A stretch of DNA of 64,000 nucleotides, from NCBI RefSeq assembly GCF_014695715.1, contig NZ_JACJOT010000003.1, positions 62,001 to 126,000 of the forward strand. The letters are read 5' to 3'. A program made the position numbers and the translations under genes. The first letter of the stretch is position 1; the number at the start of each line of letters is the position of its first letter. Source of the stretch: Microcoleus sp. FACHB-68 (lineage in GTDB: Bacteria; Cyanobacteriota; Cyanobacteriia; Cyanobacteriales; Oscillatoriaceae). Shown piece by piece: positions 1 to 64,000 of this stretch. The notes beneath the pieces were generated by a model. The model did no database searches. It saw only the letters and a list, made by a program, of their open reading frames with translations, and was not told where the DNA came from.

Positions 1-1560
1 CAGGGTTTGGGCTTTTTTGACCTCATCCAGCATCAGCATCAAGGGGTGAGTCGGGAACACTTCGTTATCCCGATAGGCTCCGATGATGAACAGATAACCG
101 CGATCACGCTCTGTCAGCAGTAGCTTCAGCAAATTCAGAGAAGCCGAATCAGACCACTGCAAGTCATCCAGAAAAATGACCAGTGGATGCTCTGGCGTGG
201 TGAACACCGTGATGAACTTCTGGAACAGCAGATTGAAACGGTTCTGAGCAGCGCTGCCGGAGAGTTCCGGCACCGGCGGTTGCTGGCCGAGTACCTGTTC
301 GAGTTCAGGAATCACCTCGATCAGCACCTGGCCATTGTCACCCACTGCTGCCAGGATCTTCGCTTTCCACGCTTGCAACTGCGTGTCATCACTGCTGAGC
401 AGTTGTCCCATCAGGTCGCGGAAAGCTTGGACAAAGGCGCTAAACGGAAGATTGCGGTTAAATTGGTCAAACTTGCCTTTGATGAAATAGCCATGCCACC
501 GCACAATCGGCTTATGCACTTCATTGACGACGGCGGTTTTGCCAATGCCGGAAAAACCTGCCACCAGCATCAGTTCGGAGGCTCCGTTAGCAACGCGTCC
601 AAAAGCCTCAAGCAAGGTTTGAACTTCTTGTTCTCGTCCGTATAGTTTTTCGGGAATCAAAAAGCGATCACTGATATCCCGTTCACCTAAGTTAAACCAG
701 GCGTGTTTGCCGGCAACCTGATACGCTTCCTGGCATCTCATCAAATCATGCTTGAGACCGAGGGCACTTTGATAGCGATCTTCGGCATTCTTGGCCATCA
801 GTTTGCGAATGATTTCACCGAGTATGATGGGCAAATCAGGGTTGAGATCGCAGATAGAAAGTGGTTGCTTAGCGAGATGGGCATGAACCATTTCCATTGG
901 CTCGTCAGCTGGGAATGGTAACTGTCCTGTGAGCAGTTCAAAAAAGGTAATTCCCAAGGAATAGAAATCGCTGCGATAGTCAATCCCCCGGTTCATCCGT
1001 CCAGTTTGTTCCGGTGAGATGTAGGCTAGGGTGCCTTCTAAAACGTTGAGATTTTGAATCTCTTGGGTTTCGCGGGGCAGGAGGGAGGCAATGCTAAAGT
1101 CAATGACCTTAATCTGCCCAGTTTCTGGCTGAATCAGAATATTGGCGGGTTTAATGTCTTTGTGAATAATTCGTTGCTGATAGAGCCGGTGGAGGACATC
1201 CACAATTTGCAGGGCAATTGGCCAAAATTGTTCGACAGTCAGAGGGCAAGCATGAATGTAATCACGTAGTGAGATGCCACCGATGTCTTCCATCACCAAG
1301 GCATAGCCATTGGCATAGGGTTCTAGACTAATCGGTTGGACAATGCCTGGGATGTCGATATTTTTAGTGATCGCATACTGATTGCGAAACTGAACCAACT
1401 CGCTGAAGCTGGGATAGTCGTGCCGCAGTGTCTTAATCACCACCGGACATTGCTTCAACTTTTGCACTCCTCGATAGACAGCCGTCCTGGAACCTAGATA
1501 CAGTTGCTCGACCAAGGTATAGCCAGAAATTTTTGGTAGTTGCTGTGCTAGAGGAGTCAT
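1..1560 (-). CDS. Large Ser/Thr protein kinase with NTPase domain, 5' part (cut by window edge)
   Basis: The 520 codons from the ATG at 1560 to the window edge stay open. The first ~270 residues are a Hanks-type kinase domain: catalytic loop HKDIKPAN near residue 135 and IDFSIA near 155 in place of canonical DFG, both usual in the large cyanobacterial signalling kinases. An AAA/STAND-type NTPase follows, with a Walker A motif (GFSGIGKT) around residues 334-342 and a Walker B-like VIFLDD around 460. In this family the ATPase is normally followed by a long helical region, GAF/PAS and often a histidine kinase; those parts would lie beyond the left edge. It probably acts as a cytoplasmic stress or signal integrator. 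The start is the first ATG before the conserved kinase segment, with no strong Shine-Dalgarno. The domain assignment is secure; the downstream architecture is inferred from the family. Confidence 0.9.
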   Translation of the reverse strand, partial: MTPLAQQLPKISGYTLVEQLYLGSRTAVYRGVQKLKQCPVVIKTLRHDYPSFSELVQFRNQYAITKNIDIPGIVQPISLEPYANGYALVMEDIGGISLRDYIHACPLTVEQFWPIALQIVDVLHRLYQQRIIHKDIKPANILIQPETGQIKVIDFSIASLLPRETQEIQNLNVLEGTLAYISPEQTGRMNRGIDYRSDFYSLGITFFELLTGQLPFPADEPMEMVHAHLAKQPLSICDLNPDLPIILGEIIRKLMAKNAEDRYQSALGLKHDLMRCQEAYQVAGKHAWFNLGERDISDRFLIPEKLYGREQEVQTLLEAFGRVANGASELMLVAGFSGIGKTAVVNEVHKPIVRWHGYFIKGKFDQFNRNLPFSAFVQAFRDLMGQLLSSDDTQLQAWKAKILAAVGDNGQVLIEVIPELEQVLGQQPPVPELSGSAAQNRFNLLFQKFITVFTTPEHPLVIFLDDLQWSDSASLNLLKLLLTERDRGYLFIIGAYRDNEVFPTHPLMLMLDEVKKAQTL

Positions 1561-1618
1561 AGGTGTATAAAAAAGGTTTTGATTTTACTAGGATGCCCTA
1601 AATTCTTAGTTAAGTAGC

Positions 1619-1761
1619 AGACTTGTTGGGAAATAAGCTGGTTTAAGGGCGGGCTTTCCGCTTCTTTTCCAAAGTTATGCTGCATCAAGATAAGACTTGT
1701 TGGGAAATAAGCTGGTTTAAGGGCGAGGTTTTCCGCTTCTTTTCCAAAGTTATGCTGCATC
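1619..1761. repeat. Imperfect tandem duplication, two ~68-bp copies
   Basis: Copy 1 (1619-1686) and copy 2 (1693-1761) share almost every base, starting AGACTTGTTGGGAAATAAGC and ending TTATGCTGCATC. They are separated by six bases and differ by a small change around GGGCGGGCTTT versus GGGCGAGGTTTT. The duplication lies just upstream of the divergent kinase start at 1560, so it could affect that promoter. Confidence 0.9.
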
Positions 1762-2487
1762 CATAGCGAAGTTCCCCAAACCGACTGTGTTCAGTCGTGG
1801 TGTTTAAATTGAGCTTATGGGAATGATGCCGGCATCTATATCTTAAAGCGAAAATCCGGCTTCCCCCACTTCAAGGAATGTTTGCAACAACTCTGCTGCA
1901 TTATTGTATTCATAAAACTCTTAAGGATATTAGGCTAAACAGAAAGATTGCTAAGCGTTCAAGTCGTTGTTCTCATTCTTCCACTTGCATTCAATTCACA
2001 TCCCTCAATTCTTTGAATGAAGCGGGAAGTTAATTTTTCATTAACCTCTATGACGACAGCAACCAATTCTGCAAGTCCGCTACAACCGAACTGTTAGACA
2101 GCAGAACATCTTCAAGAAATTTATAAGGAAACTGTAAAATTAACACTTTCGCAACTGACGAATAATCCTCAAAATTTCACCGTTTCCAAAGAACGCACCA
2201 AAATATGCAAAAACAATTGAGTGGTAGCTGGACTCGAAATCTTCTGATTTTGAGACAGAGGTTACATATAAGTGCTGTCCTCCTAATAGATTGCTTAGAT
2301 GATCTACATAGTAACCATCTTTTAAGTTGCTAATAAAGACACCGCTGTTAAAATCCTCTCTTGACAAGCTAATGAACCACAGAATTTGCACCGAAGTAAA
2401 GCATCACGCAGTTGGCTTAAATCGTAAATCATAGGCTGGCTAGTGAATGGATCATGATCCGAGCGCCGGCATTTTACATCTAATGTC

Positions 2488-2517
2488 ATTACAATTGCGT
2501 TGAATTGTAATTTTTTT
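2488..2517 (+). terminator. Rho-independent terminator with no obvious gene upstream
   Basis: ATTACAATT (2488-2496) pairs perfectly with AATTGTAAT (2503-2511) around a 6-nt loop and is followed by an uninterrupted T run to 2517. The orientation fits a plus-strand transcript, yet no plus-strand protein gene is visible between 1561 and 2487. Confidence 0.7.
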
Positions 2518-2657
2518 AAGTGATGAGGCTGCTTAAAACACGCGCGGCTACCGGCAACCCTCGCACACCTGCCATCAATCTCTGTCGCGTGGTAGAGCCT
2601 GAGAATTTGTTAACTTTTATAAGATAAGCCCAGTCCAACTCTCATAAAACTTCAGCT

Positions 2658-4352
2658 ATGCAAACGTATGATGTCATTATCATAGGGGCCGGTCACAACG
2701 GGCTGGTCTGTGCTGCTTATCTCCTCAAAGCTGGGTATAGCGTTCTATTATTAGAAAAACGTTCAGTCCCAGGCGGTGCGGCAACCACCGAGGAAGCCAT
2801 GCCAGAAGAGGCTCCCGGTTTTAACTTTAACCTCTGCGCCATTGACCATGAATTTATCCATCTAGGGCCGGTCATCGAAGAATTAGAACTAGAAAAGTAC
2901 GGTTTAGAGTATCTGTGGTGCGATCCAGTCGTTTTTTGCCCCCATCCCGATGGCAAATACTTCTTGGGACATAAATCAGTTGAAAAAACCTGTGCAGAAA
3001 TAGGCCGGTATAACGAGCGCGACGCTAAAAAATACGCAGAATACACAGATTTCTGGCAGCGTGTCATTGGTGCGATGATTCCCATGTTCAACGCGCCGCC
3101 TAAATCACTTTTTGATATCGCCGGCAACTACGACATCGAAAAGCTGAAAAAACTATTTTCCATCCTGGGTGGGCCTGACAAAACGCTGGACTTTATTCGC
3201 ACCATGCTTACCAGCCCCGAAGACATCATAAATGAATGGTTTGATTCGGAATTTTTAAAAGCACCCTTAGCAAGACTCGCAGCCGAACTCGGTGCGCCTC
3301 CCTCCCAAAAAACCATTGCGGTGGGTGCAATCATGATGGCAATGCGTCACAACCCCGGTATGGCTAGACCTCGTGGCGGCACCGGCGCTTTAGTAAAAGC
3401 ATTGCTTAAGTTAGTTAAAAGCCTAGGCGGAGAAGTTCTCACAGATCAGCACGTTGAGCGAATCTTAATTGATGACGGTCGCGCTGTGGGCGTTCGGGTG
3501 GCGAATGGCACCGAATATCGGGCAAAACGCGGCGTTATTTCCAATATTGATGCGAAGCGAGTATTTTTACAATTGGTGGATGAAAGCGATGTGGATGCCG
3601 CCGATCCCGCTCTGCGTGAGCGTTTGGAACGTCGGATCGTCAACAACAACGAAACCATCCTCAAAATTGACTTGGCGATGGATGAACCCCTGCGGTTTGA
3701 GCATCACGAACACAAAGATGAGTATTTAATCGGTTCAATTCTCATTGCTGACTCGGTTAGACAGGTTGAGATATCGCACAGTGAATCGAGTGTTGGCAAG
3801 ATTCCAGATTCCGATCCCTCGATGTATGTGGTGCAGCCGACGATGCTTGATCCATCAATGGCACCCCCCGGTAAGCATACGGTTTGGATTGAGTTTTTTG
3901 CTCCTTACCAAATTGCCGGCGCGGAGGGAACCGGCCTGAATGGCACCGGCTGGACGGATGAACTGAAGAACAAGGTGGCTGATCGCGTCATCGACAAGCT
4001 TGCCGATTATGCGCCAAATGTCAAGAAAGCTACAATCGCTCGCCGGGTGGAAAGTCCAGCGGAATTGGGGGCACGTTTGGGAGCCTATAAAGGCAATTAC
4101 TACCACATCGACATGACTCTGGATCAGATGATATTCTTCCGCCCCTTGCCAGAGTTGGCAAACTATAAAACGCCGATAGAAGGGCTGTTTCTCACAGGGG
4201 CCGGCACTCATCCGGGTGGGTCTATTTCTGGGATGCCGGGACGCAATACCGCCCGCATCTTCATACACACGCAGCAGCCGATCGCTCAGACGCTTAGTGA
4301 TGCGGCGAATTCTCTTAAGTCAACCGCAAAGGATTTGTTTAAGAAAACATGA
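2658..4352 (+). CDS. crtO: Beta-carotene ketolase, CrtO type
   Basis: This 564-residue protein belongs to the phytoene-desaturase-like FAD oxidoreductases. A Rossmann GxGxxG dinucleotide fold is at residues 6-36 (IIGAGHNGL, ending in LLLEKR), and the C-terminal FAD motif GAGTHPGGSISGMPGRN is near residues 515-532. From memory it matches Synechocystis CrtO along its whole length, including CAIDHEF, ARPRGGTGAL and SPEDIINEWFDSE. CrtO adds a keto group at C4 of beta-carotene to give echinenone, a membrane photoprotective pigment and ligand of orange carotenoid protein. The length is slightly above the Synechocystis protein, through a Lys-rich C-terminal tail. It stands alone, followed after 200 bp by a saccharopine-dehydrogenase-like gene on the same strand. 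The ATG start sits directly before the Rossmann fold. Confidence 0.93.
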   Translation: MQTYDVIIIGAGHNGLVCAAYLLKAGYSVLLLEKRSVPGGAATTEEAMPEEAPGFNFNLCAIDHEFIHLGPVIEELELEKYGLEYLWCDPVVFCPHPDGKYFLGHKSVEKTCAEIGRYNERDAKKYAEYTDFWQRVIGAMIPMFNAPPKSLFDIAGNYDIEKLKKLFSILGGPDKTLDFIRTMLTSPEDIINEWFDSEFLKAPLARLAAELGAPPSQKTIAVGAIMMAMRHNPGMARPRGGTGALVKALLKLVKSLGGEVLTDQHVERILIDDGRAVGVRVANGTEYRAKRGVISNIDAKRVFLQLVDESDVDAADPALRERLERRIVNNNETILKIDLAMDEPLRFEHHEHKDEYLIGSILIADSVRQVEISHSESSVGKIPDSDPSMYVVQPTMLDPSMAPPGKHTVWIEFFAPYQIAGAEGTGLNGTGWTDELKNKVADRVIDKLADYAPNVKKATIARRVESPAELGARLGAYKGNYYHIDMTLDQMIFFRPLPELANYKTPIEGLFLTGAGTHPGGSISGMPGRNTARIFIHTQQPIAQTLSDAANSLKSTAKDLFKKT

Positions 4353-4362
4353 GGGTTGGCAG

Positions 4363-4383
4363 GGGCATGGCAGTGCCATGCCC
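4363..4383. repeat. Dispersed palindrome GGGCATGGCA-g-TGCCATGCCC
   Basis: A perfect 10-bp inverted repeat with a single central base starts 10 bp after the crtO stop. No T run follows, so it is a weak terminator candidate. Sequences of this type recur between genes in many filamentous cyanobacteria (general knowledge, not checked). It may stabilise the crtO mRNA 3' end. Confidence 0.7.
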
Positions 4384-4552
4384 GTACAAGGGTGAAGAAG
4401 TTTCTGTAAGCTTTTGGGCAAGAACTTTGAAATTTGAAACCGGCTTGCTGGCACGTTTTTCATTTTTCATTCTAAATTGTTCATCCTTTGTACAGATGAA
4501 TGGGATCACTTAAAAATGATGAACTGAAGTTAGTGTTAGCGATTATTTAGAG

Positions 4553-5665
4553 ATGACACATCGTGTTTTAATTCTTGGCGGACGAGGGCGCATTGGCAGC
4601 AGTGTGGCGAGAGATTTACTGAACCATACGGATGCGCGAATTATGATTACTGGGCGTAACCCAGATACAGCGGAGCAAGTCAGTGATGATTTGGGTCCTA
4701 AAGTAGATTTTGTGGCTTTGGATTTGGCGGAACACGAGGTGGTGAGAAAGGCGATCGCCGATTCTAATTTGGTTGTCCACTGTGCCGGCCCTTTTCACTA
4801 TCGAGATGCAAATGTTCTCAAAACTTGCATTGAGGAGGGTGTGAATTATGTGGATGTGAGTGACAGCCGCAGTTTTACCCGTAAGGCGCTAGATTGCACT
4901 GAGGCGGCGAAGGCGGCTGGGGTGACGGCGATTATTAACACCGGCATCTTTCCTGGGGTTTCTAATAGCATGGTGCGCCAGGGCATTGAGCAGTTAGATG
5001 AGGCAGAACGCATCCATTTAACCTATGTGGTGGGGAGTTCTGGCGGTGCCGGCATGACGGTGATGCGAACGACGTTTTTAGGTCTGCAAAGTCCTTTTGA
5101 TGTTTGGGTCGATGGTCAGTGGCAACAGGTAAAGCCGTACACCCAACGCGAAACGATTCAGTTTCCCGCCCCTTATGGCAAAACCGGCGTTTACTGGTTT
5201 GATATGCCGGAAGCTTTCACGCTGCCTGAATCCTTCCCTGGCGTGAAAACGGTGATTACCAAGTTTGGCACCGCCCCGGATCTTTACAATCACATGACTT
5301 GGATCGTCGCAAACTTGTGGCCATCGAGTTGGTTGCGGAATAATGCAGTGATTGAGTTTCTGTCTCACGTCAGTTATCGCATGACGAATGTGACGGATCG
5401 GATTATCGGGACTGGGGTGGCGGTTCGATCTGAGGTATCGGGACGCAAGAACGGAGAACCGGCAACTTATTGCACGAGTGTGGTGCATGACAACGCCGCA
5501 GTTGCCACCGGCATTGGCACCGGCACCATTGCTGAGTTCATTTTGTCTGGCAAGCTGAATAAGCCTGGAGTGTGGCCGGTTGAACAAGCACTACCAACTG
5601 ATTTATTTGAACACTGCTTAGAAACTCGCGGCCTGAAGATTCATCAAGAAACGTTGCAGCACTAA
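4553..5665 (+). CDS. Saccharopine dehydrogenase-family NAD(P)-binding reductase
   Basis: The 370-residue protein starts with a Rossmann fold (VLILGGRGRIGSSVARDLL, residues 5-23), followed by LVVHCAGPFHYRD and YVDVSDSR, the hallmarks of the saccharopine dehydrogenase-like group in which a carbonyl or imine is reduced with NAD(P)H. There is no second domain typical of genuine lysine-pathway enzymes, and cyanobacteria do not use the aminoadipate pathway, so true saccharopine dehydrogenase activity is unlikely. Related membrane-associated trans-acting reductases act on lipids or polyketides in other bacteria. It follows crtO on the same strand but is 200 bp away, so co-transcription is possible but unproven. 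The substrate is unknown. Confidence 0.8.
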   Translation: MTHRVLILGGRGRIGSSVARDLLNHTDARIMITGRNPDTAEQVSDDLGPKVDFVALDLAEHEVVRKAIADSNLVVHCAGPFHYRDANVLKTCIEEGVNYVDVSDSRSFTRKALDCTEAAKAAGVTAIINTGIFPGVSNSMVRQGIEQLDEAERIHLTYVVGSSGGAGMTVMRTTFLGLQSPFDVWVDGQWQQVKPYTQRETIQFPAPYGKTGVYWFDMPEAFTLPESFPGVKTVITKFGTAPDLYNHMTWIVANLWPSSWLRNNAVIEFLSHVSYRMTNVTDRIIGTGVAVRSEVSGRKNGEPATYCTSVVHDNAAVATGIGTGTIAEFILSGKLNKPGVWPVEQALPTDLFEHCLETRGLKIHQETLQH

Positions 5666-5841
5666 CCGTCTTTATCTGTCTATATAGTTATTCATTGTTG
5701 CTGTAACAATTTTTAATTTGCTGAATGCTTGAATCTGCCTGCCGGTAGAAGTAAACGCTGGAGTTGTCAGCGTAATATGCTTCTTGTAGCTAAACGTCGC
5801 AGTACAAATTCCAAACAAAAAAGTCAGAGGAGGTATTTTAT

Positions 5842-6192
5842 ATGCAGCGAATTTTACAAACCTTGGGGCAAGCATTACGCAAGAGCGTTGTGATTGTGTG
5901 CTTGATGAGTTTAATCGGCGTGTCCGGTTTATTCATCTTCGCTCCTCAGCCAAGTTATGCAGCAACAGCCGTAAGTAAAAAGCCGGTTCTACCCGATCCT
6001 GATGTCCTCGATCCTCAAGCCGGTCTGAGTCGGGAACAGGCTTATGAAGAAGCCGTAAAGGACGCTGAGAGCGAGAAAAGCATCGAGAAGGTTTACGAAG
6101 AAAATTTAGAGGAATACAAAGAAGAAAATCCCGGCCCTAGCTTAATTGAAAAAGCCGAAGAGGCCCTTGAAAAGGTGACTGGCCAAGATTAG
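5842..6192 (+). CDS. Small exported acidic protein, unknown function
   Basis: This 116-residue protein has a clear signal peptide: basic start (MQRILQ, ALRK), hydrophobic core near 16-32, and a likely cleavage after SYA at residue 40. The mature ~76 residues are strongly acidic and Glu/Lys-rich (EEAVKDAESEKS, EENLEEYKEE) and probably helical. A strong Shine-Dalgarno (GAGGAGG) lies about 10 bases before the ATG, and a terminator follows at 6265. It therefore looks like a well-expressed monocistronic gene for a periplasmic or thylakoid-lumen protein. I do not recognise a named family. Confidence 0.8.
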   Translation: MQRILQTLGQALRKSVVIVCLMSLIGVSGLFIFAPQPSYAATAVSKKPVLPDPDVLDPQAGLSREQAYEEAVKDAESEKSIEKVYEENLEEYKEENPGPSLIEKAEEALEKVTGQD

Positions 6193-6264
6193 GTTATAAG
6201 GAACTAAATGGTAGGTGTGATGCTATATAATTAGCTCAATTTTTCCTTCCTGAGTTTCAACGAT

Positions 6265-6299
6265 AACTCCATTTAAACTGTTGTTTAGGTGGAGTTTTT
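6265..6299 (+). terminator. Rho-independent terminator after the 116-aa gene
   Basis: AACTCCATTTAAAC (6265-6278) pairs with GTTTAGGTGGAGTT (6283-6296) through 14 base pairs, two of them G-U, closing on a 4-base loop and running into a short T tract. The rest of the 330-bp spacer (6193-6522) is very AT-rich and shows no gene. Confidence 0.85.
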
Positions 6300-6522
6300 G
6301 ATATTAAAAGTTTTATTTTTTAATGAAGATTTTTATATGTAATTGAAATAAATTTTAACTAAACTATAAAGATTGAAACTAAAGAAATGGCCAAAAATTT
6401 TTATTAAATAAAAGTTAAATAACTAATAAACAAATACGGGAAAATGTCACTCTTCAGAAAGATGTTTGCAGGGGAATTTAAAGAGTAGGTTTAAGAAAGA
6501 ACTCGAAAAGGAAGCAATACTT

Positions 6523-7044
6523 ATGAGTAACGACAGACACAATACAAACGAACCAGATGCCAACCGTGACCCGCTTTCCGGTCAGCCCGGAGCACATCCA
6601 GTGGGTACGGGGATTGGTGCAGCCGGCGCAGGGGCTGCCGGTACAGCAATTGGTGCAGCAGTTGGCGGCCCCGTGGGCGCGGTTATAGGCGCTGTGGTGG
6701 GTTCAGTCGCTGGTGGATTAGCCGGCAAGGGCGTTGCTGAAGCCATCGATCCTACCGTGGAAGATGCTTACTGGCGTGATAACTATACGTCTCAATCCTA
6801 CGTTGAGCAGGGCATGGGATATGACGACTATCAGCCGGCCTATCGCACCGGCTATGAAGGTTACAGAACCTACTACAGCACTGGCAAAAGCTACGACGAG
6901 TTAGAACCGGATCTACAGCGTCATTATGAAGCGGATCGTGGCGGTTCACGCTTGGGTTGGGATAAAGCCAAGCACGCAACCCGCGATGCGTGGAACCGGG
7001 TTGAACGGGCGATTCCCGGTGACATCGACAGAGACGGACGCTAA
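6523..7044 (+). CDS. Glycine-zipper hydrophilic protein, probably stress related
   Basis: I place the start at the ATG at 6523 (173 residues) because an AAAGGAAG-like ribosome site lies 10-15 bases before it; the frame also has an upstream ATG at 6466 that would add a basic 19-residue tail. The N-terminus is polar, followed by a long Gly/Ala-rich zipper segment (roughly residues 28-72, repeating GAAG and AVVGSVAGGLAGK) of the type that inserts into or lies along membranes. A Tyr-rich hydrophilic tail follows, with YDELEPDLQRHY and a WDKAKHATRDAWNRVERA helix. Similar proteins are common in cyanobacteria and are often linked to osmotic or desiccation stress; that role is inferred. The C-terminal helix could bind other proteins. 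Confidence 0.85.
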   Translation: MSNDRHNTNEPDANRDPLSGQPGAHPVGTGIGAAGAGAAGTAIGAAVGGPVGAVIGAVVGSVAGGLAGKGVAEAIDPTVEDAYWRDNYTSQSYVEQGMGYDDYQPAYRTGYEGYRTYYSTGKSYDELEPDLQRHYEADRGGSRLGWDKAKHATRDAWNRVERAIPGDIDRDGR

Positions 7045-7107
7045 AAGCCGGTGTTAACTGCGCTTGATAGCCTGGTAAATGGTTTTAGGGTTTTTGGTTT
7101 AAAGGAG

Positions 7108-7141
7108 TAATTTGCCGGTTTGTTCGGACACCGGCAAATTA
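7108..7141. terminator. Hairpin between convergent genes, probable bidirectional terminator
   Basis: TAATTTGCCGGT (7108-7119) and ACCGGCAAATTA (7130-7141) form a perfect 12-bp stem with a 10-base loop. It stands between the ends of the glycine-zipper gene (+) and the antiporter gene (-). The stem carries the TGCCGG-type motif abundant in this genome. Confidence 0.7.
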
Positions 7142-7197
7142 CAAAATAACAAATCACATCTGACAAAAAAAGCAGTAAGTAGCGCTTAATTTTTCAG

Positions 7198-8445
7198 CTA
7201 TTTACTGCTTTCTACGATGGAAGGCTGGGTTGGTTCAACCTTGTCGTGATACCAGTTCATTAAAGGCGTTGAACTAATTCCGTGGATAATGACAGAAATT
7301 ACAATTGTTGTATAAGTAATCCAAGCAAGTCGCTCACCTGTTTGATCTTTTAACCCGTGGCTAAATGCATAGGCTAGATAATATAAAGACCCAACACCGC
7401 GAATGCCAAACCAGCCAAAGAGCCAGCGGGTTTTTGGTTGCCAATACCCGCCTAGTGTACTCAGCCACGCTCCGAGCGGTCGAATTACTAAAAGCACCAA
7501 TACGCCGATGATTAGGCTGTCGCCGGCATAAGTTATCATCGGTTGAAATCGCAGGAGCGAACCTAAGAGCAGAATGGTAGCGACTTCCATGAGTTTTTCA
7601 ATTCGCTCTGTGAATTCTAGCTGAGAAAGCGATTTTTCCGGATCGTGGTAAGTTTTCTGAAAGACTACACCGGCCACAAAAACAGCGAGAAATCCATAAC
7701 CATTGACAAATTCTGTGAGGGTATAGGTGAGTAAAATTGTGCTGAGGGCAATGAAATCTTCCATCAAATTATCAACGGGGCGGTATTTTTGAAGTTGCTT
7801 GTCAACCCAAACAACTGCTTTTGATACCACAATTCCCATGACGATGCCGGCGGCAATTGCCCAAATTAAATCGATGGCAACCCACTGTTTAAGCCAGTTA
7901 TCCCAATTGTTATCTTTTAATGCGTGAAGCCCAAAATAGACAAACGGAAAAGCCAGCGCATCATTTAAACCACCTTCTGAAGTCAAGCCAAAGCGCAATT
8001 CGTCTTTATCTTCCATGTGGGCCATCTGAACTTCGGAAGCCAAAACTGGGTCAGTCGGTGCGAGAATGGCTCCTAGGAGAATAGCAGGACCCCAACCAAA
8101 ACCTAAAATCCAATGGCCGGCAGCAGCAATGGCAAAGATGGAAATTGGCATTAAAAATCCAATCAGCCGCGCCGTTATATTCCACGCCCACAATTTCAGG
8201 GGTCGCTTCATTTTGAGGCCGCAGCTAAATACAGAAACAATAACAACAAATTCCGTGATTCGTTCTAGAAATTTGGCGTCGGGTCGTAAGTTAATTAGCT
8301 GAACTCCGTATTCACCTAAACCGATCCCAACAAGCAAATAAATCAGGGCGTAGGATAACGGTAACCGTGAAATCCAGCCAGAACCGAGGGTGACGAGAAG
8401 CAAAAGAAAGCCAATGACAAACAGGCTGACAAAGTAAGTATCCAC
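7198..8445 (-). CDS. Cation:proton antiporter, CPA1/NhaP family
   Basis: The 415-residue protein has about 12 hydrophobic segments. It shows the family's ion-binding motifs: APTDPVLASEV around residues 130-140 and SEGGLNDALAFP near 155-166, with the Asp pair expected for electroneutral Na+(K+)/H+ exchange, plus a conserved WFGIRGVGSLYYL segment near 345-357. It would sit in the plasma or thylakoid membrane and contribute to pH and sodium homeostasis. The C-terminal tail is short (ends QPSIVESSK) and lacks a TrkA or cyclic-nucleotide domain. The upstream gene on the same strand is NDH-2, 164 bp away, so the two may be co-expressed. The exact cation cannot be told from sequence. Confidence 0.9.
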   Translation of the reverse strand: MDTYFVSLFVIGFLLLLVTLGSGWISRLPLSYALIYLLVGIGLGEYGVQLINLRPDAKFLERITEFVVIVSVFSCGLKMKRPLKLWAWNITARLIGFLMPISIFAIAAAGHWILGFGWGPAILLGAILAPTDPVLASEVQMAHMEDKDELRFGLTSEGGLNDALAFPFVYFGLHALKDNNWDNWLKQWVAIDLIWAIAAGIVMGIVVSKAVVWVDKQLQKYRPVDNLMEDFIALSTILLTYTLTEFVNGYGFLAVFVAGVVFQKTYHDPEKSLSQLEFTERIEKLMEVATILLLGSLLRFQPMITYAGDSLIIGVLVLLVIRPLGAWLSTLGGYWQPKTRWLFGWFGIRGVGSLYYLAYAFSHGLKDQTGERLAWITYTTIVISVIIHGISSTPLMNWYHDKVEPTQPSIVESSK

Positions 8446-8609
8446 AAAAGCGTTCGCACAGTTAAGGGTGGTTGCTTCATGAGTTTACTCTCACAACCTT
8501 TTGCTGCGAATCTTCCTTTTGGGAGGATTTTACAATCTAAATTGATCCCCGTTGGTTGTATAACCTGAGGAAGATGCACCCTTATTCTTAACCGCTTTTT
8601 AAGTATTGA

Positions 8610-9977
8610 TTAAACCTCAACAGGAGATTTGTTAGTCACCGGCATCCGCTCAAAATTTTCTACCTCTCCTTCTACTTCAATCTTCTCATCTTGATTGGTA
8701 ATTAAACGTGCACCGCGTTTGCGCGTGAAAAAGTTCCAGCCCCACTGAATCATGACGATCAGTTTGTTATCAAATTCAATCAGGTAGTAAATGTGAACGA
8801 ACACCCAAGCCAACCAAGCTGGGAACCCAGAAAACTTCACGAAACCTAAATTCACAACCGCTTTATTGCGACCGATCACGGCTAAGCTGCCATAGTCAGA
8901 ATAGCGAAAAGGTTGCAGAGATTTCCCGGCAAGTTTGGCTCTAATAAGTTTAGCGAGATACTGCCCTTCTTGCATGGCGACGGGTGCAACGCCTGGAAGC
9001 GGTTTGCCGTCCTCTTGGTGGGAAAAATTCGCCAAGTCGCCAATGACAAAAATATTGGGATGCCCTTTTACGCTTAAGTCCGATTCCACCATCACTCGCC
9101 CAACCCGATCCAGTTCTGCGCCGGTGCGTTGGGAAATGATTTGTCCCATTCCTGATGCTTTGACGCCGGCAGCCCACAAAATTGTTTGCGCCTGAATTTG
9201 TTCGGTTTCGTCACCGCAGCGCAGGGTAACAACATGGTCTTCAATATTGGTTACCAGCGTGCGAGTCCGCACGGTGACGCCCAAGTGTTCCAGCGATTTT
9301 TGCGCTTTTTCTGATAACTCTGGGGGGTAAGGGGGCAGCACTCGATCCATGCCTTCTAGCAATAAAATTCGAGCTTCTGTGGTGTCAATTTTAGAAAAAT
9401 CGTTCTTGAGTGTGCTGTAAGCAAGTTCTGATAAAGCACCCGCTAATTCGACGCCGGTAGGGCCACCTCCAACGACGACAAATGTTAACCAAGCCCGGCG
9501 TTTTTCTGGATCGGTTTCTTTCTCTGCAGCTTCAAAAGCCAGGAAGATGCGACGCCGCATTTCTATAGCGTCTTCTACAGTTTTTAAGCCGGGTGCCATT
9601 GTTGCCCATTCATCTTTTCCGAAGTAGTGATGGCTGACGCCGGTGGCAACAATTAATGTGTCGTAGGGAATTTCTTGATTACGCAGTACAACTTTTTGCT
9701 CATCCGGGTTGATATCAAGCACTTCTGCCATCAAAACTTTTGTGTTTTTACTCCCACTTAATATGGCGCGGAGGGGGGAGGAAATATCGGCGGGAGACAG
9801 GCTGCCGGTGGCTACTTGATAAAGGAGGGGCTGAAATAGGTGAAAATTACGTTTATCAATGAGCGTGACTTCTACAGAGGCGCGTCTAAGTTCCTGCGCT
9901 GCATAAAGTCCGCCGAATCCGCCACCAACAATTACGACCTGGTGAGGAGACTGATTTTCGACTTCTTCTAACCTCAT
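8610..9977 (-). CDS. ndb: Type 2 NADH dehydrogenase (NDH-2)
   Basis: The 455-residue protein has two dinucleotide folds: FAD-binding VVIVGGGFGGLYAAQEL (residues 14-30) and NADH-binding VVVGGGPTGVELAGALSEL (about 166-184). It also has the conserved IFVIGDLA(N) FAD segment and the VAMQEGQYLAKLI helix. It transfers electrons from NAD(P)H to quinone without pumping protons. The hydrophobic C-terminal region (WLAWVFVHIYYLIEF) is the usual membrane anchor. A strong Shine-Dalgarno (AAGGAG) lies 6 bases before the ATG. Cyanobacteria carry several ndb paralogues (ndbA, ndbB, ndbC); I cannot decide which this is without alignment. Confidence 0.92.
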   Translation of the reverse strand: MRLEEVENQSPHQVVIVGGGFGGLYAAQELRRASVEVTLIDKRNFHLFQPLLYQVATGSLSPADISSPLRAILSGSKNTKVLMAEVLDINPDEQKVVLRNQEIPYDTLIVATGVSHHYFGKDEWATMAPGLKTVEDAIEMRRRIFLAFEAAEKETDPEKRRAWLTFVVVGGGPTGVELAGALSELAYSTLKNDFSKIDTTEARILLLEGMDRVLPPYPPELSEKAQKSLEHLGVTVRTRTLVTNIEDHVVTLRCGDETEQIQAQTILWAAGVKASGMGQIISQRTGAELDRVGRVMVESDLSVKGHPNIFVIGDLANFSHQEDGKPLPGVAPVAMQEGQYLAKLIRAKLAGKSLQPFRYSDYGSLAVIGRNKAVVNLGFVKFSGFPAWLAWVFVHIYYLIEFDNKLIVMIQWGWNFFTRKRGARLITNQDEKIEVEGEVENFERMPVTNKSPVEV

Positions 9978-10297
9978 GGTGGCTCCTTTTTATAGAATAG
10001 GTTAATATCTGTTTCAAGAAAAAAGTTGACTTGCTTTACCGCCGGCTCGTTTTTTCTACAGGCATTTATATAATTTTATAGGGCATCGTTACAAATCTAT
10101 AAGTATCGAGAGATACAGGGATCTTAATTATGCTATAAGAGGGAGTTTACTCTAACACGGTTGACATATTGCGCTATACATGATAGCAAATCTTCGTAAA
10201 CTGTAGGGGTTAATTTTCCTGGCGCTGATATGCAAACGGGCAGTCTATTAGGACGGGTTTAATGGGCTAATCTTGAACTCCAAAGCCTTATCTACCA
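9978..10297. other. 320-bp spacer, promoter region of NDH-2
   Basis: No gene is visible. The half near 9978-10080 should carry the ndb promoter. On the plus strand a TTGACA (10161-10166) is followed by TATACA-like bases, but no plus-strand gene follows, so it is probably coincidental. An interrupted repeat CTAT-acatg-ATAG is at about 10174-10186. Confidence 0.4.
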
Positions 10298-11326
10298 TTA
10301 GCTTTGTGGTTTCCAAACGTAGTTGCCGGCTTTGTCAATGTAAGCGAACTGATCGTTAATTTTGACGGATGCCAGCCCATTTTTGAAAGGTTGAGCCTGA
10401 TCAAATTGGGGCGGGATGATAATTTTGCCGGTTTTGTCTATATAACCTATCTTACTGTCAATTTCTACAGCCGCCAGCCCTTCAGAAAAGTTTTTAGCTT
10501 CATCAAATTGCAGTTGAATCACTGTTTTACCGGCTTTATCGATATAACCCATTTTGCCGCCTATTCCCACAGCCGCGAGTCCTTCAGAAAAGCCTTCCGC
10601 GAGAATAAATTGCGGCGGAATTACCATCTTGTCGGTTTTGTCGATATAGCCGAACTTATCGGTAATTTGAGCTGGGGCTAATCCTTCAGAAAAGCCTTCC
10701 GTGAGAATAAATTGCGGCGGAATTACCATCTTGCCGGTTTTGTCAATATAGCCCATTTTCCCATTAATTGCCACGGCGGCTAAGCCATCAGAAAAGCGGC
10801 GAATTTCATCAAACTGCGGCTGGATAACGATTTCACCGGCTTTGTCGATAAACCCGATTTTGCGGTTAATTTCTACGGCAGCCAACCCTTCAGAAAAACC
10901 CCAAATTAAATCGAATTGGGGTTTTATAACTATTTTGCCGGTTTGATCAATAAAGCCCCATTTGCGATCTATTTCGATAGCGGCTAATTCTTCAGAAAAG
11001 TCAGCAGCTTGTTTAAATTGTGGCTTGATCAGAGTTTCACCGGCTGGATTGATATAAGCGTAGTTTCCGTTTATGACAACCCTTGCTAACCCATCATTAA
11101 AATCTTCTGCCGCATTAAATTTTGGTTCAATAACAATTTTGCCGGCAGCGTTAATATAACCCCATTTATTATTTTGGAGAATTGGAAATCGTTGTGCCGG
11201 CTGTTGTTTTGTTTGGGATGTAGTTGAGGATTGGGATAGATTAGATGTTTGGGCAGTTTGTTGGGATTGACAGGATATTAATGTTAGGAATGTTAAACAG
11301 AGTAAGAAAGAAAGGGTTCGTTTCAT
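10298..11326 (-). CDS. WG-repeat lipoprotein
   Basis: The 342-residue protein starts with a lipoprotein signal: MKR, a hydrophobic core, and the lipobox LISC with Cys about residue 19. A Gln/Ser/Thr-rich linker follows, then nine tandem units of about 32 residues with the WG-repeat pattern (KWGYINAAGKIVIEPKF ... FSEGLAAVEI). Units five and six are almost identical even at DNA level, showing recent internal duplication. WG repeats form beta-rich scaffolds of unknown binding function. The protein is probably tethered to the periplasmic face of a membrane. No operon partner is obvious: the next gene upstream, Mrr-like, ends 85 bp before the start. Confidence 0.9.
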   Translation of the reverse strand: MKRTLSFLLCLTFLTLISCQSQQTAQTSNLSQSSTTSQTKQQPAQRFPILQNNKWGYINAAGKIVIEPKFNAAEDFNDGLARVVINGNYAYINPAGETLIKPQFKQAADFSEELAAIEIDRKWGFIDQTGKIVIKPQFDLIWGFSEGLAAVEINRKIGFIDKAGEIVIQPQFDEIRRFSDGLAAVAINGKMGYIDKTGKMVIPPQFILTEGFSEGLAPAQITDKFGYIDKTDKMVIPPQFILAEGFSEGLAAVGIGGKMGYIDKAGKTVIQLQFDEAKNFSEGLAAVEIDSKIGYIDKTGKIIIPPQFDQAQPFKNGLASVKINDQFAYIDKAGNYVWKPQS

Positions 11327-11410
11327 TTTTTACTTTGACGAGGAAGTTTTGCCGGCATTCGGAGATTAAGAAAGGTTGCCGAGATTGAGGTGAACAACAG
11401 TATTTAGGGC

Positions 11411-12259
11411 TTAAAGGTGATTGAACCAATTTTCATCAATATCTACAACCTCAATTGTTTTAGTTTCAACCCCTAGCTTTAGGTCTTTTAGAATTAAGGA
11501 GAGTTGCTCACCATCAATTAAATCCAAAGCCGGTGCGCCATCTCTCGTTGCTTCTTTTTTCGCTTCAGTTGTAAAGGTGCCGGTTGTAATGAACAGTCCC
11601 TTATCTGTTCTGCCGACCATCGCCCCTCGGAAATCTCGAATTTCTGCCGGCCCAACGGAACCGCTATATCGTTTGCATTGGAAAAAGACCTGAAAACTTA
11701 ATAAAGAAATTCTCAGAACACCGATACCATCAATTCCTCCATCACCTTTTTTACCTGTTACTTGAACTTTAATAAATCCTGAAGCTCTGAGGATGCGCTG
11801 GCATAGACGTTCAAACGCATCGGGAGGCATTTTCTGAAGAATACTCAACAGCTTCTCTGTCCATAAATTGGAGTCTACAGGTATCAGAGCATCTGGTTGA
11901 GCTTCATCTAATTTAATTGAATCTTTGCTCTTTCTAGGCTGTGATACCTGCTTAATTTCTCGCTTGTCAATAACTTGAAGATTTCGGCCTTTTTCAGTTA
12001 ATGACCAAAAGCCACGTCCACTATTTTCAATCGCTCCATAGTTTTTGAGGTAAAGTCTAGTCCAGCTAAGACGAGCATAGATTGCGGTTTGCGGCCCTTC
12101 TTTATAAAGAATACTCTGCTGTTCTTCAGAGAATTCTTGGATTTCGCAAACCTTTTCGTATATCTCTCTAACATTACCCGATCCGCCTAAAGCTTTTAAG
12201 GCTTTGATAGTTGGCTCGAATAAATTATCATAGGTAGGGAGAGCTGGTTGAATCTCCAT
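11411..12259 (-). CDS. Mrr-like restriction endonuclease
   Basis: The 282-residue protein has an Mrr N-terminal winged-helix domain (residues ~8-95, with LSWTRLYLKNYGAIENSGRGFWSLTEKG). A charged linker leads to the Mrr catalytic domain at about 145-270. The active-site series is FERLCQRIL, then GDGGIDGIG with the metal-binding Asp, then FFQCKRY, the family's D...QxK signature. Mrr enzymes cut modified (methylated) DNA. The gene lies only 4 bp downstream of glcF on the same strand, so it appears to be the last gene of the glcE-glcF transcript, an unusual association. No methyltransferase or specificity subunit is near, consistent with a type IV enzyme. Confidence 0.88.
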   Translation of the reverse strand: MEIQPALPTYDNLFEPTIKALKALGGSGNVREIYEKVCEIQEFSEEQQSILYKEGPQTAIYARLSWTRLYLKNYGAIENSGRGFWSLTEKGRNLQVIDKREIKQVSQPRKSKDSIKLDEAQPDALIPVDSNLWTEKLLSILQKMPPDAFERLCQRILRASGFIKVQVTGKKGDGGIDGIGVLRISLLSFQVFFQCKRYSGSVGPAEIRDFRGAMVGRTDKGLFITTGTFTTEAKKEATRDGAPALDLIDGEQLSLILKDLKLGVETKTIEVVDIDENWFNHL

Positions 12260-12263
12260 GCAT

Positions 12264-13610
12264 CTAACGTTTTAGTTTAACCCCCCGCATTGAATAATCT
12301 AACAACTCCAGTGGATGCATCAGCGTAATTTCTTTACCTTGCGACTGCAAATGTTTCTTAATTTGTAAAGAACAACCGGGATTTGAAGACGCGATTAATT
12401 CAGCGCCGGTATTGAGCAGATTCTCAACCTTTTGCCGGCCTAATTCATCTGCAACATCTGGTTGCAGCATATTGTAAACGCCGGCACTCCCACAACACAA
12501 GGCAGCATCAACAGGTTCGCGCAGTTTTACCCCAGGAATTTTCTGCAATAATTGACGCGGTTGCAAGCTAATTTTTTGCCCGTGTAATAGGTGGCAAGCA
12601 TCTTGATAAACGATTTTGAGTTCGCCATCAGCTAGGGGGGAAAGTTTAGTGGTTAATCCCACTTGGGCGAGAAATTCTTGCGCGTCTTTCACTTTGCCGG
12701 CAAATTCCTTCGCTTTCTCCCGGTAATTCGGATCATCTTGCAAAATATGACCGTATTCTTTTAAAGTATGACCACAACCGGCAGCATTGATAATGATCGC
12801 ATCAACGTTCGTGCCTTCAAAGCTATCAATCATCTGTCTTGCCAAGGCTTGTGCTTGTTCAGTTTGTCCCTGATGTTCCGGCAAAGCCGCACAACAACCT
12901 TGTCCTTGGGGAACCACAATTTCGCAACCATTTGCGGTTAAAACTCGTGCAGTAGCTTCATTCACTTTTGAGAAAAATAAACGCTGCACACAACCTAAAA
13001 TCATTCCCACCCGGTAGCGTTTTTCACCTTGGGCTGGGATAATCGTGGGAAATTCATCTCGGAAAGCATCCAGGGGAATTGCCGGCAAAATTTCTTCCAT
13101 TGCCGCTAAGCGAGGAAAGACTTTTTTAAAGATGCCGCCAGCCCGAACAATTTTCTGAATTCCCAAGTTTTGATAGAGATAAAGAGGGCCAAGTAAAGCC
13201 CGCAGCCGGTTGGGATAGGGAAACAGATTAAAAATGATAGCGCGAATTACACGATCTGGCAGAGAACGCTCATAATTTCGCTCAATTTGTGGGCGAGTTG
13301 CCGCAATTAATTTGTCATATTGCACCCCAGAAGGGCAAGTCGTGACACACGCCAAACATCCCAAACAAGAATCAAAATGCTCAACTGTTGCATCAACAAG
13401 AGTGGCTTCACCTTCATTAATCGCATCCATCAAATAAATGCGCCCTCTGGGAGAATCCATTTCTTTGCCAAGCACTCGATAACTTGGGCAAGTCGATAAA
13501 CAAAACCCACAGTGAACACAGGTATCAATTAATTTGGGTTCTGGGGGGTGATTCCCATCAAAATTCGTCTTTGAAAGTTGAGAATTGGCAGTCGAGTCTG
13601 AAACTTGCAT
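12264..13610 (-). CDS. glcF: Glycolate dehydrogenase iron-sulfur subunit
   Basis: The 448-residue protein carries two 4Fe-4S clusters of ferredoxin type: Cys 31/34/37/41 (CVHCGFCLSTC) and Cys 82/85/88/92 (CLGCLACVTTC). Two CCG domains follow (GCCAALPEHQG and CCGSAGVYNML), which bind a further cluster or interact with quinone. It passes electrons from the flavoprotein subunits to the membrane quinone pool when glycolate from photorespiration is oxidised to glyoxylate. glcE lies upstream on the same strand, separated by 133 bp that hold a dispersed repeat; the Mrr-like gene follows after 4 bp. Confidence 0.93.
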   Translation of the reverse strand: MQVSDSTANSQLSKTNFDGNHPPEPKLIDTCVHCGFCLSTCPSYRVLGKEMDSPRGRIYLMDAINEGEATLVDATVEHFDSCLGCLACVTTCPSGVQYDKLIAATRPQIERNYERSLPDRVIRAIIFNLFPYPNRLRALLGPLYLYQNLGIQKIVRAGGIFKKVFPRLAAMEEILPAIPLDAFRDEFPTIIPAQGEKRYRVGMILGCVQRLFFSKVNEATARVLTANGCEIVVPQGQGCCAALPEHQGQTEQAQALARQMIDSFEGTNVDAIIINAAGCGHTLKEYGHILQDDPNYREKAKEFAGKVKDAQEFLAQVGLTTKLSPLADGELKIVYQDACHLLHGQKISLQPRQLLQKIPGVKLREPVDAALCCGSAGVYNMLQPDVADELGRQKVENLLNTGAELIASSNPGCSLQIKKHLQSQGKEITLMHPLELLDYSMRGVKLKR

Positions 13611-13670
13611 AGTTTTTTATCCAACAAAAGCTTTTAAACATCAATCCTATCTAAACGCAAATAATTTGCA

Positions 13671-13735
13671 TTCATCTGCATTCATCTGCGTATGCCTGCG
13701 GCACGCTACGCTATCATCTGCGTGCATCTGCGGTT
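13671..13735. repeat. CATCTGCG repeat element between glcE and glcF
   Basis: A run of TTCATCTGC(G/A) units at a 10-base period is interrupted by TATGCCTGCGGCACGCTACGCTAT and ends CATCTGCGGTT. The same family appears at 30719, 30792, 40704, 41454, 57905 and (variant) 59052. Here it reads antisense to the flanking glc genes. Confidence 0.85.
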
Positions 13736-13743
13736 CAATTAAA

Positions 13744-15066
13744 TCAAATCTTTCCAACAAAACGCTCAGGACTTAAAATATTCTCCGGATCAAACTGCTG
13801 CTTAATTCGCCGCATTAAATCCAAAGCGTTGCCGGTGTATCCCCAGACATCCAACTGTTGCTTAAGAGAAATTGGAGCCACTAAAACACTCAAAAATCCC
13901 CCCGAAGATTCGCAGATTGAACGCATTTTAGAAAGCCGAGTTATCACATCCTCACCGGCAACCCGAATTAAGCCTAAACCACTGCCGGCATGAATTAAAC
14001 TTAAACTACTATTTGGAAACAACAGATTCAACTGAGTTAAAACCGCCACAGCTTCAGAAGGTCTTACTCCTATTTTGCAGAGAATTTCTGAATTTGTGGG
14101 GGTTGAGCGCATTTGTTCGGGTAATTTCTGCCATAAAGCAGCCTCATCCGCCTCCACAAATGTTGTACTTTGTAACCCCAAGGTTTTGCCCACTTCCACA
14201 ACTCGCTCTGACTGTTGTTTAACACTTTCTGCTATGCTTTGGAAGCGAACCAGCAATCCCATACCGGCACCGGCTTCTAATGTGTTCACCAACTGCGCTG
14301 AAAGCAAATCAGCGGCGGTGGGAGTCAAGGCAGAAGCCAGCAAAGTTTGAGTCGCTGTGGCAATGGCATCGGCTTCGCCGGTCAACAACACAGTTTGTGA
14401 CGACAGGGATAGTGGATAAACCCGAAAAGTTACTTGACTAATAACCCCTAATGTGCCGAAAGAGCCGGTGAATAATTTCATCAAGTCATAACCGGCAACA
14501 TTTTTCACCACCCGCCCGCCGGCTTTAGCAATTTGGCCATCTGAACGAACAAAGGAAAAACCAATGAGCTGATCACGAACGCCATTGTAGCGCTGTCGCA
14601 GCGAGCCGGTATCGCCGGTTGCCACAATTCCGCCCAAAGTCGCCATTTCTGGATAACTCGGATCAAGGGCGAGAAATTGACCGACACTTGCCAAGATTTG
14701 CTGTAATTCAGCAAACTTCATCCCCGCTTCCGCAGTGATAGTTAAATCGCCGGCAGCATGATCCACCAACTTATTTAAGCGTTCCGTACTCACGGCTAAA
14801 TTCACACCCGCAGCTAAGCCACCCCAGTTGAGCTTGCTGCCACTGCCCAAGGGCAGTACGCCCCATCGCTGCCGGTGAGCACACGCCATCACTTCTGCGA
14901 GTTCTGCCTCAGTTTGGGGGTAGACAATGCAATCGATCTCGGCTGCCGGTGTGAGGCATTGAGCAATCTGTTCTTTACGAGATGCCTCTATATCTGCCCA
15001 CGAACAGATGCCCGATGATCCTAAAATTTTTTCCAGTTGTTGCGCGATGGCGCTCTGATTTACCAA
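13744..15066 (-). CDS. glcE: Glycolate dehydrogenase FAD-binding subunit
   Basis: The 440-residue protein is a PCMH-type (VAO-fold) FAD-binding oxidase subunit: IVYPQTEAELAEVMACAHR, then LPLGSGSKLNWGG near residues 75-87, then LGGIVATGDTGSLRQRYNG and GRVVKNVAGYDLMKLFTGSFGTLG (roughly 185-215), where the last motif holds the pyrophosphate of FAD. A C-terminal FDPENILSPERF closes the fold. It pairs with GlcD and GlcF in the three-subunit glycolate dehydrogenase. The gene is followed on the same strand by glcF. glcD is 4.2 kb away, across a divergent sensor kinase. Confidence 0.92.
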   Translation of the reverse strand: MVNQSAIAQQLEKILGSSGICSWADIEASRKEQIAQCLTPAAEIDCIVYPQTEAELAEVMACAHRQRWGVLPLGSGSKLNWGGLAAGVNLAVSTERLNKLVDHAAGDLTITAEAGMKFAELQQILASVGQFLALDPSYPEMATLGGIVATGDTGSLRQRYNGVRDQLIGFSFVRSDGQIAKAGGRVVKNVAGYDLMKLFTGSFGTLGVISQVTFRVYPLSLSSQTVLLTGEADAIATATQTLLASALTPTAADLLSAQLVNTLEAGAGMGLLVRFQSIAESVKQQSERVVEVGKTLGLQSTTFVEADEAALWQKLPEQMRSTPTNSEILCKIGVRPSEAVAVLTQLNLLFPNSSLSLIHAGSGLGLIRVAGEDVITRLSKMRSICESSGGFLSVLVAPISLKQQLDVWGYTGNALDLMRRIKQQFDPENILSPERFVGKI

Positions 15067-15864
15067 TTTCTAATCCTCTCACTAAGAAGCATTTTAGAAC
15101 GCTTGCCGACTGAAGAATCGCGAGAAAAAAGGAAACCGGAAAATAGAAAGCAATTCTCACTTCTCACTTTTATCATCTCACCTTACCGGCCAGCACTCCA
15201 GACTCTAGCACCGATTTTTAGCGGTTCTTACATCCCCACAAACTGCCAAACAATAAAATATAGAGCGGGAATGCCCTCTTAATGACTTTTCAGTGCAAGA
15301 TGAGATACAACGATTTATAACAACTCGTGCCGATTGTCCCTGTCTTAAATTGTATCCCCCTTCCTTCCTATATGCTAATTCCAGGTCATCTAAGGAATCG
15401 GGTATTATCCCCTACTCCGCTACCCGAATTAATCATTTTTTATCTGGAATAGAGTAAATTCCTAATTAGGCGTGGCAACTTACATCATAAAATCGGTGAA
15501 CTTGCAACAATTTACTCAGGTACTACAGTAGTGGTAGCAACCATGTTCAATCGTGCTTCTATTAGGGTTTTGAGTTTTGGGTTTAAGCACTACGAGGGAG
15601 GGGTGAGCCGCACCCTAACCACAAACTACCAATACGCACACAAAGCGTTCGGGCTGATAATTTGTTGTTAAAAGCCCAACCTGTGGGCACGTCAGCGCCA
15701 TAGAAGTACGCGCTTTGGGGGACATATTTTTGACGAGTTCCCGAAATTGTCTGAGTGAACATTTCATCTAGACAAAACCACCGCGCCCCCAAAAAGGCGA
15801 GCCAAAAGTTCGCTGCTGCCATTCCCACTTACTCAAAACAGCGCTTGTGTTTTAGTTAGCGATC
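15067..15864. other. 800-bp divergent spacer between glcE and the hybrid kinase
   Basis: It must contain promoters for both the glcE-glcF-mrr unit (-) and the kinase (+). I see no convincing gene. An 81-codon minus frame (15583-15828) has no recognisable similarity or ribosome site. A short repeat, ACTACAGTAGT, is at about 15523-15533. Nothing else stands out. Confidence 0.5.
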
Positions 15865-18800
15865 ATGTCAACTGCCATCCGCATTTTGATTCTTGAAGAC
15901 TCACCCGCCGATACCGAATTGATACTGCGCGAACTGCGCCGAGCAGGCTTCGCACCCAGTTGGCAGCGTGTAGAGACAGAACCGGACTACCTCAGCCGGC
16001 TACAGGAGAGCTTCGATATTATTCTTGCAGACTATATCCTGCCACAGTTTAATGCCCTGCGTGCGTTGCAGTTGTTACGAGCGAGCAACCTGGATATTCC
16101 CTTCATCGTCCTCACCGGCAGCCAAAATGAAGAAGTCGCCGTTGAGTGTATGAAACAAGGCGCTGCTGACTACCTGCTCAAAGATCGCTTAGCAAGACTC
16201 GGTCCTGCCGTCCTCGCCGCCCTGGAAGCCAAACAATTGCGTGACGACAAGCGCAAAGCAGAAACTGAACGAGAAGAAAGTGCCGCCCGCTTCCGCCGGC
16301 TTGCTGAAAATGCCCCAGATATTATCTACCGCTACCGCATCTTCCCCAGTCCCTGCTTTGAATACGTCAGTCCCGCAGCAGAAACCATCACCGGCTACAC
16401 CCCAGAAGAACACTACGCCGATCCTGAGTTAGGGGTGAAGATTGTACATCCCGATGACCGAGAGGTTTTAAGACAATGGACGCTTCAGCAAAGCACCGAT
16501 GAAGTTTTGGTCTTGCGCTGGATACATAAAGACGGAAGCATAATTTGGACAGAAACCCGCAGCATTTTAGTTTGCGACGAAGCCGGCAAGCCGATCGCCT
16601 TTGAAGGCATCGCCCGCGACATCACCCAGGCAAAGCTGGCACAGGAAGCGCTGCACAAAAGTGAGGCTCGCTATCGCGCCATTGTAGAAGATCAAACTGA
16701 ACTAATCTGCCGGTTTTTGGCAGATGGCACCCTCACATTTGCCAACAACACCTACTGTCGTTTTTTCGGGTTTGAGCGTCAAGATTTGATCGGGTGTAGT
16801 TTTACCCCACTCATTGCCGGCGAAGAACAACAGAATATCCTAAAAACCCTCAATTCCTTAACCCCAGCAAATCCTGTACGTGTCTTGGAGCATCGGGTTG
16901 TTGTGAACGGAGAGCTGCGCGATCTGCAATGGACGAACCGGGCGCTGTTTGACGAGTCGGGCAATTTTGTCGAGTTTCAAGCTGTGGGGCGAGATATCAC
17001 GGATCGCAAACAGGCAGACGAGACGTTGCAAAGCGCCCGCGAAGAACTGGAAACCCGCGTCGCGCAACGCACCGGCGAACTCCAGGAGCTAAATGAGCGA
17101 CTGCAACAGGAGATAGAAGTTCGCTACCAGGCGCAAGAGGCGCTGCGGCAACGCTTCAGCCAACTTCAAACCCTTTATCAACTAGCCGATGCTGTGAGGC
17201 GAGCAGCAGCGATTGAGGAGATTTACGAAGCGGCTTTAAATGGTATCGGGCACTCTTTGCAAATTACGTGTGCCGGCATCTTGCTATTAGAGGCAGATAA
17301 GGGTTTGCGTTTCAAAGTCTGGCGCGGGCTTTCCCATGATTCTTGTAAGGCTTGTGAAGAGTATTTTTGCCTTGGCTCTAAGCAAAAAACCAAGAAACCG
17401 ATTTTAATCACAGATATTGCATCTTTGCAAGCCCCCAATTTCTTGCCGGCACAAGCTGTTTTGCTGCGAGCCGGTATTCAAGCGTTGGCTTTAATTCCCC
17501 TGGTTTTTCAAGGCCGGCTATTGGGGAAATTTTTGCTGGGTTACAGCCAGCCTCATTTTTTCAGTGACGAAGAAGTACAGTTAGCTCAAACCATCGCCAA
17601 CCACATTGCTTTTGCAACCGAACGCAAGCGAGCAGAAGCCGCACTTTGTGATAGCGAGGAGCGATTTCGCAGGGTTTTTGATGAGGCACCGATTGGCATG
17701 ATACTTGCCGGCACAGACACCCGATTTTTTAAAGTAAATCGAGCTTTATGTGAGATGTTGGGTTACACGCCGGCAGAAATGACAGCCCTCACGGTTGAAA
17801 ATATTACGCATCCCGAAGATCAGGGGAAGGAATTGCTGTATGTGGAGCGCGTTGTTCAAAGGGAAATTGACAGCTTTCAGCTCGAGAAACGCTACATTAC
17901 AAAGCAGCAAAATGTTTTGTGGGTGCATCTGACTTCGAGCGTTATGCGTGATCCTAAGGGGGAAATCCTTTATGCTTTGGGAATGGTAGAAGACATTACT
18001 GAGCGCAAACAAGCTGAAGAAGCTTTGCGTGCCAGTGAAGAGCGTTTTCGCCAGCTTGCAGAAAATATTCGGGAAGTTTTTTGGATCATTTCAGCAGATA
18101 GGAATCAGCTACTTTATATCAGTCCCGCTTCTGAAGAGGTATGGGGACTCAAGCCGGAAACTTTATACGAAAAGCCGCACTCATGGCTGGACGCTTTGCA
18201 TCCAGAAGATCGGGAACGGATCAGGGCGATTAAGGCGCAACAGAAGGCAGAAGATCCTTTGACTGTAGAGTATCGGATCGTGCAGCCTGATGGTTCAATT
18301 CGCTGGATATGCTCGCGCTCTTTTCCCATTCGTAATGAGTCGGGTGAGGTTTACCGCATTGCCGGCGTTGCAGAAGATATTACCGAGCGCAAGCATTTTA
18401 TTGCTGAACTGAGCAAGGCGTTGGAAACAGAAAAAGAACTCAACGAACTCAAATCTCGGTTCGTTTATATGGTGTCCCACGAATTCCGCAACCCCCTGGC
18501 TTCAATTGTCATGTCGGTTGAATTACTCCAACGTTACGGAGATCGGGCATCTCAGGAGAAAAAAAATCAGTATTTTCAGCGAATCCAAGCCGCTGTTAAA
18601 CAGATGATTGATTTGTTAGAAAATGTGCTGGTGATCGGTCGGACAGAGATGGGAAAACTCTCTTTTGATCCGGTGCCGGTGGATCTGGAAGCCTTTTGTG
18701 AGGAATTAGTAGAAGACTGCCAACTTAGAGCCGGCAATCTCCATACAATTACATTTATCTCTCACCCTCCCAATTCTGGAATAAACTCGCTTTCTCTATG

Positions 18801-19179
18801 TACCCATTCCTTAATGCCGGTGTCTCCAGTTTCTCATTCTCTTCCTTGCATGGATGAAAAACTTTTGCGGCAAATTTTAAGCAATTTGCTTTCAAATGCG
18901 ATAAAATATTCGCCTCAAGGCGGCACAGTGCATTTGGTACTTTTCAATGAGGGAAGCGAGGTTATTTTTGAGATCAAGGATGAAGGAATTGGCATTCCCC
19001 CAGGAGATCAACCTTACTTATTTGATTCATTTCATCGCGCTACCAATGTTGGCAAGATTCCGGGGACTGGGTTGGGATTAGCAATTGTTAAAAAGGCGGT
19101 TGATTTACACGGAGGCACCATTACCGTTCATAGTGAATTAGGTATGGGGACAACGTTTACTGTGCGGTTACCTATTTAG
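15865..19179 (+). CDS. Hybrid sensor histidine kinase: REC-PAS-PAS-GAF-PAS-PAS-HisKA-HATPase
   Basis: The 1104-residue soluble protein has no membrane segment. Residues 5-125 are a response-regulator receiver domain with E11, D12, phospho-acceptor D56 (ILADY) and K106. Two PAS/PAC modules follow (about 140-260 and 265-390), then a coiled coil (residues ~385-425), a GAF domain (~430-590), two more PAS modules (~600-720 and 725-850), and the kinase core. The core has the H-box VSHEFRNPLAS with H872, an N-box SNAIKYS near 1011, and G-boxes DEGIGIPP and GTGLGLAIVKK. An N-terminal receiver means it may be phosphorylated by another kinase before signalling on. A ~30-residue low-complexity insert splits HisKA and HATPase (see findings). 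It stands between glcE and glcD and could sense redox or metabolic state, but that is inference from position only. Confidence 0.93.
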   Translation: MSTAIRILILEDSPADTELILRELRRAGFAPSWQRVETEPDYLSRLQESFDIILADYILPQFNALRALQLLRASNLDIPFIVLTGSQNEEVAVECMKQGAADYLLKDRLARLGPAVLAALEAKQLRDDKRKAETEREESAARFRRLAENAPDIIYRYRIFPSPCFEYVSPAAETITGYTPEEHYADPELGVKIVHPDDREVLRQWTLQQSTDEVLVLRWIHKDGSIIWTETRSILVCDEAGKPIAFEGIARDITQAKLAQEALHKSEARYRAIVEDQTELICRFLADGTLTFANNTYCRFFGFERQDLIGCSFTPLIAGEEQQNILKTLNSLTPANPVRVLEHRVVVNGELRDLQWTNRALFDESGNFVEFQAVGRDITDRKQADETLQSAREELETRVAQRTGELQELNERLQQEIEVRYQAQEALRQRFSQLQTLYQLADAVRRAAAIEEIYEAALNGIGHSLQITCAGILLLEADKGLRFKVWRGLSHDSCKACEEYFCLGSKQKTKKPILITDIASLQAPNFLPAQAVLLRAGIQALALIPLVFQGRLLGKFLLGYSQPHFFSDEEVQLAQTIANHIAFATERKRAEAALCDSEERFRRVFDEAPIGMILAGTDTRFFKVNRALCEMLGYTPAEMTALTVENITHPEDQGKELLYVERVVQREIDSFQLEKRYITKQQNVLWVHLTSSVMRDPKGEILYALGMVEDITERKQAEEALRASEERFRQLAENIREVFWIISADRNQLLYISPASEEVWGLKPETLYEKPHSWLDALHPEDRERIRAIKAQQKAEDPLTVEYRIVQPDGSIRWICSRSFPIRNESGEVYRIAGVAEDITERKHFIAELSKALETEKELNELKSRFVYMVSHEFRNPLASIVMSVELLQRYGDRASQEKKNQYFQRIQAAVKQMIDLLENVLVIGRTEMGKLSFDPVPVDLEAFCEELVEDCQLRAGNLHTITFISHPPNSGINSLSLCTHSLMPVSPVSHSLPCMDEKLLRQILSNLLSNAIKYSPQGGTVHLVLFNEGSEVIFEIKDEGIGIPPGDQPYLFDSFHRATNVGKIPGTGLGLAIVKKAVDLHGGTITVHSELGMGTTFTVRLPI

Positions 19180-19293
19180 TAAATTTCTAGGTTTCAGTTT
19201 TATTCAAAATGTTTAAATGCGAGGCCGGCAATATACCCACCTCACAAATATTCTGGCACTGTTGATGATTTTATCCGGACTGGAAACAAAGAT

Positions 19294-20763
19294 TTAAAAC
19301 AGTTCTGCTCCATTAAATTTCTGAGTATTCTGAACCTTTGCACCTTCTCCACAGGTGCGCGGTGTGGGAAACATTTTTCCGGGATTTGCTAACCCTTTGG
19401 GATTAAAGACTTGGCGCACCCACTGCATTGTTTCTAAATCGGTTGCGCTGAACATATCTGGCATATAGCATTTTTTATCTGCCCCAACGCCGTGTTCTCC
19501 GGAAATGCTCCCGCCAACTTTTACGCACAGTTTAAGGATTTCTCCGCCCAATTCTTCTACAACTTCCAAAGCACCGGCTACTGAGTTATCATAAAGAATC
19601 AACGGGTGAAGATTTCCATCACCGGCATGAAAAACATTTGCCACTCGATAGCCATATTTCTTGCTCAGTTCTTCAATTTCTTTGAGAACAAATGACATTT
19701 GTGTGCGGGGAATTACGCCGTCTTGCACGTAATAATCTGGGCTTAAATGACCGGCTGCAGCAAAGGCGGCTTTTCGTCCTTTCCAAATTTTTAAGCGCGT
19801 TTCTGGATCGCTGGCTGTTGTGATGCTGCGTGCGCCATTTTTAGTGCAAATATCTGCAACGCGCTGTTTGTTTCTGGCAACTTCGACTTCTAATCCGTCT
19901 ATTTCTACCAGTAGAATTGCCCCAGCATCGCGGGGATAGCAGCCGGTGGCAACCACATCTTCAACGGCATTAATGCTGAGGTTGTCCATGATTTCCATGC
20001 CGCCTGGAATAATGCCGGCGCTGATAATATCGGAAACGGCATCACCGGCTTCTTCAATCGTGGTAAAATCTGCCAGCAAAACGCAAATCGATTCCGGTGC
20101 TTTGAGAATTCGCAGGGTGATTTCTGTGGCAATTCCCAAAGTTCCTTCGGAACCCACAAATAAGCCGGTGAGATCGTAACCGGGCATTTCTAGAAGTTCG
20201 CCGCCCACTTCTACAATAGAACCATCGGGCAGCACCAATTTTAAGCCCATCACATGGTTGGTTGTAACGCCATATTTTAGGCAGTGGACGCCACCAGAAT
20301 TTTCCGCAACGTTGCCGCCAATTGAGCAGATAATTTGACTGGAAGGATCGGGTGCGTAATAGAAACCGGCACCGCTAACTGCTTGAGTTACCCAGTTATT
20401 AATCACACCAGGTTGCACAACCACTCGCTGATTTTCCAGGTCAATTTTAAGGATTTTTCGCATCAAAGCGGTGACGATTACCACGCAATTTTCCACCGGC
20501 AAGGCACCCCCCGATAAGCCGGTGCCGGCACCTCTGGCAACCCAAGGCACGCCGTTGCGATCACAAATTTTGACAATTTTTGCGACTTCTTCCGTCGTTT
20601 TCGGCAGCACAACAACAGCCGGTATCTGCCGGTAGCTGCTGAGTCCGTCGCATTCGTAGGTAAGCAATTCTTCTTTGCGCTGCACAACGCCGGTTTTGCC
20701 GACTGCGCTTTCAAATTCTTTAATAATTGGTTTCCAGTTACGGGGTTTGTCTAAAGCGATCAT
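19294..20763 (-). CDS. glcD: Glycolate dehydrogenase catalytic FAD subunit
   Basis: The 489-residue protein is a VAO-fold FAD enzyme: VVLPKTTEEVAKIVKIC, then PWVARGAGTGLSGGALP (about 74-90), FAD-contact IGGNVAENSGGVHCLKYG (~147-164), LFVGSEGTLGIATEITLR, and the catalytic C-terminal region VFHAGDGNLHPLI with GGSISGEHGVGADKK. These match GlcD, which oxidises glycolate (or D-lactate) with electrons passed through GlcE/GlcF. Cyanobacterial GlcD enzymes remove photorespiratory glycolate. The start is the ATG at 20763. It is divergent from ccmK, sharing a 296-bp promoter region. Confidence 0.93.
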   Translation of the reverse strand: MIALDKPRNWKPIIKEFESAVGKTGVVQRKEELLTYECDGLSSYRQIPAVVVLPKTTEEVAKIVKICDRNGVPWVARGAGTGLSGGALPVENCVVIVTALMRKILKIDLENQRVVVQPGVINNWVTQAVSGAGFYYAPDPSSQIICSIGGNVAENSGGVHCLKYGVTTNHVMGLKLVLPDGSIVEVGGELLEMPGYDLTGLFVGSEGTLGIATEITLRILKAPESICVLLADFTTIEEAGDAVSDIISAGIIPGGMEIMDNLSINAVEDVVATGCYPRDAGAILLVEIDGLEVEVARNKQRVADICTKNGARSITTASDPETRLKIWKGRKAAFAAAGHLSPDYYVQDGVIPRTQMSFVLKEIEELSKKYGYRVANVFHAGDGNLHPLILYDNSVAGALEVVEELGGEILKLCVKVGGSISGEHGVGADKKCYMPDMFSATDLETMQWVRQVFNPKGLANPGKMFPTPRTCGEGAKVQNTQKFNGAELF

Positions 20764-21059
20764 CGGTGGCTTCCTGCTGGCGACGGAGACAAGGTTAGCG
20801 GCATGACTTTGTTTTCGATCCTAATACCATTTTGCGATGCAATTCGCTTTATTTCCAAGGTTTAAAAATAGGTGAGGCTATGGAACGATAAGTCGGCTGA
20901 ATATACAAACTAAAAATATCTAATCAATTAGAGAACTCTAGGCAATCTGAGTTAAATTCCTGGTGGGACGCGAAGCCGGCAATAACACGAATGTTTTTTG
21001 GCATCCGCTCAATCGTACAATGAGGTTCACGTATTCCATTAATTCAGGAGAAAGGGCAA

Positions 21060-21374
21060 ATGCCAGGTGCAGTCGGTATGGTTGAAGTGAAAGGTCTTCC
21101 TCCTGCGCTTGCAGTGGCAGACGCAATGGTTAAAGCCGCCCGTGTTACGCTGGTTGGTTATGAAAAAGTGAGCAGTGCTCGCTACACGATCATTGTTCGG
21201 GGAGATGTCGCTGAGGTGCAAGCTGCGGTGGCGGCTGGGGTGGATTCAGTTAAGCGAGTGACGACTGAGGAGGATTTGTTACTCTCCTACCACGTCATTG
21301 CTCGTCCCCATGAAAATATTGATTGTGTTTTACCTATCCACTACACAGCGGCTACGGAACAGTTTCGAGTGTGA
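21060..21374 (+). CDS. ccmK: Carboxysome shell protein, CcmK-type BMC hexamer (satellite copy)
   Basis: A single 104-residue BMC domain: [45 protein letters not shown] and [14 protein letters not shown] are the conserved shell motifs. The pore loop reads KVSSARYT rather than KIGSG of the major CcmK1/CcmK2 proteins, and there is a two-residue enlargement ([12 protein letters not shown]) before the IARPHEN strand. This points to a minor paralogue, of the CcmK3/4/5/6 kind, that would change pore chemistry in a few shell facets. It stands away from any ccmKLMNO cluster, as satellite copies usually do. A good ribosome site (CAGGAGAAAG) precedes the ATG and a terminator follows at 21394. Confidence 0.9.
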
Positions 21375-21393
21375 GCGGCGCTAGTTAATTTCA

Positions 21394-21428
21394 GTTGCAC
21401 CTTCTTAGCATAAAGGTGCAACAGTTTT
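21394..21428 (+). terminator. Terminator of ccmK
   Basis: GTTGCACCTT (21394-21403) pairs with AAGGTGCAAC (21413-21422) in a perfect 10-bp stem with a 9-base loop, followed by AGTTTT. It lies 20 bp after the ccmK stop and shows that ccmK is transcribed alone. Confidence 0.85.
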
Positions 21429-21463
21429 GATGGGAAGCCGGCAAATTAGCAACTATCGGTTAT

Positions 21464-21637
21464 CTAATCTAGATAGCCGATCAGCTCATCCATATTGGCA
21501 GTAGTATTATCAGCAATTGGACGTCCCTCCGGTAAAGGCCGTAAGTGAATCATTCCGGAATTTTTTTTGAGAGCAAGTGCGCTTTGGGGAAGCGTATCTT
21601 GGATGTTTGTTTCGTTTGATTTAGCTGTTTTAGCCAT
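21464..21637 (-). CDS. 57-residue small protein, unknown function
   Basis: An open frame of 57 codons runs from the ATG at 21637 to TAG at 21464. A good ribosome site (TTAGGAGTT) lies about 13 bases upstream. The peptide starts MAKTAKSNET, has a Lys-containing middle (ALALKKNSGM), then HLRPLPEGRPIADN and ends DELIGYLD. The HLRPLP.(G/D)RP(I/V) pattern is familiar from short uncharacterised cyanobacterial proteins, where it occurs near the N- or C-terminus. I cannot assign a function. No signal peptide or membrane segment is present. It is convergent with ccmK. Confidence 0.72.
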   Translation of the reverse strand: MAKTAKSNETNIQDTLPQSALALKKNSGMIHLRPLPEGRPIADNTTANMDELIGYLD

Positions 21638-21907
21638 GTTTATACGGTAACTCCTAACTCACTGTTCATCGGTCTGTAAATATTCGCACGCTCAGTTTTT
21701 ACCTAAGTTACGAAGGCATAAAAAACTCAACGTTTATTGTGTTAATCTTAATTTAATTTGTTTTATTTATTAAACTATTTTTACAAAACTTTACATTAAC
21801 TTCAAAGTGTTGACGCAAAAAGCCGGCTTGCCTTTGCCAGATTGAGCGAATTCAATTCAACTGTGCCGGTATTTCATTTAAGTAATAGTGACGCTGTGAG
21901 GCGTAAA

Positions 21908-22324
21908 TTAAGCCATCAGATAGGTTTGCTCAGAATTCATGGGTAATACTCGCAACCGATGATTCTGCAAATCTGGCTCTAAACCAAGTTGCTGTAAAGG
22001 AATCACCCCTAGCAAAGCATACTTAAGTTCGGTGAGTTCCAGGCAATCAAATCTGCCTTCTCGATTTTCTACTACAAGTGTGGCATCGCCAAAAATCCGA
22101 CCCCTTTTTACGCCGGCTAAGGTTTCTACGTTGGTTTCTCCGACCTGAATTAACCCCAACTGGCTGATCACGTGTGCCGGCAGACAAAGCATGGTTGCGC
22201 CGGTATCGACAACAACATTATCTAATGTAATAGCGCGAACTTCTTCAGATGGGATGAAACCCCGCTGATGGAGAACTTGATCGATGCGATTTGTGACGGT
22301 TAATGTGGTAATAACTTGACCCAT
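21908..22324 (-). CDS. Retropepsin-like aspartyl protease-fold protein
   Basis: I choose the ATG at 22324 (138 residues), preceded by AAAGGAAAACAA; a more upstream ATG at 22363 would add 13 residues. The protein contains one Asp-Thr-Gly motif (VVVDTGATMLCLP) and a later hydrophobic LLGVIPLQQLGLEPD segment, the layout of single-domain retroviral-like aspartyl proteases that work as dimers. Such proteins are widespread in cyanobacteria, and proteolytic activity is rarely shown. The upstream spacer separates it from a divergent pair of tiny plus-strand genes. Confidence 0.82.
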   Translation of the reverse strand: MGQVITTLTVTNRIDQVLHQRGFIPSEEVRAITLDNVVVDTGATMLCLPAHVISQLGLIQVGETNVETLAGVKRGRIFGDATLVVENREGRFDCLELTELKYALLGVIPLQQLGLEPDLQNHRLRVLPMNSEQTYLMA

Positions 22325-22498
22325 TTGTTTTCCTTTAAGATTTGGCAGTACAAGTGTACCCATATTTTGATTTCTTTAAAGTTTGATTGATGATGTTTTA
22401 ATTTTATCTCAATGCCGGCAGTTACTTTCAACACGAAATATTTGCTCCAAAGTTAGTGAGACAATTCTGATATTATTAATAACATTATCAGTTATGCC

Positions 22499-22645
22499 GT
22501 GATTCTCTTGGTGCATCTCATTAAACAACAAGTAGAAAATCGCACAACTCGCTCTTGGGAAGTTTCTATCCGAAATTCAGTTAGAGAAATTCAACGAAAA
22601 AACAAGCGCCGCAAAGCTGGAGGCTATTACTTAACTCAAGAATAA
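22499..22645 (+). CDS. Possible tiny basic protein (up to 48 aa)
   Basis: An open frame ends at TAA 22643-22645 and can start at GTG 22499, TTG 22508 or GTG 22511. The 44-48 residues are basic: HLIKQQVENRTTRSWEVS, then REIQRKNKRRKAGGYYLTQE. It is followed after 3 bp by a clear 51-codon frame, so the two may be co-translated. No ATG start, no strong ribosome site and no recognised family, hence the low confidence. Confidence 0.4.
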   Translation: MILLVHLIKQQVENRTTRSWEVSIRNSVREIQRKNKRRKAGGYYLTQE

Positions 22646-22648
22646 TTA

Positions 22649-22804
22649 ATGGAGACTTTAGAAGAAGCTTATCTAAATGCTATTGATGAAGCTTCCCTAG
22701 AAGTGGAAGAAGGGCGCTATGAAGCAGCAGAATTAGAACAACGGGTTAATAAAGAAGAGATTTTAACTCGCGCTTTGGGTTTAATTTTACCGGCAGCTTC
22801 ATAA
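22649..22804 (+). CDS. 51-residue acidic helical protein, unknown function
   Basis: The 51-codon frame begins with ATG and encodes a highly helical acidic peptide (METLEEAYLNAIDEASLEV, then EEGRYEAAELEQRVNKEEIL) with a hydrophobic end (ALGLILPAAS). Charge pattern and codon use look like real coding sequence. It starts 3 bp after the stop of the basic 44-48-aa frame, giving a basic-acidic pair reminiscent of a small two-gene module, though I find no toxin or antitoxin motif. It ends 36 bp before the convergent ClC gene. Confidence 0.6.
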   Translation: METLEEAYLNAIDEASLEVEEGRYEAAELEQRVNKEEILTRALGLILPAAS

Positions 22805-22840
22805 TTGTCCTCAACTTTCTGCTCAAATGCCGGCTAAATC

Positions 22841-24748
22841 TCACACCGGCACCTTTTCTTCCTCCACTTCCACCGCGTCTGAAGCTGCCGGCAGAGAACA
22901 ATAACCTCGCAAAGCATCCCGCGTCATTGCCAGCTGACTAACCAGGGAAATATCCTCCTCATTTAATAACCCCAACGCCTCATAAGGATTGTCTCGCTCA
23001 ACCACCGGCAACTGATGCAACCCTCTAGCAGCCATCCGATCTAAGGCATCAGCAACCGGCTCATCATCGTAAGCTAAAAGAATTTCAGTTGTGCAGATAT
23101 CTGCAATTTTCTGGTGGACTAAATAACTGATCAAAACATCGGTTTTCTCGCCTGATAAAATTCGATTCACATCTCGTAAAGTGAGAATTCCAATTAACCG
23201 GCCTGCCTCATTAATGACCAAGCTACTATGACAATTATGATTCGTTAAAGCTAAACCGGCTTCTATTAAAGTCGTTGTCCCAGATAAGATCAGCGGCGAT
23301 TTATTCATCGCTTCTGAAACTCGAATATTTTGCAAGATTTCCCGCTTATAATCTTTTTCAATATTCAACCCAATTTGCTGCAAATTAGAACTAGAAGTTT
23401 TAACCGGCTTCAAACAATCAACCAGCCAAACACTCAATCCCACCGCCGCCATTAACGGCAACACAATTCGGTAATCTCGCGTTAATTCAAATAGTAATAA
23501 TATCGCTGTGAGTGGAGCACGCGCACTGCCGGCAAGTACCGCAGCCATTCCCACCATTGCATAAGCCGGCGGCCCTGCCATCACTGATTGTATTGTTGGG
23601 ATAGCTAAGACTAAAATCTTGGCATAAGCCGAACCCAAAGACGCACCGAGAAACATAGCCGGTGCAAACGTTCCACCCACTAAGCCACTTCCCAAACTAA
23701 CCGCACTCATCACCAGCTTAGAAACCAGCAGGATCAGCAACAGTTGCAAAGAAAACTCCACATCTTGCAACATCGCTTCAATGGTTTCATAGCCAATGCC
23801 TAAAATTTGCGGCCATTGCAACGCCACCCAACCGACACAAGCACCCCCAATCATCGGATGAAGCCACCGGGGAATGCCACTGAACCAGACAAAAAGCGGC
23901 ACTTCACCCCGAAAGCAACGCTGCGCTAACTTAACGGCTTGGGTGTAGGCAATTGAAACTAAACTGGCTAATAACCCCAAACCCATGTAGAGAGGTAATT
24001 CCAGAGGCGATAGCACTATATAATCAGGGAGTGCAAAAGCCGGCTGAGCACCCAATCCAATTTGAGCAATTAAAGCTGCCACCACTGCCGCCAACAGCAC
24101 CACACTCACGGCTGAAGTGGCAAAACTCGTGCCCAGCACCACTTCCAGGGCAAAAAACACACCGGCAATCGGGGCATTAAACCCCGCCGCAATGCCGGCA
24201 GCCGCACCCGCGCCCAACAGTAATCGCTGCCGATCTTGGGAAACTTGCAGCGCTTGACTCACCAGCATCCCAAAATTCGCCCCAATTTCCACACTTGGCC
24301 CTTCCGGCCCTAAAGCTGCCCCAGTTCCCAAAGAAACCGAAGCCGCCACCATCTTAGTTACAGGTTTAAGAACGAGGGGAACCCCACCCTTTGGTTGCTG
24401 CACAGCCGCAATCATTGAGGAAATTCCAGGGCCAAAATCCGGCCAGCGCCAGCGCATGAGTCCGATGATTGCGCCGCCGAGGGTGGGAACACAGGCAAGT
24501 GTCCACGCGCCCCAAGGAGAAATGAACCCCATTAAACCCTCTAGCGTCAAGCTGTGGATCAGATCGATGAGGTAATGAAACGTAACGACGCCCATGCCGG
24601 TGCTGCCGCCAATCAGTACCGCCAAGATCATAACGACGGTTTCTGGGGTTGGCTGTAGCCGGTTGAGGAGGCGAGTTAGAAAGGAAGAAACAGAGGCAAG
24701 CGCTGGCTGTTTAGATTGCAGCCCATCAGAGGAGGTCAGGGCGGTCAT
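22841..24748 (-). CDS. ClC-family chloride channel/antiporter with two CBS domains
   Basis: The 635-residue protein has an N-terminal ClC membrane domain of about 430 residues with the selectivity motifs GTGAALGPEGPSVEIG (near 142-157), GIAAGFNAPIAGVFFALE and GLVGGTFAPAMFLGASLG. A tandem CBS pair follows (about 475-610: MNKSPLILSG ... LIGILTLRDV and ICTTEILLAYDDEPVADALDRMAARGLHQLPVV). CBS pairs bind adenine nucleotides and regulate transport. The Glu in GPEGP is the external gating residue. Whether it is a channel or a Cl-/H+ exchanger depends on the internal Glu, which I did not map. The C-terminus is acidic (DAVEVEEEKVPV). Confidence 0.92.
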   Translation of the reverse strand: MTALTSSDGLQSKQPALASVSSFLTRLLNRLQPTPETVVMILAVLIGGSTGMGVVTFHYLIDLIHSLTLEGLMGFISPWGAWTLACVPTLGGAIIGLMRWRWPDFGPGISSMIAAVQQPKGGVPLVLKPVTKMVAASVSLGTGAALGPEGPSVEIGANFGMLVSQALQVSQDRQRLLLGAGAAAGIAAGFNAPIAGVFFALEVVLGTSFATSAVSVVLLAAVVAALIAQIGLGAQPAFALPDYIVLSPLELPLYMGLGLLASLVSIAYTQAVKLAQRCFRGEVPLFVWFSGIPRWLHPMIGGACVGWVALQWPQILGIGYETIEAMLQDVEFSLQLLLILLVSKLVMSAVSLGSGLVGGTFAPAMFLGASLGSAYAKILVLAIPTIQSVMAGPPAYAMVGMAAVLAGSARAPLTAILLLFELTRDYRIVLPLMAAVGLSVWLVDCLKPVKTSSSNLQQIGLNIEKDYKREILQNIRVSEAMNKSPLILSGTTTLIEAGLALTNHNCHSSLVINEAGRLIGILTLRDVNRILSGEKTDVLISYLVHQKIADICTTEILLAYDDEPVADALDRMAARGLHQLPVVERDNPYEALGLLNEEDISLVSQLAMTRDALRGYCSLPAASDAVEVEEEKVPV

Positions 24749-24894
24749 TAAGGGAAGTAATTATAAATATTAGAGAAAGCTTAAGTTTTGTTTCTGTATT
24801 TATATTGTGATAGATCAATTAGCTGCCTTGCAAGGCCGGCTTAAGAACAGATACGTGAGATAGTTAAAGTCGGATCAATCCGGCTTTTGAACAG

Positions 24895-25084
24895 GTAAGT
24901 GCGCCAGATTCGCCCTGATGCACTTACCCATCGCCGGCTTAAGCCGCCGCCTAATAGCGAAAGTCGGATTAATCCGACTGAGAAATCATCAATCAGTCCT
25001 CTAAAGAGGACTTTTGCTATAAGACAGGGATTTCAATCCCTGGCGGGTAAGTGCGTGAGATTAGCCCTGATGCACTTACCCGCC
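24895..25084. repeat. Array of consecutive palindromes between two hairpin ends
   Basis: Six inverted repeats sit end to end: GTAAGTGC...GCACTTAC (24895-24927), CGGCTTAAGCCG (24935-24946), AGTCGGATTAATCCGACT (24962-24979), AGTCCTCT-aa-AGAGGACT (24995-25012), CAGGGATT-tc-AATCCCTG (25025-25042), and GGCGGGTAAGTGC...GCACTTACCCGCC (25042-25084). The outer two carry related sequence (GTAAGTGCGnnAGATT, GCCCTGATGCACTTAC). A degenerate relative, AGTCGGATCAATCCGGCT, is at about 24868-24885. It lies between the divergent ends of the ClC start and the P450 stop. Confidence 0.9.
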
Positions 25085-25124
25085 GAAGGCTGATAGCAAA
25101 AGTCAGATCAAATCGAACTTATTT

Positions 25125-26501
25125 TTACGCCACCGGCACCGGCATTTTTACCTTTTGCCTCTCACCGATAACCGTCATTCGCACACCCCCTGCCGGCCCT
25201 AATGTTACGCCTCGGCGCACAGGTTGCACTGGCTGCTGATCAGCGAGGGATAGTTGCCAGTTAGATAAAATCGTCGCCAACACCAATTTCATCTCCAACT
25301 GCGCTAACGCCAAACCGATACAGCGCCGGCTGCCACCCCCAAACGGTAAATATTCATAGGGAGAGAATTGCCGGTCTAAAAACCGTTCCGGCTTAAACTG
25401 ATTGGGTTCCGGATACACATCCTCGCGCTGGTGGGTGAGATAAATACAGCCGACCACCGGCGTCCCCTCTTCTAACTGATAACCCATCAACTGCACCGGC
25501 TGTTTCACAACCCTTGGGAAAGTCAGCATCGCAACCGGGCGAATCCGCAGGCTTTCTTGGCAAACAGCCGTCAGGTAAGGCAGCCGGAAAATCGCCATTG
25601 GATCGGGATTGTCACCCAAAGCATCGAGTTCTTGCACCAGCCGTTCACGGACTGCCGGCAGATGGTGCGTCCAGTAAAGCGCCCAAGCCAAACCCGTTGC
25701 CGTCGTTTCATGGCCGGCAAACAGCAGCGTCAGCAACTCATCGCGCAACTCCTCATCCGTCATCGGCTGTCCCTCTTCATCACGCGCCGACATCATCAAA
25801 CTCAGAATATCTGTGCGCGAGGTATCGGCTTGCTGCCGGCGTTCTTCAATCTCAGCGTATAAAAGCGCATCAATTTCCCGTTTTTGGCGCAAATAACGTC
25901 CCCACGGACTCCAAGCACCTAAATCTCGTTGCCATGAGCGAATAAACAGAAAGCTAGCACCGAACGGGGAACTCAATCCTTCTAGCAGTTGCTTCGTGAG
26001 TTCTTGCAACTGCTCATAGCGAGGACTTTCGTGCAATCCAAACACCGCTTGCAAAATTACCCGCAGCGTAATCTTTTGCATCACACTCCGCGCAGAAAAC
26101 GTTTCTCCCTGCGTCCAGTGGTTAACAGCTTGATTGGTAATATCAACAATTAATTGGCCGTAGTTCCGCATTCTGTCCCCGTGAAAGGGAGGCATTAACA
26201 ACTGGCGATGCCGGCGGTGTCGTTGGCCGCCCAGCAGGATCATCGATTGATCCCCCACCAGTGGCTGTAAAATTTGGTTGGCTTCTCCCGGCGCTTCAAA
26301 CTGCTTGGTGTCGCCGGTTAATATCTCCTGGATTGCTTGGGGGTTACTCACATAGATCAGGGGTGATCCCTTACGGGCCAAAGGCGTAGTGAAGATGTCC
26401 CCATACTGCTTCGCGCAGGTTTCCATATATGCCACTGGATTGGCAATCCACTGAATGAGCTGTAAAAAGGGATGAGTTTTTGGGCCAGCCGGCAGTGTCA
26501 T
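25125..26501 (-). CDS. Cytochrome P450, CYP110-like
   Basis: The 458-residue protein has the complete P450 signature set: an oxygen-binding I-helix motif AGHETTATG, the K-helix ESLR, and the heme-binding loop FGGGSRRCIG with axial Cys394. Overall sequence style (N-terminal LPAGPKTHPFLQLIQWIANP, GGQRHRRHRQLLMPPFHG) resembles CYP110, the common cyanobacterial family that hydroxylates fatty acids and terpenoids. No membrane anchor is present, so it is probably soluble. No terpene synthase or redox partner gene is adjacent. The substrate is not predictable. The gene is divergent from the phosphoketolase-like gene. Confidence 0.93.
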   Translation of the reverse strand: MTLPAGPKTHPFLQLIQWIANPVAYMETCAKQYGDIFTTPLARKGSPLIYVSNPQAIQEILTGDTKQFEAPGEANQILQPLVGDQSMILLGGQRHRRHRQLLMPPFHGDRMRNYGQLIVDITNQAVNHWTQGETFSARSVMQKITLRVILQAVFGLHESPRYEQLQELTKQLLEGLSSPFGASFLFIRSWQRDLGAWSPWGRYLRQKREIDALLYAEIEERRQQADTSRTDILSLMMSARDEEGQPMTDEELRDELLTLLFAGHETTATGLAWALYWTHHLPAVRERLVQELDALGDNPDPMAIFRLPYLTAVCQESLRIRPVAMLTFPRVVKQPVQLMGYQLEEGTPVVGCIYLTHQREDVYPEPNQFKPERFLDRQFSPYEYLPFGGGSRRCIGLALAQLEMKLVLATILSNWQLSLADQQPVQPVRRGVTLGPAGGVRMTVIGERQKVKMPVPVA

Positions 26502-26811
26502 AGCAGTAATTCCCGCTCAAATTTTATCAATCAAGGAAAGGAAGAAATTTTTCCCTGCGCTTATTGTAATCAAGCGGAAACAGTCATGATGGAACCGAGG
26601 TTTTAAGTACAAATGCACAGGAAAAATTGACCCACTGATCCTCTAATCCTGGTCTCTACCCTCACAAAAGCCAGCAACTTTTCCCTAAGCGCGATCCCCT
26701 ATTACCTCTAATTATCTCTGCATGAAGCAGAAGTCATAAATTTCGGCAGCTTCAAAGCCGTAAGATCTTTATTAAATTACTCAACGAGTAACCTCATTTA
26801 GGTAGATCAGC
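26502..26811. other. 310-bp divergent promoter region, P450 and phosphoketolase-like gene
   Basis: No gene is visible. Both flanking genes point away from it, so it must hold two promoters. I find no clear operator palindrome. Confidence 0.5.
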
Positions 26812-29034
26812 ATGACCTCAACAACCCCAGCATCAACAAAAGCCGCGCCAGATTTTTGTGAGGGAATTCAGCATTTTGGCGAAGCTTTGCCCGATTTCGA
26901 CACTTACGGGAAAACCCCGGCGATTGCAGAAGGCAAAGGGGCAATTGCAGATCCCAATGATGCAGCCGCCGTCTTCCAAACTTTACTCGCTGCCGACGCC
27001 CTGCGCTATCTGACTCTGCAAGTCACCGGCAGCAAGGCTTCCGGACACCCCGGTGGTTTTGCTAGCCAAGCCGAAGCCTACGCTGCTTTGGTTATGCTGG
27101 GTTACAAAAATATCCTCACGGAAGTTGGACACCACGCCCCAGGCTTTTACAGCGCCATGTTCCTCGATCGCTCACTGGAGGATATGGGCATTGAGACGGT
27201 GCAGCAGTTGCGGGATCGCTTTCGGGAAAAGCACGGTCTTTTAGGTCATTTATCTGGTTACATTCCCGGCATTTTAGCCCCCGCCGGCCCTCTGGGACAA
27301 GGGCAGCACTTTGCAATGGCAGCCGCACTTTTACACCGCGATAAGCTTTTCCCGTTCACGATTGGGGATGGCGGCATGGGTGAACCTTACCCGATGAGCA
27401 GTATGGCGCACTTCAATACCGCTTATCCGAGTGTGACGAATTTCCTGCCGGTGTTGGTGTGGAATGGCTTTTCCCAAGAACATCACAGCATGGTTTCCAC
27501 CAAATCTAATGAAGAGATGATTGCCTACTGGAAAGGCAATGGCTTTAAAGAAGTGATTTTGGTAGATGCCAAGGACTTTGACGATCAAAACCAGCCTGGG
27601 GCTTATGTTGATGGCACAGCGTTCTCGTTTAAGCAGCGCTTGGCATTTACAAAGGCGGTACTCTCAGGGGTTGATAAAGCGGCAAAGTCGGCGCTGGGCG
27701 GCACACTCACGGTATTTATTATCAAGCAATTGAAGGGTGCCGGTGTTCACGCGCTGGGGGCAAAATCTCACAATTTGTATGCAAAAGATACCCTTGACGC
27801 ACCTCACATGATCACGGCGTTAAAACAACGCGCCCTTTCGCCGGAAGCATGGGCATTAGTGCGAACCAATGCGGAACGTGCGGGGGGTGGGCCGGCTGCT
27901 AAGACAGTTGTCACAGAATTTGAGTTGCCGGTGGCTGAGTTGGGTGAGTTGCCTTTGGAAGAGTATGCAGTTGGCGGTGCTCCGCAGGTTTCCACGACGG
28001 CGATGGGGCGTTTGGTGGGAAAAGTGGGACAAAGCGATCGCAACTTCTTGGTTACCAATGCAGATGGAAATGAAGCGTCTGGGATTGCCAATATTAACCA
28101 AGCATTGAAGATTATTCACCCAACTTCTGACGATCTCTATAATCAGGCACCGCAAGGGCAAGTTTACGAACCGTTGAGTGAAGATGCCTGCGCCGGCTTG
28201 GCGGTGGGATTATGTTTGATGGGTGCTCGTTCTCTGTGGTGCTCTTACGAGTCGTTTGCAATCAATGGTTTACCGATTTGGCAGACGGTAACGCAAGCAA
28301 TGGCAGAATTACGCCGTGCAACACCTTCAACGGTGACGCTGTTTACTGCCGGCGCATTGGAACAAGGGCGCAACGGCTGGACTCACCAACGTCCGGAAAT
28401 TGAGGCTTATTTTGCTTCAATGATGCGAAATGGCAATGTTTTCCCCCTGTTTCCACCCGATGCCAATAGCATTCAAGCTTGCTATGAATGGGCGCTGACG
28501 ACGAGGAATAAGGGCATTGTGATTACTTCGAGTAAGTCACCGCTGCCGATTCACACCACATTTGAGCAAACTCGTCAAGGGTTGCGGGATGGCGCGGTGG
28601 TATTGCAAGAAGTGAAGGGCAGCGAGACTGAGAAAACGGTGGTGTTTGCGGTTATTGGCGACATGACGTTGATGCCGGTGTTTGAAGCGGCTGCTTTCTT
28701 GGAAACGGAAGGTTTAGGTGTGCGGATTGTTTCCATTATCAATCCTCGCCGGCTCTACCGGCCTCATGATGTTGCGTGGGATACTTGTTCACAAGCCGAT
28801 GATGGTTTCTTAGATGATGCCGGATTTGAGCGTTTGTTTGGTGGCGGTGCGTTAATTGGTGTAACGGGTGGCGCGGCTGCCATGCTGGAACCGATTATGT
28901 TGCGGAGTAATAGCAAGCGCGATACGTTTGCCTGGAAGCGCGGGGAAACGACTGCAAGTGCGGGAGAGTTAATGGCGTTTAATGGGTTAACTGCGGAAGC
29001 ATTAACAAAGCGTGCAATTGAGTTAGTTCATTAG
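26812..29034 (+). CDS. TPP-dependent enzyme of the phosphoketolase/transketolase superfamily
   Basis: The 740-residue protein has the N-terminal TPP pyrophosphate domain (SGHPGGFASQAEAYAAL; GHHAPGFYSAMFLDRS; FPFTIGDGGMGEP) and a central pyrimidine domain. The segment GRNGWTHQRPEIEAYF, then VFPLFPPDANSIQACYEWAL, resembles the NGFSHQDP and LPPDANT motifs of phosphoketolases more than transketolase. It would split a ketose phosphate or move a two-carbon unit. Compared with standard Xfp enzymes (about 800 residues) it is shorter and diverged, and the expected GPGHG motif is replaced by GHHAPG. Synechocystis has a second, divergent phosphoketolase candidate that I think is of this type, but I cannot verify it here. 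A strong terminator follows at 29053. Confidence 0.8.
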   Translation: MTSTTPASTKAAPDFCEGIQHFGEALPDFDTYGKTPAIAEGKGAIADPNDAAAVFQTLLAADALRYLTLQVTGSKASGHPGGFASQAEAYAALVMLGYKNILTEVGHHAPGFYSAMFLDRSLEDMGIETVQQLRDRFREKHGLLGHLSGYIPGILAPAGPLGQGQHFAMAAALLHRDKLFPFTIGDGGMGEPYPMSSMAHFNTAYPSVTNFLPVLVWNGFSQEHHSMVSTKSNEEMIAYWKGNGFKEVILVDAKDFDDQNQPGAYVDGTAFSFKQRLAFTKAVLSGVDKAAKSALGGTLTVFIIKQLKGAGVHALGAKSHNLYAKDTLDAPHMITALKQRALSPEAWALVRTNAERAGGGPAAKTVVTEFELPVAELGELPLEEYAVGGAPQVSTTAMGRLVGKVGQSDRNFLVTNADGNEASGIANINQALKIIHPTSDDLYNQAPQGQVYEPLSEDACAGLAVGLCLMGARSLWCSYESFAINGLPIWQTVTQAMAELRRATPSTVTLFTAGALEQGRNGWTHQRPEIEAYFASMMRNGNVFPLFPPDANSIQACYEWALTTRNKGIVITSSKSPLPIHTTFEQTRQGLRDGAVVLQEVKGSETEKTVVFAVIGDMTLMPVFEAAAFLETEGLGVRIVSIINPRRLYRPHDVAWDTCSQADDGFLDDAGFERLFGGGALIGVTGGAAAMLEPIMLRSNSKRDTFAWKRGETTASAGELMAFNGLTAEALTKRAIELVH

Positions 29035-29052
29035 ATTGGATGTAATTTGATA

Positions 29053-29091
29053 TTTTGCCTCGGCCTAATTTACACTTAGGTCGGGGCAAAA
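29053..29091 (+). terminator. Terminator after the phosphoketolase-like gene
   Basis: TTTTGCCTCGGCCTAA (29053-29068) pairs with TTAGGTCGGGGCAAAA (29076-29091) over 16 bp, two of them G-U, with a 7-base loop. The A/T ends make it usable in both directions. Confidence 0.85.
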
Positions 29092-29177
29092 ATTAACGGA
29101 CGGATGAAAGAAATGGCAGAAGAGAGGAATGGTTAGAAGTTCAGTTTATTCCCAAATTCCTCCAAATTTTCAACGTC

Positions 29178-29777
29178 ATGAACCCGCACTTATCAGAAAA
29201 AGTTCTGCCCCTTAAAGAACAGCGATTTCTACTTCCTGGCTATCAGACTTGGGAACAATTTGAAGCGATCAAAGCTCTAATGCCAGAAGTGCCGACTTTG
29301 CGAATCTCTTATCTTGATGGATCGGTAGAATTTATTACAAACAGCTCAGACCATGAAACAATAAAAACAAATTTATGTTCTTTACTCGAAACTTATCTTT
29401 TTAATAAAGGACTGAGCTTTATTCATAAAAGCTGCATTAATGTACGAGAAAAAGATAAAAGTGTTTCCTTTGAAATCGAAGAATCTTATAATATTGGAAA
29501 AAAGAAAGAACTACCTGATATTGCAATAGAAGTTGTCATGCTCAGGAGCGACATAGATAAGTTAGAAAAGTATAAGCGGTTTAACATCATAGAAGTCTGG
29601 TTTTGGGAAGATAACCAGCTTTCCCTGTATCGCCGGCAGGATGAGAAGTATGAACAAATTTCTCGCAGTGAATTTTTACCAGAGTTAGAGATAGACTTGC
29701 TAGCGCGTTGCGTAGGGATGCCTTCAAGGCTTGAGGCGAGAACAGAATTTTTGCAGGAAATCCGCCGGCAGCGATAG
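29178..29777 (+). CDS. Uma2 family (DUF820) PD-(D/E)XK nuclease-like protein
   Basis: The 199-residue protein has the Uma2 pattern: YQTWEQFEAIKALM near residues 22-35, RISYLDGSVEFITNSSDHE, KKKELPDIAIEVV with the metal-binding Asp and Glu, and KLEKYKRFNIIEVWFWED. Uma2 proteins are present in dozens of copies in filamentous cyanobacteria and are related to restriction-type nucleases, but their biological target is unknown. The catalytic acidic residues and Lys appear present. It is flanked by unrelated genes and by spacers with no visible partner. Confidence 0.88.
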   Translation: MNPHLSEKVLPLKEQRFLLPGYQTWEQFEAIKALMPEVPTLRISYLDGSVEFITNSSDHETIKTNLCSLLETYLFNKGLSFIHKSCINVREKDKSVSFEIEESYNIGKKKELPDIAIEVVMLRSDIDKLEKYKRFNIIEVWFWEDNQLSLYRRQDEKYEQISRSEFLPELEIDLLARCVGMPSRLEARTEFLQEIRRQR

Positions 29778-30000
29778 AGGAAGCGCCGCAGCCATCAAAA
29801 GATTATCGGCACACTTGCCGGCATAGAGAATGAGTCGGCTAAACTAGAAGTAATCATCTACCCCTGCCGGGATGAGCGCTGACAAGGGCTAAATATATTA
29901 AAGTGAACAGAAGGCTAACGCCAGACAACACCGGCATTCAAAAAGCGCGAAAAAGCAGGAAGCATCTCAGCTAGTAATTTTATCAAAGGAAAACTCGCCT

Positions 30001-30648
30001 GTGAGACCTGACTTGCAAGGATTGGAAATTTCCAAAGGAGAACTGAAGCGCCTGTGTGGAGTCGGATCTAGTCAGGTTTTAAGACCCCCGACTGCTGCTA
30101 AGTTTTTATCAGAAATTTCTCAAAGTTTGTTAATCAGCCTATTAATGGGAATTAGTGGAATTTTCTTAAATTACATATTTCCAGAGCATCTTATTTCACT
30201 GGTATTTATATATTTTTCAGCAACAACTGGACTAATAATTAGTGACATCCAAAAGTTCAAGTTTAGTAATAAAAATAAAAATTTGATTCATTTGTTTGAC
30301 GACGTTGAGCGGTATAATGATGTCATTAGAGCAATTGACATCAACGATCAAATCGAAGCAGCCGGCAATCCAGAAGTCTATTTAAAAGATAGAGAGAATG
30401 TAATCGCAGCACTAGAATTAACGCGAGAAGATTTAGTGCGAGCATTGCGAACCGAACGGATTCTCAGGCAACACAAACATTTTATTTCTCGCAATCCTGA
30501 ACTTTTTGCCAATAACTTAACCGCTTTAGCAGCCTTGCAAGTCAGTGACAAAGCAAGTGAACACGGACGACTACTGAATGAAGCCTTGCAAATTGCAGTC
30601 AGCGCTCAAGCTGAAATGAGAAAATTACAAGATCGACGGATCAGCTAA
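30001..30648 (+). CDS. Membrane-anchored coiled-coil hypothetical protein
   Basis: The 215-residue protein starts with GTG, with AAAGGAAAA 9-15 bases upstream. Two hydrophobic segments (residues ~42-62 and ~65-83) form a short membrane hairpin. The rest, about 100-215, is a soluble helical region rich in charged residues (VERYNDVIRAIDINDQI, LELTREDLVRALRTERILRQH, AEMRKLQDRR). I do not recognise a family. Similar two-helix-plus-coiled-coil proteins occur in cyanobacteria as uncharacterised proteins. It is followed by a repeat-filled spacer. Confidence 0.7.
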   Translation: MRPDLQGLEISKGELKRLCGVGSSQVLRPPTAAKFLSEISQSLLISLLMGISGIFLNYIFPEHLISLVFIYFSATTGLIISDIQKFKFSNKNKNLIHLFDDVERYNDVIRAIDINDQIEAAGNPEVYLKDRENVIAALELTREDLVRALRTERILRQHKHFISRNPELFANNLTALAALQVSDKASEHGRLLNEALQIAVSAQAEMRKLQDRRIS

Positions 30649-30718
30649 AGAAGCCGGTCTATCCGACTATTGCAAAAATATCGAATTAGCAATTGATCTT
30701 GAACCCCAACCCTTAAAC

Positions 30719-30830
30719 CATCTGTGTTTATCTGTGTGCATCTGTGGTTAAAAAATCCAACTCCCTCAAATCCCTAACACCAACCATCAACCCATCTGCG
30801 TGCATCTGCGTGCATCTGCGGTTAAAAAAT
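30719..30830. repeat. Two CATCTG(C/T)G repeat copies upstream of the kinase-like gene
   Basis: Copy 1 (30719-30756) uses CATCTGTG units, copy 2 (30792-30830) CATCTGCG units at 10-base spacing; both end (G)GTTAAAAAAT. The remainder of the spacer 30649-30979 shows no gene. The reading frame of the downstream gene is open through copy 2, which creates a false upstream start. Confidence 0.85.
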
Positions 30831-30979
30831 CTAAAACCTATCATAAGAAGACTGAATTAAACCGGCTAGCCGGCATCACAAGCAATCAAGTCCCAACAAA
30901 TTTTAAATTAATTACAGCAAATTTCTCTCAGTATTCAATCAGAAATGAGAAAATTGCAAAGCCAGCATTCAAACAACAA

Positions 30980-32323
30980 ATGACCAGCAAACCCAAAATA
31001 ATTGTCCTCGATGACGACCCCACCGGCTCGCAAACCGTCCACGGTTGTCTCCTACTCACTCGCTGGGATACAGACACCCTGAAGCTGGGGTTACGTGACG
31101 ACTCCCCCATTTTCTTCGTGCTCACTAACACCAGAGCACTCACCCCAGAACAAGCCACCGCAGTCACCCGCGAAGTCTGCCAGAATTTGAAAGCCGCGAT
31201 CGCAGCAGAAAATATCCAAGATTTTCTCGTTGTTAGCCGTTCCGATTCTACGATGCGGGGACATTATCCCGTAGAAACCGATGCGATCGCGGAAGAACTT
31301 GGCCCTTTTGACGCCCATTTCCTCGTTCCTGCCTTCTTTGAGGGGGGGAGAATTACCCGCGACAGCGTCCATTATTTAATCGTCGATGGCGTTGAAACGC
31401 CGGTGCATGAAACCGAATTTGCCCGTGACTCTGTCTTTGGCTACCGGCACAGCTACTTACCCGATTATGTGGAAGAAAAAACCAAAGGACGCATTTCTGC
31501 CGGCAATGTTGAGCGATTTTTGCTGGAAGAAATTCGCGCCGGCAGCCTCGAACGTCTAATGAATTTAACCGGCAACACTTGCTGCGCCGTCGATGGCGAA
31601 ACCCAAACCGATCTAGATAAATTCGCAGCAGATATTCTTACAGCAGCCGGTGAGGGGAAACGCTTTTTGTTTCGCAGCGCCGCCAGCATTTTAACATCCC
31701 TTGCCCATCTGGGACCCCAGCCGGTTGCCGCAGAAGACATGGCGCAATACGTGCGAGAAGGCAAACCCGGTGCAGTGATCGTCGGCTCTCATGTCAAAAA
31801 AACCACCCAGCAACTCGAAAGCCTCCTGCAAGCGGAAAATGTCGCCGGTATAGAGGTCGATATCATTACTTTACTTGATAACCACCCTGTCGGTTCTGCC
31901 GCCGATCCCAGCGAATTGCGTGCCTTTTTGCTACACCAAACCCTGCAAAAAATTCAGCAAGCGCACAATGCCGGTCAAACCCCAGTGATTTACACCAGCA
32001 GGAAAGAACTCACATTTGACACCCCTCAAACTCGCCTGAAATTTGGTGCGGATGTTTCCGCATTGCTGATGGATATTGTGCGGGGGTTGCCGGTAGATAT
32101 CGGGTTTCTGATTAGTAAAGGAGGCATCACTTCCAACGACGTTTTAAGCACCGGCTTAGCCCTAACTTCAGCACGACTCCTCGGCCAAATTTTACCTGGC
32201 TGTTCAATGGTACGCACCCCCGCCGATCACCCCCAATTTCCTAACCTGCCGGTGGTGCTATTTCCTGGCAACGTTGGGGATGCCGATGCTTTAGCCACCA
32301 CTTACCGCCGGCTTAGCAAATAG
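30980..32323 (+). CDS. Four-carbon acid sugar kinase family protein (DUF1537, OtnK-like)
   Basis: I start at the ATG 30980 (447 residues), right before IIVLDDDPTGSQTVHG, the conserved N-terminal motif of this family. The frame is open upstream to 30800, but those 60 codons are translated repeat sequence. Other conserved parts are SRSDSTMRGHYPVE (about residues 85-98), SHVKKTTQQL, and the ATP-site region FLISKGGITSNDVL (~380-393). The family phosphorylates 3-oxo or four-carbon sugar acids such as erythronate or threonate. No partner aldolase or dehydrogenase gene is adjacent, so the substrate cannot be inferred from context. Confidence 0.85.
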   Translation: MTSKPKIIVLDDDPTGSQTVHGCLLLTRWDTDTLKLGLRDDSPIFFVLTNTRALTPEQATAVTREVCQNLKAAIAAENIQDFLVVSRSDSTMRGHYPVETDAIAEELGPFDAHFLVPAFFEGGRITRDSVHYLIVDGVETPVHETEFARDSVFGYRHSYLPDYVEEKTKGRISAGNVERFLLEEIRAGSLERLMNLTGNTCCAVDGETQTDLDKFAADILTAAGEGKRFLFRSAASILTSLAHLGPQPVAAEDMAQYVREGKPGAVIVGSHVKKTTQQLESLLQAENVAGIEVDIITLLDNHPVGSAADPSELRAFLLHQTLQKIQQAHNAGQTPVIYTSRKELTFDTPQTRLKFGADVSALLMDIVRGLPVDIGFLISKGGITSNDVLSTGLALTSARLLGQILPGCSMVRTPADHPQFPNLPVVLFPGNVGDADALATTYRRLSK

Positions 32324-32367
32324 AAGCATTTCCCTCTCGTTTAGGCATCTCGCCCACCCCATGATCA

Positions 32368-32389
32368 GGGCGCACCGGCGCGTGCGCCC
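32368..32389 (+). terminator. GC-rich hairpin after the sugar-acid kinase-like gene
   Basis: GGGCGCAC (32368-32375) and GTGCGCCC (32382-32389) form a perfect 8-bp stem with a 6-base loop, 45 bp after the stop codon. It lacks a T run, so termination strength is uncertain. Confidence 0.55.
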
Positions 32390-32440
32390 AAATCTAGATA
32401 GTTTCGCACTTTTAGACTCTTCTAACCGGCAAATACTATT

Positions 32441-33031
32441 ATGAGAAATCTCTCCATCTCAAACATTATGAGTCTAAAAACTTTAACGATATTTGCCCTC
32501 TCATTACCCTTAATTTTAACTGCCTCAGTTGATGCTCAGAATTCCAACCATCTTCAACAGTTAATCAGTACGAACAAGTGTATGAGATGCCGCTTAAAAG
32601 AGGCCAACTTAAAAGGCATGAATTTAAGTGGAGCGCAGCTGACAGAAGCGTTTTTAATTGGCGCAAATTTGAATGGTGTTAACTTAAAAGGTGCCGATCT
32701 CAGAGGTGCTAATTTAAAAGACGCCAACCTGAGTAATGCCGATCTCAGAGGCGCAAATATGGATGATGCTAACCTAACCGGCGCTAACTTGATTAATGCC
32801 AACTTAAGTGAGGCTAAACTAAGGACAAGAGGCTTAACCGAAGTCAATATGGAAGGAGCCGATCTCACAGGAGCCGACTTAAGAGGTGCAATCTTATTTC
32901 GAGTCAACTTAAGAGGTGCCAACCTATCGCAAAGTAACCTAGGAAATGCTTACATCAGAGAAAGTGACTTCAAAGGAGCTGCTTTTTGTGGGACAATTCT
33001 ACCCAATAGAAGAAACATAGGCCGGTGTTAA
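32441..33031 (+). CDS. Exported pentapeptide-repeat protein
   Basis: The 196-residue protein has a signal peptide (hydrophobic stretch near 13-30, cleavage probably after VDA at 32) followed by a Cys pair (KCMRCRLKEAN). About 23 pentapeptide units A(D/N)LxG follow through residue ~185, enough for a right-handed square beta-helix of five to six coils. A second ATG at 32468 would remove nine residues and give a more ordinary signal peptide. The C-terminus has two more cysteines. Pentapeptide proteins of cyanobacteria are frequently lumenal or periplasmic with unknown roles. Confidence 0.88.
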   Translation: MRNLSISNIMSLKTLTIFALSLPLILTASVDAQNSNHLQQLISTNKCMRCRLKEANLKGMNLSGAQLTEAFLIGANLNGVNLKGADLRGANLKDANLSNADLRGANMDDANLTGANLINANLSEAKLRTRGLTEVNMEGADLTGADLRGAILFRVNLRGANLSQSNLGNAYIRESDFKGAAFCGTILPNRRNIGRC

Positions 33032-33041
33032 AATAAACCAG

Positions 33042-33149
33042 TGCCGGCACCTAAATCAACCGCTGATAAATATCTTAAAAACCCACAATTAAACGCGATT
33101 TGTCTATCAACCTGATCAGCGTTTATCATCTGCTTATTAGGTGCCGGCA
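33042..33149. repeat. Inverted repeat enclosing an 82-base loop
   Basis: TGCCGGCACCTAA (33042-33054) is the exact complement of TTAGGTGCCGGCA (33137-33149). Inside it a nested 7-bp pair (TGATAAA 33064-33070 with TTTATCA 33122-33128) extends the fold. It begins 11 bp after the pentapeptide gene stop. Confidence 0.75.
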
Positions 33150-33219
33150 AACCTTCTCAATCATTTAAATATACCTGCATTAATTTCCAGTTAAAAAAAT
33201 ATCATTCTCTCCACAAAAA

Positions 33220-33735
33220 CTATTTTATCGGCATTCCCAAAAACTCCCGAATAGTGTTTATAGTTGCTTGCTTATCTTTCCAATCAGCATTCTTATTTAA
33301 ACTTAAAGGCTGAGCGTGACCCGTCCGCAAAACCAAAACAATCCTTTGATTAATAGCAGCATCACGAGTTCTTAAATCCAGTTCAACATCTATAATATCT
33401 CTCAAAGGAAATTCAATCACCTTTGATTGACGCAAACCCTGTTGTTTAAGCGTAACAATCCCCAGCGTCTTGTCAAAACTGCAACGAACAGATTGACCCG
33501 CATAAAGCCAGATAAAAACACCAACCAAAATAGAAAAAATAGGCAGCAAAGGATACCAAAATAAGTAAAAAATCCAAGTATTCGTCACGGCAAGAGCAAT
33601 GAGTAGAAAAGGAATCAAAATAACACAAAAGCCGGCAATGAACCAAAGCCCTAAAGGGCGGTGCCGGAGAATCAGTTTAGTGGGTGTTTTTTCCAAAATT
33701 TCCACAAGCACACCTGAAGACAAAAAATTAACCAT
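33220..33735 (-). CDS. Two-helix membrane protein with PH-like domain, unknown function
   Basis: I prefer the ATG at 33735 (171 residues). The frame is open to 33879, but that would overlap the divergent minC gene and add residues with no family-like character. After ~25 residues two membrane helices appear (GLWFIAGFCVILIPFLLIA and FYLFWYPLLPIFSILVGVF), then a soluble domain (VRCSFDKTLGIVTLKQQGL ... DVELDLRTRDAAINQRIVLVL) whose strand pattern looks like a bacterial PH/YdbT-like fold. Function unknown. It is divergent from minC with about 110 bp between the starts. Confidence 0.7.
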   Translation of the reverse strand: MVNFLSSGVLVEILEKTPTKLILRHRPLGLWFIAGFCVILIPFLLIALAVTNTWIFYLFWYPLLPIFSILVGVFIWLYAGQSVRCSFDKTLGIVTLKQQGLRQSKVIEFPLRDIIDVELDLRTRDAAINQRIVLVLRTGHAQPLSLNKNADWKDKQATINTIREFLGMPIK

Positions 33736-33845
33736 TTTTGGGTTAATATAACCGAGAATTGGCTGCAAGTTCCAACCGAAAAGCTTAGAAATAAATGGCT
33801 CGCACGCAGGGGGGCCGCAACTTCCAATCTCAACCCTAAAATCGT

Positions 33846-34649
33846 ATGACTTCCGACTCATCTCCCACCACCGTCCCAACTGTTCCAGAAATCCCCCGCG
33901 AAATCAGTCGCCATCAGCAAGTCCGGTTTAAAAGTAAAGATGGACGGCTCCTAATACTCTTGCCGCCTGAAAGCGAAAACACCGGCACCCAAACACCGGC
34001 AAGCAACTGGCAAGAAATCTGGCAGCAAATGAAGGTGAGGCTCAATGCCGGCGAACGCTTTTGGCAGCCCAACACCGAAGTCCACCTGATCGCCGGCGAT
34101 CGGCTGCTGGATGTGCGCCAGCTGCAAGCCCTCGCAGACGCCCTCAGTGAAGTGCAACTGCAACTGACTCGTGTTCACACCAGCCGCCGCCAAACTGCCG
34201 TAGCAGCCGCAACCGCCGGCTACTCGGTCGAACAAATTTCCTCCCAAACCCCCCTGCAGCCTACCCCCGAAGCGCCGGCTCAAGCATTTGCCGATCCCCT
34301 CTATTTAGAAACCACCGTCCGTTCAGGCGTAGAAATTCGCCATCCCGGCACCGTCATCGTTATGGGAGACGTGAATCCAGGGGGAGCAATTGTGGCAGAA
34401 GGGGATATCTTGATCTGGGGACGGCTGCGCGGAGTCGCTCATGCCGGTGCCGGTGGTAAAGCCCAGTGCGCGATCATGGCGCTGCAAATGGAACCCACCC
34501 AAATTCGCATTGCCGACTTTGTTGCCAGAGCACCAGAAAAACCGCCGGCACAATATTATCCAGAAGTCGCTTATGTAACGCCCCAAGGAATTCGCATCAC
34601 CAGGGCAGCGGATTTTTCTAGAACCCAGCTCATATCACCCTCAAGCTGA
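33846..34649 (+). CDS. minC: Septum site-determining protein MinC
   Basis: The 267-residue protein has a MinC N-terminal domain (about 28-125: RFKSKDGRLLILLPP ... LNAGERFWQ ... LLDVRQLQALADAL), a Pro/Gln-rich linker and the C-terminal beta-helix domain (residues ~160-262). The latter carries VRSGVEIRHPGTVIVMGDVN and GEGDILIWG-type motifs (AEGDILIWGRLRG, HAGAGG). MinC blocks FtsZ polymerisation away from midcell. minD follows at 186 bp and minE further on. Confidence 0.93.
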   Translation: MTSDSSPTTVPTVPEIPREISRHQQVRFKSKDGRLLILLPPESENTGTQTPASNWQEIWQQMKVRLNAGERFWQPNTEVHLIAGDRLLDVRQLQALADALSEVQLQLTRVHTSRRQTAVAAATAGYSVEQISSQTPLQPTPEAPAQAFADPLYLETTVRSGVEIRHPGTVIVMGDVNPGGAIVAEGDILIWGRLRGVAHAGAGGKAQCAIMALQMEPTQIRIADFVARAPEKPPAQYYPEVAYVTPQGIRITRAADFSRTQLISPSS

Positions 34650-34706
34650 GCGTGCCGATGTGTTCCCCTCAATCCTTCCCTGTGCTACATTTAAACCGCT
34701 AAGCGC

Positions 34707-34730
34707 AAATTAATAGGGTTCTATTAATTT
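34707..34730. terminator. Hairpin in the minC-minD spacer
   Basis: AAATTAATAG (34707-34716) and CTATTAATTT (34721-34730) form a perfect 10-bp stem with a GGTT loop. The T-rich end could attenuate read-through from minC into minD, or act on RNA stability. Confidence 0.5.
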
Positions 34731-34835
34731 TGCCCAACGCACAAATATCAGAAAATAAATTTCAGGGAGCGCTCTGGTTTCAGTTAAGGCCAAATCTCGG
34801 TTCACCGGCAGTCTGTTCGTGAGTTTTACCATTTC

Positions 34836-35642
34836 ATGAGTCGCATTATTGTCATTACGTCTGGTAAAGGAGGGGTGGGCAAAACCACCTGTACAGCTAA
34901 TCTGGGAATGGCCCTGGCTAAATTGGGTCGCCAGGTGGCGCTCGTTGATGCCGATTTTGGTTTGAGAAATCTAGACTTGCTTCTAGGTTTGGAAAACCGC
35001 ATCGTCTACACTGCCGTGGAAGTTCTCGCAGGAGAGTGCCGGCTTGAGCAAGCGCTGGTAAAAGATAAACGGCAACCCCGACTCGTTCTACTGCCGGCGG
35101 CGCAAAACCGCATGAAAGATGCTGTCGCCCCAGAGCAAATGAAACAACTCATCACTGAGTTAGCCAGTAAATACGATTATGTTTTAGTAGACAGTCCTGC
35201 CGGCATCGAGCAAGGCTTTCAAAATGCTATCTCCGCAGCCAAAGAAGCCCTGATCGTCACCACCCCCGAAATTGCCGCCGTCCGTGACGCCGACCGTGTG
35301 GTGGGCTTGCTAGAAGCCAATGGCGTCAAGCGCATCCACCTGATCGTCAACCGGCTGCGACCGGCAATGGTACAAGCCAATGACATGATGTCAGTGCAAG
35401 ACGTGCAAGAAATTCTCGCCATCCCCTTAATTGGCGTCATCCCGGATGATGAAAAAGTCATTGTTTCCACCAACCGGGGCGAACCGCTCGTCTTATCAGA
35501 ACAATCTTCCACCGCCGGCACCGCAATTGACAACATCGCCAGACGCCTCGAAGGTCAGAAAATAGAATTTCTCGATCTCTCTGGCAATAACGACGGCATC
35601 TTTGCCCGCCTCCGTAAACTGTTTTCAACCAAAATTAGGTAG
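34836..35642 (+). CDS. minD: Septum site-determining ATPase MinD
   Basis: The 268-residue protein is a deviant Walker-type ATPase: KGGVGKTT at residues 11-18, VDADFGLRNLD, VLVDSPAGIEQGF and LIVNR. The C-terminal 10-12 residues (GIFARLRKLFS) form the amphipathic membrane-targeting helix. It recruits MinC to the membrane and is released by MinE. Length and motifs are canonical. The spacing from minC (186 bp, with a hairpin) and to minE (86 bp, with low-complexity repeats) is larger than in compact min operons, but all three read the same way. Confidence 0.96.
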   Translation: MSRIIVITSGKGGVGKTTCTANLGMALAKLGRQVALVDADFGLRNLDLLLGLENRIVYTAVEVLAGECRLEQALVKDKRQPRLVLLPAAQNRMKDAVAPEQMKQLITELASKYDYVLVDSPAGIEQGFQNAISAAKEALIVTTPEIAAVRDADRVVGLLEANGVKRIHLIVNRLRPAMVQANDMMSVQDVQEILAIPLIGVIPDDEKVIVSTNRGEPLVLSEQSSTAGTAIDNIARRLEGQKIEFLDLSGNNDGIFARLRKLFSTKIR

Positions 35643-35705
35643 CGAGTGCTGAGCTTTTGAGTGCTGAGTCCCCTGTTCCCCCTAACCCCAGTCCCCCCTC
35701 TCCCA

Positions 35706-36110
35706 CCTAGCCCCTAGCCCCTAGTCCCATGATCAGCGAACTTCTAGAACGACTTTTTCTTCGAGCCGGCGCTGACAGCAGTCGTCAGGAAGTCAAACGC
35801 CGGCTCAAACTGGTGATCGCCCATGATCGGGCGGACTTGTCTCCAGAGATGATTGAATCTATGCAAAAAGAAATCCTAGAAGTTGTTTCTCGTTATGTAG
35901 AAATCGAGACAGAAGGATTAGAGTTTGCTTTAGAAAGCAGTCAGCGGGCGACAGCGTTAATCGCTAACCTGCCTATCCGCCGAGTTCGAGCCAAGACGGA
36001 TGCACCAGAAACCGATGCTGATAACGAGATGCCGGTGGAATAGATTGCTGCAAACTTTCTCGATCCTCAATTCACCAGTCAGACTCCAGCGATAGGGGCT
36101 AGGGGCTAGG
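35706..36110. repeat. 18-bp inverted repeat flanking minE
   Basis: CCTAGCCCCTAGCCCCTA (35706-35723) immediately upstream of minE is the exact reverse complement of TAGGGGCTAGGGGCTAGG (36093-36110) just downstream. Both are built from a 7-base unit (CTAGCCC). The minE gene is the only gene inside the pair. Confidence 0.85.
35729..36043 (+). CDS. minE: Cell division topological specificity factor MinE
   Basis: The 104-residue protein has the anti-MinCD helix region (about 10-31: FLRAG, then [20 protein letters not shown]) and the topological domain ([21 protein letters not shown]). An acidic C-terminal tail follows ([15 protein letters not shown]). It drives MinD release and so positions the division site. 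The start at 35729 gives [10 protein letters not shown], a plausible N-terminal membrane-binding helix. It is bracketed by an inverted repeat (see repeat entry). Confidence 0.93.
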
Positions 36111-36576
36111 CTAGAGAGAGAGAGTGAAAAGGAACTAGAAAACAATAATATTAGAGTTTTAACCGGCTACTTCGCGGCTGCAGGCGCATTAATCAAAAAA
36201 ATTAAAGACAAAAACTTTATAAAGTTTTAACAAAACTTGTTTTTTGAGTAAATTTTTACTCCAGGTTTAACGATGTATAAATTTACATAATCGCTGCACA
36301 CCACCGAAATTTAAAAATCATCAGCGGTGTAGGTATTTTGTCGATTCCACTTATAAGTTTTTGAGTATAATTAGCGGGAACTTTTCCGTGAAAATACTGG
36401 GTTTTTTTTTAAATGTATGCGAATCTAGAAATTAGGGTGACATCTAGCTCCGAGCTAGATCAATAAACTTAACCATCTTGACGACTAATAGCAGCTTCTA
36501 CCTATGCCAGAAGCCTTGCAGTTATCCTTAGGCGTCCTCTGGTCATCAAAATCTAGCCTTCCGGATCGACAACAAT
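36044..36576. other. 530-bp spacer with two palindromes
   Basis: No gene is visible. It holds the palindrome AAAACTTTATAAAGTTTT (36211-36228), possibly a minE terminator, and ATCTAGCTC-c-GAGCTAGAT (36442-36460), a 9-bp inverted repeat with one central base that could be an operator for the PEP-CTERM gene 117 bp downstream. Both are observations only. A low-complexity (GA)-rich tract occupies 36111-36130. Confidence 0.55.
36442..36460. promoter_or_regulatory. Operator-like inverted repeat upstream of the PEP-CTERM gene
   Basis: ATCTAGCTC and GAGCTAGAT are perfectly complementary around one base. The site ends 116 bp before the ATG at 36577. The size and near-perfect symmetry are typical of a dimeric regulator site; no regulator gene is adjacent. 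Confidence 0.4.
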
Positions 36577-37440
36577 ATGAAGCTTTTAGAAACAACCGCC
36601 ACAACCGCAGTTGCCCTGACTGCACTCCTGGGCACAGCAGTCGCACCGGCACGAGGGTTCAGCATTACCCCCAACAACAACGGTTCCGCTTTACTGCAGT
36701 CTTTGCTAGGTGACACCACGGGACTGAGCAATTTTTCAGTCAACCCCATCAGAAACGCCAATGCCTTTGGGATTTTCGAGAACGATCCCTTTGAACTGGG
36801 ATCAGGCATCGTTCTCAGTACAGGCAACGTTACTGAGATACCGGGAGAGAATACGGAAGACGGAAGAAACCTTGACTATGCAACTGATTTAAGCACCGAT
36901 TTTGGCATTGAGGGAGACACTGACGACTCGATTAGCTTAGATATCAGCTTTGATGCCGACAGCACTGCAGATAAGGTGTTTTTCCAGTATGTGTTTGGAT
37001 CGGAAGAGTTTCTGGAATTTGGCGGTTCCGAATTCAACGACGCTTTTGAGCTTTTGCTCAATGGCACGAATTTAGCGAAGTTGAGCGACGGGCAAGACGC
37101 GACGATCGCAAACCTCATCCCAAATCGCAGCGGAACTTACCACCCGGATTTTATCAACAATCCTGCCGGCCCGGATACCCTGACTAAATTAGATGGTTAT
37201 ACGAAAACGCTGGCCTTTGAGGGTCTACTTAACAAAAATTCTCGCAACACACTCACGATCAATATCAAAGATACTGCTGATGGCTTGATGGATTCAGCGG
37301 TATTCCTCAAAGGCGGTTCTCTCGGCACAGCGCCACCGGCTGAGACGGTTCCCGAACCCAGTGTGGTGTTGGGGTTAGTGGGTGTCGGCGCAATTGGTTT
37401 CCTCAAAGGGCGCAGAAACCAAAAAAAACAAAAATTTTAA
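36577..37440 (+). CDS. PEP-CTERM protein with choice-of-anchor L-type domain
   Basis: The 287-residue protein has a signal peptide (cleavage probably near residue 28), then a domain with GIFENDPFELGSGIVLSTGN, DSISLDISFDADS, KVFFQYVFGSEEFLEF and EFNDAFELLLNG, the pattern of choice-of-anchor L proteins. It ends with a PEP-CTERM sorting signal: VPEPSVVLGLVGVGAIG then basic GRRNQKK. Proteins with this end are processed by exosortase and exported with exopolysaccharide. The gene stands alone, with 530 bp before and 558 bp after it, and precedes the surface island. Confidence 0.88.
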   Translation: MKLLETTATTAVALTALLGTAVAPARGFSITPNNNGSALLQSLLGDTTGLSNFSVNPIRNANAFGIFENDPFELGSGIVLSTGNVTEIPGENTEDGRNLDYATDLSTDFGIEGDTDDSISLDISFDADSTADKVFFQYVFGSEEFLEFGGSEFNDAFELLLNGTNLAKLSDGQDATIANLIPNRSGTYHPDFINNPAGPDTLTKLDGYTKTLAFEGLLNKNSRNTLTINIKDTADGLMDSAVFLKGGSLGTAPPAETVPEPSVVLGLVGVGAIGFLKGRRNQKKQKF

Positions 37441-37998
37441 TCTTCACCGGCAAATAAGTGCCGGCACTGCTTGTAAATATTCAGGCGCTTTTTCCCATAG
37501 CAAAGCGTCCTGTAACGTTTTATGTAATTTTGCGCGTTTGACGCTTTTCTAAAAACACAAGCAAGAAGAAACGCTGCGATCAGAAAAACCGGCTGCCTGT
37601 AGCATTTATTCTATTTCTAGAACAAGATTATTTAAAACTATTTATCCCCACTTTTAAACTGCCGGCTCCATTGGAATTTTCCAAGTTTTAGCGAGCTGTT
37701 TATTTCCGATGCGTAAAGTGTCGCTTTTGACTAGGTATTGTTCAATAATTAACAGGATGTTGCGATTGTAAAGCTTCCTACAACCTTATTTACAATTTGG
37801 TTCAGTAACATCTCCCAGCTTTTTTACCTCTATCCCTCTCCCGATCCTTATGACGGCTATTCTTAACAAGGGTGTGTTCAGGAACACTGCCGGCATTCCG
37901 TACTTATACGAGCATTTTTATTTAAAAAAAGTAATATTTCTTTTGGAAAAGTTCATGCTATAAAAGATTGGGGCGTCTACCCTGTGGGGTCTTAGCCA
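37441..37998. other. 558-bp spacer upstream of the surface gene cluster
   Basis: No gene is visible. An AT-rich stretch with CTATAAAAG (about 37958-37967) lies 30-40 bp before the GTG start of the 867-aa gene and could hold its -10 element. The sequence TAAGTGCCGGCACT at 37454-37467 is a short palindrome downstream of the PEP-CTERM gene. Confidence 0.4.
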
Positions 37999-40602
37999 GT
38001 GAAAAAAAGTGAACAATGGGCGGCCCATCTGTGGCGAGATAACTGCGATGAGAAAGCAGCGCAACAGGTAGCCAGTGATAGAAAAAAAGATAGTGAACAA
38101 AGTGTTAAGGGCAAAACAAGTCAGAAGTCAAAAATCAGGAAAAGACAGTGTTTTGTATCCTGGAACTTGGCTTTTGGATGCTTTGTTTTGCCCTTTTCTT
38201 GTATACTTTTACCGGCTTTGGCACAAGCGCAAAGTACACCGGCAGGCACGGTGATTGAAAACGAAGCAACGGGAACGTATCAAGATCCCAACACTGGAGA
38301 AATCAACGAGGTAATCTCTAACACCGTTACGATCACTGTGGCAGAAGTGGCGGGGATTACCGTAACCGCAGCCGGCTTTACAGAAGCGGATAGCAATAGC
38401 AAAATTGAAGCCGGCGATTTACTTTATTTCAACTACACAATCACCAACGTCGGCAACGATCCGACAAGATTTAGAATTCCCAATCTCGCAACTGTCACCG
38501 GCCCTGGCACAGTCACCGGCAATCTGCAAATTAGTGTGGATGGGGGGGAAACGTGGATAGATATCGCTGCCGGTTCAACCCTCGCCGGCTTCACCTTCAC
38601 GGGAGATTATGTGGAAACCGGCTCATTTGCCCCAGGTGAATCAATTCGGGTACGAGTGCCGGTGACACTCAACTCAGAAGCAACCGAAGGCAATGAGATC
38701 GCCGTGCAACTTGGACAAACCCCCAACAACGCGCAGAATGTAGCGCAAACTGCCGAACCTGGGGATATTTATACCGTGGATAACCCGGATGGCGTTGCCG
38801 GTGAAACCCTTGGAGTGCCGGCAAATGGTATCCGTGAGGCAAGTGCCACCCAGACAGCGGCAGTCGGGGCAAACCCCCTGGCTTTGCCGGCAATTTACAA
38901 AACCCACGCAGAACCGATTAATGCCGGCAACCCCGCCGATGCCAGTGATGATCGGATTACTTATAACTTAGCGCTGGAAGTGCTATCCCAAACAGTTACC
39001 GGCAGCACCGGCATCGTTCCCGCCGACTTAGCCGGCACCCCGATTACCGTTAACGGCACCTCTGTCACCCGAATTTTAATTTCAGATGCCGTGCCGGCGG
39101 GGACACAACTCACTGACACCCGAACCGTTCCCAGTCAGTGGCAAGCGATCTTCACCAAAGACGATCCGGCAACCGTGAATGCCTTGCAAGCGCAGTGGTA
39201 CACCAACCCCAACGACGCAGCAATTGGCGGCTTAGCAAATGTGACACGAATCGGGTTTATTTTAGACGGAACCGTTGCCACCGGCACACTAATTAGCGGC
39301 TTTTCCTTCCAAGTCGTAACCAGCCGGCTAACAACCACCACCACCGTCGCCAACCTCGCGCAAGTGATCGGTTCAACTGCCGGTGATCCCGACTCCCTTG
39401 TTTATGACGAATCCGGCGATCGCGTTCCCAACAACTTTAATGATGATGGCACCCCTGGTTCAACCGACAGCACCGGCAACCCGGTTATTGATCCGGGAGT
39501 TCCCAACCCAGGCAATCAAGGAACAGACCCCAACAATGATAACAGCGGCACCGGCCCAGGCGGTGAATCCAACGTCATCATCGTAACTGGCCCATCAGCC
39601 GGCATTCTCAATGGCCCACCGGGAGCACCGGGGGCTGTTGGGCCAACCGATACTAACGAAGATTTTGTCAATAAATCCGCACCCATTCCCCCCGGATTAG
39701 ATCCCTCCCAGCCGGTTGATCCTGCACCCGTCGAGTTTACCAACGCCGTGCAGAATACGACCGCCAGTCCTGTCACCATCACCCTTTTACCCACCTTACC
39801 CGCCAATCCCAACGATCTGCCGGCAGGAACAATCGTCACCATTACTTACGGCAACTTATCTGTCACTTATATTTATAACCCAAGCACAGGGTTTACCAGT
39901 TCCCAACCCCCCATCACCATTGTCAACTTAGAACCCAATCAAACAGTAAATTATAGCGTGAAAATCGATTTACCCTCCACCGCCCAATTGCGCGATTATC
40001 CTGTAACAATTACCGCATTTCTTGATAGTAACGGAAATGGTTTGCCAGATACAGGAGAGCCGACAGATCAAGTAATAAATCGCGTTTATACCGGCTTTGT
40101 GCAGATGTTAAAAGAGTCAAGACTTTTGAAAGGAACCGGCGCGGATGTGCCTGCCGGTCAAGAGACATTTAGTACAACTGCTAAAACACCGTCACCCGGA
40201 AATATTATCGAATTTCGCTTGACCTACACAAACATATCAACCCCCGAAGGAGGAACCGGCAACGTCACCTTAACCGCACGGGATATTACCATCACCGAAG
40301 ACGGAACCACCTATGAAGCAGTGAGCAATCCCAAAGGCAACAATTGGGCACTCGATAACGATAATAGTGATGGAGATAATAATCCCACAACCGGCATTGA
40401 TACAAGCAATATCGTCGGTTCTGCCGTAGATTCTAACGGCGGAACCATTACATTTTTCAGTGGTAGGCCGGCCACACTTCAGGCACAAGATCAAACAGGT
40501 ACAAACCTCAATGGAGATGTCACAAAATATGTCAATAGAGTCGGAGGTTCCTTAGCACCTGGTCAATCAGGAACCTTCACCTTTCAACGTCGAGTCAATT
40601 AA
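37999..40602 (+). CDS. Exported protein with DUF11-like repeats (867 aa)
   Basis: The start is GTG at 37999, the only plausible start before the signal sequence. Residues 1-50 are polar and basic, followed by a hydrophobic core (LAFGCFVLPFSCILLPALA, ~55-75) and cleavage probably after AQA, so it has an extended-region signal peptide. The mature protein is built of beta-sandwich modules: AGDLLYFNYTITNVGND near residue 135, a second at about 430-460, a Gly/Asn/Pro-rich linker with repeated NPGNQGTDPNNDNSG-like sequence (~480-520), and a third around 590-700 ending in NGNGLPDTGEPTDQVIN, which is Ca-binding-like. These are DUF11-type domains of bacterial surface proteins. It is the first gene of a same-strand cluster to 48076. 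Confidence 0.8.
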   Translation: MKKSEQWAAHLWRDNCDEKAAQQVASDRKKDSEQSVKGKTSQKSKIRKRQCFVSWNLAFGCFVLPFSCILLPALAQAQSTPAGTVIENEATGTYQDPNTGEINEVISNTVTITVAEVAGITVTAAGFTEADSNSKIEAGDLLYFNYTITNVGNDPTRFRIPNLATVTGPGTVTGNLQISVDGGETWIDIAAGSTLAGFTFTGDYVETGSFAPGESIRVRVPVTLNSEATEGNEIAVQLGQTPNNAQNVAQTAEPGDIYTVDNPDGVAGETLGVPANGIREASATQTAAVGANPLALPAIYKTHAEPINAGNPADASDDRITYNLALEVLSQTVTGSTGIVPADLAGTPITVNGTSVTRILISDAVPAGTQLTDTRTVPSQWQAIFTKDDPATVNALQAQWYTNPNDAAIGGLANVTRIGFILDGTVATGTLISGFSFQVVTSRLTTTTTVANLAQVIGSTAGDPDSLVYDESGDRVPNNFNDDGTPGSTDSTGNPVIDPGVPNPGNQGTDPNNDNSGTGPGGESNVIIVTGPSAGILNGPPGAPGAVGPTDTNEDFVNKSAPIPPGLDPSQPVDPAPVEFTNAVQNTTASPVTITLLPTLPANPNDLPAGTIVTITYGNLSVTYIYNPSTGFTSSQPPITIVNLEPNQTVNYSVKIDLPSTAQLRDYPVTITAFLDSNGNGLPDTGEPTDQVINRVYTGFVQMLKESRLLKGTGADVPAGQETFSTTAKTPSPGNIIEFRLTYTNISTPEGGTGNVTLTARDITITEDGTTYEAVSNPKGNNWALDNDNSDGDNNPTTGIDTSNIVGSAVDSNGGTITFFSGRPATLQAQDQTGTNLNGDVTKYVNRVGGSLAPGQSGTFTFQRRVN

Positions 40603-40703
40603 GTTTTTTTTCCAAAACCCCAAATACACCCAATAACCAGACCTATCCCAACAAAACCTAACAAGGAACAAAAACCCCACTCTTCAAGAAAAACCTCCGC
40701 ATA

Positions 40704-40765
40704 CATCTGCGTTCATCTGCGTATGGCTAGCGCCACGCTTCGCTATCATCTGCGGTTAAAAAAAA
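40704..40765 (+). repeat. CATCTGCG repeat element between cluster genes
   Basis: CATCTGCGTT units at a 10-base period are interrupted by a TATGGCTAGCGCCACGCTTCGCTAT block and end CATCTGCGGTTAAAAAAAA. It fills most of the spacer between the 867-aa and 200-aa genes. Confidence 0.85.
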
Positions 40766-40807
40766 TACCCCCTCCAACAAAAACTCAACATACCTAGGGG
40801 CATAAAA

Positions 40808-41410
40808 ATGCAACATCTACTAATCCTGGCACCGCTCACCCTCACACTTTTAACAAACCCCAATCCAACCCTATTAAACGCGCAACAAACACATTTCGAT
40901 CCTCATTTACTCAAAAACCAAAGACTAAAATCTCAGAAATTAACCCAACAAAACATACCCCTTTTAACCCAAACCCCAGCCAAGCCGGTGCAACTGCGCT
41001 TACAAGCAGAAAAACAAACCGTAATTGCAGATGAAAATGGCAAACAAAAGACAACTTGGCAAACATTACCGGCAAGCGCAGTCGTACAACCCGGAGACAT
41101 CATTCGCTATACCTTACGCGGAGAAAACAGCACAACATCACCCGTAAATAACTTTGTCCTTACCCAACCCATTCCCCAACAAACCGTATATATATTAAAC
41201 TCAGCAGCCGGCCTAGAAGCAAAAATTACCTACAGCATTGATAACGCTAAAACCTATCTGGCAAACCCAACCATTCAAGAAACCCTTCCTGACGGCACAA
41301 TAGAAACCAAACCCGCGCCGGCAGAAGCTTACACACACATACGCTGGGAATTCACAAAACCTGTTAATCTCCCAGACATCGGAGCAACCTATCAAGTCAA
41401 AGTTAAATAA
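40808..41410 (+). CDS. Exported single-domain DUF11-like protein (200 aa)
   Basis: The 200-residue protein has a weak signal peptide (MQHLLILAPLTLTLLTNPN) and a polar Gln/Thr/Leu-rich segment to about residue 60. One beta-sandwich domain follows: VQPGDIIRYTLRGENST, then VNNFVLTQPIPQQTVYI and ITYSIDNAKTYLANP, ending IRWEFTKPVNLPDIGATYQVKVK. This matches the DUF11-like pattern seen in the neighbours, especially AGDLLYFNYTITN of the 867-aa protein. A ribosome-site-like AGGGGC precedes the ATG. It is probably periplasmic or surface exposed and part of the same unit. Confidence 0.78.
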   Translation: MQHLLILAPLTLTLLTNPNPTLLNAQQTHFDPHLLKNQRLKSQKLTQQNIPLLTQTPAKPVQLRLQAEKQTVIADENGKQKTTWQTLPASAVVQPGDIIRYTLRGENSTTSPVNNFVLTQPIPQQTVYILNSAAGLEAKITYSIDNAKTYLANPTIQETLPDGTIETKPAPAEAYTHIRWEFTKPVNLPDIGATYQVKVK

Positions 41411-41453
41411 AAGTATCTATCAAAAACAAATAACTTTAAAAAAATCCTACTTT

Positions 41454-41490
41454 CATCTGCGTTTATCTGCGTTTATCTGCGGTTAAAAAA
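41454..41490 (+). repeat. CATCTGCG repeat element, short copy
   Basis: CATCTGCGTT, TATCTGCGTT and TATCTGCGGTTAAAAAA at a 10-base period fill part of the 118-bp spacer before the 888-aa gene. Confidence 0.85.
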
Positions 41491-41528
41491 TCCCAAAATC
41501 CATGATCTAAAAAGAGGTATAAAATCAG

Positions 41529-44195
41529 GTGTTCAACCCGCCATCACAATTCAAAGATAAAGCCAGAAACCAGAAAAATGAGGGTTCATTTTTCACCCTT
41601 CTGACTGTTTTACCTTTCGCGGCGTTACTTTTACCGGCTGCTGTGGTGGCGCAAGAACAAAACCCTGACTGCGTAATTCCCGGCATCGTCGTGCAAAATC
41701 AAGCCGGTTTTACCTACAGCGACTCAGTTAACCCAGAACCCATCAACGGACTTTCTAGCGCAATAAACTTGGGTTTAATCGGCACCGGCCCTCTCAGGAT
41801 ATCACCGGGCGGCGTTCGTGATGGCAATGATAACTTCGTTGCCGGTGCATTTGCCGGCGCATTGGCAGATGAATTAGTCAGACTTGGCTTTGCCCAAGAA
41901 GAAGCCACCAAAGCCGTGATCGCCGTAACCGTTGCCCTGGCACAGCAACCCAGCAGCGCCACCTTCTCCCAACTTGCCAGAATTTCTAGAGATGCGGTTG
42001 TACAAGCAGTGCCGGCAAAAGCGGAAATCATTCAAGGATTAGAACGTTCAGCGGCACAAGAAATAGGCGTGTCGGTATTTGCCAATTTAGTCAAAACGCA
42101 ACTCGTAGCAGCCGGTTTAACAGAAACCGAAGCAGAAACAGCCACCCAACAAACTATCGCCGCACTGATCACATCCACCGGCAGCACATCTGCTAATCAA
42201 GCCTTTGAAACCGGCTTTCAGGCAATGGTAGGCGCAATTCCCGAAAAAGCCGACCTTCTCACCCAACTGCGAGACGACTTTATCCGCGAAATCGATAGCA
42301 TCCGCAGCGGCATTCGCAGCGGCGTGGATGAAGGAGATGTTCTTAAATTTGAATACGTCGTCTCCAACCCAGGCAACACCTCTTTAAGATTTGAAGTTCC
42401 CGATCCGCGCACCGTTCAGCAGCAGACGATCGGTCCTGGCACCGTTACCGGCGTTCGTTATCAAGTCGTCAATGCTGATGATCCCGGTGCCTTTCTTCTC
42501 ACCGACTGTCCTACTCCAACTCCCACGCCCATTCCCATTCCCATTCCCACTCCAACCCCAGAACCTACGCCAACGCCAACCCCAGAACCTACGCCAACGC
42601 CAACTCCACAACCTACGCCAACTCCGACTCCAGAACCTACGCCAACTCCCACACCCACTACAACCCCAACTCCAACTCCCACGCCAGTGCCGGCAAACAC
42701 TCCCACTCCCGTTGTCGTCCCGCCTGGGGGTGGCGTCATCGTCGTGGTTGATGTCGATGTCAAACCCGTTCCCAACACCGGCACCTCTGTCACCGTCAAT
42801 ATTGGAGACAAAGATGATGTCACCAAGCCGGTGGGGCAAAGCGTGATTATTTCCCCTGTCACCGTCAGACAACCTCTTACCTCACCCTTGGGACGCATTA
42901 CAGGTTGCGCCGGCGAACTTTTACCCGACTACACCGGCTTTAGTGTTGCCCTCTACGAAGCAGACGCTGCTGATCCCACCGGCACTGGACTGGGTAAATT
43001 AATCGCCCTCACCGGCACCGAATATCCAGATATTGGCGATAACGATATTTTAGAAGGTAGTTCCCCCAACACGGAAAACAGCAACCCCTTCTTCCTTACC
43101 AACGGAGATCGCGGCGGTTATAACTTCCTGCTGGACTTAAATCGAGGTCAGCTAGAGGCAGGACGCCGTTATATTTTAGTCGTCAATCCGCCCCCAGATT
43201 CCAACTACAACCAGCGTCGTATTCGGATTGAGATCGGACAAAGTAACACCGGCAGTATTAGCTACACTGCCACTTCCCTCGATGGCAGACCAATTGGTGC
43301 CGGCACGACGAATACCTCTGCTGCCGGCACTCTTAGCCCACAAGATCCGAACCGCCGCAGGCTGGATTTAGCCGTTCTCGACCTCAGCGCCGCTGTCTGC
43401 GAAGCCAGAGAAATCGAAATTATCAAAACCGGCGATCGCATTGCCGCCGAACCGGGTGACACGGTTATTTACCGCCTCTCTATCCGCAATCTTTCCAGTG
43501 TCGCTGCCAACAACATCACCATCCGCGACCAACTGCCCCTCGGCCTCAGCTTCCGATCTGACTCGGTTCGCGGTGAATTAGATGGGCAAGCTGTAACCAT
43601 TACCAGTGATAGTAATGGTCGAGAAATTACCTTCAATGCCGGCACCTTTACCATCCCTGCCGGTAAAATTCTTAACATCGCCTACGCCGCCCGTTTAACC
43701 CCAGACTCCGTGCGGGGCGACGGTCGCAACTCCGCCACCGTCAATGGCCGGCGCAGTGACAACAACCTCGACATTAAGGACGGCCCAGCTACTCACCGCC
43801 TCACCATCCGGCCTGGAATCGTCTCCGACTGTGGCACTCTCATCGGGCGTGTTTTTGTTGATAAAAACTTTGATGGCGAGCAACAACAAGGTGAACCGGG
43901 TGTTCCAAACGCCGTAGTTTTCTTAGACGACGGCAACCGGATTACCACCGACAATGACGGTCTCTTCTCCGTTGCCAACGTCCTTCCTGGCTACCGCACC
44001 GGCGTTCTCGACCTCACCAGCGTTCCGGGTTACACCTTCGCCCCAAATGAGTTTTTCAGTGAACGAAATAGCCAATCCCGACTCGTGCGGTTAGAACCGG
44101 GCGGCTTGGTACGCATGAACTTTGGCATTACCCCAGCCTTTGAGGGCGAGAGTGGCAGTACAGGAGAGGGGGAGTATAGGAGCAGAGGACAATGA
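41529..44195 (+). CDS. Exported DUF11/SdrD-B-like protein with Pro-Thr linker (888 aa)
   Basis: GTG start at 41529, with an AGAGGT-like ribosome site upstream. Signal peptide with cleavage near VVAQ (~41). Domains in order: a short beta segment ([17 protein letters not shown]), then an unusual Ala-rich helical region (about 98-262), then a DUF11-like module ([24 protein letters not shown]). A Pro/Thr/Glu linker of PTPTPEPTP repeats follows (~325-390), a C-rich beta region, a canonical DUF11 domain ([16 protein letters not shown] ... [14 protein letters not shown]), and near the C-terminus a SdrD-B/CNA-B-like domain ([30 protein letters not shown]). It overlaps the next gene by 4 bases (ATGA), so both are translationally coupled. 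It is probably a surface protein displayed or anchored by the neighbour. Confidence 0.83.
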
Positions 44196-47100
44196 AAAAC
44201 TTAACATCCGTCTTTCTAATCAGTTTAGTTGGGGCGATCGCATCTCAAGAAATTTCTAGCGCCCAAATTCTTACGAGAAATCATTACTTTGTAGGAACAT
44301 TGTTGACTCCCTTTGAAAACTCAGCGTATCATGCTAATATAGATCAGTACAAGGGAAAAATGTGGGCGCAAGCGACCCATGATATAAATTCAAATAATTT
44401 ACGTTTAAAAGAAAATAGCATTTCGAGAAATGGGCATGGGGCATTGGGCATTGGGCATGGGGCAAGGCTGCGCCAACCTAAAGGTATGGGCATTGGTTAC
44501 TCAGAACTCAAGACTCAGAACTCAGAACTGAGGACTCAAGACTTACCCCTCCCCACTCAAGACTCAGAACTCAGAACTCAGGACTCAGCACTCATAATTA
44601 GTCCATCTGCCGGCACGGTATTAGATTTACCGGCAACCACAATTGTGGTGCAATATCCCACCGGCAGCCAAATTCAACTACTGGTCAATGGCAAGCCGGT
44701 CGATCCCGCCCTCATCGGTCAAACTGAAACTGATCCCAACACCGGCACCACAACCCAAACCTGGTACGGCGTCCCCCTCAACGAAGGGGAAAATATTATA
44801 GAAGCCAGACAGCAAGCCGGTGCGTCACAAAATTCTTCAATGCCGGCAACCAAAATTAGTATTTTCGTTCGAGGCATACCCGCCCAACTGAAAATCCAAA
44901 CCCTCGAGGCCCGCATTCCAGCAGATAGCCGGTCTACAGCCACCGTCACCGGCCAAATTTTAGATAGCGCCGGCAACCCTACCAACCGCGACGCCACGAT
45001 TACGCTGGCTACCAGTTCCGGGAAATTTATCTCTGTGGACGCTGATCCCGACCAACCGGGATACCAAGTCAAAACCAGCAATGGAGAATTCAGCGCCACC
45101 CTGCAATCAAGTTTGCAAGCCGGCATTGTTCGGATTCGTGCCGGCACACCTAACCTCAACGCCCCAGCCGATATTCCTAACCCGCAACTTGAAGCCTTCA
45201 CCCAAATTGAATTCGAGACAAACTTAAGACCCAACTTGCTCACCGGCGTTATCGATTTTCGCTTTGGCCGGCGCGGTACTGACTTTTGGGATAGTTTTAG
45301 TAACTTCCTTCCTGCCGACGGTGATAATAACTACCAACTCAACGCCAGAGGCGCAGCCTTCACCACCGGCACCTTGGGAAACTGGCTATTCACCGGCGCA
45401 TATAATAGTGCCCGCAATCTTAACGACACTTGCAACGGATTTGATCGCCGGCTATTTCAAGATTTGCAATTTTACGAACAGCAATATCCTACTTACGGCG
45501 ACAATTGCAGCCGAGAAACTGTTGCACCTTCTAGAGATAGCGTCTATTTAAGATTTGAACACTCGCCTTTAATTGAAGGTGCTCAACCTGATTATTTCAT
45601 GTGGGGAGACTATGCCCTTTCGGAATTTTCCACCCCATCCCAACAATTCACCGGCATCACCCGTTCATTACACGGATTTAAAGGTAACTACAATCTCGGA
45701 AACCTGCAAATCACCGGCTTCTATAGCCAGGACGTAGAAGGGTTTCAGCGAGATAGCATTATCCCCGACGGGACTAGCGGCTTCTACTTTCTCTCCCGCC
45801 GGCTGGTTATTCCTGGCAGCGAAGACGTATTTCTGGAAGTCGAAGAATTAGATCGTCCCGGCACAGTGCTTTACCGGCAGCAACTCACCCGCAGCAGCGA
45901 CTACGAAATCGACTACGACCGAGGCACCTTACTTTTCCGGCGTCCGATTTTACGGGTTAACGCAGATCCCACCGGCACGATATTAGTGCGGCGAATTATC
46001 AGTACCTACCAGTACGACAGCCAAGACAACAGCACCAGCATTTTAGGCAGTCACCTGCAATACAACATTTCACGCGACTTTAACCGTCCCTCCTGGATCG
46101 GTGCGACTTATCTACGCGAAGATCGCGGCGTCCGAGACTTTGAACTCTACGGCGGAGATATCCTACTTTCGTTTGGCAACAATAGCCGATTAGTTGGGGA
46201 ATACGCCCATTCCCGCAATGACTCTGATATTTTAGGGAACGTTAGCGGTTCCGCTTACCGGCTGGAATTGAACGGCGGAATTGGCAGGCGGGGAGTTAGC
46301 CGAGGGGTAGAGGCAGAGAGGGAGAGAGTGGGAGAGGAAGAGATTGGGAGAGTGGGTGAGGAAGAAACCCTAAATCCCCAATTGCCCGCTGAAATTCCCA
46401 ACTATCCGCTACCGATTACGAATTTCCAATCGTTATTAAACTACCGGCTCTATTACCGATCCACCGATACCGGGTTTAATAATAACGCCACCACTAGCTT
46501 TGTTGCCGGTCAAAGTCGCTATGGTGCACAACTGTCTGCCGGCATCACCCGATCCACCCTACTGCGATTTCAATACGACCATGAAAAAAATCAGGGAATC
46601 GCCCCACGTCCCCTAACTTCCTACGCCGACTTATTTGAACCCAGACTTGAATCTATTCCCGGCAGCCAAGTGGATAACTCTCTCACCACCCTATCCGCCG
46701 GCGTCTTGCAGCGAATTGGCACAAATGCTTCCCTAGAATTTGACTGGATTAACCGGCATCGGGAAGACAACCGCCCAACCAACCCCCTCGAAACTACCTC
46801 ATCACAACTGCGATCGCGCCTTAGCTATCGAATTGCCAATAACCTTACCTTCCGCGCTCAAAATGAACTCAATCTTGCTTCTGAGCAAGATATTATTTAT
46901 CCGGATAGAACAATTCTTGCCCTAGACTGGGCAGCGTATCCAGGCATTACGCTCCGACTAAGTCATATCTTTTTCAATGGCGGGCAATTTGAGAACAACT
47001 CAATTACCAGCTTAGACTTTCTCGGCGATTATAAACTCGGAGAAGATACCGCCTTAACCGGCAGGTTTGGCGTCGTCAATGCCCAAGCCATGACAGGTGC

Positions 47101-48076
47101 AGTGGGAATTCGTCAAGGTTGGACAATTGCCCCAGGATTAAGAGTTGAAGGCAGCTACGAACATATTTTTGGCGATTTATTCGGACGCACCGGCACCGGC
47201 GTACAATTCGCTCAACCCTATGCTTACGGACAAGGGGCATCAGCTTTGGGTGTTCGCGGCGGCGATAGTTACAGTGTGGGGATTCAATATAATAACGATA
47301 CCGATTTTCAAGCCTCTGCCAGATACGAACACCGCACCTCATCTGCCGGCGGCAACACCGTAATTTCAGCCGCAGCCACCGGCAAAATTTCCCGCGCCGT
47401 TACTGCACTACTCCGCTACCAGCAAGCTTCCAGCGCCAACCAACTGCTCGAAGAATTGGGAGATAGCATCAACCTGCGCTTAGGATTGGCTTACCGCGAT
47501 CCGATTGATGACAAATTTAATGCGCTTTTCCGATACGAATATCGCAGCAACCCTTCAATCATCCCGGATAGTATTTTCTTTGACAATAGCAGCAGTTCCA
47601 ACGACCATACCTTTGCCTTAGAAGCAATTTATGCACCAAATTGGCGTTGGGAATTTTATGGCAAAGGTGCGATGCGTACCAGTACCTCGTACCTAGCAAA
47701 CGATCTTGCCGGCACCGGCACGATTTATCTAACCCAACTCCGTAGCACTTACCGACTCGGCTATCGCTGGGATGCCGTTGGAGAAGTGCGCTGGATCGGA
47801 CAGCCGGCAGATGATTACAGCGAAATTGGCTGGGTGCTAGAAACTGGTTACTATTTAACGCCGAACTTGCGCTTAGCTGCCGGTTATGTGTTCGGCGATG
47901 TCACGGATCGCGACTTTGACGGTTCCCGATCCGCCAGTGGGCCTTATTTGGGGTTAACTGTCAAATTGAATGAATTGTTTAGCGGCTTTGGATTGCAAAA
48001 GCCGGTGCCGGCGCTGGAAAAAGAAGACAAGCAAGCAAATAAAATAGCACAGGGCAAGAAATTTTCTAATCTCTAA
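44192..48076 (+). CDS. Large predicted outer-membrane beta-barrel with Ig-like N-terminal domains (1294 aa)
   Basis: The ATG at 44192 overlaps the preceding stop. A signal peptide ([19 protein letters not shown], cleavage near 25) leads to a repeat-derived linker (about residues 80-135; see findings), an Ig-like domain ([18 protein letters not shown] ... NGKPVDP), an invasin/Big-1-like domain ([21 protein letters not shown] ... [11 protein letters not shown]), and from residue ~345 a long series of alternating amphipathic strands rich in aromatic and Tyr/Arg residues (for example [47 protein letters not shown]). This pattern indicates a large beta-barrel ending near residue 1270. A basic tail follows instead of a C-terminal aromatic. 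It resembles barrels that display or assemble surface proteins, but I cannot name a family. Confidence 0.75.
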
Positions 48077-48798
48077 TTTCTACCCTTCCCAACCCCTATA
48101 CATCTAATTTGCTTTTATTGAAACAGCTTAATGTTTCAAATAATCTGATATTGCAATCTATTTAACTTAAACAAAAAGGTTGTAAAAAAGCAAATTAAAT
48201 GCATATAATCTTAATTTTCTTTATGGGATCACTCCCCATTTGCCGCGACACTTCAAGACGCTGTGGCAATTACTGGACGTTTGTTCTATGCTAACAAAAA
48301 CTTTTACAGCAAATCCGTGTTCTCACGTTCCCCTGTAGAGGCATTGCCGATAACGATGTTCTGGCAAACACCATTGGCCTGCATCGGGAGCTCTCCGGCT
48401 GGACAATCAGTGGTTGTACCAGTCAGTTATCTTTACCAAAAATTAGTATTTCTTCGCTTTGTGTGAATTTTTGGTTTTTTTTTGGATGTATCCGTAAAAC
48501 TACTGGACATTCACGACCAAAATAGGCAAAATCGAAACAGCTCATTTAAAGAGCCTTTGAGCTTTTGCGAAAATTGGGTAAATCCCGATCTTCAATCGCA
48601 GAGCTATCAGGTCTGATATTTAAGGGTGTTTTGCGGGATACAAGGAAATTCCTTGTCAGGCAAAAATTTCTACTTACAAGTAAAAAAAAACATTGCTTGT
48701 CCGATTGTAGAACAAGCAACAAAAGGCTGTGCTTAGTTTTTCTCAAAAATTTTAAATCGATTACTTAGGGTCTATTTTACCATTTGGAAGCTGAAACT
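48077..48798. other. 720-bp spacer before the giant protein gene
   Basis: No convincing gene; the 68-codon frame at 48263-48466 starts with GTG and lacks a ribosome site. Two hairpins are present: CAAGGAA-a-TTCCTTG (48641-48655) and TTGCTTGT...ACAAGCAA (48693-48719, 8-bp stem, 11-base loop). The second lies about 80 bp before the ATG at 48799 and may be in the 5' leader. The sequence is AT-rich, unlike the flanking genes. Confidence 0.5.
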
Positions 48799-51700
48799 AT
48801 GCCAGAAATCAGAGGTTCATCTCAACGGGATTTGCTCACCGGCGCATTAGAAAACGACACAATAATGGGGTGGGCCGGCGAAGACGAATTGCTGGGATTA
48901 GAATTAAATGACTGGATTAGTGGTAACACAGACAACGACTTATTGAATGGTAACGCCGGCAGCGATACAGTACGGGGGGGCCAGGAAAATGATATCGTGC
49001 ACGGTGGCAAAGACAACGATTTGCTCTATGGCGATCTAGGCAGTGATACAGTCTACGGTGAGAGTGGAGATGACACAATTATCGGTGGGAACGGCAACAA
49101 TCAGCCCACAGACACCCAGAAGTCAAATGATCCCCTATCTTCTCCCCTTACCGACACAATTGAAGAAGATAAATCAGACGTTTTATTTGGCAATGCCGGC
49201 AACGACTATATAAACGGGAATGCCGATAATGATACGGTGTATGGCGGCGAAGGAAATGATATCCTACACGGCGGCAAAAATGATGACCAGCTATTTGGTA
49301 ATTTAGGCGATGACCAAGTCAGTGGCGATCTCGGTAATGATACGGCACTCGGTGAGGAAGGCAACGACCAAGTTGTAGGCGGCGAAGGGGAAGATTACCT
49401 AAACGGCAACGAAGACGATGATTGGGTTGCCGGCAACGAAGGCGATGATACCGTTCACGGTGGGCAAGGCAATGATACAGTCCACGGCGGCAAAGACAAC
49501 GATCTGCTATATGGCGATGTAGGCAATGATGTTTTAATCGGCGATCTCGGTTCGGACACACTCAACGGAGGCGACGGAGACGACACCTTCGTGATTGGCA
49601 GACGAGACGATGTTGCCGGTTATCGCACAACGGGTGGAATCAATATAGCCGATGCCGACTGGGTGCTCGATTTTGGCACCGGCAGCGATAAATTTCAGTT
49701 AATCGGCGGAATTACCTTTGACGATTTAAATATATTTGCCGGCACAGGCGAGTATGCCGGTTACACCATTATTCAAGACAAGGTTCTGGGCGAATATTTA
49801 GCCATCTTGAAAGGCTTCACCGGCACTCTTAGCCGAGAAAATTTCATCTCCTTAACCCCCACTCCCCCCACCGCACCTGGGGAGGATACAGAAACACCTA
49901 GTCCAACACCGGGAGGAGGAAGTCCTTCGCCTAATCCAATACCGGGAGGAGGAGGAAGTCCTTCGCCTAGCCCCTCGGCATCCCCGAACGATATTTTGCT
50001 ATCGGGTGGTGCCGTTAATGAAAATAGTCCAGCCGGCACTGTCATCGGTAGTTTATCTGCTATTGATCCTGATGCCAAGGATACGCATACTTATGAATTA
50101 CTCGACGATGCCGGTGGTCTGTTTATAATTGACGGCGATCAGTTAAAAGTCGCCCCAGGCGCGTCCTTAGACTTTGAAGCCCAAGCCAGTCACACCATAA
50201 AAGTGCGCGTGACTGACGCAGCCGGCAAGACTTTTGACAAAGACTTCCCGATCACCCTTCAAAACACCAATGAAGCGCCGGCAACCGCTAACCCCATCGT
50301 TGACCAACTTGCAGGTGCTGATACACCGTTTAACTTCACAGTTGCCGGCACAACCTTTACAGATCCCGATGGCGACGCGTTAACCTACACAGCCACTCTA
50401 ACCGGCGGCGAACCATTGCCGGCGTGGTTAACATTTAATCCCACTACCCGCACCTTTAGTGGCACCCCAACCAATGGGGATGTGGGCAACCTATCAATCG
50501 ATGTTCAAGCATCAGATGGTAAAGGCGGCATTGTCACCGATACATTTACTTTGGTGATTGACCATATTGAGGATGCGCCAACGGTTGCTAACCCTATCGC
50601 TGACTTAAATACCCCCGAAGATAGTGTATTTAATTTCACATTTGCTGCCAATACGTTTGCAGATATTGATGGGGATGTATTAACCTACACAGCCACCCAA
50701 ACCGGCGGCGCACCCTTGCCGGCCTGGTTAACATTTAACCCTGCAACCCGCACCTTCAGTGGCACTCCAGCCAATGGAGATGTTGGCACCCTATCAATTG
50801 ATGTTCAAGCATCAGATGGCAACGGCGGCATTGCTATCGATACATTTAATTTGGTAATTGGAAATGTCAATGATGAGCCAACGGTTGCTAACCCTATCGC
50901 TGACTTAAATACTCCCGAAGATAGTGTATTTAATTTCACATTTGCCGGCACAACCTTTAATGATGCCGATGGAGATGCATTAACCTACACAGCCAAACTC
51001 ACCAATGGCGCTACACTGCCGGCCTGGCTGACATTTAATCCCATCACCCGCACCTTTAGTGGCACCCCAACCAATGAAGATGTTGGCACCTTATCAATCG
51101 ATGTTGAAGCATCAGATGGCAAGGGTGGCCGTCTCATCGATACATTTAATTTGGTGATTGACAATGTTAACAATAAGCCAACGGTTGTTAACCCCATTGC
51201 CGAGCTAAATACTCCAGAAAATAGGGTTTTTAACTTCACATTTGCCGACACAACCTTTAACGATGCCGATGGAGATCCATTAGCCTACAGTGCCACTCTA
51301 ACCAGCGGCGAACCATTGCCGGCCTGGTTGACATTTAACCCAGCAACCCGCACCTTTAGTGGCACTCCAACCGATGGAGATGTTGGCACCCTATCAATCG
51401 ATGTTAAAGCATCAGATGGCAACGGGGGCATTGTCATCAATACATTTAATTTGGTGATTGACAATATTGACCCCACTAACAATCTACCAACGGTTGTCAA
51501 CCCCATCACTGACCAAAATACCCTAGAAGACGCTACTTTTAATTTCACATTTGCCGGCACAACCTTTAATGATCTCGATGGAGATGCATTAACCTACACA
51601 GCCAAACTCACCAATGGCGCTACACTGCCGGCCTGGTTAACATTTAATCCCACCACCCGCACCTTTAGCGGCACCCCAAGCAATGAAAATGTTGGCACCC

Positions 51701-54700
51701 TATCAATTGATGTTGAAGCATCAGATGGCAAGGGTGGCCGTGCCATCGATACATTTAATTTGGTGATTGGCAATGTCAATGACGTGCCAACGGTTGTCAA
51801 TCCCATTGCTGACCTAAATACCCTAGAAGACGCTACTTTTAACTTCACATTTGCCGAAACAACTTTCAACGATATTGATGGAGATGCGTTAACTTACAGT
51901 GCCACCTTAACCGGCGGCGAACCATTGCCGGCCTGGTTAACATTTAACCCAGCAACCCGCACCTTTAGCGGCACTCCAGCCAATGGAGATGTAGGCCCCC
52001 TTTCAATTGATGTTCAAGCATCAGATGGCAACGGCGGCATTGCTATCGATACATTTAGTTTGGTGGTAAATAATGTCAATGATGACCCAATCGTTACGAC
52101 CCCCATCGTTGACCAAAATACCGATGAAGATAGTGTCTTTAACTTCACGTTTGCGGCCAATACATTTACAGATCCTGATAACGACACATTAACCTACAGT
52201 GCCACCCAAACCGGCGGGGGTGCATTGCCGGGGTGGTTAACATTTAACGCAGCAACCCGCACCTTCAGTGGGACTCCAACCAATGAAAATGTTGGCACCC
52301 TATCAATTGATGTTCAAGCATCAGATGGCAACGGCAGCAGTGTCACAGAGACATTTATTTTGGGTGTGACAAATACCAATGATGCCCCAACGGTTGTCAC
52401 TGCCATTGCCAATCAAAACGCGAACGCCGGCACAGCATTCAACTACACATTTGCTGCCACAACTTTCAATGATATGGATGGCGATGTATTAACTTACAGT
52501 GCCACCCTAACCGACGGCACACCACTGCCGGCCTGGTTAACATTTAACCCAACAACCCGCACCTTCAGTGGCACTCCAACCAATGGAACTGCCAGCTCCC
52601 TTTCAATCACTGTTCAAGCATCAGATGGCAACGGCGGCAGTGTCACCGATACATTTACTCTGGCGATTAATAATAACCCGCCAATCGTTGCTACCCCCAT
52701 CGTTGACCAAAATACCGATGAAGATAGTGTCTTTAACTTCACGTTTGCGGCCAATACATTTACAGATCCAGATGGAGATGCGTTAACCTACAGTGCCACC
52801 GTAGCCGGCGGGGGTGCATTGCCGGCCTGGTTAACATTTGACGCAGCAACCCGCACCTTCAGTGGCACTCCAGCCAATGGAGATGTAGGCACCCTATCAA
52901 TCAATGTTCTAGCATCAGATGGCAACGGCGGCAGTGTCACAGATACATTTATTTTGGAGATTGACAATGTCAATGATGACCCAATCGTTACTACCCCCAT
53001 CGTTGACCTAAATACCCCTGAAGATAGTGTCTTTAACTTCACGTTTGTCGAGACAACCTTTAACGATATTGATGGCGACGCGTTAACCTACAGTGCCACC
53101 CAAACCGGCGGCGCAGCATTGCCGGCCTGGTTAACATTTAACCCAGCAACCCGCACCTTTAGCGGCACTCCAGCCAATGGAGATGTGGGCAATCTTTCAA
53201 TCGATGTTCAAGCATCAGATGGCAACGGCGGCAGTGTCACAGATACATTTATTCTGGGTGTGACAAATACCAATGATGTCCCAACAGTTGCCAACGCCAT
53301 CGCTGACCTAAATACCCCTGAAGATAGTGTCTTTAACTTCACGTTTGTCGAGACAACCTTTAACGATATTGATGGCGACGCGTTAACCTACAGTGCCACC
53401 CAAACCGGCGGCGCAGCATTGCCGGCGTGGTTAACATTTAACGCAGCAACCCGCACCTTTAGCGGCACTCCAGCCAATGGAGATGTGGGCAATCTTTCAA
53501 TCGATGTTCAAGCATCAGATGGCAACGGCGGCATTGCAACAGAGACATTTAATTTAGTGATTGACAATGTTAACGACGCGCCAACGGTTGTCACTGCTAT
53601 TGCTGACCAAAACACGAACGCCGGCACAGCGTTCAACTACACATTTGACATTAATACTTTCACTGATATTGATGGCGATGTGTTAACTTACAGTGCCACC
53701 CTAGATAACAACGCACCATTGCCAGCGTGGTTGACATTTAACCCAACAACCCGCACCTTTAGTGGCACTCCACCCAATGGAACTGCCAGCCCCCTTTCAA
53801 TCAATGTTCTAGCATCAGATGGCAACGGCGGCAGTGTCGTCGATACATTTAATTTGGTGGTTAATGTTAATAACGATCCAGTAGTTGTTAACCCCATCGC
53901 TGATCTAAATACACTAGAAGATAGTGTCTTTAACTTCACGTTGGTCGAGACAACCTTTAACGACCCTGATGGCGATGCGTTAACCTACAGTGCCACCCAA
54001 ACCGGCGGCGCAGCATTACCGGCCTGGTTAACATTTAACCCAGTAACCCGCACCTTTAGCGGGACTCCAGCCAATGGCGATGTAGGCAACCTATCAATTG
54101 ATGTTCAAGCATCAGATGGCAACGGCGGCATTGCTATCGATACATTCAATTTGGGTGTGATAAATACCAATGACCCGCCAATCGTTGCTACCCCCATCGT
54201 TGACCAAAATACCCCTGAAGATAGTGTCTTTAACTTCACGTTTGCGGCCAATACATTTACAGATCCAGATGGAGATGCGTTAACCTACAGTGCCACCGTA
54301 GCCGGCGGCGCAGCATTGCCGGCCTGGTTAACATTTAACGCAGCAACTCGCACCTTTAGCGGGACTCCAGCCAATGGAGATGTGGGCAACCTATCAATCG
54401 ATGTTCTAGCATCAGATGGCAACGGCGGCAGTATCACAGATACATTTATTTTGGGGGTGACAAATACCAATGATGCCCCAACGGTGGTCACTGCCATTGC
54501 CGATCAAAACGCGAACGTCGGCACAGCATTTAACTACACATTTGACGTTAATACTTTCACTGATATTGATGGCGATGTGTTAACTTACAGTGCCACGCTA
54601 GATAACAACGCACCATTGCCAGCGTGGTTGACATTTAACCCAACAACCCGCACCTTCAGTGGCACTCCACCCAATGGAACTGCCAGCCCCCTTTCAATCA

Positions 54701-57036
54701 ATGTTCTAGCATCAGATGGCAACGGCGGCAGTGTCATCGATACATTTACTTTGACAGTTGGGAATGGCAACGCGCCAGTAGCGGTGGACGACATCATTAC
54801 CACGCCGGTGCTATTAAGTAGCCGCTTGGAAATTCCATTCGCTACTTTGCTGGCTAATGATACAGATGCTGACCTGCCGGCAGACACGCTTACCATTACC
54901 GCAGTAACCGCAGCGAATGGGACTGCCTCGATCAATAACGGCATTATTACCTACCGGGCAACTCCAGGGTTTGCCGGCCCGACAACCTTGGAATACACTG
55001 TCAGCGATAGCACCGGCCTCACCGATATCGGAACCGTAACGCTAACTGTCGCCTCACAAGTCCAGTTAAGCGCCATTGCCACCGCCACCAATGTGCCAGT
55101 AGGAAGCGGAGGTTTTAGCGTCAATGGTCAAGCTCCATTTGAATGGGCCGGTTTCTCGGCAAGTGGGGCAGGAGATGTGAATGGGGACGGCTTTGCTGAC
55201 GTGATTATCGGTGCGCCCTATGCCGACGCACCGACCGCTGGATCTGCTGGGAAATCTTATGTCGTGTTTGGAGGGCCATCTGGCACCAATGGCGGCTTTG
55301 AGATCAATGGAGAGGCCGGATTTGATAGGGCCGGCATCTCAGTCAGCGGGGCCGGCGATGTCAACGGCGATGGACTGGCTGACTTGATTATCGGTGCCGA
55401 TCGGGCCGATCCCAATGGGCTATCCTCCGGCAAATCCTATGTGGTATTCGGTAAGGCCAACAACACGGCGGTGAATTTGACTGCTGTGGCAGCCAATCCC
55501 GGAACCGGCGGCTTTGTGATTAACGGCGAATGGATTGGCATTGAATCCGGTTTGTCAGTCAGCGGGGCCGGCGATGTCAACGGCGACGGTTTGGATGACT
55601 TGATCGTCGGTGCTCCCGCTTTTGGCCGCGATGCCAACAACAATGGCGTGCTTGTTGAGCAGGAGTATCTGAGAAGCGGCAGGGCTTACGTTGTGTTTGG
55701 CAAGGCGAACAACACAGTGCCGATAAACTTGAACACGATCTCCAACGGAACGGGCGGTTTTGCGATTACATTCGAGGGGGTCAATGACCAAACCGGCAAC
55801 TCGGTTAGTTCAGCTGGGGATGTCAACGGAGATGGTTTGGCTGACCTGATTGTAGGCGCTGACTGGGCCGACCCGAACGGAATTCTTAGCGCCGGCAAAG
55901 CTTATGTGGTGTATGGCAAAACAACTACCACGGCGGTGGCTTTGGGCACTGTAGCAGGAAATACCGGCGGCTTTGCCATTAACGGTGAAGCGACAAACGA
56001 CCGATTGGGCCGTTCTGTGAGCGAAGCCGGAGATGTCAATGGTGATGGCTACGCAGACGTGATTGTGGGCGCGTATAATGGTGACCCCAATCAAACTTCC
56101 CCTGGCAGAGCTTATGTGGTGTTTGGCGGCCCATCAGGCAATAACGGCGGCTTTACCATCAATGGGGAAACAGCAGGCGATCATGCCGGCATTTCAGTAA
56201 GTTCAGCCGGCGATGTCAACGGCGATGGTCTGGATGACCTGATCGTCGGTGCTCGCTTGGCTGATCCGAATGGGGCTTACTCTGGCAAATCTTATGTCGT
56301 GTTCGGGAAGGCGAATAACACCGTAGTGAACTTAAGCGCAGTCGCAGCCGGCGATGGGGGTTTTGCTCTCAACGGTGCATCGGCCACTGATTTATCCGGT
56401 CGTTCCGTCAGTGCGGCAGGGGATCTTAATGGTGATGGCTTCGCTGACGTGATTGTAGGGGCTTTTGCCGCTGATCCGAATGGAAATAATTATTCCGGCG
56501 CTTCCTACGTGGTTTATGGCGGCGATTTCACGGCGTCGGTGACACAGATGGGAACTGCCGCAGGGGATATTCTCACCGGCACTGCCGCAGCAGATATTCT
56601 GGTCGGCGGCTTGGGCAGCGATCAACTCATCGGCAATGGCGGCCCTGATGTGCTATATGGGGGTGCCGGTGATGACGTTGTGGCGATTAGCGATACCGGC
56701 TTCCGGCGCATTGATGGGGGTTTGGGGACTGACACCTTGTTGCTTGGCGGTGCCGGCATGGCCCTCGATCTCACAGCGATTCGTGACCCTCTGATCCAGG
56801 GTATTGAGCGAATCAATATGACAGGTGCCGGTAATAACACCCTGAATTTGGGCGCAAGAGATGTGATCAGCTTGTCTGGTTCGACTAGCACGTTGACTGT
56901 AGAGGGCAATGCCGGCGATATCGTGAGTGCGTCAGGCTTTACATTCGCCGGCACAGCCAACGGTTTCAATCAATACACCAGCAGCAGTGCGACGCTTCTA
57001 GTTCAGGCGGGTGTAACGGTTAATGTTCTGTTGTAG
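48799..57036 (+). CDS. Giant RTX / Ig-like repeat / FG-GAP surface protein (2745 aa)
   Basis: Start ATG at 48799 with GGAAG 8 bases upstream; the TTG at 48784 would add only five residues. Order: hemolysin-type Ca-binding nonapeptides (GGxGNDxL-like, residues ~10-265); an RTX-linked domain with DTFVIGRRDD and DWVLDFGTGSDKFQL; a Pro/Ser/Gly linker; one cadherin-like domain (~395-490); fifteen ~100-residue putative Ig repeats (NTPEDSVFNFTF ... PLPAWLTFNPTTRTFSGTP ... ASDGNGG; 50275-54770); an extra Ig-like domain; seven FG-GAP/integrin-alpha blades (AGDVNGDGxADxIVGA, 55100-56520); and terminal RTX repeats. There is no N-terminal signal peptide, and Asp-Gly-rich Ca sites suggest type I secretion, which uses a C-terminal signal. 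It would be a Ca-dependent adhesin or matrix protein. Confidence 0.92.
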   Translation: MPEIRGSSQRDLLTGALENDTIMGWAGEDELLGLELNDWISGNTDNDLLNGNAGSDTVRGGQENDIVHGGKDNDLLYGDLGSDTVYGESGDDTIIGGNGNNQPTDTQKSNDPLSSPLTDTIEEDKSDVLFGNAGNDYINGNADNDTVYGGEGNDILHGGKNDDQLFGNLGDDQVSGDLGNDTALGEEGNDQVVGGEGEDYLNGNEDDDWVAGNEGDDTVHGGQGNDTVHGGKDNDLLYGDVGNDVLIGDLGSDTLNGGDGDDTFVIGRRDDVAGYRTTGGINIADADWVLDFGTGSDKFQLIGGITFDDLNIFAGTGEYAGYTIIQDKVLGEYLAILKGFTGTLSRENFISLTPTPPTAPGEDTETPSPTPGGGSPSPNPIPGGGGSPSPSPSASPNDILLSGGAVNENSPAGTVIGSLSAIDPDAKDTHTYELLDDAGGLFIIDGDQLKVAPGASLDFEAQASHTIKVRVTDAAGKTFDKDFPITLQNTNEAPATANPIVDQLAGADTPFNFTVAGTTFTDPDGDALTYTATLTGGEPLPAWLTFNPTTRTFSGTPTNGDVGNLSIDVQASDGKGGIVTDTFTLVIDHIEDAPTVANPIADLNTPEDSVFNFTFAANTFADIDGDVLTYTATQTGGAPLPAWLTFNPATRTFSGTPANGDVGTLSIDVQASDGNGGIAIDTFNLVIGNVNDEPTVANPIADLNTPEDSVFNFTFAGTTFNDADGDALTYTAKLTNGATLPAWLTFNPITRTFSGTPTNEDVGTLSIDVEASDGKGGRLIDTFNLVIDNVNNKPTVVNPIAELNTPENRVFNFTFADTTFNDADGDPLAYSATLTSGEPLPAWLTFNPATRTFSGTPTDGDVGTLSIDVKASDGNGGIVINTFNLVIDNIDPTNNLPTVVNPITDQNTLEDATFNFTFAGTTFNDLDGDALTYTAKLTNGATLPAWLTFNPTTRTFSGTPSNENVGTLSIDVEASDGKGGRAIDTFNLVIGNVNDVPTVVNPIADLNTLEDATFNFTFAETTFNDIDGDALTYSATLTGGEPLPAWLTFNPATRTFSGTPANGDVGPLSIDVQASDGNGGIAIDTFSLVVNNVNDDPIVTTPIVDQNTDEDSVFNFTFAANTFTDPDNDTLTYSATQTGGGALPGWLTFNAATRTFSGTPTNENVGTLSIDVQASDGNGSSVTETFILGVTNTNDAPTVVTAIANQNANAGTAFNYTFAATTFNDMDGDVLTYSATLTDGTPLPAWLTFNPTTRTFSGTPTNGTASSLSITVQASDGNGGSVTDTFTLAINNNPPIVATPIVDQNTDEDSVFNFTFAANTFTDPDGDALTYSATVAGGGALPAWLTFDAATRTFSGTPANGDVGTLSINVLASDGNGGSVTDTFILEIDNVNDDPIVTTPIVDLNTPEDSVFNFTFVETTFNDIDGDALTYSATQTGGAALPAWLTFNPATRTFSGTPANGDVGNLSIDVQASDGNGGSVTDTFILGVTNTNDVPTVANAIADLNTPEDSVFNFTFVETTFNDIDGDALTYSATQTGGAALPAWLTFNAATRTFSGTPANGDVGNLSIDVQASDGNGGIATETFNLVIDNVNDAPTVVTAIADQNTNAGTAFNYTFDINTFTDIDGDVLTYSATLDNNAPLPAWLTFNPTTRTFSGTPPNGTASPLSINVLASDGNGGSVVDTFNLVVNVNNDPVVVNPIADLNTLEDSVFNFTLVETTFNDPDGDALTYSATQTGGAALPAWLTFNPVTRTFSGTPANGDVGNLSIDVQASDGNGGIAIDTFNLGVINTNDPPIVATPIVDQNTPEDSVFNFTFAANTFTDPDGDALTYSATVAGGAALPAWLTFNAATRTFSGTPANGDVGNLSIDVLASDGNGGSITDTFILGVTNTNDAPTVVTAIADQNANVGTAFNYTFDVNTFTDIDGDVLTYSATLDNNAPLPAWLTFNPTTRTFSGTPPNGTASPLSINVLASDGNGGSVIDTFTLTVGNGNAPVAVDDIITTPVLLSSRLEIPFATLLANDTDADLPADTLTITAVTAANGTASINNGIITYRATPGFAGPTTLEYTVSDSTGLTDIGTVTLTVASQVQLSAIATATNVPVGSGGFSVNGQAPFEWAGFSASGAGDVNGDGFADVIIGAPYADAPTAGSAGKSYVVFGGPSGTNGGFEINGEAGFDRAGISVSGAGDVNGDGLADLIIGADRADPNGLSSGKSYVVFGKANNTAVNLTAVAANPGTGGFVINGEWIGIESGLSVSGAGDVNGDGLDDLIVGAPAFGRDANNNGVLVEQEYLRSGRAYVVFGKANNTVPINLNTISNGTGGFAITFEGVNDQTGNSVSSAGDVNGDGLADLIVGADWADPNGILSAGKAYVVYGKTTTTAVALGTVAGNTGGFAINGEATNDRLGRSVSEAGDVNGDGYADVIVGAYNGDPNQTSPGRAYVVFGGPSGNNGGFTINGETAGDHAGISVSSAGDVNGDGLDDLIVGARLADPNGAYSGKSYVVFGKANNTVVNLSAVAAGDGGFALNGASATDLSGRSVSAAGDLNGDGFADVIVGAFAADPNGNNYSGASYVVYGGDFTASVTQMGTAAGDILTGTAAADILVGGLGSDQLIGNGGPDVLYGGAGDDVVAISDTGFRRIDGGLGTDTLLLGGAGMALDLTAIRDPLIQGIERINMTGAGNNTLNLGARDVISLSGSTSTLTVEGNAGDIVSASGFTFAGTANGFNQYTSSSATLLVQAGVTVNVLL
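50275..54770 (+). repeat. Fifteen tandem ~300-bp Ig-like coding repeats
   Basis: The period is close to exactly 300 bp. Units ten and eleven differ at only 2 positions over 180 bp (53041-53220 versus 53341-53520). Units 8, 12 and 15 carry a second subtype (NAGTAFNYTF, NGTASxLS) that recurs with spacing 4 then 3, suggesting block duplications. Such arrays assemble poorly with short reads. Confidence 0.93.
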
Positions 57037-57085
57037 AAATGTCACAACTGCCTAAAATACAGTCAGATATCATTTTGTAGATGCG

Positions 57086-57862
57086 ATGCAGCTAACTTGG
57101 CTAGACAGTAACTCTTGGCTGATTAACATGGCCGGCCTGCGGATACTCCTCGATCCCTGGTTAGTTGGCCCTTTGGTCTTTGGCAACCTGCCTTGGCTGT
57201 TCAAAGGCGATCGTCCTAAAGCCAGAGAAATCCCAGAAAACATTGACTTGATTCTGCTCTCACAGGGATTAGAAGATCACACACACCCACCTACCCTCAA
57301 ACAACTGAATCGCAACATTCCGGTTGTGGGTTCACCCAGTGCCGTTAAAGTTGTGAAAGAATTGGGTTTCACTCAAGTCACTGCACTTGCCCACGGCGGC
57401 GGCTTTACTGTTGCCAATAAAGTAGAAATCAAAGCGACTCCCGGCTCTCCCATTGGCCCCCAACTTGTGGAAAATGGGTATCTTCTTAAAGATTTGGATG
57501 CCGGCACGACTCTCTACTATGAGCCTCATGGGTATCATTCCCCAGCCCTCAAAGCATCTGCCCCGGTGGATGTCGTCATTGTGCCGATTGTTGACTTGGC
57601 GCTGCCGCTAGTGGGTTCCATTATTAAAGGCAGCCAAAGTGCTTTAGAAGTGGCTAAACTTCTGCAACCTCAAGTAATGTTACCCACGGCTGCCGGTGGC
57701 GATGTCATCTTTGAAGGATTGCTGATGTCTATCCTTCGGGCTGTCGGCAGTCTTGATGAATTTCGTTCGTTGTTGGCTCAGAATAATTTATCCACGCAAG
57801 TGATTGACGCTAAGCCTGGGGAAGCGTTTGAAATTCAATTGCAAAACCGGGCTGTGATTTAG
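57086..57862 (+). CDS. Metallo-beta-lactamase-fold hydrolase, divergent active site
   Basis: The 258-residue protein begins MQLTWLDSNSWLINMAGLRILLDPWLVG, the UlaG/L-ascorbate lactonase-like start of the MBL superfamily. The usual HxHxDH metal motif appears as LLSQGLEDHTHPPTL near residues 57-71: only the DH part is conserved, with Ser and Gln in place of the first two His. Later conserved blocks are GSPSAVKVVKELGF, TPGSP(I)GP, YYEPHGYHSP and LPTAAGGD. A plant/cyanobacterial subgroup shows the same replacement, in my recollection. It may have lost one metal site or work non-catalytically. It starts 50 bp after the giant gene. Confidence 0.82.
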   Translation: MQLTWLDSNSWLINMAGLRILLDPWLVGPLVFGNLPWLFKGDRPKAREIPENIDLILLSQGLEDHTHPPTLKQLNRNIPVVGSPSAVKVVKELGFTQVTALAHGGGFTVANKVEIKATPGSPIGPQLVENGYLLKDLDAGTTLYYEPHGYHSPALKASAPVDVVIVPIVDLALPLVGSIIKGSQSALEVAKLLQPQVMLPTAAGGDVIFEGLLMSILRAVGSLDEFRSLLAQNNLSTQVIDAKPGEAFEIQLQNRAVI

Positions 57863-57904
57863 GTTGGGCGGGATTAATGGGTGAATGCAGAGTTTTTGTT
57901 ATTT

Positions 57905-58003
57905 TTAACCGCAGATAAACGCAGATAAACGCAGATGTAGGCGATAGTCTGTAGTTGGGGATAAACAGATGATAGCGCAGCGTGCCGCAGGCATACGCAG
58001 ATG
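57905..58003. repeat. CATCTGCG-family repeats (reverse orientation)
   Basis: TAACCGCAGATAAACGCAGATAAACGCAGATG at a 10-base period is followed by GATAGCGCAGCGTGCCGCAGGCATACGCAGATGG, the reverse complement of the block at 13681-13735. It fills the spacer between two convergent genes. Confidence 0.85.
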
Positions 58004-58036
58004 GCGCTTGTGTAGGTTTTTAGGTTTTTTACCGGC

Positions 58037-58972
58037 CTATTGTGCCGGCACTGGGGCAAAGTCTAATGTGCCTTTATCTCCATCTAGGACAACCGGCACT
58101 CCAACTGGCAGGGTTGCATTTTCTCCTTCATGACCGAAAGGCAAGTCAGAAACAACCGGCAACCCCAAATCCCCTAAGCGATCTCGTAAGACTTCTTCAA
58201 CCGTAAAGCTGGGGATGTTCGGATCATTTATACACCGGCTGAAGCGCCCCAATGCAATTCCCCGCACGCCTTTAAATTTTCCCATCAGCCGCCACTGAGT
58301 CAGCATCCGGTCAATTCGATACGGGACTTCCGCAACATCCTCAAACGCTAAAATTGCGCCCTCTAAGGAGGGTTGCGCTGCCGTCCCTAGCAGATGGGTT
58401 GCGACTGTTAGATTTGCCGGCAGCAAATACCCACTCGCTTGTCCTCCACCCCAGCCGGTGCCTTGCAACGGTTCTATAGAATGATTTTCTACCCAGTCAA
58501 ATAGCCGCTGCATTGTCCATTCAGGTTCAGCCGGCAGCGTTGTTAGCAAAGGGCCATGAACGCCTGAGATGCCGGTTTGAAAGAGACTCCAGAGGATAGC
58601 GGTGATATCGGAAAAACCAATCAACCATTTGGGATTGCTGAGTAATTCATCCCAACTCCAATCTTCTAGAATTCTCGCACCCCCGTAACCGCCTCTGGCA
58701 CAGAGAATCGCACGACACTCCGGATCTTTCCAGGCGTCTGCTAATTGCTGCCGGCGATCTTCATCGTTGCCGGCTAAATAACCCCACCGGCTATCGTAAC
58801 CGGGACTCAGTTCCACTCCATATCCCCGATTTCGCCAAATTTCCACTGCTTTCTCAAAGGCTTCAAATTCTCGTAGACACCCACTCGGCGCAATTACCCG
58901 CAGTAGATCGCCTGGTTTGAGTGCCGGTGGCAGTTGAATTTTAGAATTGAGATTGGGGATTTGGGATTGCAT
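58037..58972 (-). CDS. ldcA: LD-carboxypeptidase (peptidase S66)
   Basis: The 311-residue protein has the S66 pattern: LRVIAPSGCLREFEAFEKAVEIW at the N-terminus, CARGGYGGARILEDW (near 93-107), the nucleophile Ser in LIGFSDITAILW (~118-129), and the Glu/His charge-relay region ILAFEDVAEVPYRIDR with a late DLPFGHEGEN. It cleaves the L-Lys/DAP-D-Ala bond of murein tetrapeptides in peptidoglycan recycling. There is no signal peptide, so it is cytoplasmic. Length fits the family. It overlaps no neighbour; a repeat-rich spacer separates it from the upstream glycosyltransferase. Confidence 0.9.
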   Translation of the reverse strand: MQSQIPNLNSKIQLPPALKPGDLLRVIAPSGCLREFEAFEKAVEIWRNRGYGVELSPGYDSRWGYLAGNDEDRRQQLADAWKDPECRAILCARGGYGGARILEDWSWDELLSNPKWLIGFSDITAILWSLFQTGISGVHGPLLTTLPAEPEWTMQRLFDWVENHSIEPLQGTGWGGGQASGYLLPANLTVATHLLGTAAQPSLEGAILAFEDVAEVPYRIDRMLTQWRLMGKFKGVRGIALGRFSRCINDPNIPSFTVEEVLRDRLGDLGLPVVSDLPFGHEGENATLPVGVPVVLDGDKGTLDFAPVPAQ

Positions 58973-59006
58973 TTTATCGGGATAAAGATTTTATAACCAC
59001 AGATTC

Positions 59007-59056
59007 CGCAGGTGAAACTTGAATGTGCTTTGCTCGTCATTCAAGTTTCACTTGCG
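59007..59056. repeat. Long hairpin inside a CAGATAA repeat tract
   Basis: CGCAGGTGAAACTTGAATG (59007-59025) pairs with CATTCAAGTTTCACTTGCG (59038-59056) through 19 bp including one G-U, with a 12-base loop. The flanks (AACCACAGATT, CCACAGATAAACACAGAT) belong to the CATCTGTG repeat family. It resembles a palindromic element inserted in the repeat. Confidence 0.8.
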
Positions 59057-59123
59057 TCCACAGATAAACACAGATAGCACAGATAGATTGTCTGTTATGG
59101 CCGATGTTTATCTGCGGTTTCAT

Positions 59124-60239
59124 TTAAGAACTTGGGTTGGCAAGCTGTTTAATAGTTTGGAACCATTGTTCCATACGATCACCCAATGCTTCTAAAGAAT
59201 ATTCTGTTTCTGCTTGCCGCCGGCACTCTAAACGGTCAATTTCATCTAAGCGCTTAATTGCATTGACTAAGCCTTCGACACTATCTGGTTCTACTAAAAA
59301 GCCGGTTTTGCCATCTTGGACTATTTCAGCCGGCCCTCCGCGCCGATAAGCAATCACCGGCACTCCACACGCTAGCGCCTCGATTGCCACATTTCCAAAT
59401 GCTTCCACCCAGCGCGGCGTCATTAGCATTGCCTGACATTTTCCTAACTGTTCTTGCAGCTTTTGAGTTGAGAAAAATCCCATATATTCCACCGGCGCAT
59501 CCGGATACTCTTGACAAATCTGCTTCCAATATGCATCATCCTGCATTTTGCCAAATATTTTCAGGGGAATGCCGGCAATTTGAGCCGCCGCGACGGCATC
59601 TTCTAGGGCTTTTTCTGGGGCAATTCGACCTAACCAAGCCAACTGAGGAGCGGGAGAAGCACAAAAATCGTAAAGGGATAAATCAACGCCACTGCCTAAA
59701 ACCTCGCACCATGACGAGTTGAGTTCAGAAGATTTTAAAGCAAAGGTTTCTGCCTGAGACTTTGTGTAAAGACCAATTGTACCGGGAAACTGAATTGCCA
59801 CCTGTTCAACGATTTGATCCATCGCATCAGAGAGCGATCCCATACTGACAAAATGCGCGATGGGACAATTAAAAAAAGGCGTTAGATAAAAAGGCAACCA
59901 ATCGTAAGCAAAATTAACAATTAAATCGTAATTTCCTTGAATTTGGCGAGCACACTCCCACATATTTGCCAGTAAAGAATTTCCCGGCATACAAATCAAA
60001 GCGTCGCGTTCCTGAGTTTGGGCTGTGATTTGCAATTCGCCGGCTATTTCTTTAATTGGAAATGAATCTAAACGAGAGCCTGCCGGCGCGACAATATCCA
60101 AATGATGCCCTCGCCGGTGCATTTCCAGGGCAATATTATACAAAGTCAGTTCCACTCCGCCGCCGAGTCCTGAACCCAATTGCCCAACAGGTGTGGAAAG
60201 AAATAGAAGTTTGAGTGAGTTTATAGATTTACCAGTCAC
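59124..60239 (-). CDS. Glycosyltransferase, family 4
   Basis: The 371-residue protein has the GT4 GT-B fold. The N-terminal donor-domain start has VGQLGSGLGGGVELTLYNIALEMHRRGH. The C-terminal signature is WVEAFGNVAIEALACGVPVIAYRRGGPAEIVQDGKTGFLVEP (EX7E-type, about residues 280-325), which binds the nucleotide sugar. It would add a hexose to a lipid or polysaccharide; the acceptor is unknown. No Wzx, Wzy or export genes are nearby. An open AGATAA repeat tract lies downstream. Confidence 0.9.
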   Translation of the reverse strand: MTGKSINSLKLLFLSTPVGQLGSGLGGGVELTLYNIALEMHRRGHHLDIVAPAGSRLDSFPIKEIAGELQITAQTQERDALICMPGNSLLANMWECARQIQGNYDLIVNFAYDWLPFYLTPFFNCPIAHFVSMGSLSDAMDQIVEQVAIQFPGTIGLYTKSQAETFALKSSELNSSWCEVLGSGVDLSLYDFCASPAPQLAWLGRIAPEKALEDAVAAAQIAGIPLKIFGKMQDDAYWKQICQEYPDAPVEYMGFFSTQKLQEQLGKCQAMLMTPRWVEAFGNVAIEALACGVPVIAYRRGGPAEIVQDGKTGFLVEPDSVEGLVNAIKRLDEIDRLECRRQAETEYSLEALGDRMEQWFQTIKQLANPSS

Positions 60240-60314
60240 GATTTGCGTTTTTTGTTCAGTACGATTAGTTGCTCAATCCTTAAATTTATCCTGCCCTGAT
60301 ACTCTTTCACCCTC

Positions 60315-60400
60315 TCAAAACTCAAAATTGGGCATGGGGCAAGGCTTCGCCAACAAGAACGGTAGGGGCATTGGGCATTCAAAAGTAAAAACTCAAAACT
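60315..60400. repeat. GGGCATTGGGCATGGGG / ACTCAAAACTC dispersed repeat
   Basis: The element contains GGGCATGGGGCAAGGCTTCGCCAAC, then GGGGCATTGGGCATTC and AAAACTCAAAACTC. Close relatives of its blocks occur in frame inside the beta-barrel gene (44431-44595). Its last bases overlap the end of the PGB-HEAT gene on the minus strand. Confidence 0.85.
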
Positions 60401-61676
60401 CCCCAGTAGAGTCTTCCGGCGGATTTGCAGAATTTGACCGGCTGGTTCGATTTTCTCCAACCGGCAACCCACGTATATTGCTCAACTGCGCTAATGCCCA
60501 GTTAGCGGTTTCGCGCACTTCATCGTCTGGATCGTCAATCGCGTGACGCAATATCTGACTCATTTGAGAAACTAATTCATAAATACGGGTTAAGTCCCGA
60601 ATTGCATTTTTTCGCACTTCAGCATTATCATCTTGCAGAGAAACTGCTAAAGCTCGGTTCATCGGTTTAAGGGTGCGGGTGCCAATTTCAGATAAAGCTG
60701 CCAGGATCAAGCTGCGCTGCTTGGAATCTGAATCTACCATCAAATTCACCAAAGGCTGTACGGCGCGGGAGTCTCCCCGTTGCCCCAGTTCCCAAATTGC
60801 TTTACGTCGCTTCGCCGGATCGGGCTTTTGTAAATCTTTGATCAATTCGTCAATTATATCGATTTTCTGAAGGCGAGTGATTTCTTCAACGGCTAAAAAT
60901 TCTGGTGGAGTTGAGTCTACCGGCTCTTTTTCATCCCTTTTTTCTGAGCCGGTTGCACCTAATTCAGGATAGCCGTTACTGTCATAATTATGCTGGCGAA
61001 TGCCTGAATTGGTTGCTTTATGATGTAGATTATGCGAGTTTTCAGACTCAGCCGGCCCTGGATGTTGGGGAGTTCGCGATGGCCGGCTATCGGGATCTAA
61101 ATCCTCTTCGTCTTCGCCAGAACGCATGAGCAAATTAAATATCCCTGCGACAATTCCAGCAACCACAATTACACCGAAACCAAGCAATAACCATTTTGTT
61201 TTGCCTTGCAGCAACTTTGAAAGGTTAGATTTTGAATTCGATGCTTTTTGAGCGTCTGGGGAAGGGGCGGGTTTTGCTTGGTTTTGGGCGATTTGCAAGC
61301 GATCCCAAGTTGTGGAACCGACAACCCCATCCGCTTCTAAACCGGCACCGGCTTGAAATTGCGCGACGGCTTCGGCTGTCGTGGCTTCATAGACGCCATT
61401 CTCGGCACCGCTGTAGTATCCCAAAGTTTTCAGCGTCTTTTGCAGTTCTCGCACTGCCGGGTGCCGATCGCCTGGTCCGAGGGGAGGGCGTTCTATGCCG
61501 GCGGGGGCGTTTGCTTGAGCCACTTGCAGGGAGTTCAGAACCACTGCGCCCTCTAGGGGCGTTATCGAAATTTCCCCGGTTCGGTTTGGGTGAATGAATC
61601 CTTTGGCTGGACTGGGCGCAAAACCCAGGCAACTAGCGCAGGTAACGAGCAACACGGTGGAGCGGTAAAGCACCAT
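60393..61676 (-). CDS. Peptidoglycan-binding, single-pass membrane HEAT-repeat protein
   Basis: The 427-residue protein has a signal peptide (MVLYRSTVLLVTCASCLGFAPS...), then a PG_binding_1 domain (residues ~68-120: PGDRHPAVRELQKTLKTLGYYSG ... QFQAGAGLEADGVVGSTTWDRL), a polar linker, a single membrane helix (WLLLGFGVIVVAGIVAGIFNLL, ~163-184), a polar, acidic His/Ser-rich segment, and HEAT repeats from about 265 to 405 (LIKDLQKPDPAKRRKAIWELGQRG, AVQPLVNLMVDSDSKQRSLILAAL, DDPDDEVRETANWALAQL). It could link the cell wall to a cytoplasmic partner. The stop codon lies within a dispersed repeat. Confidence 0.87.
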   Translation of the reverse strand: MVLYRSTVLLVTCASCLGFAPSPAKGFIHPNRTGEISITPLEGAVVLNSLQVAQANAPAGIERPPLGPGDRHPAVRELQKTLKTLGYYSGAENGVYEATTAEAVAQFQAGAGLEADGVVGSTTWDRLQIAQNQAKPAPSPDAQKASNSKSNLSKLLQGKTKWLLLGFGVIVVAGIVAGIFNLLMRSGEDEEDLDPDSRPSRTPQHPGPAESENSHNLHHKATNSGIRQHNYDSNGYPELGATGSEKRDEKEPVDSTPPEFLAVEEITRLQKIDIIDELIKDLQKPDPAKRRKAIWELGQRGDSRAVQPLVNLMVDSDSKQRSLILAALSEIGTRTLKPMNRALAVSLQDDNAEVRKNAIRDLTRIYELVSQMSQILRHAIDDPDDEVRETANWALAQLSNIRGLPVGENRTSRSNSANPPEDSTGEF

Positions 61677-61919
61677 ATTCTAACGCGGGGGTGGGGGAGT
61701 CAACCAGCGTGAGCGATTCAGGTGTAATTAAGCTAGCTCAATCCTACCCGTTATGCATCCTGCACGAATCACAGATCATCTGTGGCTGCTGCTGGTGGAA
61801 CTTTGATTTTCGATGATTTCGGTTTGTTTTTGGAGTTACCTATCAAAAATCTAAAATCATTAACCAGCTAGCCGCGCCGGTTCATCGACCTGTTGCCGGT
61901 CAGATTAGATCGGCTGAGG

Positions 61920-63011
61920 TTAAATCTCCGTTTCGGATTCCGCGATGCGGATCGTCACCGGCAGCTCAACCGATTTGCTCTCAGACGATTGTAGCAGGAG
62001 TCGATTTTCAGCAGCAGTTTCCTCCGCAGAGGCAATGGTTTGACCCACTGTACGCCCTAGTCTCAGCTTTTGGGCTATCGTATCACGTTGATTGATTAAG
62101 TAAATACTCACAATTGTTAGGCAAACCCCAATCGATTGCAGGGGACTGAGAACTTCCGCTAAGAATAAGTTTCCAAATAATAGGGCAAACACCGGCGTCA
62201 GAAAGGTCAGGGCACTCAAACTGGTGAGGCTGCCGGTGGAGGCAAAGTAAAAGAATAAGCCGTAAGCCAGGGCACTGCCAAAAATCGTTGCATAGGCTAA
62301 AGCTGCCCAACCTGAGAGATCAATATTCACCCACTGCTGGGATTCTGTGCCGGCTGAAAGGGTAAGCAAGGCGATTCCACCTAAAATCATGTGCCAGCCG
62401 GTGGCGACAACGGCATCGGCATACCGGCACACGTAGCGAATCGTTACCGTCCCCACCGCCATTGACAGCGCCGCCAGCAGCATCAGCCATTCCCCGTTCT
62501 CAAATAAGTTCTCAATTTCCACCGGCACCGATGCGATCCCCTGTTGGAACAGGCCCAAAATCCATTCATCGGGCAAGCCTATCAGCGCGATCCCCACGAC
62601 GCCAACCCCCAGCCCCAGCCAGCCCCAGAAGCCAATACGCTCACCAAATAGCCACCACGATAAAATAGCCACGGCTAGGGGTTGCGAGTCAATCATCACC
62701 GATCCCAACCCTGCGCCGGTTCTCAGCAATCCCTCGGCTAAAAAACCTTGAAACATTGCCCCATCTACCAGGGCAAAAAAGGCCACCCACAACCATGCCC
62801 CCCAGCCTTTTAAAGCCGGCCTACCCATCATTGCGGCTGCGATCAGAACTAAGACGCCTGCCGGTAGCAAACGCACTCCTGCCATGAATAGCGGCGTTGT
62901 GTTCGGGATGACGCCTTTCATCGCCACCATTGCGGTTCCCCACAGGAAAAACGGTGCGATTAGCAGCAGTGTTGCCAGAGGCAGTTTCGATTCACTCAGT
63001 CTTAGATACAT
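61920..63011 (-). CDS. EamA/DMT-family transporter
   Basis: The 363-residue protein has ten hydrophobic segments in two EamA halves (about 14-150 and 175-312). Motifs include FFLWGTAMVAMKGVIPNTTP near the start, the LRTGAGLGSVMIDSQPLAVAILSW helix, and LSALTFLTPVFALLFGNLFL in the second half. EamA permeases export or import small metabolites. A ~50-residue hydrophilic C-terminal tail (SAEETAAENRLLLQSSESKSVELP) extends beyond the usual ~300-residue length. The substrate is unknown. Confidence 0.9.
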   Translation of the reverse strand: MYLRLSESKLPLATLLLIAPFFLWGTAMVAMKGVIPNTTPLFMAGVRLLPAGVLVLIAAAMMGRPALKGWGAWLWVAFFALVDGAMFQGFLAEGLLRTGAGLGSVMIDSQPLAVAILSWWLFGERIGFWGWLGLGVGVVGIALIGLPDEWILGLFQQGIASVPVEIENLFENGEWLMLLAALSMAVGTVTIRYVCRYADAVVATGWHMILGGIALLTLSAGTESQQWVNIDLSGWAALAYATIFGSALAYGLFFYFASTGSLTSLSALTFLTPVFALLFGNLFLAEVLSPLQSIGVCLTIVSIYLINQRDTIAQKLRLGRTVGQTIASAEETAAENRLLLQSSESKSVELPVTIRIAESETEI

Positions 63012-63494
63012 GGGGTTTAGCGATAAAATAGGGCGTTTGGAAAGGATTGCAAAAGCTGCCGGCTGTGGAAGTCTTCAATACGATCTTTCGCTTCCTGCAA
63101 GGGCAAATAGCGCCCTAAGCCTGAACTGCGAAGTCGAACGTTGATTTCTCTCATTGTACCCAATCGTATAATTATGTTAAGAAATGCTACTAAAGATGTC
63201 TAGACTTTAGAGTATCGTGTTAACGCTGTGATATCGACGATTTAACCGCGTGCCCGCTCAGCAGAATGCCGACAACTCGATAATATTCAGGCAAACTAGA
63301 ATAAGCACGCAATTAATCGCGTGCGCTCTTGTGGCAAGTCCTGAGAGTTCTTCGACCGATTGGGCAACCTGGAAGTATTTATACTCAGCCGCTCCCATCT
63401 GGCCACCGTTCGCAAAAGTGATGAGTGATACATTCAAAACTCAAAACTTAAAACACTTGATATTAACTGACTCACAACCGCTGTTTGACCGCCC
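63012..63494. other. 480-bp spacer between divergent EamA and sppA genes
   Basis: No gene is visible; a 82-codon plus frame (63250-63498) running into sppA has no family character. A short copy of the AAACTCAAAACTTAAAACAC repeat lies at about 63437-63457. Promoters for both genes must be here. Confidence 0.5.
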
Positions 63495-64000
63495 ATGATT
63501 TGGCCATTTAACAAGTTTCGCAAACAAATTGCCCGAATTGAAGTGAACGGCGCGATTGCCGGTGCCACTCGCAAACGAGTGCTAGAAGCCCTCAAAACTG
63601 TTGAAGAAAAAAAATTCCCCGCCTTGCTGCTGCGAATTGACAGTCCGGGAGGTACGGTGGGAGATTCCCAGGAAATCTACAGCGCTTTAAAGCGGCTGCG
63701 AGAGAAAGTCAAAATTGTTGCCAGTTTTGGCAATATTTCGGCCTCTGGAGGTGTCTATATCGGGATGGGTGCTGAGCATATCGTGGCGAATCCGGGGACG
63801 ATCACCGGCAGCATCGGCGTGATTCTGCGAGGCAATAATTTAGAACGCCTGCTGGAAAAAGTCGGGGTTTCTTTCAAAGTTATTAAGTCTGGCCCTTACA
63901 AAGACATTTTGGCGTTTGATCGAGAATTAACTGAGCCAGAAAAAGATATTCTGCAACAGTTGATCGATACCAGTTACCAACAGTTTGTGCAAACCGTTGC
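63495..64000 (+). CDS. sppA: Signal peptide peptidase SppA-type serine protease, 5' part
   Basis: The first 168 residues are visible and continue past the window edge. Conserved parts are LLLRIDSPGGTVGDSQEIYSAL (residues 44-65), the nucleophile Ser in GNISASGGVYIG (Ser84) and NPGTITGSIGVI. These match the SppA (S49) family, which cleaves remnant signal peptides in the membrane; cyanobacterial copies also process light-harvesting components. The downstream Lys expected as general base is likely in VIKSGPYKDI. No transmembrane helix is visible in the N-terminus, which fits the short SppA form. Confidence 0.9.
   Translation, partial: MIWPFNKFRKQIARIEVNGAIAGATRKRVLEALKTVEEKKFPALLLRIDSPGGTVGDSQEIYSALKRLREKVKIVASFGNISASGGVYIGMGAEHIVANPGTITGSIGVILRGNNLERLLEKVGVSFKVIKSGPYKDILAFDRELTEPEKDILQQLIDTSYQQFVQTV

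Follow-up and report, generated by a model that had tools for sequence, protein, structure and literature searches.

The 64,000-nucleotide stretch of Microcoleus sp. FACHB-68 DNA analysed here (the window) carries four genes, designated A, B, C and D, whose arrangement is a conserved unit and not the result of chance, because all four recur in the order A-B-C-D in 27/27 DUF7925 loci outside the window, while five flanking control genes (MinC, MinD, a PEP-CTERM protein, a 2750-aa protein and the next gene) have no best match in these loci, each of which covers about 4 kb upstream and 4–6 kb downstream. As judged from sequence, the core of the cluster is gene C, whose product has DUF11 and SdrD_B domains, located before gene D, which encodes a predicted outer-membrane barrel. 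Many bacteria build the stalks of adhesins and also filaments from DUF11 (CLIPPER) domains, and the way in which they leave the Gram-negative cell is left unexplained in the sections considered of the papers cited below. Across a range that includes cyanobacteria, Thermus and rhizobia, the barrel gene nearly always has a DUF11-SdrD_B partner ahead of it and is a candidate for this exit. The gene set may build and hold a cell-surface fibre, and the literature searched contains no description of such a route or of the C-D pair.

Organization of the cluster and its products

The open reading frames of 867, 200, 888 and 1294 aa, which a sequence-only reading had described as genes running in one direction with the last two overlapping as ATGA, were confirmed as stated, all on the + strand and with coordinates (37999–48076) that agree exactly. 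The features of the region are:

37999..40602, + strand: gene A, predicted exported multi-Ig protein, 867 aa, GTG start (ORF; DUF7925; all-beta model)
38887..39438, + strand: DUF7925 domain of A, residues 297–480, predicted isopeptide triad K301-D363-N452 (spacing as in the published triad)
40808..41410, + strand: gene B, small, predicted exported DUF11-like protein, 200 aa (ORF; TIGR01451)
41529..44195, + strand: gene C, 888 aa, GTG start, with predicted signal peptide, insertion, DUF11 and SdrD_B-like C-terminus (ORF; domain matches; alignment A2)
41736..42839 (approximate), + strand: insertion of C, A-like Ig module and TP-rich linker (gap in alignment A2)
43413..43742, + strand: DUF11 (CLIPPER) domain of C, triad K633-D667-N734 (Pfam; conservation)
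43848..44069, + strand: SdrD_B-like (CnaB-type) domain of C, candidate triad K779-E845-N864 (Pfam, below cut-off)
44192..44195, + strand: ATGA overlap of C stop and D start (window sequence; recurs in relatives)
44192..48076, + strand: gene D, predicted outer-membrane beta-barrel, 1294 aa (ORF; strand score; AlphaFold2; Foldseek)
44594..45142, + strand: N-terminal domains of D, Ig-like (residues ~135–228) and Big_1/Invasin_D3-like (~232–317) (Pfam; pLDDT ~75–87 over most)
45194..48001, + strand: barrel region of D, residues ~335–1270 (strand-alternation score; AlphaFold2 strands)

Protein A matches DUF7925 (Pfam, above cut-off; E value 3e-59), which is listed among the predicted isopeptide families (PMC12617251). 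The spacing of its triad equals that of K264-D326-N415 in Q8YS00 (PMC12617251), and among 116 distinct A sequences, gapped ones set aside, the Lys, Asp and Asn residues are conserved in 104/107, 106/107 and 108/109, respectively. The model of A is all-beta (mean pLDDT 75.1, pTM 0.46) and is predicted to be a chain of Ig-like domains; its top Foldseek match is to the Ig-like domains of PrgB (E value 1e-13, low TM), followed by integrins and by Ig domains of pilins and adhesins. The start codon of A is uncertain, the GTG start giving a long pre-sequence. At the other end, the protein reads FQRRVN, and a C-terminal [VIL][NKRQ] was found in 103/116 distinct A, 111/112 B and 2/127 C sequences, against 55/684 background ORFs of at least 150 aa. 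A stricter pattern was dropped (A 0/76, B 35/76, background 13/370), and the ending, which may be no more than the final Ig strand, is not taken as evidence for a sorting signal.

Protein B contains a DUF11-type repeat (TIGR01451 of NCBIfam; E value 3e-8) but gives an E value of only 0.026 against the Pfam DUF11 model. Its profile finds matches in clusters of Thermus, Deinococcus, Novosphingobium, Acinetobacter and Pacificitalea (E values 1e-11 to 9e-19); taken by itself, the B-like protein of Thermus matches no Pfam family.

Protein C has a DUF11 domain (Pfam, above cut-off; E value 1e-10) and a SdrD_B-like domain under the cut-off (6e-6). Across 127 distinct C sequences, gaps excluded, residues K633, D667 and N734 of the DUF11 domain are kept in 126/126, 126/126 and 125/126, and K779, E845 and N864 of the SdrD_B-like domain in 121/126, 122/125 and 124/125, although the latter triad is our own assignment and N864 lies just past the matched stretch. 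At the sequence level, A and C retain the Lys-Asp-Asn triads of isopeptide-locked stalk domains, within which the bonds would form. The motif shared by A (AGDLLYFNYTITN) and C (13 protein letters) is real, as had been claimed. It is not family-wide, because the copy in C lies within an insertion of about 370 residues that none of the 23 other C proteins in alignment A2 has. Going by length, C proteins of about 800 aa or longer exist in the genus of the window and in some of its relatives. Since most relatives lack this insertion, the module was rejected as proof of common subunits.

The sequence-only reading had assigned D a barrel with an Ig/Big-1-like N-terminus. In the window protein, the matches to Invasin_D3 (1.6e-6) and Big_1 (1e-3) are below the Pfam cut-off, but these domains recur in 23 and 15, respectively, of 24 members of the D family (E values up to 0.1). 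The summed strand-alternation score of D exceeds that of all 300 shuffles. The AlphaFold2 model of residues 135–1294 is mostly strand (mean pLDDT 64.7, pTM 0.40), its C-terminal half being modelled confidently and its middle weakly; 25 long strands are present in residues 774–1258, and about two dozen shorter or less certain ones lie ahead of them. Structure prediction thus gave an all-beta Ig chain for A and, at modest confidence, a strand-rich D that we regard as a predicted outer-membrane barrel. D matches no named outer-membrane family among the Pfam and NCBIfam models tried, and nothing in a phage collection.

Conservation of gene order and spread of the C-D pair

Among the best 80 D loci from named genomes, 76 have the order A-B-C-D and the remaining four start at a contig end. 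C lies before D in the cyanobacterial loci with upstream sequence (27/27, 76/76 and 29/29, sets that have some genomes in common), and a full-length D was never found without C where upstream sequence is present (76 named and 29 further loci). The exact 4-nt overlap of C and D is present in 23/27 phylum loci, 60/76 named loci and 19/29 further loci; in six of the ten further loci not joined in this way, some 260–1,080 bases lie between the two genes.

Within 292 sampled genomes of the phylum, D matches were found in 36, most of the sample being without D. Because no more than two candidates were scored for each genome in this search, its copy counts are low; two extra copies (L194, L195) were reached by a search with C and are absent from the search with D. 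Co-occurrence held for A, in that DUF7925 was never found without D in the 292 genomes, but was incomplete for D: in one subclade of cyanobacteria (type II), D is present while A and B are missing. Furthermore, in a distant phylum member (G032) a 1024-aa ORF matches the barrel half of D only (99 bits), with no C match on the same 9.9-kb contig, and in another genome (G047) other ORFs separate the C-like and D genes. DUF11 proteins also occur without D.

The C-D pair reaches well outside cyanobacteria, beyond what the sequence-only reading had in view. C is before or fused to D in 21/21 plasmid loci, 19 of them non-cyanobacterial, which span Cyanobacteriota, Deinococcota and Alpha-, Beta- and Gammaproteobacteria; this spread, taken from named plasmids, is a lower bound and plasmid-biased. 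A plasmid of Thermus thermophilus HB8 carries B-A-C-D and a fifth DUF11 gene (TTH_RS10905–RS10925), while that of D. radiodurans R1 has the C-D pair with one small ORF between, so that the whole set in the former and the pair in the latter bring the question within laboratory reach. In the Paracoccus locus, C is truncated. In 8/11 alphaproteobacterial loci, D is preceded by a gene for a DUF11 protein some 1,900–6,200 aa long that has the C module close to its end, and the giant protein of Croceibacterium has an additional C-terminal OmpA domain. A gene with an OmpA domain also follows D in Acinetobacter haemolyticus and in 2/3 type II cyanobacterial loci scanned. In A. haemolyticus (2008 aa) and Pacificitalea (2032 aa), C and D form a single polypeptide, which places the C-terminus of C beside the N-terminal domains of D.

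Proposed route to the cell surface and competing explanations

The adjacency and fusion of C and D indicate, at the level of sequence, a partnership and not in themselves export. In our judgement, it is evenly balanced whether the cluster assembles Ig-fold subunits into a surface fibre or fibrillar adhesin by means of a dedicated outer-membrane barrel. The earlier interpretation of exported subunits with an outer-membrane barrel stands insofar as Ig-fold proteins are encoded with their own predicted barrel, but the pairing is incomplete for D. In what we consider the best reading, D would be both the outer-membrane pore and the collar of Ig-fold (CLIPPER) fibres. From the domains, gene order, pairing and fusion of C and D, conserved triads and strand-rich D, we infer the following route. 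A, B and C would enter the periplasm by Sec, using their predicted signal peptides, and D would insert in the outer membrane so that its Ig-like and Big_1-like domains face the periplasm. These domains would dock the DUF11-SdrD_B C-terminal module of C, the product of the overlapping gene, and the Ig chain, composed of C with A and B as possible further subunits, would exit through a wide lumen of D. C and D would remain as a collar or anchor, and intramolecular isopeptide bonds would stiffen the stalk domains. The overall mode would resemble two-partner secretion, or an usher that needs no chaperone, the POTRA domains being replaced by Ig domains. Against this route stand the loci in which C and D are not joined by the overlap, the exceptions G032 and G047, the absence of D from most of the phylum sample and the DUF11 proteins that occur without it. 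In addition, GhlA reportedly has no signal peptide (PMC13319060), so DUF11 filaments can leave by other routes.

An OmpA-anchored DUF11 adhesin must cross the outer membrane, and the adjacent barrel gene would supply the pore. We propose, tentatively and expecting that it may well fail, that D represents a new outer-membrane export class: a giant barrel, present in at least three phyla, that docks the C module and passes isopeptide-locked Ig chains, serving DUF11 fibres including giant adhesins.

Among the Foldseek matches of the D model, the Deinococcus SDBC/SlpA barrel heads the list (8agd, also 8ae1 and 7zgx; TM about 0.2), as would suit a D that is an SlpA-like anchor or platform only, with the DUF11 proteins surface-exposed by another route. 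The Ig-like domains of D suit docking and the OmpA-domain partners hint at envelope anchoring. However, the likeness to SlpA is weak and common to many other, unrelated barrels (TM <0.3, SprA entries among them), because of which the lumen size of D is also not derivable from the model. If D were an anchor, DUF11 proteins as long as 6,200 aa would further need another exit, and the close coupling and fusion of C and D exceed what it needs. We consider this explanation unlikely, if still a serious competitor.

Several alphaproteobacterial D homologues are automatically annotated as TonB-dependent receptors, FadL-type transporters weakly match the D profile (E values 0.006–0.009), and Porin_4 matches 3/24 D members (best 5e-6). 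On these grounds D could be a TonB-type or porin-like transporter for which the DUF11 proteins are accessory surface receptors. We hold this to be improbable, as no TonB plug or receptor family matches the D proteins scanned, no transport gene recurs in the clusters examined, and the partners are Ig stalks carrying isopeptide triads. The identity taken from annotation was rejected for lack of a family match (24 members with Pfam, six with NCBIfam), and the reading of D as an export pore would correct this automatic name.

OmpA domains bind peptidoglycan, and their presence on partner genes, together with the fusion of C to the presumed periplasmic end of D, would fit A–C remaining in the periplasm as a tether between the outer membrane and peptidoglycan. 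Such a role is quite improbable, since partners of up to about 6,200 aa far exceed the width of the periplasm and the published DUF11 proteins are described as surface adhesins or filaments in the parts considered of PMC12617251 and PMC13319060. Least probable, and not supported, is an S-layer with A, B and C as tiles over the outer membrane and D as their base: a fixed-order set of three Ig subunits is compatible with a lattice, and DUF11 repeats occur in archaeal proteins proposed for the S-layer (cited in PMC12617251), but among relatives the length of the partners ranges between about 150 and 6,200 aa, type II loci are missing A and B, and Pfam detects no SLH or other S-layer domain in the window proteins.

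Comparison with known systems

Like chaperone-usher systems, the cluster has Ig-fold subunits encoded with an outer-membrane barrel; unlike them, its own genome contains no match to the usher (PF00577) or the PapD chaperone (PF00345), for which an E. coli control was positive. With two-partner secretion (type Vb) it has in common one or more exported partners and a barrel encoded together, but D has Ig/Big_1 domains and no match to TpsB-type transporter families, neither POTRA nor a ShlB-type barrel being detected in D (Pfam, E values up to 1) or in 24 members (up to 0.1). The claimed difference from chaperone-usher systems and, among type V systems, from two-partner transporters is upheld by the family models tried. 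Likewise, the models tried gave no indication of a known TonB-type transporter: TonB plug and receptor models found no match in the window D (Pfam), the 24 aligned members, six D proteins (NCBIfam) or three non-cyanobacterial D proteins (Pfam).

A DY-x-IDY motif had suggested kinship of D with SprA, the translocon of the type IX secretion system. SprA is also a very large outer-membrane barrel and is among the weak Foldseek matches, but TIGR04189 has no match in the window D or six other D proteins, nor in the genomes of 20 relatives, a search in which the positive controls were also silent, and Pfam scans of the partner proteins found no T9SS C-terminal domain. Family kinship with SprA/T9SS was rejected, PDB profile, single-sequence and NCBIfam searches being negative and the Foldseek matches of low TM. 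The DUF560 barrel of T11SS (Slam) has no match in D or 24 members (Pfam). With the Deinococcus SlpA/SDBC barrel, the top structural match, the likeness is one of modelled structure at a TM of about 0.2.

A close comparison is with the CLIPPER stalk proteins. DUF11 or related Ig domains occur in A (DUF7925), C (DUF11) and B (TIGR01451), and the Lys-Asp-Asn residues of A and C stand at the published positions. Each of the window proteins has a single DUF11 or DUF7925, not an adhesive tip with a long repeated stalk in one chain, and none contains a known adhesive domain (Pfam, NCBIfam), while long stalks do occur in some relatives. The DUF11 adhesin described in PMC12617251 adheres by its N-terminus and is anchored by an OmpA-like C-terminus. 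B9T28_05395 of Acinetobacter silvestris (PMC12617251) resembles the present proteins in its DUF11 stalk with an isopeptide triad, and some partners here have OmpA anchors; in contrast, the subunits here are split over several genes, and the main text of that paper mentions no adjacent barrel gene, the words "barrel" and "secret" being absent from it. The grappling-hook filaments of Litorilinea (GhlA, a giant DUF11 hook protein; PMC13319060) and Aureispira (GhpA, cited there) are also chains of DUF11 domains. They differ in that GhlA is reported without a signal peptide and that no D-type barrel is reported in the sections considered, while the cyanobacterial subunits are short. The giant DUF11 genes before D in alphaproteobacteria resemble these GhlA/GhpA-type hook genes, and if D does represent an export class, it would answer how the DUF11 fibres of Gram-negative bacteria cross the outer membrane.

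The gene cluster and its surroundings

The sequence-only reading had described a four-gene surface cluster consisting of three DUF11-like exported proteins and a huge beta-barrel, with the last two genes overlapping as ATGA. ORF reading of the window recovered all four genes at the claimed coordinates and in one direction, and the window sequence bears out the ATGA overlap of C and D; ahead of it, the genes are separated by 205 and 118 bases. Domain searches assigned the products as follows.

37999-40602, + strand: gene A, 867 aa, DUF7925
40808-41410, + strand: gene B, 200 aa, DUF11-type repeat
41529-44195, + strand: gene C, 888 aa, DUF11 and an SdrD_B-like C-terminus
44192-48076, + strand: gene D, 1294 aa, Ig-like and Big_1/Invasin_D3-like domain, then about 935 residues of mostly predicted strands

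The cyanobacterial host genome is 6.5 Mb in size, and the D protein of its close kin, Microcoleus vaginatus WJT46-NPBG5, shares 91% identity with that of the window. The GTG start of A gives the protein a long N-terminal extension ahead of the signal peptide (37999-38232). The alignments of its relatives start about 40 residues downstream of this GTG, where no in-frame ATG, GTG or TTG was found. Residues ~325-410 of C (window ~42500-42750) form a long TP-rich linker, part of an insertion in this protein, across which the reverse strand is also open (ORFs 42384-42872 and 42461-42898), likely as an artefact of the repeat. The N-terminal linker of D (residues ~58-144; window 44363-44623) resembles a short repeat scattered across the genome. 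Nearly all of the more than 70 secondary tblastn matches in the same genome fall on this linker, many of them with stop codons, and the D coding sequence seems to have absorbed a dispersed intergenic repeat.

Directly upstream of the cluster lies a choice-of-anchor L protein with a PEP-CTERM sorting motif (36577-37440), and downstream starts a 2750-aa ORF (48784-57036) with what we take, from its sequence, to be RTX-like repeats, many cadherin-like repeats and FG-GAP-like repeats. None of five flanking window genes used as controls, these two among them, has a best match by the cluster in 27 loci of relatives. Outside the window, contig C3 of the same genome encodes a 1479-aa protein with six DUF11 stretches (~165.8-170.3 kb; 5828-10267 of locus L071), and a short fragment at C3:170294-170386, which this gene directly follows, weakly matches the last part of D (E value 7e-4). 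Together they are perhaps the remnant of a second C-D-type locus.

Conservation of the gene order

Of 292 genomes sampled from the phylum, 27 carry DUF7925. The loci read outside the window (27, from 26 genomes, two being in one genome) all share one order and strand for A, B, C and D, with a short A ORF of 579 aa in one of them, L067. By coordinate count, the C/D overlap is exactly 4 nt long in 23 of these loci, 1 nt in three and 28 nt in one. In a collection of 84,980 species, relatives of D are encoded on 409 stretches; A-B-C-D was found in 76 of the best 80, which were picked by similarity and are thus biased to the full-set type, and D lies at a contig end in the other four. The two sets share some genomes and are not independent. 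In some cyanobacteria a fifth gene overlaps the end of D (L064, 2721-5945; L065, 12149-15358), and that of L065 carries DUF11 and DUF7619 domains.

The D profile matches 36 of the 292 phylum genomes, 32 of them above 1,000 bits, and 31 of 60 relatives. We fetched 34 D-profile loci, 14 chosen for a missing A, an extra copy or a distant genome; four from distant phylum members (L196-L199) were counted apart. C lies upstream of D in 29 of the remaining 30, the thirtieth having a single base ahead of D. These 29 comprise 16 full sets, 12 loci with C and D but without A and B (type II), and one, L235, cut 916 bases upstream. The 4-nt C/D overlap recurs in 19 of these loci. Of the other 10, six have C and D some 260-1,080 bases apart with at most one small ORF between them. 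In type II, C is short (245-369 aa), and D is followed by a beta-helix gene and then by a DUF11-type gene. An OmpA domain was detected in two of three type II beta-helix proteins scanned; a fourth, from a full-set locus, is without it. In the D tree, twelve type II rows group as a single clade nested within the full-set cyanobacterial sequences, so that type II looks derived; the tree was built by a quick method, has several long branches and includes the cut locus L235 as a thirteenth labelled row.

Among distant phylum members, genome G047 has the order B-like, A-like, C-like and D, the last split in two ORFs, with other ORFs interspersed, and in G035 a D fragment takes up most of a 4-kb contig. 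In G032, the match of a 1024-aa ORF (L243, 2719-5793) is confined to the barrel half of the D profile (99 bits). Its 9.9-kb contig has no match to C, though C-type matches lie on another contig; in this remote form at least, the barrel can therefore exist without C. The ORF possibly represents a distinct branch of the barrel family that lacks the Ig partner.

A tblastn search with D matched 55 of 72,556 plasmid records, mostly from Deinococcus (19), Thermus (12) and proteobacteria, and two further searches with distant D proteins matched 22 and 35 records. In all 21 plasmid loci read, 2 of them cyanobacterial, the C module (DUF11 with the SdrD_B-like C-terminus) is ahead of D or fused with it. 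The irregular cases are D. radiodurans, with a small ORF between C and D, and Paracoccus, with a truncated C after insertion sequences. C-D is a single protein in Acinetobacter haemolyticus and Pacificitalea. D overlaps the preceding gene by 4 nt in Nitratireductor, Sinorhizobium, Phyllobacterium and Pelagibacterium, and the product of the gene preceding D reaches ~6,100-6,200 aa in Roseivivax and Sulfitobacter. Novosphingobium has A-like, B-like, C and a broken D. In T. thermophilus HB8, B (E value 2e-16), A (5e-14), C (4e-16) and D (2e-19) stand in line, followed by a fifth DUF11 gene; nothing matched when the same 404 ORFs were searched as reversed sequences, and the A-like protein matches DUF7925 weakly, under the cut-off (6e-4). 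In this locus (L240, 1361-22877), a Cas3 gene is found within a few kb of the HB8 cluster; the genes between them encode a hypothetical protein, a DNA methyltransferase and a regulator.

Stalk domains and the barrel

DUF7925 is given in PMC12617251 as a predicted isopeptide family, with the triad Lys264-Asp326-Asn415 in Q8YS00. K301-D363-N452 of the window A protein have the same spacing. Among 116 distinct A sequences, not counting rows with a gap at the column, the triad is kept in 104/107 (K), 106/107 (D) and 108/109 (N). Across 127 distinct C sequences, conservation of the DUF11 triad is 126/126, 126/126 and 125/126, and that of a candidate SdrD_B triad 121/126, 122/125 and 124/125. Isopeptide bonds are predicted in the stalk domains of A and C. 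The structural model of A (mean pLDDT 75.1, pTM 0.46) shows Ig-like domains arranged in a chain. Foldseek matches it best to the Ig domains of PrgB (E value 1e-13), with many integrins, the CfaB and Saf pilins and the CNA adhesin among further matches, all at low TM.

No outer-membrane family in Pfam or NCBIfam matched D beyond weak generic ones, and a broad D profile matched FadL-type barrels in the PDB weakly (E value 0.006-0.009). Over residues 335-1275, the summed strand-alternation score is 41.8, against a maximum of 39.2 in 300 shuffles; the peaks are in modest excess (44, against a shuffle mean of 34, sd 3.9, maximum 46). Between residues 774 and 1258, the D model (mean pLDDT 64.7, pTM 0.40) shows 25 long strands; about two dozen more, which are shorter or less certain, lie in residues 291 to 758. 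Foldseek returned 252 matches with E values of at most 0.001. The 50 listed, all with TM <0.3, consist largely of GH2 Ig domains and of barrels from various families (SlpA, MtrB, SprA, LptD, TonB receptors). These results support a large barrel-like protein but point to no one family and yield no pore size. Alphaproteobacterial D proteins (L203, L207, L211, L214-L217) are annotated as TonB-dependent receptor, hypothetical protein or outer membrane protein transport protein; the single protein named TonB-dependent receptor that was scanned with NCBIfam, L211, gave no support for that name.

A proposed role for D and related systems

Adjacency, fusion and conservation show a partnership, and the fused proteins set the C-terminus of C beside the N-terminal Ig domains of D. 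A published DUF11 adhesin has an adhesive N-terminus and an OmpA-like C-terminus (PMC12617251). This layout and the OmpA domains among the partners suggest a chain with its N-terminus outside and its C-terminus held in the periplasm. D is the obvious candidate for the passage of this chain. We give export of the partner proteins by D an even chance; the main rival, in which D would anchor its partners without exporting them, appears unlikely.

No description of a barrel and DUF11 partner pair was found in the open-licence literature, which is weak evidence of absence because subscription journals mostly fall outside that scope. The signal peptide of a DUF11 protein of Synechococcus PCC 11901, predicted to be outer-membrane, was put to use in a 2026 study (PMC13297417). 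The cyanobacterial fifth gene of L065 recalls the fifth DUF11 gene of the Thermus cluster. The nearest published accounts are those of DUF11 stalks (PMC12617251) and of DUF11 hook filaments (PMC13319060).
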